This document shows, in pieces, positions 1-64,000 of a stretch of DNA of 64,000 nt. The notes under the pieces are model-generated. The model saw nothing but the letters and a program-made list of their open reading frames with translations. It had not been told where the DNA came from and did not search any database. Position numbers and translations under genes: made by a program. This DNA comes from Imbricaverruca yamaguchii (taxonomy: Eukaryota > Arthropoda > Thecostraca > Neoverrucidae), in the NCBI GenBank assembly GCA_034440575.1, contig JAOTOL010001151.1:245190-309189 (forward strand). Direction: 5' to 3'. Position 1 is the first letter of the stretch; the number at the start of each line of letters is the position of its first letter.

Positions 1-2
1 GA

Positions 3-251
3 GTGCTGCCCGCCACCACCAGGCTGGAGGTCAGCACGGTCACGCTGGTCACCACCATCTTCGTCAGCCGCACGACCACGGTGACGGCCGTGCGCGCTGG
101 TCGGCCCACCGCCGTTGAGCAGGTGCACACGGTGACGCACGTGCTGACGGCCACGCGGCTGGACACGCTGACCACGCTGGTGACGCCCACCGTGGTGGTG
201 CTCGCCGGCCACTCCAGCACCGTGTACGGCGGCGCGCGCGCCGGGCCGTGA
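3..251 (+). CDS. Possible 3' end of a Thr/Val-rich protein gene, open at the left edge
   Basis: The frame is open from the window edge to TGA 249-251 and encodes alternating Thr/Val/hydrophobic residues ('TVTHVLTATRLDTLTTLVTP', 'TVVVLAGHSSTVYGG') with strong G/C preference at third positions, as in the true exons of this window. I do not recognise a family. It could be the last exon of a secreted or mucin-like protein convergent with Rbcn-3A. The GC-rich context also allows a chance frame. Confidence 0.35.
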   Translation: MLPATTRLEVSTVTLVTTIFVSRTTTVTAVRAGRPTAVEQVHTVTHVLTATRLDTLTTLVTPTVVVLAGHSSTVYGGARAGP

Positions 252-1850
252 CGTCAGAGCCGTGCGGCACCACACGCCGCCACCAGCCAGCCAGCCTGGC
301 CAGGAGTACTGTCGTGATGACGTGCTGGCGCGCCCGCCGGCTGGTGGCACACCACAGCTGCCGCCGCCGCCGCCGCGCCGGACCACGCAGAAGCCGCAGT
401 CGAAGCCAACGACGGGGTCCGAGCCGCAGCTGAAGCTGGAGCCGGAGCCGGAATCGGCAGCGACGCCGCCGAAGAGCAGGCTTCTGAGGTTGGTCAACAC
501 GCGCCCCGCGTCTCGTCGTCCCGGCTGGTTCCGGCGCTGTCGGCGGGTGGTGCCGAGGTCGAGACTGAAGGTCGGCGGGTGGTGCCGAGGTCGAGACAGA
601 CCGGTCGGCGGGTGGTGCCGAGGTCGAGACAGACCGGTCGGCGGGTGGTGCCGAGGTCGAGACAGACCGGTCGGCGGGTGGTGCCGAGGTCGAGACAGAC
701 CGGTCGGCGGGTGATGCCGAGGTCGAGACAGACCGGTCGGCAATCGGGTCTGTCGCGGGCCAGCGCATTCAGTGATGATCACGGTTATAGCAGGTCCGAT
801 GGCAACGTCAGATCCACACAGTCCTACCGACCAGCCTCAGCATCAGTGCTGGCTCCTATCACCTCGGACAGGATTGCTTCATTCTCTGTGTCGCCTCTTA
901 ACGCCTCGGGTGAGACTGCCTCGGCCTCTGTCGCCTCGGACGAGACTTGCGCGGCCACTGTGACCCGTCCAAACGTTACGGACGCAAGTGTCAGTGTTGT
1001 GTCAGTGTTGCATTCCGAGTCGTCCGGTGTGTCGGCGTCGTGAGCGAGAGCCGAGTTGGGAATGCGCTCGGGATACCAAATCGACACTCCTTGAACAGAC
1101 ATGGTCGATCTTCTGTGGACATCGAGGAGACGGCTCCAGCTGCTGAATGGCGACTACGACCGCGGAAGCGTGGCTAGCGAGCTGAATCCGTGGATATGTA
1201 GTTAGTCGATTGATAGGGTAAACTTGTGGATAAAGAGTGGACTCAGTTGATCTGTGTATAGTTAGCAGGCCTGAAAGCCTCTACTTAGTCAACCATGTAA
1301 ATTGATGGATATACAGCTGACCTGGTGGATCTGCGCGACGTAGGTGGACCGTATGGTTATGTGGACTGGCGAGGCGAGATCGTACTACTAGTAGTGATAG
1401 GGCCAAGTGTGGTCTCGAGAGCGAGCGTACGCACGAATGTCTACTTGGAAGACAGCAGAGGCCATGTGCGAAGTTTCAGATTTTCGCGGGGTAAGAGCTG
1501 ACAACATTTCCGGACAGACAGCTGGGAGGGCGGGGCGTGTCGGTGGTGCGTTCGACTGGCGCCGGACAGTCTGCGGCCCTGCTACAGCCTGCTGCCACGG
1601 TGGCGACTGAGTCATGTCGCCAGCCGCTCTCGGACAGAGATCCAGCTGCTGCACAAACAGGTCCTCTCTCTCTCTAGCTCTTTATCTAGGCACATTGACG
1701 TTCTCGCTTTCCAGTGCCCCCCGTCGCGCGGGTAGGGGGGGGGGGGGAGCGACGGTCGGCCGACCGTGGGCAGTGCGCTGCTCAGGGCCGTCGCTCAGCC
1801 GGGCGTGTCCAAACCTTTCGGCCCGGCTCCGGCGGCCATGTCCGGAACCG
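252..1850. other. Intergenic segment with possible plus-strand coding remnants
   Basis: Contains several overlapping plus-strand open frames (262-714, 579-1043), one Pro/Lys/Glu-rich ('PPPPPRRTTQKPQSKPTTGS'). None has a recognisable domain or clear splice sites. The stretch 1050-1850 shows nothing beyond a poly-G run at 1737-1746. Confidence 0.4.
540..742. repeat. 33-bp tandem repeat, about 6 copies
   Basis: Unit contains TCGGCGGGTGGTGCCGAGGT followed by CGAGACAGACCGG. The first unit is 32 bp, the others 33 bp, so the later copies preserve frame and encode an 11-residue repeat (for example SAGGAEVETDR in one frame). Confidence 0.9.
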
Positions 1851-2396
1851 ACCGCTGACATCCGGCACCGACCGCTGACGTCCGAGACCGACCGCTGACG
1901 TCCGGGACCGACCGCTGACGTCCGGGACCGACCGCTGACGTCCGACACCGACCGCTGACGTCCGAGACCAATCGCTGACGTCCGAGCCGACCGCTGACAT
2001 CCGGGACCGACCGCTGACGTCCGAGACCGACCGCTGACGTCCGGGACCGACCGCTGACGTCCGGGACCGACCGCTGACGTCCGACACCGACCGCTGACGT
2101 CCGAGACCAATCGCTGACGTCCGACGCCGACCGCTGACGTCCGACACTGACCGCTGACGTCCGGCACCGACCGCTGACGTCCGGGACCGACCGCTGACGT
2201 TCGGGACCGACCGCTGACGTCCGGGACCGACCGGTGACGTCCGGGACCGACCGCTGACGTCCGGGACCGACCGCTGACGCCCGGGACCGACCGCTGACGT
2301 CCGGGACCGACCGGTGACGTCCGGGACCGACCGCTGACGTCCGACACCGACCGCTGATGTTCGGGACCGACCGCTGACGTCCGGGACCGACCGCCT
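1850..2396. repeat. 20-bp minisatellite, about 27 copies
   Basis: Unit GACCGACCGCTGACGTCCGG, with variants GACACC, GAGACC and an occasional CAATCGC. The large minus-strand frames over it are artefacts of the array. Confidence 0.95.
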
Positions 2397-3133
2397 GTGA
2401 CGAGCGGCTGAACACTGACGGACGGTCGGGAGCTGCGAGGGCCGGCCGAGCACCTTGATAGACGGTCGGACAGTGTGACGAACGGCGTGTCTGTGGTATT
2501 GGGCGTTGTCTCTATTGCCTCCCCACGCCAAGGGCACCTGCAGTCGTAAAGACGGACTGTGACGTTTGAGTCGCTTGGCAGTGATGAGCTGCCACCACGC
2601 CTGCCTGTTCCCCGCACACCCCAGACGCATACGTCACGAAGTCACTGCGTCATGCAGTGCGTCGTATATAGAATATTGCAGCGCATAGCCGGCAATGTAT
2701 GCGACACTGCGTTTCCCTCTGACCGTACCGTCAACCGCCGCAATGCGCGTTGCGTGCATATCCGAATCCGATCGACGCGATTCCAATTTATTTTCAGCTT
2801 AGAATGATCGACATCGACAAGAAACGTGACGTTTCTGGTTACCTGCGCCGATGACAATGGAGAAGACTTAAAAAAACACACATTTAGAAACAAGGCAAGA
2901 TTACCAATGCTAGTTTCCGCTAGTTCAGTAACCGGAGTTACAGCTTACCGGTTTGTTTGATTTTTTTCCAGCCAAAGGCAGATTCCTTGCAGATGCCTCT
3001 GCAACCTGCCGCATCCACCATTGTGTTCTAAGTCAATACAGTAACGAGTGAGTACGGCCGGGTGAGACGGCGCGCTGCCGCAGGTTGAAAGGTGAGCCCC
3101 CTGACCACGCCCCGCACCTGACACGATACTCGT

Positions 3134-3296
3134 CGGTCGGTTATTGGCTTTACGACACCTCGACCGTTGAGTCATGTAGCGTCGCCAACCTCTCACGCCG
3201 ATTGGTCGCGGGCGAAGAGTAGCGACAGGTGAGACTCGAACCCACAACCTTTCGATTGTGAGACAAGCAACTTACCCCTAGACCGCTCGTCCCCCA
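3134..3296 (-). mobile_element. tRNA-derived SINE, family C
   Basis: On the minus strand a tRNA-like head (B box GGTTCGAGTC, A-box-like GGTCTAGGGG) is followed by a body and a tail ending AAAGCCAATAACC. Flanked by near-identical 13-bp direct repeats ACACGATACTCGT (3121) and ACACGATATCCGT (3297), a probable target-site duplication with two differences. Confidence 0.85.
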
Positions 3297-3364
3297 ACAC
3301 GATATCCGTTCAAAACGTACTATAGTCACCATAGAGATTTAGTAGCTCTCTGAACTGCACACTA

Positions 3365-3540
3365 GGGTATGGCTAAGAATATGGAGTGATAAGGTAGGTA
3401 CGATAAATGATACGGCATGGTAAGGTATGGTATGATAAATGATACGGCATGGTAAGGTATGGTATGGTAAAGGATACGGTATAAGGTATGGTACGATAAT
3501 GGAATCGGTATGGTACGGTAAAGATACGACATGTTAAGGC
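3365..3540. repeat. Degenerate GGTATGGTAA-type tandem repeat
   Basis: Alternating GGTATGGTA, GATAAATGATACGGCA and similar blocks with variable spacing. No gene. Confidence 0.8.
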
Positions 3541-3669
3541 ACCTTTCGCTGGGAGCAGTTAACATCAGGTATCGTCGGATTCAGCCCATCAGTCTCTTCG
3601 CCTCCGAATCGACGCCAGACAGACACCAAGTGCAGCTACTATTCGTACAAATACATCAGCACTTCATCT

Positions 3670-4000
3670 AACCTCTCCAGATGGACTGTTAGCAGGCCAG
3701 TTTACATCTGACCTATCCCGAATGAATGTCAGCTCACCAGTTCACGTCTAACCTCTCCAGACCAGGTGTTAGCCGACCAGATTATATCTCACCTCTCCAG
3801 ACAAGATGACAGCCGATCAGTTCACATCTGACTTGTGATCCAAGTGTCAGCCCACCAGATAACACCCGACCTCTCAAGGCCAGGCGTCAGACATCAGCTC
3901 ACATCTGAGTTCTTCTGACCCAAGTGTCAACTCACCAGCTTACATCTGACTTCTCCAGACCAGGTGCCAGCCGACCAATTCCCATCCCACCTAAGCGCTT
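3670..4000. repeat. Degenerate ~57-bp tandem repeat
   Basis: Five or six diverged copies of a unit with 'CCAGTTCACATCTGACCTCT' and 'CCAGACCAGGTGTCAGCC'. Old array in intergenic DNA. Confidence 0.75.
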
Positions 4001-5180
4001 CAGTTCCGGTCAGGCCCTTTATAATTCCAACCAATGCTGAGGAGTGACGAGTGGTGACTGCAGCGTACAGCCACCACTCCGACACGAATGATTGGCTGCA
4101 ATACGGAGGTTAAAATGGCTTGCAATAATATTTTAAGAGCTTACCATGATTACATTCGTCGCAGCATTATACTTCTAGCTCACAAAATATCCCGCAATGC
4201 GTGCGTGTGCAAGAGAGGAAGAACCAGACCACCACAGTTCAACGTCACTCGACTCCAAAGCACCGCGAACTGCACGGTCTGAGCGCCTGACATTCTGCAA
4301 CCTTATTACACCCCCAGCACATCGCCTGCAGCACAGCCAGGCAAACCGATCAAACATCCTGCACGAGACAAGCCCCAAAAGTGGCGCCGCGGGCAAATGA
4401 ACGCAGGTGACTCGAGAAGTTTTACCTAGCGAAATACAGGTGCATCAATAGAAAGGGTTAATTTTTCAAACCAAGATTACGTTGATAGCCGTGTAGGCGT
4501 TCACTCACTGCATGGTTACGCGGGGCAGGCCAGGGCAGGTATGCTTTTATACATTGGGGGGAGGGGGGGAGCTTTAGGGCGCTTCAACTAGAGTTGACCA
4601 TTCGCCTTTCGTACGGCTAATCACAAGTTCATTACATTAATAGACTCGTTCACGCTTCCTTTGCTCTAAGCTACGTTGTTATAATACATACATATATATA
4701 TATATATACAAGGGATTGTACCAATCAGCGATGAACGTCATGAATATGCGCTTGCGCCAGCGGATATCCAATTTCGAGCACGCACTGCTCGACCGCCGCA
4801 CCATTATCACCATCTCAACTGACGGAAATGTGTATTAGCGCATTAAGATCACAACCATATACCACATATCTACGAAGACCTATTCGGCACTACACAGGCA
4901 ACCCGACACAACTGATGCCGAGAAGTGTCACACTAGAAAATCATTGTGTCGCGGCGATCGATGGCATACTCAAATATAAATCACATCACCACGTATAGCA
5001 TATCACCATTCATCGGCTAATGTTACAATACGGTAATTACGGACATATTCGGCGGTGATAATCACTTAATAAATAATTAATTCCATGCAACCAGTGTAGT
5101 ATTACAACGGAATATATCGGGACCAGCAGTAAAGCTGCACGTCTAAAAACGAGACACGATACGCGCTATTATTCAAGAAA
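4001..5180. other. Intergenic, no gene seen
   Basis: Mostly AT-rich unique sequence. A short (TA)n tract lies at 4689-4706, and a decayed copy of the ultrashort retroposon (TTTAGGGCGCTTCAACTAGA...) near 4568-4605. Confidence 0.5.
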
Positions 5181-5260
5181 TGCTCGTGGCACAATACCAC
5201 TGGCCGGGTCGACCACGCCACCAGCCAAGGGCGGAACGCAGGACATGGTGGTTGGCACAG

Positions 5261-5266
5261 TTTATT
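5261..5266 (-). promoter_or_regulatory. Candidate poly(A) signal of Rbcn-3A
   Basis: AATAAA on the minus strand, about 1.16 kb downstream of the stop codon. If used, the 3' UTR would contain the 57-bp and 20-bp arrays. It is the only hexamer I noted here, and I see no supporting downstream element. Confidence 0.25.
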
Positions 5267-5645
5267 ACCGTCACAGCATCAGCTTGCATGCGCACGTTAC
5301 ATGCTGATGTGACAAAATGGCTTCAACATCCGGAACATTGCAGCGGCCCGGTTGGCAACTTCTCGGGACTTCTCTCCACCCGGCAGTCCTCGGAGAAATC
5401 GTCCTTAATCAATGGGCCCTTGGTGGAAGCCTCGTGCTCACCACTGCACCGACGGACGCCAGTCGTTCCTCACAAGTGTCGACATCAAGTACCTATAGCG
5501 TACCACACCGAGGACACCGGCCCTTGGCGGACAACTCACGCTCACCAGGACACCCACGGACGCCAGCTATTCCTCAGAGGTGTTCACATCAAGCACCCAT
5601 GGTGGTCCACACTGAAAACAACGGGCGGCGGCGGCGGCGGCGCGA

Positions 5646-6045
5646 GCTTCCCACCTGCCGACCACCCCTCAGTCGGCCGGTGGCCGCCACACACACCGCC
5701 CAGCTTCCCACCTGCCGACCGCCCCTCAGTCGGCCGGTGGCCGCCACACGCACCGCCCAGCTTCACACCTGCCGACCACCCCTCAGTCGGCCGGTGGCCG
5801 CCACACACACCGCCCAGCTTCCCACCTGCCGACCACCCCTCAGTCGGCCGGTGGCCGCCACACACACCGCCCAGCTTCCCACCTGCCGACCGCCCCTCAG
5901 TCGGCCGGTGGCCGCCACACGCACCGCCCAGCTTCCCACCTGCCGACCGCCCCTCAGTCGGCCGGTGGCCGCCACACACACCGCCCAGCTTCCCACCTGC
6001 CGACCGCCCCTCAGTCGGCCGGTGGCCGCCACACGCGCCGCCAGC
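5646..6045. repeat. 57-bp minisatellite, 7 copies
   Basis: Unit starts GCTTCCCACCTGCCGACC and holds CAGTCGGCCGGTGGCCGCCA. 57 is a multiple of 3, so several frames stay open and give 19-residue repeats. The array lies downstream of the Rbcn-3A stop, so it is 3' UTR or intergenic. Confidence 0.95.
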
Positions 6046-6314
6046 CTCATCCCGACGGCTTGGCGGTGCCGCCGCCTAACCAGGCCGCGGCGCAACAGCG
6101 AGTGGAGAGCACCGCCACCCGGCACACACCCAACGGACAGCCGCACCCGGCACCGCAACACTCGACCACAAGTTAACACCGTCTACACATCACTACGACT
6201 ACTGCGACTGCAATGGATTCCACGGCCACGGCCTGCACCGGTGCCAGGCCTGTAGCTGCTGTCGTCTCAACAACAGGCGGCCCCGCCCGTCCGACAGCGG
6301 CACGGTCTCATCTG

Positions 6315-6412
6315 CAACGGCCCGGCCCCTTCGACAGCGGCCCGGCCCCTTCGACAGCGGCCAGGCCCCTTCGACAGCGGCCCGGCCCCTCCTGCAGCGG
6401 CCCTGTGCCGCG
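6315..6412. repeat. 20-bp tandem repeat, about 5 copies
   Basis: Unit CGGCCCGGCCCCTTCGACAG, ending 16 bases from the Rbcn-3A stop codon. Probably transcribed in the 3' UTR as a GC-rich structured segment. Confidence 0.9.
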
Positions 6413-6427
6413 GATATCGGGGTGCGG

Positions 6428-6628
6428 CTAGTAGGCCGTCTGGACGACCGTGTCTCTGTGCGACACGACACGCAGCTTCATGGAGCCGTCGGCGCCGCAC
6501 GAGTACAGGCGATGGTCGTCGTCGATGTGCAGCTGTGTCACGCCGTGGCTCACGCTCTTGAAGAAGCCGCCGCGCGCGTGCTCGGCAGGAAACGAGAAGA
6601 ATGTGTCCCGCACCGTGAGGCCCCACAC
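6428..6628 (-). CDS. Rbcn-3A: Rbcn-3A terminal exon 39
   Basis: 'VWGLTVRDTFFSFPAEHARG' to 'LYSCGADGSMKLRVVS', then 'HRDTVVQTAY' and TAG at 6430-6428. Acceptor CTGCCTCCAG|GTG. 'LFSCGADG.MK.R' is the last conserved WD motif of DMXL; the tail after it is short, as in relatives. Confidence 0.97.
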   Translation of the reverse strand: MWGLTVRDTFFSFPAEHARGGFFKSVSHGVTQLHIDDDHRLYSCGADGSMKLRVVSHRDTVVQTAY

Positions 6629-9600
6629 CTGGAGGCAGGCATGGCGTTAGAATTTGCCGCCCCGGTAGCTCAGTTGGTTAGAGCGCTGGCCTGCACTGGT
6701 CTCCCCTGTACTGGCAACACAGGGTTGGAGTCGCTTCGCGCGCTCGCATTTAGCCCCCGGCCGGGAGTGTCAGTTGGCAGCTGGCCCGATAAGGCCGGGG
6801 ACCAGCTACCGGGCGGCCGTGTCGGTGCATTGGCGGCACGTTAAACTTTCGGTCTAAATTCTGCCGTTGAGCTGGAGTTCATGGATCGGGTGGTGGGGCC
6901 AGGGTCCACGCAACAAGCTCTGCTTAGCAATAGAACCCTGGTTCCTCAAGCCACCCAGCAACAATTCAGATCAAATTTTTTTTTAAAATAAAAAAAGAAG
7001 AAAAGAATAGTCACTCCAGAACAGGACTGGATTTGCGGTTTGTAATCCTGGATGCGGAAAGTATTTTTTTTTGTGGGTGGGGTAATCAAATACGGAGGAT
7101 ATTTTTCGTCAAACATGTGACACTATAAACTCACTTCCCAATGAAGCTCGACAACTTTGTCACCGAGCAGTTCATTGACAAACAGTGCCATCCAACCTCA
7201 AAAAGAGGTCTTTCAATTTTTAAAACCCAATTTTTAAAACCTCGCTTCTTGGGGACAGAGCAATGATAAATTATTCGTGAAATAGGGTGGAATATACCAC
7301 TTTCTGAACGTTCAGTCGACATCCTTCTCCAAGAAGTATCGACATCCTGCTCCATGGAACCTATACCATCAGCTCGAATTGCCTACACCATCAGCTCGAA
7401 TTTGAGTCTGAGGCATGAGAAACATTTTAAATAACACTATTTTCATGCCAAATTTCGACATCCTATTGTGGTCTTTTCGACATCTCACACCTAACGAAAA
7501 ACCATTATTTTAACCCTGGGACAGAGCCACACCTGGGTACGGTCAAGCCTGCCGACATAGCCACACCTGGGATGAGATCCGGTCCCAAGGCAGAGCCACA
7601 CCTGAAGTACGGTCAGGTCTGATTGCATAGTCGCACCTAAGGTACGGTGGGGCTCCAGGATTTTCATCACGTCAGAGGAAAGGGAGTACAAGTCTAGGAG
7701 AGGACTTAATTCACACTTGGGGAGATGAGTAGAAAAAACATGCAGAAAAGGGTGCAGCCAATGCTGGATATAGTGGTACAGTCACTACGCATGGACACTG
7801 CAACTAAGCTACTACGTATTCCATATCTAGCAGTGCCAGATTATCTATTACAAACACAACCACACCTATTGCTTGACTTCAAAGTCTGACAACCAAGCCT
7901 TCGCTCGTTCTCGCTATCTCTCACTAAAGGGCGCTACATTCTGTGGAGGCTAGGAAGTGCAGCCTGCCCAGCCGCCCACCTTGATGTCTCCCTCGTCGCT
8001 GCCAGTGACAAAGTACTCTTCCGCCGGGTCCAGGGCCATACACTTGATGGCCGCCTCGTGCGCCGAGAACCGGTGCCGCACCTGCCTTCGACGCACGTCA
8101 AAGATGCATACGTTGCCCCGCTTACCGCCCGAGATCAGCAGCTGCCGACACAGAGGCACAGACAAATTCAGATCAGTCGCCGACACGCGTACACCCACGC
8201 ACACACACGGAGAGAAAGAGAGGAGAGAATAATGATAACGTCTTATCAAGCGACGCAGCTGATAATCAGTTGGTAGCCACAAATGACGTTCTCAGGTTAC
8301 CACAACTATGCCTGACGTTGCTGCGAGTAAATAGGACCTTCAGTGATCTCTACTGCACCTGGTACGGTAGTGACCTGAAGTGACCCACGATGGCCTCTGT
8401 TGTACCTGTGCAGTAGTGACCTGAGCTGGCCCAATGCATCCTCCAATGCACCTGGTTCAGCGGTGACCCAAGGTGCTGTCTACTGTGTCTGGTGCTGCGG
8501 CGAGGAGCACTGACCTGAAGTGACCTCGTCCATACCTGATGCTGCGGTGAGTAGAGCAGTGCGGACGCGCCCGACTCGTGACTGCAGAATCCGGCCACCT
8601 GGGCCTTCCGCTTGGGCAGCAGCGTGTCCCAGAGACAAACGTTCTTGTTGTCGGCACTGAGGCCGGCCGTGGCCAGCAGGGAGGACGAGCCGACAAACAC
8701 GAAGTCGCTGCACGACTTGCTGTGGCACTCCATCGCCTGCCGGCACGGAGAAGTGGAGACGTACTGTGAGACGCAATCCCCGGCAATACTCACACTCAGG
8801 CCCCACACCAGACCCTGGAGCCCGGGCCGAGACGTACTGAGTGACACAATCAGTGGTAATACTCACACCCAGGCCCCACACCAGACCCTGGAGCCCGGAC
8901 CGAGACGTACTGTGAGACACAATCCGCGGGAATACTCACACTCAGGCCGCACACACCAGACCATGGAGCCCGGGCCGAGACGTACTGTGTGACACAATCC
9001 GCGGGAATACTCACACTCAGGCCCCACCCCAGACCCTGGAGCCCGGACCGAGACGTACTGTGACACAATCTGCGGGAATACTCACACCCAGGCCCAACAC
9101 CAGACCATGGAGCCCAGGCCGAGACGTACTGCGACACAATCTGCGGGAATACTCATACTCAGGCCCACACCAGACCCTGGAGCCCGGGCCGAGACGTACT
9201 GTGCGACACAATCCGCGGGAATACTCACACTCAGGCCCTACCCCAGACCCTGGAGCCCGGACCGAGACGTACTGTGACACAATCTGCGGGAATACTCACA
9301 CCTAGGCCCAACACCAGACCATGGAGCCCAGGCCGAGACGTACTGCGACACAATCTGCGGGAATACTCACACTCAGGCCCACACCAGACCCTGGAGCCCG
9401 GGCCGAGACGTACTGTGTGACACAATCCGCGGGAATACTCACACTCAGGCCCCACACCCGGCCCTGGAGCCCGCAGCTGGGTGTCCGGCTCGGGAGCTCG
9501 CCCAGGCTGGTGGCGGCTACCGTCGCTCACCGTCAGACAGTTGACATCAGACCCACCACTGTGATTGGACTAAGTCCGAGACACTTACGTAGAATGGGTT

Positions 9601-12600
9601 GCCGTTCTGCGTCGTCATGCTCATCTGCCAAAGACTGAGGTTGCCGTCGTTGTCCGCCACGCCGAACTTGTTGCCCTGCGTGTTGAAGCGCACCCGGTTC
9701 ACCTGCAAAGTCGACCGTCAGTTACTGCATCGCGGGTCATTTTGCGACGTAGACGCATGCCGATCATGCGCCGAATAGTCGTGGCAAGACCGCAGTCCTC
9801 AGCAGCTGGCGAAATTCCAGCCCGAGTTCGTGCGGTAACGAGACATACCACGAAATACTCTCACAGTACCTGCACATTCGGTGGACAGACATCGGGACAG
9901 TAGCGGTGAATAGCAACGTGTCACAAGTATGTCCGGCCAGAGGAGCTTATCGGATTGGACGAGTCCATAGGTACGGAGGTCAAGTCAAAGGTGTGCGTCG
10001 CGTCAGAAGGATGTGCCAGTTTTTTATTTCGGCTTAACACGCGCACCGGAGGGCCTCTACTTAACGCGAACCAGAGTGGGGGTGGGGGCGGACTCCGCCC
10101 TCTCATAAGATCTCGGAAACTACTGCAGCTCGAAGCACAACATTTAGATACCCTCCAATTGTGTGCTTCTAACTTCAGATTACGGCTGTAATGGACTCTG
10201 CAGTACAAATGTAATGATTTAATGACCCCAATGCCTTCAAGATCCGATGAGATCGAGATTGGACGGCACACTGCGTCGCCGCACCTACCTTCGTGACCTA
10301 AAAGGCTAGTCGGCCAGGCGGCCGATCGGCCGACTTTGCACCACGGCGGTTCTGATATCTATAAACGGATTACATTAATGTAAAAACAGAAAAAAAAAAT
10401 ACACAGCATGCGGATGTATAGATGCATATGATGCGACAGGATTTGTTGCAGTTTGCAGCAACAAAGCCACAGGAATTCCTTACATTGCTCTGGCCCATTT
10501 ATAAGCCATCGTAAAAAAAACCGTGAGGGATGAGCGGATTCCGACGCCCATCGGTGCGTTTGATTGGGGCGCTTCAACCAACTAAGATGGATGTGAAGGA
10601 GACCAGCGTGGCATAGGTCGGATATGAGTAGTGTCGCATTAGTGGTGGGTGGGGCCTGCTGTTGTTGTGTCGTGTCAGTAATGTGTGGGGTCAGAGGGTT
10701 GTGTCGTATCGGTTGTGTGTGGGATCAGAGGGTTGTGTCGGGTCAGTGGCGTGTGGGATCAGAGGGTTGTGTCGGGTCAGTGGTGTGTGGGATCAGAGGG
10801 TTGTGTCGGTCAGTGGTGTGTGGGATCAGAGGGTTGTGTCGGGTCAGTGGTGTGTGGGATCATATGGTTGTGTCGAGTCAGTGGTGTGTGGGATCAGAGG
10901 GTTGTGTCGTGTCAGTAATGTGCGGGGTCAGAGGGTTGTGTCGTATCGGTTGTGTGTGGAGTGTGATGGTCGTGTCGGGTCAGTGGTGTGTGGGATCAGA
11001 GGGTTGTGTCGGGTCAGTGGCGTGTGGGGTCAAAGAAGAGGGAGCAGGGAGGGGAGAGAAGGGAGCGGAGTGGAGTTGTTGAGTCCGCTCACCTTGGCGT
11101 ATGTTCCGCTGGGCCGCGCCACGGCCACCGGGTTGTCGGCACCCCACTCCCGCACAGTCACGGAGCCGTCATGTGCACCTGTGATGTCTGAAACACGGGA
11201 CACAACTGATAAAAACACAGCACACAAGCTATCCGAAGCACACCATACACAGCCTTTGAAACGTGCCCATACACTAGCCGAAACGGGCGACACAAATTGT
11301 CCGATGTATACCGCCCGAGCCGTCTAAAATAAACATTACAGTCCCTACCAAAACGACCATGAACTTGCATAAAAAGTTACAACGGAAAATTATCGCTACT
11401 TCAAAAGCAGTGGCATGAGGCGGGGATGGCGTAGTGGTTAAGGTGTTGGGCTCTGGGTACCAAAGGTCCCGGGTTTGACACCAGCGCCGTTCGGGACATT
11501 TCCCAATCTCGCGGCCCACCGGCGAAAGTGTGGGCGGCGCCATTAGCCGTGAATGTGCATAAAGTGCGTCGTGAACCACCCAATTAACAACAGAAGCAAT
11601 AGCTTGAACTGAGACCACTTTTACTTTCGCCATGAACAGCTGCTTCCAGCGGCATAGGAGGAAGGTGCGTCATACAAAGTTCAGAGGCATCTGTTCATGA
11701 AAATATTTGGGGGAAGCATCCGATTGACCATGAGGTGAAATCATTCACGAGGCCCAGCTATCCGTTGTGCCATATCAGGTCCTGACAATATCGGTAAGTT
11801 CCTCATATAAAATCGACACCTGCGGAGGCACAACACCCATGGGAGCATCCACCTTTCCGTCTCCCACCGCACAATAGGGTGAAATTTCATATTATCCCCA
11901 TGATATTTGCATAAGATCTCAAAATACCCTCACCCCCAAAGTAATGCACTTATCCCCCGGCTGCTTAATGATCAAAACATGGTTCTCTTTAGATATCATG
12001 AAATTGCCTTCCCTATATAATCGGTAGACTTCAATCTTCTTTTAGAATAATCAGTGAGAACGGGTATTGCGTCTACGCCTCATCGAAAACGGATCGTCAC
12101 TGATCCAAACATTGCGCTCCATTGCGAAGGCACTATTACTGTCCTATGGGCAGATACAAGGGGAAGCACTGAGGGGCACGCGTTGAGCCACTCACTGTGC
12201 GCGAGTCCAAACCACTTCCCCATCAAAAACGGAGATGGGATCGCGGAGCGCACCCCTCCCCACCCTGATAAGATTTTCCCAGCCTTCATGTACACATTGG
12301 ACAAAACTTGGAGAATTCATCTGGGAACACTTGACAGCTGATCGGAAGTTGCTCCTCCCCCGCCCCGAAACCGACCGGCTGCATCCGCCCTTAAACTTAC
12401 CCGCCTAAATCAACAACCATGGGTTCAATTCCCAATGCGCGGGTACAGGAGGGGGCACCTAGGGGCATAGGGATTCCCTTCCCCATTGGATATGGTGGCT
12501 CCCGGCCGGCCAGGATTTGATGCCACAGAACCAGTAGCAGATGATGCACCCTTACGCCCAAATAATCAACCAATCAATCCGGTCAGAAAAACGCTACTTC

Positions 12601-15600
12601 TTGAACGCTCGAGGGCACTGCCCCCCAATCCCGTTTAACTAATTTTGTTTCAGCCAAAGACCCTTTCAGACGAAAGGCTATAGGTGCCACGTGGGCTATG
12701 GGGAGGCACACTCAGGATGCTCGAGTGTACCTCCCCAACTATTTTCCACCGAAGGCATTCATCCGTGGAAGGAAATGTGGTCCGACCAACGAACATTCCT
12801 GGATCCGCCCATGTGCCTACGCAACTACTCTCTACTTCACACAGGCATGGCTAAATGAACACTGTATGTGAGGCAACCCAACTTACCTGTAAAGCCGGCA
12901 ACAAAACCGATACCAATACGAACACATTGTCGGTACATTGCTTTCCAGCGCATCGTGCAGCCAGTTAAATTATTAATGGTCTTGAAATAACTATGGCGGG
13001 TTCCACTTCGGCTCTAGCTACTAAATTATACTAGTTTATCGGACACATCATGTAATTACTGGACGAAAATCCAACCATGAGAAAGGCTGACGAACGCTGA
13101 ATGAGAGCTTCCAAGTTATAAATCATCATACACCAATACATAATAATTAAATATGCCCGGCCAAATTTGCATCCTGTAGATAGCGAATTTTCATACACCA
13201 CCTTGACCCAGTTAGGTGTCATTGTGCTCTGCGAACCGCCAGTGATGAGGTTGTTTAAAATAAATAAATAATGAAACTAAAGCACCGATTACACAAAACG
13301 AACGTAGCAGAACTCATTCCACTTAGTGTAAGTCAAAGTGCATATATTTCTCGTTCTGCTTAGGCAATTTGTAAACATTGTCTGTCAAATAATTACTTGT
13401 AACATGATGAATCGAATGCAGGAAGTATTTCGCCTTTCTTGCTCTTCACTACCATGGACTGCTATATAATTCAACTGCTATATCCACATCGCTTTACGGT
13501 GTAAAGTAACAGGAAATCGGTTTGGAATAACAGAAACGTATATTCCGCTCCATTTCATGGTCTGCTGCACTTTGTTGGGGTTTTATTTTATTCATAAGTT
13601 AGTATCGAGTTTATGTGCCAGTTAGGTGTCGAATGTACATCTCTGGGATCTTTTCTTCACATCACCAGTTATATTATATTTCGTTTCATTCTTGCTAGAT
13701 GGCAATCGCTCAAAGATTTCGGAATGTGTTTGCTACCAAATTCATCTGGCAAATGCGAGTCGCCGGGTGCTATACGATTATGGCACACTGTTTTGTTGTG
13801 GTCTATAACAGGCTTCAGCACCTGAACAGCTCTCAGGCTGGTTTGACACGTGCATGGAAAGCATTATGACGATAATCAATGTGTTAGAGAAGGATTCTGA
13901 GTGATGTTTCTGGATGTTGGCATTGGTGTTTATAAGCGCACCAACTGCATATGTTATCCAGCGATATTTCTGGGTACAGTTTGTATCGATATTTATCGTA
14001 CTCATGATCAATAGTGGGGAATTTTGGCGCATGAACTTTAAAAAAGGATACCGGAAGCGACGTAAGAAAAAACAGTGTAGGGTGTCAATTTGCACCAAAC
14101 TGTAGGAATTTTAAAACAATGATGATGACGGAGGCACAATAACTGGCGGCCCGAGCGTCAGCAGGCTTTAGGGATACGGCGAGATCTTGACCAACCCATA
14201 CAAGGCACTACAAACTGTGAAATCATAAAAAAAATACCGACAAATTATCTAAACTTAGTCTATGTGATATTCCACGAGATTATGGCTTTGTTTTCTCCGA
14301 AGAAAATGCTCCCAAACGCTATCACGTCGAATACCTTCCATAATGTATACTTTAACATAATGCATACTTTAATGTATCCACCTCAAACTTTAACTTCGGG
14401 GCAGGTCGCTGATTCATATGTCAGCATCGTGGCCTCTCATGCACTTAAGCTTGACAAAATCGTTAATCTATGAGCAAAGGGCTATAAAATATGACCCGTG
14501 TCAACTAGTCCACAATACACACAAATCGACCATATCGAGGCTAGGTCATTGACCCACATATGACCATTTTGATGTATGGCGTATTGGACAATATTACTAT
14601 TGTGCTCTATGACTGAATAACTTTTAAATGGCATCCATATCGGCTATGCTCCTAGTCACATAAAGTACCATTATCTGGAGCCCATGTCAGGCCGTGACAT
14701 TTTACTTCTGCGGCCCATTAAGGATTCGGCTATACACGAACAACAATACGCCGTAAGAGAGACAATTGATTCGGCACCCATCAGCTAAAATGAAAATGAA
14801 AATTGGATTTAATCAAAATCAAATAATAAATATTCAAAAAGCAACGAGATCAATGAAACCTCCCGAGGTCACGAGGTCAGATATTGGCTTCACAAGAGCA
14901 CAGTTATTTGCGTTGCATTAGGCAAATCTTCCGCTTTCAAATGATACTTATGTTTGGTAAACGAATACTTGCCACTAAAAAAATCAAAATTATTTTCTGC
15001 ATGAACTCCCTCCGTGACCTCGATAAGTTCACATAACCTGTATCTCGTGACCCCTTTGATCTGGAAACCAAAAATATCAGAATCGTAATCTGGGACGTAG
15101 ATAACCCGGCGAAGCAGTTTAACAGAATTAAAAATCGCATGGGGTGTGGTGAACAACTTGAGTCTACGTTGGTGATTTGTCCTGGAATCGCCCAATTGTA
15201 CGCGAACAATACTCACATACGGCCATACTGGGGTGGGCGCACAGCCGCCGAACGCCGTCCACACGGTGTCGCAGCATCTGGAGCACGGGCACACCGCGTC
15301 AGGGGTGACTCGGCCGACACACATGGTACAGGTGACACGACCGACACACGTGGCACAGGTGACTCAGCCGACACAAGTGACTCAGCCGACACACATGGCA
15401 CAGGTGACTCAGCCGACACAGGTGACTCGGCCGACACACGTGGCACAGGTGACTCAGCCGACACACGTGGCACAGGTGACTCAGCCGACACAGGTGACTC
15501 GGCCGACACACGTGGCACAGGTGACTCAGCCGACACAGGTGACTCGGCCGACACACGTGGCACAGGTGACTCAGCCGACACAGGTGACTCGGCCGACACA

Positions 15601-18600
15601 GGTGACACAGGTGACTCGGACGACACACGTGGCACAGGTGACTCGGCCGACACATGTGACACAGGTGACTCGGCCGACACAGGTGACTCGGCCGACACAG
15701 GTGACTCGGCGACATGGCACAGGTGACCGCCGACACAGGGCGGGTGCCGGACAGTGGCACAGGTGACTCGGCCGACACAGGTGGCACAGGTGACTCGGCC
15801 GACACACATGGCACAGGTGACTCAGCCGACACAGGTGACCCGGCCGACAACTGGACAGGTGACCGCGCACAGGTGACGGCCACACATGGCACAGGTGACT
15901 CAGCCGACACATGACACGTGGCACAGGTGACTCGGCCGACACGTGGCACAGGTGACCGGCAGGGACAGGTGACTCAGCCGACACAGGTGACTCGGCCGAC
16001 ACACATGGCACAGGTGACTCAGCCGACATAGGTGACCGGCCGACACAGGACGGTGACACGGCCGACACAGGTGACCGGCGCACAGGTGGCCGGTGAACGG
16101 CCACACATGTGGTACAGGTGACCGGCGACACCGTGGCACAGGTGACTCAGCCGACACATGTGGCACAGGTGACCGGCCGGTGGCACGGTGAGGCAGGTGC
16201 ACGGCGACTGGGCACGGTACGCCAACATGTGGCACGGTGCGGCGACCAGTGGCACGGTGACTCGGCCGACACAGTTGGCACGGTCGGACATGTGGCACGG
16301 TGACCGGTCGACACATGTGGCGCAGGTGACACGGGCGTGGCGGTGACGGCGGGCGCAGGGCTCGGCGACACGTGGCACAGGTGACCGGCCGACACATGTG
16401 GCACAGGTGACCGGCCGACACAGGTGACCGGCACGTGGCGACACGGTGACTGGCCGACGCGACAGGTGACACGGTACCATGTGGGCGTGTCGGCCGAAGT
16501 GGCACAGGTGACCGGCCGACCAGGTGACTCGGCCGACACACGTGGCACAGGTGACTCGGCCGACACATGTGACACAGGTGACTCGGCCGACACATGTGAC
16601 ACAGGTGACTCGGCCGACACAGGTGACACGGTGACACGTACAGGGCACAGGTGACTCGGCCGACACAGGTGACTCGGCCGACACAGTGGCACAGGTGACT
16701 CAGCAGACACAGGTGACTCGGCCGACACACATGGCACAGGTGACTCGGCCGGCACAGGTGACTCGGCAGACACATGTGGTTCTGGTGACGCATGCGTCAC
16801 CAGAACCAGCCGGAGCCCAGCTTCGTGCTGGGGTGGGCTCCAGCTGTTGAAAGTGCCGACAACTTGTCTCCCGTCACCTGGCCACAAATCCCCATCCCTG
16901 ATGTCAGTTCGGCCCTCAGGGCACACACAACAAGACGGTGGGAGCACTGCTCTCGCGAGCTTGAGGTATCAGGTGGACCATAAACAGACCACGGACACAA
17001 CGGTGCGGTCGGGCCACTGGTGGTGGTGTCGCAGCCAGCAGCCGGGTCACGCAGTAGACGCTCAGTACAGGTCAGAGAGCCTCGCACGGCGCCGATCGCA
17101 ACCGCGCCGTGCAATAATGCACGCGCAAACACTGCTTTATCCTGAAGCGGGCCATTCACGCCGACCGACATCGACCTGAGAGACCGAAACTCGAGACGCT
17201 ACAATATCGAACATTCCAGCACACATCCGCAGCGATAGCAAGCTAGGAGGGATGCATCGTCACATCCACACGCAAATGAATACCGGACACACGATAAATA
17301 TATTCAATCAGAACTTAATCATGAGGCATGGCATTCTATTCAAGTGAAAATACATAGAGGTGCTAGGCAATATTCACGAGCCATCGAAAAAAAACGTACT
17401 GTACAACTGTAAATGTGCAACGAAAAATATCAGAACGCAGGCTGAACAGACAATTTGTCTTTGCCTTGTCCACGCATGCTGTAAGGAACATGCTCTGGCA
17501 TCTTCTCGAGCACATCGGCGACTTCTTTCCAATCCTCAATACGTGAATGAATATATGTCCCCAGAAAGAAGGTCTGGGTAAAATATTATCTCCAAAACAC
17601 CAGAAATATATCCCAATATCCCCGATCAGTGAAGCATTGCAGGTTTACGTAAAGGATGTGAAATTCGGAGCGAACTTACATAAAATATATGGATAATTTA
17701 TTGCCTGGAACAGATACTGTATACGATGGATCATCAACCGCAAATATTATACATACGCTCAGACAAAATTTCTTACAGTTAAATAAAACCGTACTTATTG
17801 CCCTTGGACCTTGCATTGGGGCCCGAGTTTCAAATATCATGCCACACCGGCCTAGATATTTGTTATAGATAATACGGATAACAGACGAGGACCCGTCGAT
17901 TGCTTGACGTCTTACTCAGCAGACTGTCACCAATGTTCCTACTCTCGCACGTTGAATGATCGTGTGAAGCCGGAAGTACGGCCCGCCCACAGGACCCCAC
18001 ATCGCAGCCTTGATCTGGCCATTGGCAGGAAACAAACAACCTTTAGTCGGGCTATAATTCTTCACAATCCATTAATTACTCTCCCAGTTCTAAGAGCGGA
18101 TGACTTTCTCAGTGATAAGGATCTCCGGTATCAAAATTCCTCCTTATATGCTTTTGAATGAGGTCATTCATCCCGTTTGGGCCACTTAACCAGCGAACAT
18201 CAAGTCAAGTAGAAAATGTAACACAATTAGGGAACAAGCAAAAGCCGTTCTAGCTCAAACTGGACCCAGATGGTGGTCGGAACACTCCCGTATCACGCAG
18301 AACGTAGCTAAAACGGATCCAACTAAAACTGACCTGATACTTTTGGGCACGACTGCTACAGCACAAAGGCGGCCAGCTTTTCGATCAAATTCAGTAAGGT
18401 TGACATACGACTAGCCAAACACATAAACAAATTTGAGCGCATGCATCGACAAAATATATGCAAAAACAAACTAGCAAAGTGGTGCAGATTGTACACATAC
18501 GCACACAGATTGTACCCTCATACACGCAGGCAACCCGGACCTCGTCTACATACTTGGCTCGACATCACACGCAGATTGTACTCTCATACACAAAGCGCTA

Positions 18601-21600
18601 AGCCGAAATATTGGCTTTGCAACACTGCGGGCTGACGTGGCTGAGCGCAACACGCGCACAACCGCCACCCGGTCACCCCAAACACGGCGATGCAGCTATA
18701 GGGCACGCAATACACGAACACCTGTCCGAGCAATTCGGCAATTTGCGCAGCAAATGATCTGCATAGCAGCATCCGCGAAATAACCACAACTATCGATTTA
18801 AAAAGTGGCTGAAATATATCGCTGTCGACATGAACTTATCGTTGCGTTTCCCTCTCCTAATCCAAGAATTTGATCGTGCATGAAATTGTTTTGCTGCTCT
18901 ATCGTAAATCTCAGCTCTAGTAACTATCTACACCCTGCACGCTCACCTTTTACCTACTGTGAACTTTGACAATGTAGTCACAGCGCCACAATGTTCTAAG
19001 TGCACCTCGTTCTGTGACGTAACAGACGATGCGAATTGGGTGTCACAATGATTCACAATAAATAAATAAATACATTTAAAAAAGATGTCACCGCTACGCC
19101 AGAACCCGGACCCGACAGGTCATTGGAACAGCAAGAACCTGTCTGTACGAGTAGCTCCAAAATACCACCAGAGGCAGAGATCCCACACATATCGTAACAG
19201 GCACCACGTGACATTAAGCACATGCAGCTTTGGCCAATCTACGGAATATGCGGACGTACAGCCTTGGCACGAAAATAAACAGTCACAAAGCGAACGGAAA
19301 TAAATCGCCAACAGACATCGTGCTCCCTTCACAATAACAAAAACAAAACAAACAAAACAAAACAGAAATAGCATGCGTCGCTGACGTACGCTGGAGTGAC
19401 ATGACAGTCTGAAAACCAACGGTGACATCTAGTGAGAGAGATCGATACTCGGGTTCTCACCGGCTGCAGTAGATGTCGACTGCGTTTCAGGACAACACGG
19501 CAGAAATGCACATTTTGAGAGCCCGGGAAATGCAATCCTTTCAGCTGACGGTGTGGTTAGGAGACACAGCGAGACATCAATTCACTTGTAAACACACCCA
19601 TTATGGAACGTACTCAAATACAACTGGTGATAGTATGACAATTCAAGCGGTGGGGAGAAGAGCAACAGAACTGTTGACCACTGTTCGCCCCCTTCATCTG
19701 GCAGCAATATTGACATAACCGCGCCCTCGACCCAAGCGGTGACCTCTTCAGTTCACAGTGAATCACGATTGGCTGAGTTTCGCGGATGCAACAGCGCACT
19801 CGCAGTGAATGACCAGCTGAGCGTCCGAACACGAGGTTCACATACCTATACAGAATTGGCAATGTGACAACGATATACAATAATCTGGCCACACGTCACC
19901 CCTACCCATAAAAATGGATTGGATCCAACTTCGAATCGGCGTGCGCATTCGAAGAAGTGCACAGTACATTCGGAGTTGGGAGCCCCAGTTTGAAAGTAAC
20001 GAGTACAACTAAAGACAACATTGTTACTTGGCATATAAGTAATCAAAATTGTCTGAAATAAATACATAGAACGGAATGACTAACGTATATCTCCTACACC
20101 CCACTTCGTTAATTTCGCTAGAGCCATCAGCATTCTCATTGTCGTTAGCAGTCCAACGCATGGAATGGAAAGCCCACAGGACATTCATACCGACGATCTC
20201 AAACAAACTACTGGATCTCAAAGGTGATTATCTATTGTACAACATTTTATTAATCGGCATCCCAATGAAAACACTATGGTCCGACAACGGAATGCCAAAA
20301 GCCCAACGAAAACGATTGAATTATCCCAGCTCCAAAACAGCCCAACCAATGCACGTGCGACACCTCGCCCAGTGCCCCCCCCCCACACACACGCAACTAA
20401 GCCACATGGAAGGACTTTGTGGGTGGCCTATTGTTACCGTACCGGTACGGCCAGCAAACACCAGGGACTGTCAGGGGATAGCGATCAGGGTCCGGGGATC
20501 ATGGATCATGTATCTGGGACCATGGATCAGAGACTATGGATCAGGGACTATGGATCAGGGATCAGGGACCAGGGATTATCGATCGGGGATCAGGGTCCAG
20601 CGAACCCGGAGCTCGGTTCCACGACTACAGGTGTCGCCGCCGAGACGCCGCGTCACAGTACGGCCGCTGGGTCAGCATGCATCAGGGGCGAGACGCGGCG
20701 GACAGCCGCCGCCACGGCCGACGCAGTTCCAGCACAGACTGCGGCGGACGCCCACAACGCCACGCGCACCAAACGCGGCTCAGACAGCTGGTCTGCAGTG
20801 CCGACTGTAGCGCTCAGCATAGAGTTCGTGACCGTACGTCAACCCGGATAGTGTCGAGATGTACAGCAATAGCTGCCTCCTTGTAGTTAACGAAACTGGT
20901 CGTGCTGCTGTTTTTCGCGTGTGTTCGATTGGGGTGGGGTGCGGGTGGGTTGGGGAGTAAATGACAAGCAGCAATGCGACGCATTCTCGGAAAAAGGTTA
21001 CCTGCCAATCCAGGTAGAAGCTCTGACTACAATACGAAGTTTGAATTAATCAACCCTGAATAAAATGTTCAAGGGGAGAATGAACACAATGCTGTTCGAA
21101 TATCCATCTACCGATGCTCAACTTTATTCTAAAACATAACATTTCCCAGCGTATTTGGATTTTGTTTCCGGTACCGATTAGTGGTACAAATTTGCGCAAA
21201 TGGTTCCCCGGACCGTGTGTTCAGGACACGTGGTCAAATAGCATCCACTTCCTGGTCATCCTCTGACAATGATATTAACAATGATGTGCATTCGTGGCGG
21301 GCCGACTGCCAACCGTCGAGCAGCAACCGACGCATGATCCCGGTATGCACCGACGTGCCAGCAGTTACAGCAGGAACGAAACAGCAATTGATTGTAAACC
21401 CGCTATAGTCGACCAATTTATCAATAATGATCAGGATTCGTCGCGGACGGAATGGGGCAACCCGGTACATATGATCGCCCGCATTTGTCCAAACATGACC
21501 TACGCTTCAGTACAGTATACGTGTCAGCGTATATTACCTACTTCGATATTTCTCCACCGACACAACCGACCAGCTGGCAAAGCCGTTTCCGCAGTCTGTC

Positions 21601-24600
21601 CTGGAACTGGCGCCGGGCCCCAATTACAAGCGAGAGATCAAGCAGGGACACACACAACAGTCAGAGCAAAACGGTACCTAACCTGCGTTCTACCGGCGCG
21701 ACCAGTCTGAAACAGACGAGGGCAGCACGGTCACACAGCGGCCCGCCGTGACACGACGGCCACATCCCGCCCAGATGACACTGCATAACACGGCGGGGTC
21801 AGCCCAGACAGGCCTGGCACGTGACTGGGCCGCTACTGGTCAGAGTCGGCAGCCGAGCGCTGCGCAGCTACTTGCGGCACAGCTACTTGGAAGACTTTGA
21901 GAGACTCTCGTGTTTGCACACGTGAGAGAACACCCACAGCCCAGCCGTGTGACGTGACGGTGACTATACAGTAGGTGACTGTAGAGCACCCACAGCCCAA
22001 TAGTGTGACGTGACGGTGACTGTACAGCACGTGACTGTACAGCACCCACAGCCCAATAGTGTGACGTGACTGTGGCTGTACAACAATCGACTGGTGGTGG
22101 TGGATTGGAGTTTAGGGGCGCGTGGACATCTAGGGTCATTTTGCGCCCATGGGACAACAATCGACTGTACAGCACCGACAGCCCATCCGTGTGACGTGAC
22201 GGTGACTGTACAGCAGGTGACTGTACAGCACCGACAGCCCATCCGTGTGACGTGACGGTGACTGTACACCAGGTGACTGTACAGCACCGACAGCCCAATA
22301 GTGTGACGTGACGGTGACTGTACAGCAGGTGACTGTACAGCACCCACAGCCCAATAGTGTGACGTGACGGTGGCTGTACAACAAGCGACTGTACAGCACA
22401 CACAGCCCAATAGTGTGACGTGACGGTGACTGTACAGCACCCACAGCCCAATAGTGTGACGTGACGGTTGTTAGTGTGACGTGACGGTGGCTGTACAGCA
22501 GGTGACTGTACAGCACCCACAGCCCAATAGTGTGACGTGACGGTGACTGACAGCAGGGAAATGACAGTACAGACCCACAGCCCAGCAGTGTGACGTGACG
22601 GTGACTGTACAGCAGGTGACTGTACAGCACCCACAGCCCAATAGTGTGACGTGACGGTGGCTGTACAACAAGCGACTGTACAGCACCCACAGCCCAATAG
22701 TGTGACGTGACGGTGGCTGTACAACAAGCGACTGTACAGCACCCACAGCCCAATAGTGTGACGTGACGGTGGCTGTACAACAAGCGACTGTACAGCACCC
22801 ACAGCCCAATAGTGTGACGTGACTGTGACTGTACAGCAGGTGACTGTACAGCACCCACAGCCCAATAGTGTGACGTGACGGTGGCTGTACAGCACCCACA
22901 GCCCAGTAGTGTGATGTGACGTGACGGTGACTGTACAGCAGGTGACTGACCAAGCCGGCAGACCGAGCCGTCTGCGAGTAGGTGGGGCTGGGCACCAGGG
23001 AGCTGGCGGCTGAGCCGGGGCCGGAGTGGCCCGAGTAGCCGGCGCCGGCCGGACCCGGACCGGGCAGGCCGCCGGCACACTCGCTCGGCAGCTGAACCAC
23101 CAGGTAGCTGGAGGCCGGCATCGTGTCAGGGTCTCTGCCGGGCCAACGGTCAGGTCAGGTCAGCACCGGTCACAGGACATCGCCTCCGGGTCTCTGCTGG
23201 GCCAGCGGTCAGGTCAGCACAGGTTCGCCCGGTCTCTGGGTGTCAGGTCAGCCTCAGACTCGCCTCCGGGGTTCTGCTGGGCCAGCGGTCAGGTCAGCAC
23301 TGGTCACAGGACATCACCTCCAGGGTTCTGCCGGGGTAGCTATCAGGTCAGCACCGGTCACAGGACATCGCCTCCGGGGATGTCTGATCAGGTCAGTACA
23401 AGTTAACCAGTGGTAAGTGAAAATGCAGCGCACGCCGGGGATGTTGGCGAATATTGCACCAGACGTGCTAGACGTCGAGATCACATCCGTTCAGTTGTCG
23501 CTACTCTTCGCCCGCGACCAATCGGCGTGAGAGATTGGCGACGCTGCATGACTCAACGGTCGGTGTGTCACAAAAACCAATAACCAACCAACATCCGTTC
23601 AGTTGACAAGAACCAGGCAACAGTTGGTCCACGTACAGCCAGCATCGCGTCTCGGCTACGGACTGTCGCGGCGTCAGTCCAGGCCCACTGCGGTCAAGCA
23701 GGCGCTGATGCTGGCTCCCCACCGCTGCTCTGTAAACAGGCAGTGATGGGATACGACACGGTGTCGGGTCGTACCTGGTGGGATTCAGCGAGTCGTAGTC
23801 GGTCTCCGACTCCAGCCAGTCGGGTCCGCTGACCAGAAGCGCCACGTCCAGCTCCTGGATCTCCTTCTGGGTAGCCAGCACCATCAAGTTTGGGTTCGCC
23901 TGTCAAGTCACGCCATATTAAGTTAGATCAAATGAGCGCATGACCAGCATGGCACAGATTCTTGCCACAAGAACGCAAAACACGAACACAAGGCTGGCAG
24001 GAGCACATTAGATATAACGTTCACTAACAAAAACTGATAACAAAGCTTCCGCATATAGCAATTTCGTCCTTCTTAAAATCAGCCACGATCTTGCGGCTCA
24101 TCTAGCAGTAGATACAGGCAAGCACAGCACTGAGCGGGCAGAGGACTTGCTAGAGCACGTACAGGCCACAGAAGGTGAGTAGATCGGCAGAGTTCCGCCG
24201 GCTCAGCGGAGAGATCGGCTAGCCAAACACGCGTTGTCACCGGATCAGTACTCATCAGCGCCCACCTGGTTGATGCAGAAGGCGGTGATGGCGTCTTGCT
24301 CCTTGTGGATGATCTTGATAGGGTCGGCCGCCAGCTCGGGCTCGGTGTCGCCGACCGAGCCGCAGTTGGCCGCCAGCGTGGAGCGGCGCGAGAACAGCAC
24401 GCGGATAAAGGTGTCCTGGACAAGCTCCTGCTGCGCCAGTACCAGCCACAGCCGCTTGACGGCGCCCACGCCCGACCGGTCGGAGCTAGACGGCCACCAC
24501 ACGCGTCAGCCGATACATCACCCGCGTCAGCAGATACACCTCACGCGTCGGCAGATACATCACCCGCGTCAGCACATACGCCTCACGCGTCGGCAGATAC

Positions 24601-27600
24601 ATCACACGCGTCAGCACATACGCCTCACGCGTCGGCAGATACATCACACGCGTCAGCACATACGCCTCACGCGTCAGCCGATACATCACACGCGTCAGCA
24701 GATACGCCTCACATGTCGGCAGATACATCACACACGCTCAGGAAGCTAAGCACTTTGGTGAGATGCCACCTCCAAATATCCCCTGCAGGAGGGCATGACA
24801 CTAAATGTAAATAGAAGCTCAAACCACCACAATAACGACCAAACTGTTTTGGAAGACACTTTACTAACTGTAAAAGGGTCCCAGGACATGCTACCAACTT
24901 CATAGAACATGGTAGTTACCAGAGGATGGTGTTGTAGGACACGGTGCCAACTCGAATGGAGTGTTATAAGACATTACAATGACTAGAATAGGGTGTTATA
25001 GGACATGGTACCGACTCGAGGCGTTGAAAGATGACTAGTGGACGGTAAGACTCGATGAGTGGCGTTTGTTAGATAGTACTGACTAGTGGGACGTTGTAAG
25101 ACTCAGCACTGACTAGAGTGGCGTTTTGTGACTCAGTACTGACTAGAGTAGCACGTTGAAAGACTCAGCACTGACTAGAGTGGGATGTCGTAAGGCTCAG
25201 TATTGACCTGAGCGTTGTAAGACTCAGCACTGATATGACCAGAGTGGTACGTTGTAAGACCCAGTACTGATTACAATAGCGCACTGTAAGACTCAGTATT
25301 GACTAGAATGGTGCGTTGTGAGACCCAGTACTGACTAGAGTGGCGTGTTGTGAGACTCAATACTGACTCGAAGGGAGTGTTGTACGACTGCACCATGGCG
25401 CGGTACTTGACGATGGGCGGCCCCCGAGCCGACTCGTCCACGTTCAGGTTGGGGATGTAGTGCTGAGGCGGCCGACTGGAATTGACGACTGCCTCCAGCT
25501 CGTCCGACCAGCGATCCATCAGACGAAGAACCGTGTGCACCAGTGGCGACACTACCGGCAACTCTGAGAAATGGTCAGTGGCAATAACACTGGCAGCTTT
25601 GGGAAACACAGCCAGTGTCCGCACTACCGGCACCTCAGAGAATCAGTGAAGACATCATCCGGTGGGGTCTCCACCGGCAAGGCGACCGATGGTTACCACC
25701 GCCAGCCCTGGCAGACGCACGTCAGTGGCGACAATAAGGGCAGATCGGGGAAAGTCAGCAACAGCACCACCGACAGCTCTGGGAAATACAGCAACACCAC
25801 CACCGACAGACCTGAGGAACACAGCAACAACACCATCGACAGCCCTGAGGAACACAGCAACAACACCACCGATGACCCTGGGAAATACAGCAACAGCACA
25901 ACTGACAGCCCCGGGAAATACAGCAACACTACCACCACAGCCTTGGGAAACACAGTAACAACACCACCGACAACTCCGGGAAACAGCAACATCACTGGCA
26001 GTCTTGGGAAACACAGTCAGTGGCAACAACAGGGTAGCATAACTCTGGCTGCCGACGGGAGGTATCTGAGAAAACGTTTTGATTGCCCTTCCTGAGAAGG
26101 CATCAGCGTGACGACGTGGCCAACTCACCGACTCAGACGAGCACCAATGCCACTATTCTCACCCTGCTGCTCGATGCCCGCCACGCTGAGCAGCTGGGTG
26201 ATCTTCTGTTTACACAACTTCATACAGGCGAACCGCATCAGTTTCCAGCTGAACGAGTTTGGGTCGGAGTGCTCAGTGTTGACCGTGCCGTCCGTTAGTC
26301 TGTAACGAGGGTGACCGTACCGTCCGTTAGTCTGTAACGAGGGTGACCGTGCCGTCCGTTAGTCTGTAACGAGGGTGACCGTACCGTCCGTTAGTCTGTA
26401 ACGAGGGTGACCGTACCGTCCGTTAGTCTGTAACGAGGGTGACCGTACCGTCCGTTAGTCTGTAACGAGGGTGACCGTGCCGTCCATTAGTCTGTAACGA
26501 GGGTGACCGTACCGTCCATTAGTCTGTAACGAGGGTGACCGGTGCCTTAGTCTGTAACGAGGGTGACCGTACCGTCCGTTAGTCTGTAACGAGGGTGCCC
26601 GTCCTTGGTAACTTGACGGGTGACCGTGCCGTCCGTTAGTCTGTAACGAGGGTGACCGTGCCGTCCGTTAGTCTGTAACGAGGGTGACCGTGTGGTCCGT
26701 TAGTCTGTAACGAGGGTGACCGTACCGTCCGTTAGTCTGTAACGAGGGTGACCGTACCGTCCGTTAGTCTGTAACGAGGGTGACCGTGCCGTCCGTTAGT
26801 CTGTAACGAGGGTGACCGTACCGTCCGTTAGTCTGTAACGAGGGTGACCGTGCCGTCCGTTAGTCTGTAACGAGGGTGACCGTCCGTCCGTTAGTCTGTA
26901 ACGAGGGTGACCGTGGTTGTAACGAGGGTGACCGTGCCGTCCGTTAGTCTGTAACGAGGGTGACCGTGTGGTCCGTTAGTCTGTAACGAGGGTGACCGTG
27001 GTCCATTAGTCTGTAACGAGGGTGACCGTGCCGTCCGTTAGTCTGTAACGAGGGTGACCGTGGTCCGTTAGTCTGTAACGAGGGTGACCGGTTGGTACAG
27101 GGTGACCGTGCGTTGTTGTAACAGGGGACCGTTGTTGTAACGGGTGACCGTCCGTTAGTCTGTAACGAGGGTGACCGTGTGGTCCGTTAGTCTGTAACGA
27201 GGTGGTGGTGGTGGTGGTGGTGGATTGGAGTTTAAGTCTGCGTCGACATCTAGGGTCATTTTGCGCCCATAGTCTGGAACGAGGTGACCGTGCCGTCCGC
27301 CAGTCTGTAACGAGGATGATCGTGTCGTCTCTTAGTCTACAACGAGGGTGACCATATCGTCCGCTGGTCTGCAACGAGGGTGATATGGTCCGTAACGAGG
27401 GTGACCATGTCGTCTCCGTTAGTCCGTAGTGCGGGCGACCGTGCCACCCGTTAGTCTGTAACGAGGGTTACCGTATCGTCAGTTAGTCTGCGACGTGTTG
27501 ATAATTGGTGGGTAATGGTCTGCAATGAGTCGGTGAAGGGTCCGCCAAAATTGGCTTTGGCTAGGCAATTGGCTGAACAGTTAGGGGTCGGTTAAAACCA

Positions 27601-30600
27601 GCTAAAACTGGCCAAAGTGGCCAAAACCTCAAAACAACAATTTGCTGCGTTTCTTTACAGTTGTATACGAATTCGATGGGATACAAAAATAGGGACGGTC
27701 ATAATAAAACCTATTCAGAATCACCCACAAAAACTGACAGAACTATCCCTTCCACAAGCAACACTAAACCTTCAGAGGAATTAACAATGCCAGACGCTGC
27801 TTTTGAAGAGGCGATACTTTCCAGTTGGTGGTTTCTACATTCCACCATAAGCCTAATGGTTTTTCAAATGTTAGTTGAGCTTCGATAAACAGAGGTGGTG
27901 TTAAACAGCCACGTACGACCATAAAAATCTTCCAATATCCCACCAGTCAGCTGGCCTGTAAAATTCGAAGTTATTGTCAAGCATCTTTAAACCTAGCGAC
28001 AATTACAATATGCGGTTTCATGCGTGCACTAGCGGGACGTAATCGTCATGACATCACGATGGCGGGGTCAGGCCATAATAATTACGTAGATCTGAAAGCT
28101 TTCAAACCGGAGATTTGACCAATTTATTATATGAGTAAACAGAGTCGGTTCAATTATCTAATACAAGTTCTTGGACTAGTAACAGCTTGTTTATGCACAA
28201 ACACTGAAAATGTACGCCATCCACGTTTGGGGCGTCATCTAGCTGGAAATCTGGAACTCAGACCAAGCGAGCCTGACTTCGGAAGAACTCGATGACAACA
28301 GCTCTTTGTCGAATTCAGCGGTCTTCAAATTGCAAATTTTCCGACAACTGCACCACTCTGATCCAAAACGCCAGCTGGCTTCAGCAGCGGTAGGTGATTG
28401 GCCCTTTATGATAGCTAAGACTAATTATAATCCACGTTTAAAAAATGACGTCATCGTTTACGTTCTGATTGCATCATTTACAGCTGAAATATGTTAGGCA
28501 AGCCAGCAAACAAGTTTGTCCCAGACGCGCATATTTTGAATATTTTGCGGTCTTTGGGGTACTGCAAACAACTCATTCTTTGTTCTTTCTTGCGAGTATG
28601 ATATTCAAAGACAAGGGTTAACTCACCCCTCCCAGTAGGGGTTATTCAGGTAGGTATACAGCGAAATTTAAAAACGGAGCCTCGTATGGTACGGTACAGA
28701 GTGGACGCCATTGCAACTGTAAACAACTCGCCTGTAAAGTGGAGAGGGTCTAAAATTTCCGGGAACGTCAAGGTGGAATCGTAGCATCTGGAAATGATGT
28801 ATTTCCATATTTATTCATAATACTGGCACCTCACAACCATAAAATGAAACGCAAAATAAAAAAAATCCATTCGCAAGATACATACTACCACTTCATCCCC
28901 AATATTGCATATTTGTTGGTAATACAACTACAAGTTTATGTTCTATCCGACAACACCTACCTCCGGCCATGGTGTCAAAAGCGGCCAGATTGGTTAGTTG
29001 TTGTTGTGAATCAAATACTTTTTTTTTCGAAGAGTGCCCCAATTTGAATATGTTGGCTGAATGTTATATTGAATTTATTATTTCATAGTTAAAACCTCTG
29101 GAACATCTCAGCTATACATGTACAATTTTTTCATGGGTAAAAGGCAATAAAAAATATTAATTCGAGTTGTCGCTGGGGTGTCTTTAGGAACCAGGGTTCT
29201 ATTGCTAAGCGGAGCTTGTTGCGCGAACCCTGGCCCCACCACCCGATCCATGAATTCCAGTTCAACGGCAGAATTTACACCGAAAGTTTAACGTGCCGTC
29301 AATGCACCGACACGGCCGTACGGTAGCTCGTCCCCGGCCTTATCGGGCCAGCTGGCAGCTGACACTCCCGGCCGGGGGCTAAAGCAGAGCGCGCGAAGCG
29401 ACTCGAACCCTGTGTTGCCAGGACAGGGGAGACCAGTGCAGACCAGCGCTCTAACAAACTGATCTACCGGGGCGAACTTTATGTACCCTTCATATATTTC
29501 AATGATATGTCCTTCTCAATCATATGTCCTTCACACTAGGCGAAGTCATCGACTTTGCATCCCAGTGCGTATTGGCCGTCGTGAGACAGGCTAATATCAG
29601 TATGGCTAGGTACGAAGCGTATGCCTAAAATGCAGTAAAAGAATGCCAAGCACCCCTCCTTAAAAAAAAACGGCGGTGCATGCAGCGCAGACTCGCAGAA
29701 ACAATCTATTGGCACATTGTTGCAAACACATACGGAATCGATCCTGAAGTTCAGATTAGGAAAACATTCCACTAAATATAAGGAGCATATCATCCGGCGC
29801 ATGAGCTATCTGTTTCCATCTTAAATGCGACAAATAATAACATCTAATTTCTTTATTAAGCAGTTGGCTATAACAATCCATATCGGAAATTGTATCCGGG
29901 GTCAATGTTAGGTACTTCACGACGAATTGGGGAAAAACCACACAAAACCCGGAATACAATTACGTTTTAGGCGGGTATAGCTATCAGGTAGTTAAAATTA
30001 GTTTTATCTTACTACTTTATACCACGATCTTAACCACCTAAAACCGAGCGGCGACATGAATCCCCAGCCCTAGTAGCGAGTGTGACCATGTCTTTCCCAG
30101 GTACTCAGACCAGCGTCAGACAACCACTCCGTCAGCGGGAGTCGCCGCCAGCGAGACCGATTCTCCGGTCCGTGGACAGTGTACCATGTGTGGAAACCAC
30201 GTCAGCAGACCAGCACACCCCACCGCGTGAAGTGTGCCCCGCTGCAGACGACACGACAGGGGGTGCGGGTGGGGGCTGCAGGCGAGAGATGCGGCAGACT
30301 GACGGCCGTCAGCTCGGGTAGCCGGCCGGCACTCACGTGGTCAGCTGACCACCAGGCTGCACGTTGGCGGCCGTCAGCTCGGGCAGCTGACGATACAGTC
30401 ACGTGGTCAGCTGACCAACAGGCTGCACGTTGGCGGCCGTCAGCTCGGGTAGCTGACGATACAGTCACGTGGTCAGCTGACCAACAGGCTGCACGTTGGC
30501 GGCCGTCAGCTCGGGCAGCCGGCCGGCACTCACGTGGTCAGCTGACCAACAGGCTGTACGTTGGTGGCCGTCAGCCCAGGTGGCCGTCAGCTCGGGCAGC

Positions 30601-33600
30601 CGGCCGGCACTCACGTGGTCAGCTAACGCCGGCAGCCGGGCTAACTCTGATGGTCGCAGGCAACTGCGCCGCCGCCAAGGTCACCACTCACCCCATGGCG
30701 TCTTCGTCGTCATAGTCGGCGTCGTCTCCGTGCATGGACTCCACGTCCGAGTCGTACTCGAAGACCGAGTCGTCCTTGGCGTCGGCGGCGCGGGCCAGCG
30801 ACGGGCCCGTGTGGTCGATGGGCGGCTGTAACGGCGGCGGCCAGTCAGACGGATATGGACGGGGGGACACCGTACCGGCAGACCACGGCCGCGCACACGC
30901 AGAGGACAGTTCGGCGGCTAGATATTCGGGTGATGAATTAAGCGTACCCGACAACACAATGCAAACATTGGCTGGTTACAGTAGTACGTCACCTCCTCAG
31001 ATTGTCCGGGATTATTTGACTTGGCAATCCTGCACATGCAACACGTCTTAATATTCAGTGTAATCCAAACAAATATTGACACAAGGAAATAGTTACTTTC
31101 TTCTCACAATTCAACAAAGATTGACAATTTACGGTGGAATACAAATTCACAGCTAGTAGAAAAACCATTTGTTCATATGGTAATATTTCAAGATATGAAC
31201 ACGATACAAGCTAGGAATAAACGTCGCGCATGTCCTGGCTTTGCTTCTTTGAAATCTCAACAGTAGTTAAAAACCACACTAACAGACAAAATCGTTTTAC
31301 GTGAAAACAAAAATAGCATACATAAGTCGCTGCGGTATAAAAGCTACGTACGTCTACTCTCATAGACTACTAAACTGCCACGAAGACAAGTCCAAGAACT
31401 GCAAGCCACACCCTTACAACTACGAATGAAAGCGGTGCTGAAGAGACATTTGAAGTGAATGTCTAGCGTCGTGAACGACTGCGCACCAGCACTAACTTTA
31501 TTGATTATTTGGGCTTAGGGGCGCATCGCCAACACTAACTGTTAAAGTTCGTTCGCCACTCGCGGCATTCGGATGACTGAACCGGTATTCGCGGTATTCG
31601 GATGACTAATGTTAGGTTGAATGGCATTCACACGTGTGAATGCGGTACCGTGCTGGGCGCCCGATATGCTGGGCGGGCAGCAATAGGAAGCGGAAGTATG
31701 ATTCGAACAGCACGTGCACAACACGAACAATGATTCGAACAACACGAACAGCATACGACACAGTGAACAGCGTAACTTGACGTGCTGTGCGGACAGGAGT
31801 AAAAAGCAAAATAGGATCCGAACACAAACTGAGTGTCAATCCTTGCAGGAAATATTTAGCCAAGAATGTAATGTGCTTCACCATCCGCAGTTTCAGTTCA
31901 GGAAACTTTGAACGCCATAAACTGAATTGGAAACTGAATTGGAAACTGATAATTTGGTGTTATTCGTCGATAACAATGAGCTTAGCCATATCAAGAATAC
32001 TTGCTGCACCCTCTCCAATTTGCCAAGGTTCGGCAGCTCCCCACATTACGCTGCAGCATTCTAGTGCAGACCTGGCATGAACACAGCAAAACGCTAACAG
32101 ATATTTCCCTCGAGTCTACTTTCTGGAAATATATAATCAAGAGCCCGAGCGCCCGTGGGTTGCTTTTACGACGTTGGGTATGTGGAGCCGAAAGTTAAAT
32201 TTTAGTTCATAATTACGTCAAGGTCACGGGTAATGTCTTCACGCCACAGGAGAGAGCTTTTAATGAAATACACATATTAGCATCGGCTTGTTTTCCATTC
32301 ACATAGCATGGTGTACATTATACTGAGCGAAAATTCAATTTCTAGGTTTCGGATCACTGGCATACCCTTTGAAAATCGTCGTGAAGGATTGCTGCGTCAG
32401 TACAACAGCAAATTTTACGAACAATTTTGATATCGTCATGAAACATAAGGCTGATTTTGCTGACGCTGAAGCTGATTTTGACTAGAAGTTCTTCGTGATA
32501 TATGGCAAGGCAAGCATGAAAGGCGACATGGGTCAACCCTAAGTATTACCAGATATCACTGGACACTAGACTGAATCTTTTCCATTGATTAGTATACGCC
32601 GATATTTGCTGCCAAAGTATGATGAAAACCATCCCAATGTCGATCGAAAAATGTAAGAGTATCGTAGCGTATGAAGTAAGGTATGATTTACACTCTGAAA
32701 GAGAGCCGAATGGTTGGTGAAGATACAGTCGGTTTGCGGGCCTAAATATACTGAGTCCCAGGCTCTTTTTAGTGGTGTCACAAAATTCAATGAACACGAC
32801 CGTATTGAAACAAAGTCATGCTGGCCAATCAGGCGATATGGTGGTGTCTACACACATCGCAACATAGCAAAGTCATGCTGATCAGGCGACATGGTGGTGT
32901 CTACACACATCGCAACATAACAAAGTCATGCTGATCAGGCGACATGGTGGGATCTAAACAGACCACATTGCAATAAGCAACTTTTGAAGGATCCTATCGT
33001 AAATGAGGTCAGAGAAACATAGACAGGTGTCTTGATTAAACGATAGCATACATAGTTTTGCCATGGGAGCAGCCAATTCTTCACAACACCGTGAATGGTC
33101 CTTGCACTAATGCTGTCAGACCCGCATGTTTATTTACAAGGATATCACTCATAATGGCGGGAATGATGTTTTCATCGCGTTCTCCTCTCAATAGGTAGCA
33201 CACCATATGATGGGGAAAGGGCAAATATTCGCACGAAGCTCCGTAAACTTGGAAAAAATCGACTTAAAATGTTACCATTATCTCTATCGTCAATAACTTC
33301 ATCATCGGTGTCGATTAGCACAGCCAAGCACTGCTTTACCCGCCACCTTAGGCATCTTGAAAATTACCAAAACAGCTTATGGTTCGTCTTTAAGGTCATA
33401 AGTGGGCCGCATCAAAAAGCTACCATACTTTGCACCACACCCACGAAGTTTTGTTTTCAATGCTTGACATTTTGCATCAATACACTTGACTTCATTAACG
33501 AGCGTCTGAGCTCATGGTTTGCACATTTGTACGTGTCCAACGCACCTAGAACCTCTGCTGAGACATCACGCCAGTTGACATCAGTGTCCAGACTGTTGTA

Positions 33601-36600
33601 CATTGTGAAACATTGTAGCTTAGGGGTGCATTGGAAGACAAGTAGTAGGGAGACAAGTGGTAAGGAAGACCGAGTAGGCGGCCTCGTCAAAACAAGTGCA
33701 TAATTACATTTTGCTCACGTCACGGATACACACAGCCAATGTTAGGGCATGGATGGTGTTATTAACGTACCAGGCGAAACATACGTGGCGCATGACGTTA
33801 TTTTTCCAATACAACACTAAGATAAAGACGAATTAATTAAATACTATTCCAGATCGCATTCCACGCGATAAATACCCGCTTGTTCACCCATAAACGATAG
33901 TAACAATAGCATGTACACGACAAAGCACCAATGCTGTTAGCCAGTAATAAATGCCACGCGACCCCAGCGTAGTGCATTGACCTAGCATTGCTTACATTGG
34001 TACCATGCATTGACCTCTGCTGTGGGCGCTACATGACCAATGTAGTCGATACGCCCTAAAGCCCTAATAACTAACTAACTAACATTGACCTCTGCTTTTA
34101 ATCCATCTATCCCCGCAAAAGATGACCCCACTAAAAAGAAGCATAGTAAACACAGAGCGGAACGCGACCGTGCCGTTTCGCCGTCACTGACCTTCGCCAG
34201 CACCAGCTGGACGATGGACGTCTCTGGCGGCACGAACACCTCCCGGTAGGTGGGGTACTCGTCCCGCGTGGCTGACGTGACGCCGGCGGCCGGCGGACTG
34301 CCGGGCGCCAGCTGGCCCAGCAGCTTCATGTTCAGCTTGGCGCGCTGCTTGTTCAGCGACGACAGCAGACTGGTGTCGCCGGCTGGCGTCAACTCCGACA
34401 CGGGAGGCGTCTGGGGGTCGGCGGTGAATCAGCGGCGTAATGGCGTGCACGCGGGGGTTATGGTGTACGCTCGTCGGGGTAGACTTGCGGCCAAGCGTGA
34501 CATAATATGTAGACCCTGGTTGTTGTTGTTATTGGAGTTTAGGGGCGCATCGACTGCGTCGGTCATGTCTTTATGTCGTTTCTGTCTTTATGTCTTTATG
34601 AGAAAATGTGAACCGACATAAAGGCTGCGTCGTCAGGTTAGTTAGTTATTTGAGTTTAAGGGCGCTTCGACCAAAACATGATCATTTATCGCCCATGCTG
34701 CGTCGTCAGGACAGTGGAAACTGATCAGCCGGGCGGAGCCCTGACCAGCTGAGCTGTCGTGGCATGACGCGAATCATCTCTGCTCCGACCCCGACACGTT
34801 CGACATCGGCTCCGCCCAGGGACATCCGGTACGATCTGCGCAATCGAGGTCTGAACGAGGCGCACAGTTCCAGCCGGACCGACGCTGGCCCGAGTGAACA
34901 GCTGGGTGATGCCCGCACCCCGAGCCAGACATCGGGCGCTGTGTGTTCACACCCGCGCCCGCAGCGGTCCACTCACCGACGGCTGGGTGATGCCCGCACC
35001 CCGAGCCAGACATCGGGCGCTATGTGTGTTCACACCCGCGCCGACAGCGGTCCACTCACCGACGGCTGGGTGATGCCCGCACCCCGAGCCAGACATCGGG
35101 CGACGTGTGTTCACACTCGCGCCGACAGCGGTCCACTCACCGACGGCGTCACCACGTTGGTGGCGACGCGCAGCAGCCGGCGGACGCCGCCGCCGAACAC
35201 GGCCGACCAGAAGCGCGTGTCCACCTTGAGCCGCACCAGCCGGTACAGCAGCTGTGGGCGCGGCGACACACCGACCGTCAACGCCTGCACCGCTGATCGG
35301 CACGCAACGTCGCCGGTCAGCCGCAGCTTCAACACACCGACCGCGGCCCAACGCCACCTACTTCTCGGTCTGGCACACCAACACTGAGTGAATTAGTCAA
35401 CAGCGGCAAATGCGATGAACGTGCAGAACGTTCTGTACACAAGGTAAGGCACCGACGAGTGAAAGACTTCACACCTGTCACGCTTGCGTACTTTTGGATC
35501 ACTTTTGGAGTATCAGGAGAGCAATAGAGGAGAGGAGAGATGGGGCCAGCGGATCAGTTGGCGTGGAATTTGCGGTGCACAGCGGAAGAATAAATATTTG
35601 TCTGTGTCTGGGATCTGAATCACGACCCTTGTTGACGCGGGTTGCCGCGAATCGCGTTCCTTCTCACATCCTCGTCGCCACCGGTTCGGACGCCCTTGCC
35701 GCATCTCCCTCTCCCCAATGACCTGCATGCTCACCACACGTCGACAACTTCCCACCACACCATCTGACCTGCCCCGTGACTGCGCCCTCCCCGCCGCCAG
35801 AGCACCACTGACCCGGGCGTCGCAGCAGGCGATGGCCGTGATCAGCAGACTGGTGTACACGGCGGCGAACACCTCGGCCAGCAGCACCGTCAGCTGCGGA
35901 CCGTCGTCGTCCTTCTCGCGCGACAGCAGCGCGCGCAGTGACGTCACGCCCGGCCACTTGGACGGCGCCGAGGTGACGACGGGCGGCTCGTCCGAGCTGT
36001 GGCGCCAGCTGCGCGTGCCCAGGCCGGCCGTCAGGTGGCTCGACGACACCGTCACTATGCCGTCCACACTGTAGCCGACCAGTCTGTGGGCAGCGGTCAC
36101 ACCACATCAGTCTGAGGGCAGCAGACATGCCGTATCAGTCTGTGGGGAGCAGTCATATCACACTGAAGCCCACCGGTCTGTGGGGAGCAGTCATACCACA
36201 TCAGTCTCCAATTAGCAGTCATACCACATCAGCCTCCAATGAGCAGTCATAACACACCAGTCTGAGAGGAACGGTCATACCACACTGCAGCCCACCAGCC
36301 TAAGATACGTTATTTCATACTGCACCCGACACGTCTCTCCTAGGAGTTCGGAAGAAAATCGACATCACACTTTCACAGACCGACCAAAACATCTGGTCAG
36401 TTCCCACGAAATCCGCGTTTGTCCCCCCCCCCCCATCGGTTATAGGCGTCATCATTTCACGATAAACAGTGGAAATACTGCTGGGAATGACTATATCCAA
36501 AAATGACCAGTTAGACATGACACAGTCAGATTTGCGGCCTATTTACTATACAGGTTCAAATGACATCGATTGTTGAATTCATTTATATTCATATGAATAC

Positions 36601-39600
36601 CAGATAGTAACCTTTATGCATGCATGCTTGAGACTAATAACGTTATAAAAAAGATTCATGGCCCAGAACTGAAGCAAGTGCATCCAAGGACCGCACACAG
36701 AATATCCTTGGTCTGCGCAAACTAGCAGTATGCAACATCACTTTACATTGGCTTCATTTGGTTTGGATACTTTGTTGTGAAGGTGACAACAAACGGTTGA
36801 AAAACATTATGGATCGCATATATTAGATTATACATCCATCGACGAAAGGAAGCCAAGGCACACTTCAGATCAACGTGCTCTAGATGGTTGGTTGGTTATT
36901 TGGGCTTAGGGGCGCATCGACTGCTTCGGTCATACAGCGCCCATTGCTCTAGATGGTTGATGATGTCCTAATGTACAGCGCCACGTGTCCGGACAGTTGT
37001 ATTCGGAGTGTCCATCAGTCCAGCGGACTACTCACCCGTCCTTCTGTTTGATCTTGAAGGCGTCCGAGTCGCAGAGGGCCTGGTACACGCACGAGGAGAG
37101 CGCCACGGCGGTGTTCTTCAGCACCGCCAGCGCCGACTCGTCAACCACACTGGGAGACGGCGGCGCTGTCTGACCAGCACAGACACGGACGTCAGAGGAG
37201 GTGGTACTGCATTCCGCCAATGGGCAGCCGGGGACGATAGGGGGGTATTGCAGTCCATCGAGGGGCGGCCGCAGACGATAGGGGAAGGGGTATTGCAGTC
37301 CACCGAGGGGCAGCCGGGGACGATAGGGAGCGGGGGTATTGCAGTCCACCGAGGGGCAGCCGGGGACGATAGGGGAGGGGGTATTGCAGTCCACCGAGGG
37401 GCAGCCGCAGACGATAGGGGAGGGGGTATTGCAGTCCACCAAGGGGCAGCCGCGGACGGTATGGAAGGGGTACTGGATGAATGGGAAGCTTAGGAAGCTT
37501 TGACCCGTTTTGATTATTCGCGTGAGTGAGAGGTACTGCAGTTCACTGAGAGGCAATCGTAGACGATACGGGAGATGGTACTGTAATCCACCGAGGGGCA
37601 GCCGTGAACGATTGGAGCATATCGGTCCAATGAGGAACAGACGGAGGTGTTAGGGAGTCTGGCGAAGGGCAGCCGAGGTGTTAGTGGAATGCACTGCAGT
37701 AACTGAGGAACAGTCGGGTGCTAACGGTATGGTTTCTTGAAAGGACATTAGCGGCCATCAGCCCAGCCTGAGGACGACGGTTGTAAATCACGCCGCGACA
37801 CTCTTCGGGGCAGACGAATGCCAACAGCCGAGCCATCGAAGCAGCCGACGAGCGGTGCCGGGTACAGCGGTCGCATAAACACCGCCGTACCGACAACACA
37901 TCATGCTCCAGGAAGCATGATTGTCTCAACTGCAACGGACATCCGAGACTGGTGACGGAATTCCACACTGGTGACGACAGTGGCGCACCTGCGGCTGTGC
38001 CACTCACCTGCTGTGCGACCACGTGCAGCAGGTCGTGCGCCACGGTCTGCAGGTGGCGCACCGGGTCCATCACGACCGTCTTGTTGTTCGCCACGCTGGC
38101 CGACAGCAGCGGGATCATGGTGGGGAACGGCAGCGGACTGAGCAGCTGCTGGCGAGAAGACTCCTGCTGCAGCTCCTGCCGACACACGCACAGCCGTCAA
38201 CACGATGGAGAACGGCAGCGGGCTGAGCAGCTGCTGGCGAGAAGACTCCTGCTGTAGCTCCTGCCGACACACGCACAGCCGTCAACACGATGGAGAACGA
38301 CAGCGGCCGCCGAAGCGCGCAGAGCCATCAACACGGTGGAGAACGATAGCGGCTGAGTAGCTGCCGGCGGGACTCCTGCTGCAGCTGCTGCCGAAGCGAG
38401 CAGCCGCCAGCACGACACCAGCACCGCCGGCGCACCGGCAGCGGCAGAGCAACGGCAACCTCTGGCAGGTACCGTTCGGCTAACCGGACATGCGGGATGG
38501 GCGGTGGGGGAGCCCCGGAAACACCTGCGTTTCCACACCTCTGGCGAGGTAGCGCCAGTTCCCTGCCCGGTCGGGCTGACCCCACTGCGGGGACCACTAT
38601 CGCGGCGATTAACCAGACCACCATCACGGCCGCCGACCGACACCGTGCGTGAACGCCAGCAGCAGCGACGGCCGCAACCGAGACTTCCACACACAAGGAC
38701 TGGCCACTAGCCAACTGCCGCCGCCCGCACTACACCGCCGAACAGCCCCGATCGCCTACAGCACGATCCGTGCATCCAGCCGGCCTCACCTGCAGCAGGA
38801 GGATCAGCTCCATCCGGACCGAGGCCAGGGCGCCGCCGCCGGCTCCCTGCAGACTGCAGTAGCTGAGCAGGGTTCTCAGCAGAGCCTGGTTCGCTGTAAA
38901 CACGCCGACACATGGCTGTTTCCATGCGGACTGGGCTCACTGGGCTTGCGATGCACAACAGCCACAACTGCCAGGTCCGGAATAACCGGAGCCGATCAGT
39001 GCACACGGACGAGCTGCCCGGTGGTGACATCTGAATCAGCTAGCATTCCGGTTACAATATGCTACAAAGGCACGATTAATGACTTCAATTTTTTAAACAA
39101 TAGGTACAAAAAGCGCTAAAAATGCCACTAATGGTTAGAAATATTGCAATATGCTGCACTGAAACAACTCTATGTGCCACCTTTACAGTCACACCGGTAG
39201 CTATACAAAACCGAGTTAATTGATATGCTAAAATGTCATTCATCAAAGACATTGGACCTCAGACCAGAAACACACCAGCGAAATACTTGAGAAAGTCATG
39301 ACACAGTTCCACTTTCACTGAGACGCAATTCCGTCACTAGTATAAAACCAGGGCTACTGATTTCGGACATGTTCATAGGGGAAGGTGAAGTACTGCATCT
39401 GCCGACTGCCCATCATAGCTGAACGTCGCACACAAAGCTATGAGGATTCGCGGCTTCAGGTCGTCGCACCTTTAAGCCACGTTTTCCTGCGAGTAGCCCG
39501 GAGCAGTTTGGTTTCGAAGTCCATTTTGTCGGTGAGGAGGACGTCGTGGAGCGTGGGCCGCCGGTCTCCGGGGAAGAACGGTGTCGGCGATGTCACCTGC

Positions 39601-42600
39601 TCGTCCGCCTGTGGCGCCGGCGGACCTGCGCACGACACGGTCATCAGTCAGGGGTCACGAGTCAGGTCTCAGCGAGCTGGGCGTGGACACAGCCAGAGTC
39701 GCCAGGACACCGGGTGGTGGTCTTGTACATGGTCGTACCGGGGCGCCACCGGGCAGTGAGCGGCACATACTGGGGCTGCAGGGTAGCAGCTGAGTGGTGC
39801 TAGGCACAGCGAGGTACCGCCAGTCGGTGTGACGGACCGTCCACGGGTCAGGCACCATCACCACCCAGCTGTACGTACTGGGGGTGCAGGGTAGCAGCTG
39901 AGTGGTGCAGGGCACAGTGAGGTACCGCCAGTCGGTGTGACGGACCGTCAACGGGTCAGGCACCATCACCACCCAGTCGCTGCCTCGCACGCGCGCCGGT
40001 GCTTACCCTCGACGCTGCCGCCGTCGTAGTTGCAGATGACGATGAGCGCTTCCACCTGGCGCTCCAGCCACAGGTAGAGCTGGTAACGCAGCTGGCCGCC
40101 GTCCACACCCATACCATTGGCCAGGTTGGACAGCTCTTCCATCATGATTTGCAGACAGGCGATAAACTTGAGCTGCTGCGCCATGATGTCCATCTGGCCG
40201 CCCGCTGAGGCGTCGCCACCCCCGGCAACCGAGGTCTGTCACGAGAGGATCCGTCAACTGGCCATCAAACATGTATTCTTGAAGCATGTGTGAACATGAA
40301 TCATACGTGGCCAGAATACCACAGCCAATGCGCTAACGAGCCTAACGAGCAGAGGCAAACCACCAAGTCAACTGCGTCCGATAGTTAGTCGCTCCTGCAG
40401 AAGAACCATGGGTTCTTCGATTGGCCGCAGTGGACTCGGTAATCCTGCCGGTTGCGGGATTCGAATCCACGAGCTCAACAGTCCAACGCCTCACCGACTC
40501 AGCTACCGCGACCCCCTTCACTTCTGAAGATGGCCGAATGGGAACAGATAGCCTCAGTTGGATCACATCACATACTGGCGTATCCCACTAGACTTTAGGA
40601 CGCATGCGTTACAAGCGAAACGCACGCAAACCGGGTAGAAACAACTAAGCGATATACTAAGTAGGACTTGTGCAGGATTCCACTAATCAATCCTCATTAA
40701 GGTTCTGTAGTCATCGCCATCTGTCTCAATGGCCCAGATAGTATCACCCGCCATCTGGATCTCAGCGCCAGTGTCAGTACTGGATCCACTTCACCATATC
40801 TCCCCGGGCAGATAGTGCAGTACTCACCATCTGGGTTTCGGCGCCAGTGTCAGTACTGGGTCCACTTCACCATCTACCCCCGGGACAGGCAGCGCAGTAC
40901 TCACCACCTGAGTCTCTGCAGTACTCACCACCTGAGTCTCTGCAGTACTCACCACCTGAGTCTCTGCAGTACTCACCACCTGAGTCTCTGCAGTACTCAC
41001 CACCTGAGTCTCTGCAGTACTCACCACCTGAGTCTCTGCAGTACTCACCACCTGAGTCTCGCAGTACTCACCACCTGAGTCTCTGCGACTACAGTCTCAC
41101 CACCTGTCTCCAGTACTCACCACCTGAGTCTCTGCAGTACTCACCACCTGAGTCTCTGCAGTACTCACCACCTGAGTCTCTGCAGTACTCACCACCTGAG
41201 TCTCTGCAGTACTCACCACCTGAGTCTCTGCAGTACTCACCACCTGAGTCTCAGCGCCAGTGTCGGTACTGGAGTCGCTGCCCTTGTCGTCGTCCCAGAG
41301 CAGCTGCAGCGGCTCGGGCACCTGCCGCGGCTGCACAGGAGTTGACCAGTCGAACTCCTGACCCAGCGACTGGGGGATGGGCGACGGCGCGCGCGCGGAG
41401 GCTGGCTGGGCGCCGCCGGACGTGTCGGCAGGAGGCCGCAGCAGCAAGCTCTCGTCCGCCACCGCCGACACTGCCGCACACACCACACCGGTCACGGTAC
41501 ACACACCGCACATCAGCATATACCGCCGTGCAAAGGCTACAATGTTACGAATGGCGACAAAGTAAAATCCTACTGCAGCCGTTTTTGTTTACCTCTGTAA
41601 GCCATCTGAAGGAGCACGCATAAAATTGTTTATCCAGTGTTGGTACGGCACGGGAGCCCTATCAGGTGCACTATCCATCGTTTACAGAAACACCTATTGA
41701 ATGCGGCCACTGCTTGTCCCGAACACGTGCTGTCACACGGCTGGATCCCAGCCGGACTTCTCTTTGTGCAATACGCCCGCACTAAACACTGCTCCTTCAC
41801 TTCATTGACACACGATACCCTGGAATGAGTTCCATGGTGTCGTTGTTCCGTCTAGCTTCAACCTCCATTTCGAAAACGGTGCCACCCACCCTGGCTGGGT
41901 TTGCAAAATGCAACTTTGATACTTTGATATCTACCTGTCCTGCCTTCCCTCCTGCATTGTTTACGACCAGTACCTTACGGTTCTTTCCTTTGCCCTCTCG
42001 GTGTAATCACTGACTTTTTGTTGAACCTGGAAGTTCTCAAACTTCGATTTCATAAAATACTAGCATTTGCTAGTAATGATTAATATATTAAGACACCAGA
42101 AAGAGGGGGAGGGGTGAACCGCCCCATCTCCAGTGCACGTAATTTTCAGATGCCCTCCAGGGCGCGTATTAATAGTCAAAGCTCGAAGATAATATCTATA
42201 TATTTACATTCCAATGCCTCTAATTCCTTCTAAATCCAGGAATTTATAGCATAAATATATGTACTGGTCCCGCATAAATATGTATGCTGGCCCCCTCACT
42301 CCACTGCCCTTGTCTCTGTCCTCGTGCTCTCGCTACGCTGGTCCCGTCCCAGTTCCGGCTACCTAACTCCGTCATCCCTGTTCCCGCGACAACACTCAAC
42401 TGTTGTTCTCCACGTAACCCCACTGTGCCGCCCCTGTCTCCGCTCCCGCGAACTCACCCGACTGTCCCCAGTCGATCATGCCGGTGTCGATCCGTCTGTC
42501 CTGCGGAGCCGACTTGACCGGGCTGGCCACGGTGCCTGCGGCCACACACAGGGGACTAGTATCAGCAGGGTTCGCTTCAGAACAGCCCCTGCCATACACT

Positions 42601-44404
42601 GCATGACAGTTACGCTGGATCAATCGTACAGCTAAGTCAGCAAAGCGTGAGACAGTTACTAGGCCCACTTCGTGCGCTTACATGCTATAATCGGTGCCAG
42701 TTGTTCGGCATCGGCGCCACATGATACATGTGTGCCACAACCCAGCAGTACTCGCCCTTCAGTAGTCATGCTTCACCACTTGATCCTGTTCTGGATAAAT
42801 TCATAATTAAAGTCAAAGGCGCCCCCGAAAGCCCGTCTGGCGCATGACAACACACAATGCGTCCTCTCCTGGAGAAGGGCACCGACTCTCTCCACCAACA
42901 CATCCACATCGCACGGTGTTCAGTGTGAGCCAGCACGTGCGCACATGCAGTAGCGCCGGAGCAGCTCTGCAGCGGACACCGCCGAGGAGCACTCACTCTC
43001 GGCCTCCGGACAGCTGTCCAGCACCTTGTTGGGCAGCTTGGAGAGCACCTCGAGCGCCAGGGTGGGACAGCCGGCTCGGTAGTGCGCGTGCGCCGTGCTG
43101 AAGTACAGCTGCCGCTCGAGCGGCGTGATGGCGTCCACGTGGAACAACTGGCCCGAGCAGGGAACACCAGTGATAAATTAGTCGTGAAATAGGGTGGAAT
43201 GTGCCCCTTTCTGAACGCTCAATCGGCATCCTTCTCCAAGAAGTATCGACATTCCGCTTCTTGGAACCTACATCATCAGCTTGAGGTGCCTACACCATCA
43301 GCTCGAATTTGAGTCTGAGGCATCAAAAGCATTTTAAATGACAATAATTCCATGGCAAATTTCGACATCCTAATATTATCCTTTCGACATCTCATACCTC
43401 ACGAAAATCATTATTTTAACTCTGGGGAACACACACACACCAAACTGTAGATATGCAGATAAGGGGACTCTACGGATGGAGTCACAGGCACACCGACTCA
43501 TCTACAGATGTCGGTTTCGATCGACACTCGGCGAAATTGTGAACCAATTCCGCTTCCCATTCGTGTAAGTGAGAATGATTTACTCTCTACGGCTACACCT
43601 ACGGCAATAGACGCCTTATAGCATCACGGCCCAGCGCAGGTTTGAGATTGCACAGTGCTCGACTTCACTGTGCCGTGCATATCAGTACAACATCCGCAAA
43701 CAACGCCCCCACAATACCCACAGCCTGGATGTCAATGTACCTCACACTGCTCCGTGTCCTCCTGCGTGTGAAATTTTTGAAAAAAAGGGGGGAAAAAAAA
43801 CAACTAAAAAAAGTTAAATCGACCTCCCTGTCTATGGCTTTGTGGCATCCTTGCTTGCTAGCTGCTGATTATGGAACCAACATGAACTCAACTGAAGACA
43901 TCCTGATGGCCTTCAACAATTCAAATATGCCATAGTTGGGGTGCACTAATGACCTCTGATCAGAAATTTCCTAAACCGTATCACAGACCCTCTTCTGATT
44001 CAGATAGTCTACCCAGTATCCTGAAGCGCGGTATCTCCTGCACTCCTTAGTCATTATTCAGCAAGCGATGAAGCCCTGCACTGAATACAATATGCAGGCT
44101 TATCAAAGTTGCTCAGTATAAATTATTCCACTTTCTGAACACTCAATCGACATCCTTCTTCAGAAGTATCAGCATCCTGCTCATTGATATGAAGTATTTA
44201 TGTCTCCTTTGTAACAGTATCCTGTTTATAAATAGCATGTGTATGCCCTCAATATGGAATGGTGTTACACAAACATTTTCCAATGCAATTTGGTAAGGGA
44301 TGACCTATGTGATATGGGATACAATACCAATTCATAAATATTATTCCCCCTTTCCCCAAAACCTTTTTTTTTAAATTAAAGAAATTAAAAAAAAAAAAAA
44401 AGAA

Positions 44405-44445
<41 letters not shown>

Positions 44446-47400
44446 AAAAAAAAAAAAAAAATAAAAAAAAAAAAATTAATTTTTTATTTTCGACATCCTG
44501 CTATACTCATTTCGACATCTCACACCTAATGAAAAACCAATATTTTAACCCTGTCCTCCTGACACCAAGCGGTGAGCTGCTTATTGGGCGTACCATCAGT
44601 TCAGAGCTGGGTTGATGTTTTGAAGTCTTGGATTTGGAGGGGAAAATTCCTGGGCCATGAAACTTGAACAATTATCGTCCTGATGCTAACCTTCTTAACT
44701 TTCGAGTGAGTTCCTGACATCAAATGAGTTACAGTCCTTCCAAATAGCACTAATTTTTACCAACCCCAAAAACGTAAAATAACTTCTTGAAGGGAATACT
44801 GTTTCGAACTATGAAAAAAAGAACATGGTTATTACGAACAATAGTTGAAATTGTGCATTGCAGCAGATTGCTGCGTTGGAATCCGAGTACAGAGCAACAG
44901 CGTTGTGTACGCAGATCAATACCTGTTTATCTTCGTCGGCCAGGTCCTGGGAGCGGCAACTGCGTCGGTCCTGCGCCCCCTGTGCCTTGCACTGCTTAAT
45001 GATCAGCGGGTGAGTCCGCAGATACACGTAGAAGTTGAACACGGTCGGACTTGCTGCAAACACACAAGAACATCAAAGAAGTAAGTAAAGTTGGCTGTCG
45101 GCACATGTGCATGACATGTAACAGCAGGGCAGGCAGGAGAAACCAAGCTAATTTTGGAACACTTGAAGCCAGACAGTGTTTCACTTGACACTATTAAGTT
45201 GATGTCGTTTTGCCTCCGGGTGCATCCGGATCGGGACTCGAAAAACTTTCACTTTCTGCACCGCTGCACCTGGCTGCAGCGCAGAGCTGCTGTGAAAAAC
45301 TATGCACTTCATCGCTCTTCCATTAATCATCGGGCTGAACGCCAACCATCGAACGAAAGATTCCACACAAAATATGCTAACAAAGATCAGGTGGCACGCG
45401 GTGCGGGCAGCCCTAAGCACCATTAGCACCATTAGCACCACCACATTATGATCCCAACCAGGGGACGAATGAGGCACTATCGCTCAGTTCGTTCAAGCGT
45501 TGGGTTATCAGACCGTCAGATGCATTATCAGGACATAACAATGTTCATCACACTGGACCCAAAACAAATAATCTGATGCTAACTATAGGAGCTAACGCCA
45601 GACTGCACACTCACTGCCGTAGTAGGTCTGTGCATCCTCCTCATCGTACTCGGTGTGTTGGGTGCCCACGTTGACTTTGAGCAGGGTGTTGAGGCTGGAC
45701 GAGTAATCCTTCTGGATCCAGTACGCCATTGAGCGGAGGAAGGGGTCCGGGTGTGCCCCCGTGAGGTCCACGACGCCCTCCTCAGATATGCCGAGAATCT
45801 CCTGCGGTGAACAGACCAGTCACGGCTAGTCAGTGTCTGGTGTACATCATCTCCTACAGCAGGTACACCGACCACGGCTGGCCGGAGTCTGGTGTACAAC
45901 ATCATCTCCTACAACAGGTACACCGGTCACGCCTGGCCGTGTCTGGTGTACAATATCATCTCCTACATCAGGTATAACGACCACGGCTGGCCAGAGTCTG
46001 GTGTACAACATCATCTACAGCAGGCACACCGGCCACGCCTTGCCGTGTCTGGTGTACAATATCATCTCCTACATCAGGTATAACGACCACGGCTGGCCAG
46101 AGTCTGGTGTACAACATCATCTACAACAGGCACACCGGTCACGCCTGGCCGTGTCTGGTGTACAATATCATCTCCTACATCAGGTATAACGACCACGGCT
46201 GGCCAGAGTCTGGTGTACAACATCATCTACAACAGGCACACCGGTCACGCCTGGCCGTGTCTGGTGTACAAAATCATCTACAGCAGGTACACTGGTCACG
46301 GCTGGTCAGTGTCTGGTATACAACATCATCTACGGCAGGTGCACCGGCTACGGCTCAGCCGAGAGGACTGACGAGACCCAACCCACCTTGTTGAGCAGCC
46401 GACTCAGACTGGGCGGACACGTGTCGCGCTCCCCGTCGTACAGCCGACACACCAGCATGGCCAGCTGCAGGTCGTGCAGCTTGCTCAGGATCACCTCGAC
46501 ACAGTCGGACAGCGAGTCAGCCAGCAGGAACAGCGCGGCCGCCGACACAAACTTCTGCTTGCTCAGACACTGGTAGGCGTTCTTCTTGGCGGCGCGCTGA
46601 GCCTCCTGGCAGCTGAAGTCCTTGCTGAAGAAGTGATATCGCCGATCGTCGCGCATCTGCCTGTACAGCGCCGCGATCACTGTCCGCTTTCGCATGGCGA
46701 AGTAGTAGAGGGAAGCGTCCATGGGATCCTTGGTGCGCTGGTACGCCGTCTTGGCGATCTGCGGACAGAGATACTTCGGTTCACGGCACAGCGGAAGGGG
46801 CGACTACTTCTTATTACAAACGGAGACAACAATCGGAGACGTCAATTTCTCGGTACCTTCCAGTGGCGTAGCATCTCAATTTCAGGCCATACTGGAGAGC
46901 AATTGTAATCTGAAGGATTCCTTGGCATTACACCTGGAAGCAGTTCTTCATTATAATGGTAAAGCGGCAGTTAAATATATCAGCTCGTTGCTCGTTGCTG
47001 TATTCGTTGGTGAAGCCCTGTAATCACGCGCATCCAGCAGGTGACCTGACCTGACCTGGTGTGACTGACCTGCTCGACGAGCCGCTTCAGGTGGCTGTAG
47101 TTCCGCACCCACCAGCCGGCGCCCAGCTGCTGTAGCTCTCGCCAGTTGCACTCACCACGCGCCACCGACGGCACCAGCTGCACCAGTTCCTCCTGACTCT
47201 CAGAGTGGAAGCCCCACACCACGTACGACGAGCTGCCGACAGTGGCACAATGAACATAAACACGCATACCGACTGCGCCGACACTACCGAACGCCAGTCA
47301 ACAATATTGGCGCGGCCAAACTGAAGCCGCGGCGGATATAATGCTGCGAGAATTTGCAGTCACGTGGGCTGAATGTAGAAAGTTGAACGAGTTCGTCGTG

Positions 47401-50400
47401 GTACTCATTGACTTTTAGAAAGTGAAAAATCGTTTTCACGTAAAAATTCCCGGTTCATTGATCGGAACACAGTTAAACAGCAGACTCAAGCTATTGCCTA
47501 TGATACAGTCTTGTAGTCATCCCAGATATACCCATTTGAAAATCCGTGGTACTCCTCCCGGGTAAAGCAGGGTGCTTGACCCAGTAATATACAATTACAA
47601 CTCCTCTTCATATCCCCAGCTACACCACACATGCACTAGAGCACTTCACCAGCTACACCGCACGAGATATTGCATCACCAGTAACATCACACCTAGCAGT
47701 ACATCACACCATCAAATGGCTAGCTTCATGACGTCTCAGATTCACAGCTTCATCAGACTTAGTGACATTCAGTCAGCGCGATAGATCCTGAGATCGGATC
47801 ATCATGCCGGATTTCTCAGATCGGGTCAGCACTTACGTGAGACCCTGAGAGTTCAGCTCGGCCTTCTCCTTGGGTGGCAGGCACTTGGAGAGGTAGGTGA
47901 AGTTTCTCATGGCCAGAACAAACCGCAGTCCACAGTCGTCCACGGAGTCTGTCGACGGCCAACCGTCTGTTACTGGATAGCATGTGGTACTGGCATAGGT
48001 ACTGGACCAACGCTCTGTCACTGGATAACATGTGGTGCTGGTATGGGTGTTGAACCAACGTTCTATCATCGGATAGCATGTGACTGCTGTAAAGCTGACT
48101 GCTATGAAATGTCAGGATGTTAGGGAGCATATCTCAGCCAAACACACCGTGGTACATCCAGTGTTTTCATATTGGGTGTTGGGATGGAGACTGGATCAAG
48201 CACAGTAGTTGAGTACGAACCACCTCATTTGGTCATCTTGCGGTCAATGGTCTATAAATTTACAAGGACGAACATTTGTACTGCTGATGACGGTAGGATC
48301 CGCTGACCGCCCTCATCTCCTGGAATCCTATTCTTCGTTCCAATCCAGTCCCGCAAAAAACACCTGATCTCACTACATCCGTTCAGTTCCACCGTATCCG
48401 TCCAGTTCAAACACCCGCTCACGGTCACAGCCCCTGATCAGCTGCTGGGCGGGATCCGAACCTGGACTGGGGGATGTGAGCTTCGACAGACACGGTACCG
48501 AGATTGGGGCCGGTGTGTTCGTGATCCCTTAAAGGGTGGATTCAGACACGGTACAGATACTGGGGAGCGCGTGATTCGCTGGGGTGTTTGTTTGTTTATT
48601 GGTTGGTTCACGACACACTTTATGCACACTCACGGCTAATGGCGCCGCCCACACTGTTTCGCAGGTGGGCCGCGGGATTGGGAAATGTCCTGGGTGGCGC
48701 TAGAGTCGAACCCGGGACCTTTAGTACCCATAGCCCGACACCTTAACCATTCGGCCATCCCCGCCCCTTCGCTGGGGTGAGACACGGTACCGAGATTGGG
48801 GCCGGTGGGTTTGTGCTCGCTGGCGGCGTCGTCGGACGAGTCGTCGAAGTGGTCGGCCAGGTCGGCGTCCACCGAGGCCACCGTGTCGGCCAGCGCTATC
48901 AGGTACAGCTGGTCGATCGACGTCAGGTCCGGCAGGTGGCAGTGGGTCAGCAGCTGGGTCAGCATCCGCGACTGCAACGCGATCGGGTCACGTCGAGTCA
49001 GGTCAGGCCATGCCAGCTGATAGGATCTGCGGCAGCAACCAAGTCGGGTCCGATTACGTAATGGCGCATGGGTCAGTAGCCAGGTTAGCACGGTCGATAT
49101 AAACCGAACCAGACCAAATCAAATCGCCTTAGATTAGGTCAGATTGCAGAAGCAGGTAACACATTTCCATTATCGCACGCCTGAAAGTACATCACACTGG
49201 AGTATGCCATGCATGCTTTGTATGATCTCTATGTACGTGACCCAACCAGAGGTAACATTACAAATATAGTCTGGTGGTGCAATCTGATCCGACATCATCC
49301 TCAGCCACGTCAAGTGGCAGCATTCTGTAAAATACACCAGCCACAGGAAGCCGCACCCAAGACGGCAGTGCAGTGTTAAAATAATGATTTCTCATTAGGT
49401 GTTTAACGTCTATTTGCATTGTGCAGAGCGCTGATTTTGAAAATTGACAAATGTTGTACTCGAAACGCCAATACCCAAATACAACTATGCATGTCGCTTG
49501 CTGAAATAATTTACTAGCTATCTAATGAAACAAAGAAAACAATACGGTCAATCGGGAACCTAGACAGAAAATCCGCTAAGGCTTAAATGCTCTCTTCTCT
49601 TCAATAATCAAGGTGTAAAACACGGTATCCCGATGAAATATACAAATATATACGCATATGTGAGTGTACGTGTGTACGTGTGAAATATACGATTCTTGGA
49701 GGATACATAATGGTGTACTTTTCGCATGCTGAGGTCAATCATTTGCTTAGCTTAGCAGTAGAGATCATTGCCCTGTCGATTACGTAGCCGCTTTGTTCGA
49801 ATGTTCCAGAACATGAAGCATGGACGCTTGTAGTACACTGGTCGGTTATGGAACCGTTTGTTCAAGAATACTCTCGAAAACAGGGAAGCTTCAGCGGTCT
49901 GCGTTTCGGCTGGACAGCGGTGCGGCAAGTTTGTGTGTAATGTCCGCTGAACACGGTGGAAGGGCAAGCTGGCCGTCTGGAGGCTGGGTTTTGTGTGGTG
50001 TCTGGACAGGCTGACCGTCTGGTGGCTGGGTTTTGTGTGGTGTCTGGCCGGGCTGACCGTCTGGTGGCTGGGTTTTGTGTGGTGTCTGGCCAGGCTGACC
50101 GTCTGGTGGCTGGGTTTTGTGTGGTGTCTGGCCAGGCTGGCCGTCTGGTGGCTGGGTTTTGTGTGGTGTCTGGCCAGGCTGGCCGTCTGGTGGCTGGGTT
50201 TTGTGTGGTGTCTGGCCGGGCTGGCCGTCTGGTGGCTGGGTTTTGTGTGGTGTCTGGCCGGGCTGGTCGTCTGGTGGCTGGGTTTTGTGTGGTGTCTGGC
50301 CGGGCTGGTCGTCTGGTGGCTGGGTTTTGTGTGGTGTCTGGCCGGGCTGGTCGTCTGGTGGCTGGGTTTTGTGTGGTGTCTGGCCAGGCTGGCCGTCTGG

Positions 50401-53400
50401 TGGCTGGGTTTTGTGTGGTGTCTGGCCAGGCTGGCCGTCTGGTGGCTGGGTTTTGTGTGGTGTCTGGCCAGGCTGATCGTCTGGTGGCTGGGTTTTGTGT
50501 AGTGTCTGGCCAGGCTGGCCGTCTGGTGGCTGGGTTTTGTGTGGTGTCTGGCCGGTTGCTGGCCGCGTCTGGTGGCTGGGTTTTGTGTGTGTCTGGCCAG
50601 GCTGATCGTCTGGTGGCTGGGTTTTGTGTGGTGTCTGGCCAGGCTGACCGTCTGGTGGCTGGGTTTTGTGTCGTATCTGGCCGAGCCGTACCGGACACGA
50701 CGCAAACGGCACCGTGCTGCGCTGCGCTGACAGGCCGAGAGTTCGAAAAAAATGAAAAGGTGGAAAAGAAGAGTGGGATAGTCATCGCATGACAGCTCAG
50801 CGCTAGGCTAGTTAACTAGTTATTTTGGCTTCAGGACACACCCATTGTAAGGATAGGAGGCTACTATGAAACAAGGGAGCAATGCCATGCACACTGCCTA
50901 CAGAACCGCTCATCAGCCATCCGCACCATTGTCTCCATTCTAACCGGCTGCCCTTCTTGGAGTTTAGGGGCGCATCGACTGCATCGGTCATGCAGCAACC
51001 TGCTGCCTTTTACCAGTGTCCAGTCTCCACATGACATGTACGATGATGTTGGCGCCAACTCAAATGACTATAAGTCTCAGCCCATGTAGGCTCCCATGCT
51101 TGATTAATTGATTGATTGTTTGGGCTTAAGGGCGCATCAACTGCTACTGGTTATGTAGCGCCCATAGGCTCCCATGCATAGCTCCCAAACTGACAGGGCT
51201 GACCCACCAGCTACCCGCCCCGTACCTGACAGGAGGTGAAGGCGCCGCCGCGGCACCCACCTCACGCGGTCCGAAGTGGCTCAGGCCGGCCGGCTCCGGC
51301 GAGGCCGACTTGCGCCGCTTCTTGGGCGTGGCGCCAATGATGTCCTCGAGCGTGGCCTCACCGTCGTCCGTTTTGAAGAGGTCGTCGTAGGTCTGTGACC
51401 GGACGGACGGACGGGCAGATGACAACTGACCGGAACGCAAACAGCACCAGCGATGGAACCGCTGACTTGGTCACTACTCGGTAACCAGGCAAGTGGTCAG
51501 TGACTGGACCAGTGGCCAGGTCAGTGATACTGATTGAAGCATACCTTCCGATTATGTACAGCAACCCTTCACAACCTGGTCACACGACATCAGTGCGACA
51601 CAAGCAAAATGTGAAGGCATCAGACGTTACCACGATAACTACAGCACGGAGCGACTCATATTCAACACTACACAGCAGCTCACCTGCGTTCCGGTAATGA
51701 GGGCACATTATGCTGAAGTGGTCTATTTCACTCGAATAGGTACAAACTTATGTAATCGGCAGAGGGCGAGACAGTGTGAGGCCAATGAAAACAAAAACAA
51801 AAACATTATTGCTAGGAAGTAAATATTCCCAGTAATTAAAACCCAGTTATTTTTCCACGACCATGGTCTCCTCACAACTATGCTCTTTAGCTTGCCTCAT
51901 TAACCTGTACCGGCTTCACTTAACCATATTTCCACAGGTTGCATCTCACTGTCCTACCTCAGATCTCATCTCGCTGTCTTGTCCCAGCCAGCATCCCCCA
52001 CTCGCCGTCCCGCCCCAGTCAGTAGCCCTACTTCGCTGACCTGTCCTAATCAGCAGCCCCACCTTTTTGTCCTACCCCAGATCCCACCTTGCTGTCCTGT
52101 CCCAATCAGCAGCCACACCTCGCTGTCCTGCCTCAAATCCTACCTCTCATTCTGTCCCAGTCAGCAGGCCTACCTCACTGTCCCGCCTCAGTCAGAAGCC
52201 CTACGTCTGTCCTGGCCCAACCAGCAGCCACACCTCTCTGTCTCGCCCTAGATCCCACATCGCTGTTCTGTCCCAGTCAGCAGGCCTACCTCACTGTCCA
52301 GCCTCAGTCAGAAGCCCTACGTCGCTGTCCTGGCCCAACCAGCAGCCACACCTCTCTGTCTCGCCCTAGCTCCCACATCGCTGTTCTGTCCCGGTCAGCA
52401 GGCCTACCTCGCTGTCCTGCTCCAGGCCGGGCGCCGACACGCCTCGTCGGTCCCTGTCGGCGGCCAGCAGCATCCAGAGTGGCAGCGGAGGCACCGAGTC
52501 GATCTCCTCATAGTCGGGCCGGATATCTTCCGTCTGCTGTCGCTCCAGTGGACTCCCTGCAGACCAGGCGCTGCAGTGAATCGTGTGCAATACAGCACAG
52601 ACACACGTACACGCATAAGGACGAGCCAGAACCAGCCACTCGCGAGTGCAAACATCACCGGTGCCACACGCCAATCAATATCCCGGCGGTGGGCAGGTTA
52701 GCTCCCGATGACGTACGACAATGCCGCTGGCGCCATGAGACACTATGTTGACCAGAGTGCGACATCTTCCTTTTTATGAGGTGTGCATCCTGAAGTTGAA
52801 TGATGCTATGAACATATTTGTGTTGCTTGGCGTCTGCTGCAACGCTGCTGCAACGCCGCTTGGCGTCTGCTGTCACATCGCCAAGTCAGTGGAAAACCAG
52901 CAAGTGCACCGGGGACATCGAGGCGGTACCCACGGTGTCAGGGGAGGAGCATCAGGGCACCACCTCATCGGCACCGATGAGGCATCAGGATGCACCAAAG
53001 GGGGGCATCATGATGGAACCGACGGTATCACTTGCCTGGCTGCAGTGAGACGGACATGCCGCGGCTACGCGCCATTTTCTCGATCATGTCCGGGTCGTCG
53101 ATGTCGACGTCAGCGGCAGACTCCAAGCGGGTCTGCCTCGACAAACTCCTGACAGACGTGTCACAGGTTAACGTCGGTTGGTTATTTGGGCTTAGGGGCG
53201 CTTCGACTGCTTCGGTCATACAGCGCCCATTCACAGGTTAACGTCATCATGTGCGCTATGTCCAACACATTTGACAACGCTGCCACCGGCCACTTCTGCA
53301 GTAGTATGGCTGTCTCGCCCTTGCAACGGCGCGGATGTGTCAGCATGTCGCCAAGCCGAATACGTTGAAACCTTTCCGGGTTGGTGAAACTGAAGCCTAC

Positions 53401-54763
53401 ATCCGAACACCTGACATAGCTGACTGGCCACCTAAATAATCCAACGAAGAATGGCTCTTAAGTGCTCCTGGGTTTTAGACATTGCGTGAGACGAAATGTA
53501 CGACCCTAAATATGCCAGGAGGTGCTGAGTTTACATCAAAAGTAGCGTTAGGGACTATGCTATATTACTCAACGTGTCGGCCAGGGGCCATCGTCAGGAG
53601 TGTCTGCCGCCATCACTCCTGAAGATGGCCCCTGGCCGAAACGTTGAGAAATATAGCATAGTCCCTAACGCTACTTTTGATGTAAACTCAGCACCTCCTG
53701 GTATATTGAGGGTCGTACATTTCGTCTCACGCAACACCTAAATAATCGATCATACGCGATTCGCCGCCTGGCGAACTGACCCGCCACTCACCAGATGGCC
53801 CACCTCACGTATCTGGCCATGTCAGCGAGCACAGACAACCTGGCCAACCGCCAGCCAGCTGACCCACCTGACATATCTGACGATGTGCGCCAGGATGGCC
53901 TTGACGCGCTTGACCTTGCCGCAGTTGAGCAGCTCCATCAGCTGCTTGGGGTGGTACTGCGGCAGCACGGGGAACGCGATCCGACTCGCCACGAACAGGC
54001 CGTAGTTGGGCATGTAGTCCTGCACCGCCTGACGCGCCGGCTCGGCAGCGCGCGACTTGAGCAGGTCCAGGTTGGCCAGCGACGACACCGACATGATGCG
54101 CTTCTTCATCGAGTCCGAGGCGTAGGTGAAGAGCTGCTGGTCGGTGAGGTTGCGCGCCTGCACGTAGTCGTCGGTGAGCGGCTGTGGGTCGCCGCCGGCG
54201 CGCCGCGACAGGCTCAGCGGCGGCATCTTCCACTGGCTGTACACGTGCATCTCGTTGTCCATGCCGACGATCAGCACGCCGTCGCGCACCCAGCCCATCT
54301 GCATGGGCAGCGGCGGCAGGCCGTCGGCCGACTCCAGCTTCACCTGGCGGATCTTCATCCACCTGCGGCCGTCAGCCGGCCGTCAGCGAGGGAGCGCACG
54401 GACAGACCGGACGGATGGACGGACGAGAGATCGCTACATGACGAAAGGGATGCGCTCACAGCATGGGGATCAGAACGGGCAGAACACCTGTCAACTGACC
54501 GCAACTGGACTCTCTTGGCAGCCATGTTGTATCAAATTTCAGCGGAAGTATGGGTTTTTCAGAGCAAATACAGGAAAGTTCTGCAATTCGGCAAATTACA
54601 CCAGAATTTCAGATGCGCGCGCTGCGTTCGGCAGACGAATCGAATTCAGTGCGCCAAATTTCGACTTTCGACATGAAAAAAAAAAATTTCAGATTCATAC
54701 ACTAATGCTTCTAGTTCTACTTCATTCAGAACTATTCTCAGTATACATACATATGTAAAAGAA

Positions 54764-54833
<70 letters not shown>

Positions 54834-57800
54834 AAAGAAGAGTAGTCTCGCTATCGACACGCGGGCAAACCATTGTCCTAATCCGAACCAAGCAGACTGT
54901 ACCCTACTGACCTGATCTGGTCAGGTGAGAACGAAGAGAGTGCAATTGAGGACGCCTTCTGCAGCATCGGTCGGGACGTCAGCTGGTTCTCCTTCATCGC
55001 CTTCATGTTGGCCAGCGTGATGTCACTGGAGACTCGCGTGAACATCAGGATCTGACAGTAGCACCATGTGTCAGGAAACTCTGACCGTGGCAACACCGTA
55101 AGTCAGAAGAGTCTGACCGCAGCAACACCACATATCAGTATGATATGACCGTGGCAACACCGTAAGTCAGAAGAGTCTGACTGCAGCAACACCACATATC
55201 AGGATGATCTTGACCGTGCGTCAAGTTGACCTGGTCGCAGCGAAGTCACGATGCTAGTGAGGATACTAAATGCCTACAACACAAGTAGACGACGGACAAA
55301 CGATGATGGAATGTCGTATTGATAATGAGCAGATGACGTAGATTACGTAGAGATAATGCTTAGTTTACGTTGTGATAATGAGTAGATGACGTAGTGATAC
55401 TTAGCAGATAACATAGTGAGCAACACAAGTGGGCATCGATATAATTCAGCCAACAAACCGTGTGAGATGTAGCTGGTGGATGTGTGGAACTACATTTGTT
55501 CGGGCACATGGAATGCCAGTTATTGGATATAAGTCGAGTGAGTGGTGCATTGCCACAATGGCTGCCATTCAGCCTACGGTGAAAATGACCAGCATACACC
55601 AGCATGCAAAGAGATGGGGTTATGCGGAGTGCAAACAAGGCTACACCGCACAGAGCCGGATACAGCAGTGGAAGAACATTACGAGGAGGTAAATATTCTT
55701 GAAGGCCGCACAAAAGGGGAGCCCCATGTTGCCGCCATGCCGCCGGTAAGAGCCGCCAGCGAAGCCGGCAGCTCTAGGCCCAGCTACAGCGGGACAGCGG
55801 CCCTGGCGGCGCCCGCGTCCTCTCAGACGCCCACCTTGCTGCCGACGCCGAGGGTAAGCATGTGGGAGCCGTCTTCAGTGGAGACCCAATCGATGCGCAC
55901 CAGGTGCTTGTGCGCCACACTGATGGAAGTGTTGCCCTCCTCGGCGATCGCCAACTTGACGGTGTTGTCGTTTATGAAGCTGGGCGCCGTGCGCATCTGC
56001 GGCGGCGACTCTGCCCAATGGCCGACAGGTGGCTCGAGTCAGTTCCACGGTTGGAGCCGCGATTCCCTTATGATTCATAGTCACATAGTCATAGCAGAAT
56101 AGCAATATACTGCAATCGATGTTGGGTAAAGTGAGGAGGGGTAAATACTTCTCTGAGGTGAAAATGGCCACATTCTAACCTGTTTCTAGTAATTTATCAT
56201 GCTTTCCGTGTCGATGCCAATATTCTTCCATGCATCCTCTATTACCCAGTCCAAGCGACGGTCAGGATCTACCATCCATGATTATCCCACCATGCCCTGC
56301 CATCCATCGCTGTCTAGCTAATGTACATCGAAGGCCCAGCACTGTTAAAGGTCACGTCGGGTTTTCCGAGGTCGAGTGCCCAGAGGCTGCAACATTTTAT
56401 GTTTCTTCAGTTTATGGTCAGTACGTCTTTTGGGAGAGGGAACACTTGTCCCAACAACTCACGTCTGTTGGGTCGGCCGTCGGGTGAGATAACTCACGTC
56501 TGTTGGGTCCGGTGTTGGGTGGGATGACTCACATGTGTTGGGTCGGGTATCGGGTGGGATGACTCACGTCTGTTTGGTCTGGTGGGATGACTTGTGTTGG
56601 GTCGGGTGTGGGTTGGTGTCGGTGTTTGGTCGGGTGGGGGTGGGATGACTCACGTATGTTGGGTGGGTATCAGGTGGGATGACTCACGTGTGTTTGGTCG
56701 GGTGTCGGGTAGGATGACTCACGTGTGTTGGGTCGGGTGTCGGGTGGGATGACTCACGTCTGTTGGGTCGGGTGTTGGGTGGGATGACTCACGTCTGTTT
56801 GGTCGGGTGTCGGGTGGGATGATTTACGTTTGTTTGGTGGGTATCGGGTGGGATGACTCACGTCTGTTGGGTCGGGTGTTGGGTGGGATGACTCACGTCT
56901 GCTGGGTCCGGTGTTGGGTGGGATGACTCACGTCTGTTGGGTCCGGTGTTGGGTGGGATGACTCACGTCTGTTGGGTCGGGTGTCGGGTGGGATGACTCA
57001 CGTCTGTTGGGTCCGGTGCTGGGTGGGATGACTCACGTCTGTTTGGTAGGGTGTCGGGTGGGATGACTCACGTCTGTTGGATCGGGTGGATGACTCACGT
57101 CTGTTTGGTCGGGTGTCGGGTGGGATGACTCACGTCTGTTTGGTCGGGTGTCGGGTGGGATGACTCACGTCTGTTTGGTCGGGTGTCGAGTAGAATGACT
57201 CACGTCTGTTTGGTCAGGTGTCGGGTGGGATGACTCACGTCTGTTTGGTCGGGTGTCGAGTAGAATGACTCACGTCTGTTTGGTCGGGTATCGGGTGGGA
57301 TGACTCACGTCTGTTGGGTCGGGTGGCGGGTGGGATGATTTACGTTTGTTTGGTCGGGTGTCGGGTGGGATGACTCACGTCTGTTTGGTCGGGTGTCGAG
57401 TAGAATGACTCACATGTGTTGGGTCGGGTGTCGGGTGGGATGACTCACGGATGTTGGGTCGGGTGTCGGGTGGGATGACTCACGTCTGTTTGGTCGGGTG
57501 TCGGGTGGGATGACTCACGTCTGTTTGGTCGGGTGTCGGGTGAGATGACTCACGTCTGTTTGGTAGGGTGTCGGGTGGGATGACTCACGTCTGTTTGGTC
57601 TGGTGGGATGACTCACGTATGTTGGGTGGGTTCGGGTGGGATGACTCACGTGTGTTGGGTCCGGTGCTGGGTGGGATGACTCACGTCTGTTTGGTCGGGT
57701 GTCGCGCGGGATGACTCACGTCTGTTGGTCGGGTTGAAGTCTGGTGTCGGGTGTGGGATGACTCACGTCTGTTTGGTCGGGTGTCGGGTGGGTGACTCAC

Positions 57801-60800
57801 GTCTTTTGGTCGGGTGTCGGGTGGGATGACTCACGTCTGTTTGGTCGGGTGTCGGGTGGGATGACTCACGTCTGTTTGGGTCGGGTGTCGGGTGGGATGA
57901 CTCACGTCTGTTTGGTCGGGTGTCGGGTGGGATGACTCACGTCTGTTTGGTCGGGTGTCGGGTGGGATGACTCACGTCTGTTTGGTCGGGTGTCGGGTGG
58001 GATGACTCACGTCTGTTTGGTCGGGTGTCGGGTGGGATGACTCACGTTTGCTGGATTGGCTGTCGTCGCTGTCGTCCGCCATGGACTGGCCGCCGAAGCC
58101 CTGCAGGACGTACCGCTGACCGCACGCCTCCAGCAGTGACGCGTCCTCGCCAGTGCTGGTGTAGAGGCGAGGAAGCGGCACATTGCGCAGCATGATGGTG
58201 TCCTCCTTCACCCACTCCGACCCTGTCGGCAGCTAACGGTCACCCACTCCGACCCTGTCGCTGGTTGACGGTCACCCACTCCGACCCTGACGCCAGTAAA
58301 ACAAAAGTTACCACTCATACCTCGCCGCCGGAGTAGAATAGCCTAGCAGGCATAGTCCAACACACCTTATAACGTGTGCCGTTGGATAAAACGTGGATCG
58401 AAGCTGAGTCCAGGCATAGGGGCCGGCATTCAGCCACCACCATAAGACATGGAGTAATAGTACCGATCCTCAGCACATCATGCATAAATTCAGAAATATT
58501 GGTGAAAATGACACGTATTACGAAATGTATTTGCATCGGGTGTCCGAAATTTTATTTGTTATTAGCATATTCGAAGGTTCATAGTATTTGCATCCTAGAT
58601 GTTCGTGTTGTATGAAATGCAAATGTCATGAATTCGTTCCAGCTACATATTTGTGTAGTCCTACTTGACATTATACAGGTACGAAAATGTATTATATAGT
58701 GTTGTAAAAGTAATACCTACGCATTTTCCCGTATTAAAAGTATCTTTGGTGTCAATACCGTAATACTTTTTATTCGCATCCGACACTCAACTGAGCACGA
58801 ATCTGGACACACTGTGAGTTAAGCCCGACTGCCAATGACCAGGAGACCGGTCCGAGTGTGCACACCTCCCGAAGCTCTGACACCGCAGCGTTCCGAGACG
58901 ACTGCCTGCCGGCCCATTGCAACTCGCAATAGCCATAGGTCCCGTTACCAGACAAAATCAGTGTCCTCATGTCGCCAGCGTTACCTCACTGGCCGGTGTT
59001 CTAAAATTCAGTTTGAGTTAGGTGTCAGATTTTTTTTTAACGTGAGGGATGAGCGAAGTAAAATGCTTAGACGCAAATTTTGGGACACATGAAATGTTGC
59101 ATCCAAATTACAGCTAGGGTTGGACTTGTGCCTTATAATACTGGATGTGCAGCGGGAAATTTTGGGACAATGAAATATTTGTTTATAAAATAAGTATTTT
59201 TCTTCAAAGCTGCGACAGCAGAATTTCTGTTTGGATTTTCCAGCGAATCTTGAGCACTTTGTCACCGCGCAGTCCATTGACAAACATGATTAAACTTGCA
59301 AATGATGGAAATGTAATTTTCATTCTTCACTTAGTTTCATCCAGTATTTTTTTCATTCAGGATGGTTTTGTTTATTCGGTGATTCACGACGCACTTTATG
59401 CGCATTCACGACTAATGGCACCGCTGACACTGTTTCGCCGGTGGGCCGCGATATTAGGAAATGTCCGGAGCGGTGCGAGTGTCGAACCCGGGACCTTTAC
59501 CCAGAGCACAACACCTTAACCATTCAACCGCAGATCAGCGTCACCACCGTGATAGTAGCAACAACAGTGACCAGCGTCACCACAGTGACGGTAGCACCAG
59601 CAGTAACCAGCGTCACCACCGAGATAGTAGCAACAGCAGTGACCAGCGTCACCAGTGTCTCACCTCCGCTGCTTTCGCATTCGTAGATCACCACGCCCAG
59701 GTTGACGAAGCGCGCGCCGAGGTCGTGCTCCTTGCGTGTGAAGGAGCGGCCTATCTTGTATGCGCACGACACACGTGCACTATAGGCCACACTGACTGTC
59801 AACGGAGTACCTGAAACGTGGCTCAGGTCAAATTGATGGATGCATGCGAAGTTGCACTGGGGAAGCCAGGACGAGATCAAGTTCGGAAAACTAAGATCGG
59901 ATACCAGGCTGGGGAACAGATTATGGTCCATTTGTAGAAGTAGACGCTGAATAAAATTGCTGGAACAGAAAGCAAAGCGAACAAAGCAACGAAAGGTCAC
60001 GAACTCAACCCAGCCGGAATAGTCAGCAGGTGACTCAAGACCAGGCGACGTGAGAGAACGGCGTTGGCTGTGGTTGGGTAACCTGACGGCGGATTAGGAA
60101 GCCAGTGGGGCATGGAACAGAGAGTGGGATACCGACTAACAGGGTAGTCCGACGGGCGAAACACCTGACTGACCGGGCAGTGTGAGGGCGGGACGCCTTA
60201 CTCACCGGGCAGTGTGAGGGCGGGACGCCTTACTCACCGGGCAGTGTGAGAGCGGGACACGTGACTGACCGGGGGCAGTGAGGGCGGGACGCCTGACTGG
60301 CCGGGCAGTGTGAGGGCGGGACACCTGACTGACCGGGCAGTGTGAGGGTGGGACACCTGACTGACCGGGCAGTGAGGGTGGGACACCTGACTGACCGGGC
60401 AGTGTGAGGGTGGGACACCTGACTGACCGGGCAGTGTGAGGGCGGGACGCCTGACTGGCCGGGCAGTGAGGGTGGGACACCTGACTGACCGGGCAGTGTG
60501 AGGGTGGGACACTTGACTGACCGGGCAGTGTGAGGGTGGGACACCTGACTGACCGGGCAGTGAGGGTGGGACACCTGACTGACCGGGTAGTGAGGGCGGG
60601 ACACACGACTGACCGGGCAGTGAGGGCGGAACACACGACTGACCGGGCAGTGAGGGTGGGACACCTGACTGACCGGGCAGTGAGGGCGGAACACACGACT
60701 GACCGGGCAGCGTGAGGGCAGATCCGCGGCTGGTCGAGTTCATCATCTCCCATTCGCACCACTGGTACGTCTTGGTGGCTGAGCCATCTGGCGTGGTGGT

Positions 60801-61891: not shown

Positions 61892-62075
61892 CTGCCACAA
61901 GTGTGGGGTCAGACGCTGCGTGCACACCTGCCACAAGTGTGGGGTAAGACGCTGCGTGCACACCTGCCACAAGTGTGGGGTAAGACGCTGCGTGCACACC
62001 TGCCACAAGCGTCGGGTCAGAAACTGCGTGCTCACCTGCCACAAGTGTGGGGTAAGACGCTGCGTGCACACCTGT
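61892..62075 (-). repeat. 36-bp array derived from the exon 1 acceptor, 5 copies, in frame
   Basis: Each unit reads CTTGTGGCAG|GTGTGCACGC then AGCGTCTGACCCCACA, a copy of the acceptor and exon start. All five units are open and continue in frame into exon 1, coding VCTQRLTPHLWQ. Confidence 0.95.
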
Positions 62076-64000
62076 CACAAGCTTAATTCATTTTATGCCT
62101 TTAGTTAATTGCTTATAAAAATTGTATTAAGCTCTTGCATCCAGTTAGGCTGCAGCTTTTTATTCATTTTATAGCCATCCACATTTCATGGTATATTTCC
62201 CAACCAAACCTGAGCCACTTTTTGGTGTCATTTTGCTACCCAACTGCACTTGCCAAAAAAAAATGTGCAGTCACATCATGTAAGTACCTACATTATGAAC
62301 ATATTCACATAATCAATGCCGAAAAATAAATTTTCAAGAAATCAAAATCCCTGTAAACTGCAAATTTGTCCATTCAGAAAGCCCAGACCAGAAATGTTAA
62401 GAGTATAATGGTATTCAATGGAGAATATGGACAGGATGCACCACAATAATTCCCTGAACGTTTCATGAAAGCACAAATAATGCTTGAATTCATGCATATC
62501 TATAATATCTGCAGTCAATGTGCACTGAAGAGGCCCAGCCCCCATTTTGAAAAGAAAAAGAAAACTTATTCACGCTCGAAAATTAAAGTGAAAGAGCAAA
62601 AACAAAATTTTAGAGGTGAAAACAAAATTTTGAAGTGAAAATAAAATTTTCCAGACAACAGCAAAGCAATCAGTTTTGTTCATTTATACGCTTGTCGGCA
62701 AACTTCATCGCAGCAATCAATATTATCATGTCCTGCTCGCTTGTATTATCTGAAGATTTCCCGTCACACAACACAAGCTTACAGCTTTGGTTTATCCAAA
62801 TCAATAACTCGAATTACCGCGAAGATATTTGATATAGGTAAGTAGGTAGGTACCTACATAGTCGAGATAATACAACCTCTAATACCTCGAGCCAAACACG
62901 CAGTCAATTCCTTCCAGATGGCAGCGAAAAGCTTTAAAAGAAAATCCTTCGTTGAATAAAAAAACCACTACGCTCCGCTAACCAAATATAGGAATTCCCC
63001 TCCTTAGCCCGACCGCGTTCTTGGATTCCAATGGGTTCACCGCTCTCCATCTCCCACTCCGGCCGGAGCTATTTGAACCATTGCCACGAAAAGCCATGGA
63101 TAATGCATTTCTTCTTGGTTCCTTAAAGAATGATATGTTCTGCATCAATTGGGATGGATAAAACTGTTCATAATTATATTATTAAGCAGTCAGGAGCGAT
63201 GTACATAAAAAGATATCCAGGAAGGATTTTCCACATGAAAAAACCGCCTGAGATAATTTTTAAAACGTTCCTAAAACCTGCTAACACTTTGCTCCAAAAT
63301 GAAGAGACATAGAACCAGAAATTTCACCTTCTTCCGATTTCATGACTTATATTGTTTCAGAATTTCATCAGCAAGCCAGGAATAGTTGCATTCATGCCAC
63401 TCCGACCACCAGGTTTCCCCACTCCGGACAAATTCAGATTTACGTGTGTTGACCTAATCCTCTACACTCTTATAAACCTCATTCTGATCCAATTATTAAT
63501 TTCTTCCCATAATCCTGATTATTATTAATTCAGAAAAAGTTCCCCTGTAATTCTCTTGGCAGTTTTCTCTAACTGATTTTCAAATTTTTGGTGTTTCATA
63601 GCAATCATGAATTTGCGAAATGAGACGCTAATTTCCGCTTGTCCGTGACGATAGTCTGTTTTCCAGCGGCAATTTGCCCGCCCGTCTAGTCGCTTTTCCC
63701 CCTTCCAAGTCATTCCTTACTTCCACTAAGCATTCCAGACATGAACCCAAAAGTGCATCGAAATATATTTAATATTAATAAGAATTGACTTCAATAATTT
63801 TTTCAGCTTTCTCATTTTAAAAAGGAAAGAAAATTTCATGGTGGAAAGAATAAAATATTTTTTAGACGGATTGTTTTAGTATAACTTTCCTTCAACCATT
63901 ATATATTCCGAAACCATATCCCGAAGTAACATTCTAGACCCTCCCATTTTAGACCCAGAGGTGCACGAACGTCCTGCTCTCGAGGTATGTTGTGAATTTG
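62076..64000. other. Intron sequence upstream of exon 1, no exon seen
   Basis: AT-rich, without SINE, array or recognisable DMXL block. The preceding exon of Rbcn-3A must lie beyond the window. Confidence 0.6.

What the first reader, a model, noticed from the sequence alone, without database searches (positions are those of the whole stretch)
53161..53245. Ultrashort (~55 bp) retroposon with 13-15 bp target-site duplications
At least six complete copies (22094, 34022, 34638, 36891, 51100, 53176) share both ends and sit between perfect direct repeats, each different. In tail-last orientation the element starts ATGGGCGC, forms a GGGCGC/GCGCCC hairpin, continues CTAAGCCCAAATAA and ends in a variable simple repeat (AACC, AACT, ATCA, ACC). 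There is no tRNA head and no clear pol III promoter. Variable simple tails plus 13-15 bp duplications are the mark of LINE-type target-primed insertion. The constant start argues against random 5' truncation. It would be among the shortest mobile units known.
Basis: partly seen in the sequence, partly recalled or inferred. Interest (0 to 1): 0.88.

Follow-up and report, generated by a model that had tools for sequence, protein, structure and literature searches.

The report
Tail-only LINE retroposon, about 55 bases
A parasitic gene (a LINE) in this genome, probably an animal's, has left not only ordinary copies of itself but many copies of just its last ~55 bases, most of them starting at the same base, which points to a short RNA made from the end of the parent's message.

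Summary
The window has seven copies beginning at (A)TGGGCG between 13-17 bp duplications (six perfect, one with a mismatch), plus an old copy and shorter pieces. The unit is the last ~55 nt of a LINE with endonuclease and reverse transcriptase: stem-loop, TAAGCCCAAATAA, (CCAA/CTAA)n. Of 59 distinct insertions sampled by the 3' half alone, 32 begin at (A)TGGGCGC, 16 match less, 11 are LINE copies reaching 179 nt or more upstream, none ends in between. A second sample of 39 gives 26 short and 13 LINE, two of these ending near -115. A second LINE family with a different 3' region has short copies with the same start. So the short copies are not a smooth truncation tail; they look like copies of a discrete ~55-nt RNA whose 5' end lies at the base of the stem-loop, inserted by LINE target-primed reverse transcription. 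How that RNA end arises (trimming, cleavage or a separate source gene) is not shown.

The parts
53176..53230 (-). short retroposon copy named in the finding, ATGGGCGC ... CCAACC, 55 nt
   Evidence: 100% matches over 55-59 nt elsewhere in the genome
53231..53245 (-). 5' copy of the 15-bp target-site duplication GACGTTAACCTGTGA
53161..53175 (-). 3' copy of the 15-bp target-site duplication
53223..53228 (-). 5' strand of lower stem, GGGCGC
53196..53201 (-). 3' strand of lower stem, GCGCCC
53182..53195 (-). conserved tail CTAAGCCCAAATAA shared with the LINE 3' end
53176..53181 (-). 3' simple repeat CCAACC at the junction with the duplication
36891..36944 (-). short copy; duplications 36876-36890 and 36945-36959 (15 bp)
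34638..34696 (-). short copy; duplications 34624-34637 and 34697-34710 (14 bp)
22094..22153 (-). short copy of the second tail type (ACTCCAATCCACC) with three extra 5' bases CCC; duplications 22080-22093 and 22154-22167 (14 bp)
51100..51164 (-). short copy; duplications 51087-51099 and 51165-51177 (13 bp)
34022..34082 (+). short copy; duplications 34008-34021 and 34083-34096 (14 bp)
12517..12570 (+). old, diverged copy that appears to share the start; no clear duplication
50954..51000 (-). copy lacking about the first 6 nt of the hairpin; 11-bp duplication with one mismatch
31501..31534 (-). copy reduced to the 3' half (~31 nt); 12-bp duplication with one mismatch
34528..34568 (-). partial copy beginning in the loop; no duplication found
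3134..3290 (-). tRNA-like SINE whose 3' end has the same architecture (stem, GCTACATGAC...GGTCGA, stem, TAAAGCCAATAACC); used as control (borders approximate)
23498..23590 (+). 5'-truncated copy of the same SINE with its tail, between repeats ACATCCGTTCAGTTG (read by eye)

Best explanation
The units are full copies of a discrete RNA of about 55 nt that is the 3' end of LINE RNA: the stem-loop that (by analogy with stringent-type LINEs) the LINE's reverse transcriptase binds, plus the terminal repeats at which it starts. Shown: identity with the LINE 3' end, target-site duplications, the same start at (A)TGGGCGC in at least two LINE families, and a gap in 5' ends just upstream. Inferred: the rest of the LINE RNA is removed up to the base of the stem-loop (5'-to-3' decay halted by the bound protein or structure, or a cut at the UUA-UGGGCGC junction), the bound stub stays competent for target-primed reverse transcription, and the enzyme runs off its 5' end.
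For: LINE: L042 4873-5736 carries Exo_endo_phos_2 (2.9e-19), and 6841-7647 carries RVT_1 (8.4e-10); 6101-6673 matches RVT_1 just under its cut-off (27.5 against 29.6 bits). Its 3' end reads ...ACATTGTTA|TGGGCGCTGTATGACC.... 5' ends, sample A: first 70 of 100 listed of 1353 exact matches to a pattern holding only the 3' half; 59 after dropping 11 duplicates; 32 at the start, 16 with shorter matches, 11 LINE reaching 179 nt or more, none between. If ends were locally even, 16 of 16 within 21 of 171 nt has chance 2.7e-15; with only the eight confirmed by a duplication, about 5e-8 (my arithmetic). Sample B: 39 of the 41 non-window matches (two weak ones left out), 26 at the start, 13 LINE. Genome-wide 896 exact hairpins against 160 exact LINE junctions. 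Insertions: 59 listed with duplications of 10-18 bp, commonest 14 (three pairs are copies of one site); where one extra base lies before TGGGCGC it is A, the LINE's own base, in 25 of 28 (binomial 1e-12). Second family: 17 distinct of 20 fetched of 897: 8 LINE, 7 short (4 with a duplication at the start), 2 other. Tail and hairpin variants are linked in short copies (GAA-CTAA 8, GAA-other 5, GAT-CTAA 0, GAT-other 35; p = 3e-6), and GAA-CTAA, GAA-CCAA and GAT-CCAA, the only combinations seen in the 11 LINE copies, all occur in short copies. L107 shows repeated partial recopying of the 5' end.
Against: Variant frequencies differ: GAT in 35 of 48 short copies against 2 of 11 LINE copies (p = 0.001); in family 2 the AAAGTGACCCTT form is in 5 of 7 short copies but 1 of 8 LINE copies. 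Both could mean a separate source for the short copies. A few copies end a little upstream: L115 by 5-6 LINE-like bases, and L020 and L040 near -115. Several short copies carry extra bases at the 5' joint ('up' class, 6 of 70). In family 2, three of seven short copies have no duplication at the exact start. No RNA data: neither the ~55-nt RNA nor protein binding has been seen. Enzymes that halt at a structure often leave a few extra bases (recalled), which does not fit the exact end very well.
Confidence: 0.58

Rival explanations
1. A true minimal SINE-like family: some short copies sit where they are transcribed from their own first base and serve as source genes, using the LINE machinery in trans. 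It arose from the LINE tail, perhaps several times.
For: Skewed variants in short against LINE copies; high copy number: 25 unselected hits of all kinds in 184,783 flanking bases, one place counted twice, about 13.5 per 100 kb, which would be of the order of 1e5 in 767 Mb if typical.
Against: Little room for a pol III promoter (from length; not scanned); the same start in two LINE families and linked variants shared with LINEs would need several independent births with the same border.
Confidence: 0.25
2. The RNA template is the whole LINE RNA, but reverse transcription tends to stop once the stem-loop has been copied, for instance because the enzyme loses its RNA anchor.
For: The border lies at the base of the recognised structure in both families sampled; the enzyme might leave when its binding site has been unwound (inference).
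Against: LINE copies run through the border in 11 of 59 and 13 of 39 cases; the ten SINE tails found all keep SINE body upstream; no unusual structure upstream in the LINE (z = 0.07 for 231 nt, the hairpin being one of the few features shared by minimum-energy and centroid structures).
Confidence: 0.13
3. Ordinary 5'-truncated LINE copies.
For: Truncated LINE copies exist, e.g. L020 (-116, 13-bp duplication) and L075 (-438, 14-bp duplication).
Against: One position holds 32 of 59 ends, and the next ~175 nt upstream hold none in sample A and two of 39 in sample B.
Confidence: 0.03
4. A DNA-type foldback element or MITE.
For: Short, palindromic, flanked by duplications.
Against: The stem-loop covers only part of the unit and the other end is a variable simple repeat; duplications vary from 10 to 18 bp; it coincides with a LINE 3' end.
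Confidence: 0.01

Closest known systems
3' tails of stringent-type LINEs (eel UnaL2, zebrafish ZfL2-1/ZfL2-2)
   Same: A stem-loop and terminal repeats at the LINE's 3' end; in ZfL2 the stem-loop is needed for retrotransposition and the ZfL2-2 protein binds it (PMC4176376, passages read).
   Different: Here the tail alone is found as many free-standing insertions with a fixed 5' end; sequences were not compared here.
SINEs with LINE-derived tails
   Same: Short, no ORF, LINE tail, target-site duplications; SINE/LINE tail sharing is described in PMC3747384 (passages read).
   Different: No head from a small RNA was found; about 55 nt, nothing but the tail.
The tRNA-like SINE of the same genome (window 3134-3290, 23498-23590)
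   Same: Same tail plan, AATAACC and CCAA-type repeats.
   Different: The ten tails found in the held sequence all keep SINE body upstream.
5'-truncated LINE copies, e.g. Bov-B
   Same: Same 3' end, duplications.
   Different: Many Bov-B copies are truncated to under 1 kb (PMC13295347, passages read); here most short copies share one 5' end.
Tailless retropseudogenes
   Same: Short retroposed RNA pieces (mentioned in PMC3747384, passages).

Membership tests
SINE | 5' head from a small pol III RNA | tested here: not met
   The whole unit coincides with the LINE 3' end; no Rfam hit in the window or the LINE 3' region. ARAGORN found no tRNA, but it also missed the tRNA-like SINE heads of this window, so that test is weak; A/B boxes were not scanned
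SINE | LINE-derived 3' tail, no ORF | tested here: met
   Identity with the LINE 3' end over ~55 nt
SINE | Target-site duplications of LINE type | tested here: met
   10-18 bp, commonest 14, in 59 listed insertions
Stringent-type LINE tail | 3' stem-loop kept by compensating changes | tested here: inconclusive
   Upper-stem pair G-C to A-U in 5 of 25 rows; 8 double-change cells against a shuffled mean of 2.5 (0 of 500 reach it), but pairs with double change (121/500) and further pair types (465/500) are not above shuffles; first RNAalifold run found only 3 pairs
Stringent-type LINE tail | Terminal tandem repeats at the 3' end | tested here: met
   CCAA, CTAA, CCA repeats
Stringent-type LINE tail | LINE protein binds the stem-loop and needs it | not testable with these tools
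   Needs protein and RNA work
5'-truncated LINE copies | Variable 5' ends spread along the element | tested here: not met
   32 of 59 at one border, none in the next ~175 nt; sample B 26 of 39 at the border, two near -115
LINE (parent) | Endonuclease and reverse transcriptase domains | tested here: met
   PF14529, PF03372, PF00078 on L042 and L044, in broken open stretches
LINE (parent), I/Jockey-like group | RNase H domain after the reverse transcriptase | tested here: inconclusive
   No Pfam hit; weak alignment (E = 2e-4, 84 positions) to a C-terminal part of a protein annotated with PF00078 and PF00075; group name recalled, not tested by a tree
MITE/foldback | Terminal inverted repeats and fixed-length duplication | tested here: not met
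   Stem ends before the tail; duplications 10-18 bp

The most novel reading that the evidence does not exclude
In this species LINE RNAs of several families are regularly trimmed or cut to the 55-nt stub that holds the reverse-transcriptase anchor and primer site, and the stub is the most frequent substrate of LINE insertion: a natural, promoterless, minimal retroposon reduced to its recognition element, which any host transcript carrying a copy could re-launch through the same processing.
Probability: 0.35. Interest if true: 0.85.

Novelty: new variant of a known kind. Interest (0 to 1): 0.7.

Why it matters
It would suggest that in nature a LINE tail alone is enough to be inserted, and would make the fate of LINE RNA (full length, truncated, stub) readable from genome copies. 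It also bears on how SINEs start: a tail-only unit could be the step before a head is gained. Units this short are easily overlooked in repeat annotation (my expectation), although they may reach about 1e5 copies here (rough extrapolation).

Tried and rejected
Rfam on the window at gathering thresholds and on 301 bases of a LINE 3' region at E up to 1: no hit, so no known ribozyme or RNA family. Exact pattern in viral contigs: 0; in prokaryote genomes: 1, taken as chance. RNAalifold on the first alignment found only three pairs; truncated rows dilute the lower stem. LINE-length copies as the sole source with random truncation: rejected. A strong upstream RNA block: not seen in one LINE copy. 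Papers: ten searches, listings only. The nine other than (which asked about barnacle genomes, an untested guess at the host) showed no tail-only retroposon in their listings. The library is open-licence PMC only, so absence from print is not claimed. Species: not given and not determined.

Limits of the counts. X-drop ends under 20 nt (16 of 59) include at least L084, and probably L096, which look full-length with point changes; eight have a duplication inside the hairpin. Six of the 70 sites have extra bases before the start or odd 5' joints ('up' class). Samples A and B share two places (L041 = L058, L015 = L079). Sample B is ranked by similarity to one young copy. Sample A is the first places by contig number and exact matches only, hence mostly young copies. 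The offsets were searched only within 3 nt of the start, and one of its rows (L093) is a copy cut inside the hairpin. The hexamer count covers 23 of 24 LINE copies given, two of the 24 being one place. Dimer (end-to-end) and GAT-LINE counts were asked for but did not complete.

Full report
The window lies in a 767-Mb eukaryotic genome of 1430 contigs, which I take to be an animal's; two open stretches match the RAVE C-terminal family PF12234 (the DmX link is recalled).

OBSERVATION. Each of the six listed copies reads, tail last, (A or G)TGGGCG..., a loop, a matching 3' stem strand, a conserved stretch (TAAGCCCAAATAA or a variant) and a simple repeat, between perfect repeats of 13-15 bp. A seventh copy (27205-27269) has a 17-bp repeat with one mismatch. 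An old copy (12517-12570) appears to share the start. Three more places (50954-51000, 31501-31534, 34528-34568) are shorter than the unit. Random places in this repeat-rich window give a perfect repeat of 13 or more in 46 of 400 trials, so a single duplication is not decisive here; six of six are.

PARENT. Of 20 genome hits fetched first, 15 are short and five (L003, L017, L018, L019, L020) continue upstream into a common sequence ending ...CATTGTTA|TGGGCGC or a close variant. The wider stretch of L003, L042, reads back into an endonuclease (PF14529, PF03372) and pieces of a reverse transcriptase. The unit is therefore the last ~55 nt of a LINE. The nine closest proteins are unnamed, at 52-57% identity over 72-96% of the query. 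An RNase H part is suggested only weakly.

5' ENDS. I sampled by a 27-base pattern holding only the 3' half of the hairpin and the tail (1353 exact matches, reversed control 0), took the first 70 of the 100 listed places and dropped 11 duplicates (clusters, two of which I merged because they share an upstream repeat). Of 59, 31 match the LINE up to TGGGCGC or 1-3 nt beyond, and L059, whose match runs 5 nt beyond, has its duplication at the start, giving 32. Sixteen match for less (eight with duplications inside the hairpin, at least one simply mutated). Eleven continue as LINE for 179 nt (the end of the flank held) to more than 1400 nt. None ends between. Of 39 hits (its 42 matches less the window and two weak ones), 26 stop at the start and 13 are LINE; two of the 13 (L020, L040) end near -115, L020 with a 13-bp duplication. 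So ordinary truncated LINE copies exist but are few near the tail. Genome-wide exact counts agree: 896 whole hairpins against 160 with the LINE's TTGTTA in front. As 18 of 23 LINE copies have that exact hexamer, roughly a quarter of whole hairpins would be LINE.

THE START BASE. In 59 listed insertions with duplications (three pairs are copies of one site), the border falls 28 times one base before T, and that base is A in 25. In the LINE, TTA before the stem can pair with TAA after it; TTA stands there in 19 of 23 family-1 and 8 of 8 family-2 LINE copies. The border lies within this basal pairing.

SECOND LINE FAMILY. The 22094/27205 tail type (ACTCCAATCCACC) has 897 exact matches for its core. 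Of 20 fetched, 17 are distinct: eight lie in a different common upstream sequence ending ...GATTACATTCCAGTTA|TGGGCGC or a variant, seven are short (four with a duplication at the start; L115 is 5-6 nt longer; L132 and L134 lack one at the start), two are other. I infer a LINE here from the shared upstream sequence; its coding part was not fetched. The same border with a different 3' region argues for a cause tied to the stem-loop. In family 1, hairpin and tail variants are linked in short copies, and the three combinations seen in LINEs all recur in short copies. Against a simple by-product: variant frequencies differ between short and LINE copies in both families, so a separate source for part of the short copies remains open.

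CONTROL. The tRNA-like SINE of this genome ends in a tail of the same plan. All ten of its tails found in the held sequence (up to six edits) keep SINE body upstream, against 32 of 59 tail-only for the LINE type (p = 0.001). Ten is few, and its partner LINE is not known.

STRUCTURE. Shuffle tests favour the hairpin in 5 of 7 window copies. On 25 diverse rows the two-stem model pairs 90.4% of cells (shuffled 88.6%), and double-change cells exceed shuffles (8 against 2.5; 0 of 500), mainly one upper-stem pair, G-C to A-U in five rows; two other measures do not exceed shuffles. That is support, not proof.

MECHANISM. Target-primed insertion by a LINE follows from the duplications (commonest 14 bp), the variable terminal repeats, and duplications that start with C or A in 49 of 59, matching the tail. 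From work on stringent-type LINEs (passages of PMC4176376), the stem-loop is where the LINE protein binds. My reading is that LINE RNA is reduced to the protected or cut stub, which is inserted whole. The stub RNA itself, its 5' chemistry and the enzyme are inferred. L107, with stuttered recopying of the 5' end between duplications, fits run-off at an RNA end.

NOVELTY. Tail sharing between LINEs and SINEs is well known (PMC3747384, passages). Tail-only units with a fixed start did not appear in the listings of nine searches of an open-licence library, which is a weak test. I rate it a new variant of a known kind.

Noticed in passing
window 53474-53602 and 53614-53742: A 129-nt inverted repeat, 94% complementary with an 11-nt spacer, lies about 230 bases from the element of the finding; possibly a foldback element or MITE.
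   Followed up: no
window 6658-6956 and 29176-29474; 11419-11590, 48592-48765, 59368-59498: What look like two more tRNA-like SINE families, besides the one at 3134-3290.
   Followed up: partly
window 46348-46803 (-) and 53822-54382 (-): Open stretches matching RAVE C-terminal family PF12234; the short copies at 51100 and 53176 lie between them.
   Followed up: no
G000 contig C665, 14858-23441: Five LINE-type junctions spaced 2135-2139 nt apart: a tandem array that carries the LINE 3' end.
   Followed up: no
L050, L106, L110, L111, L112, L113: Six LINE copies share the same downstream flank (TGGGCGTTGAG), four of them on one contig: segmental copies or a preferred target.
   Followed up: partly
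L116, L117, L126, L130: After the family-2 tail all four continue into much the same downstream sequence, two with LINE-2 upstream and two with another upstream sequence: another repeat seems to carry this tail.
   Followed up: no
L020, L040: Short truncated LINE copies ending near -115; L020 has a 13-bp duplication, showing that ordinary truncation also happens.
   Followed up: yes
window, many places (e.g. 56440-58063, 15233-16749, 49829-50668): Many minisatellite arrays (periods of 9 to 73 bases) in 64 kb, which weakens single-site duplication tests.
   Followed up: partly
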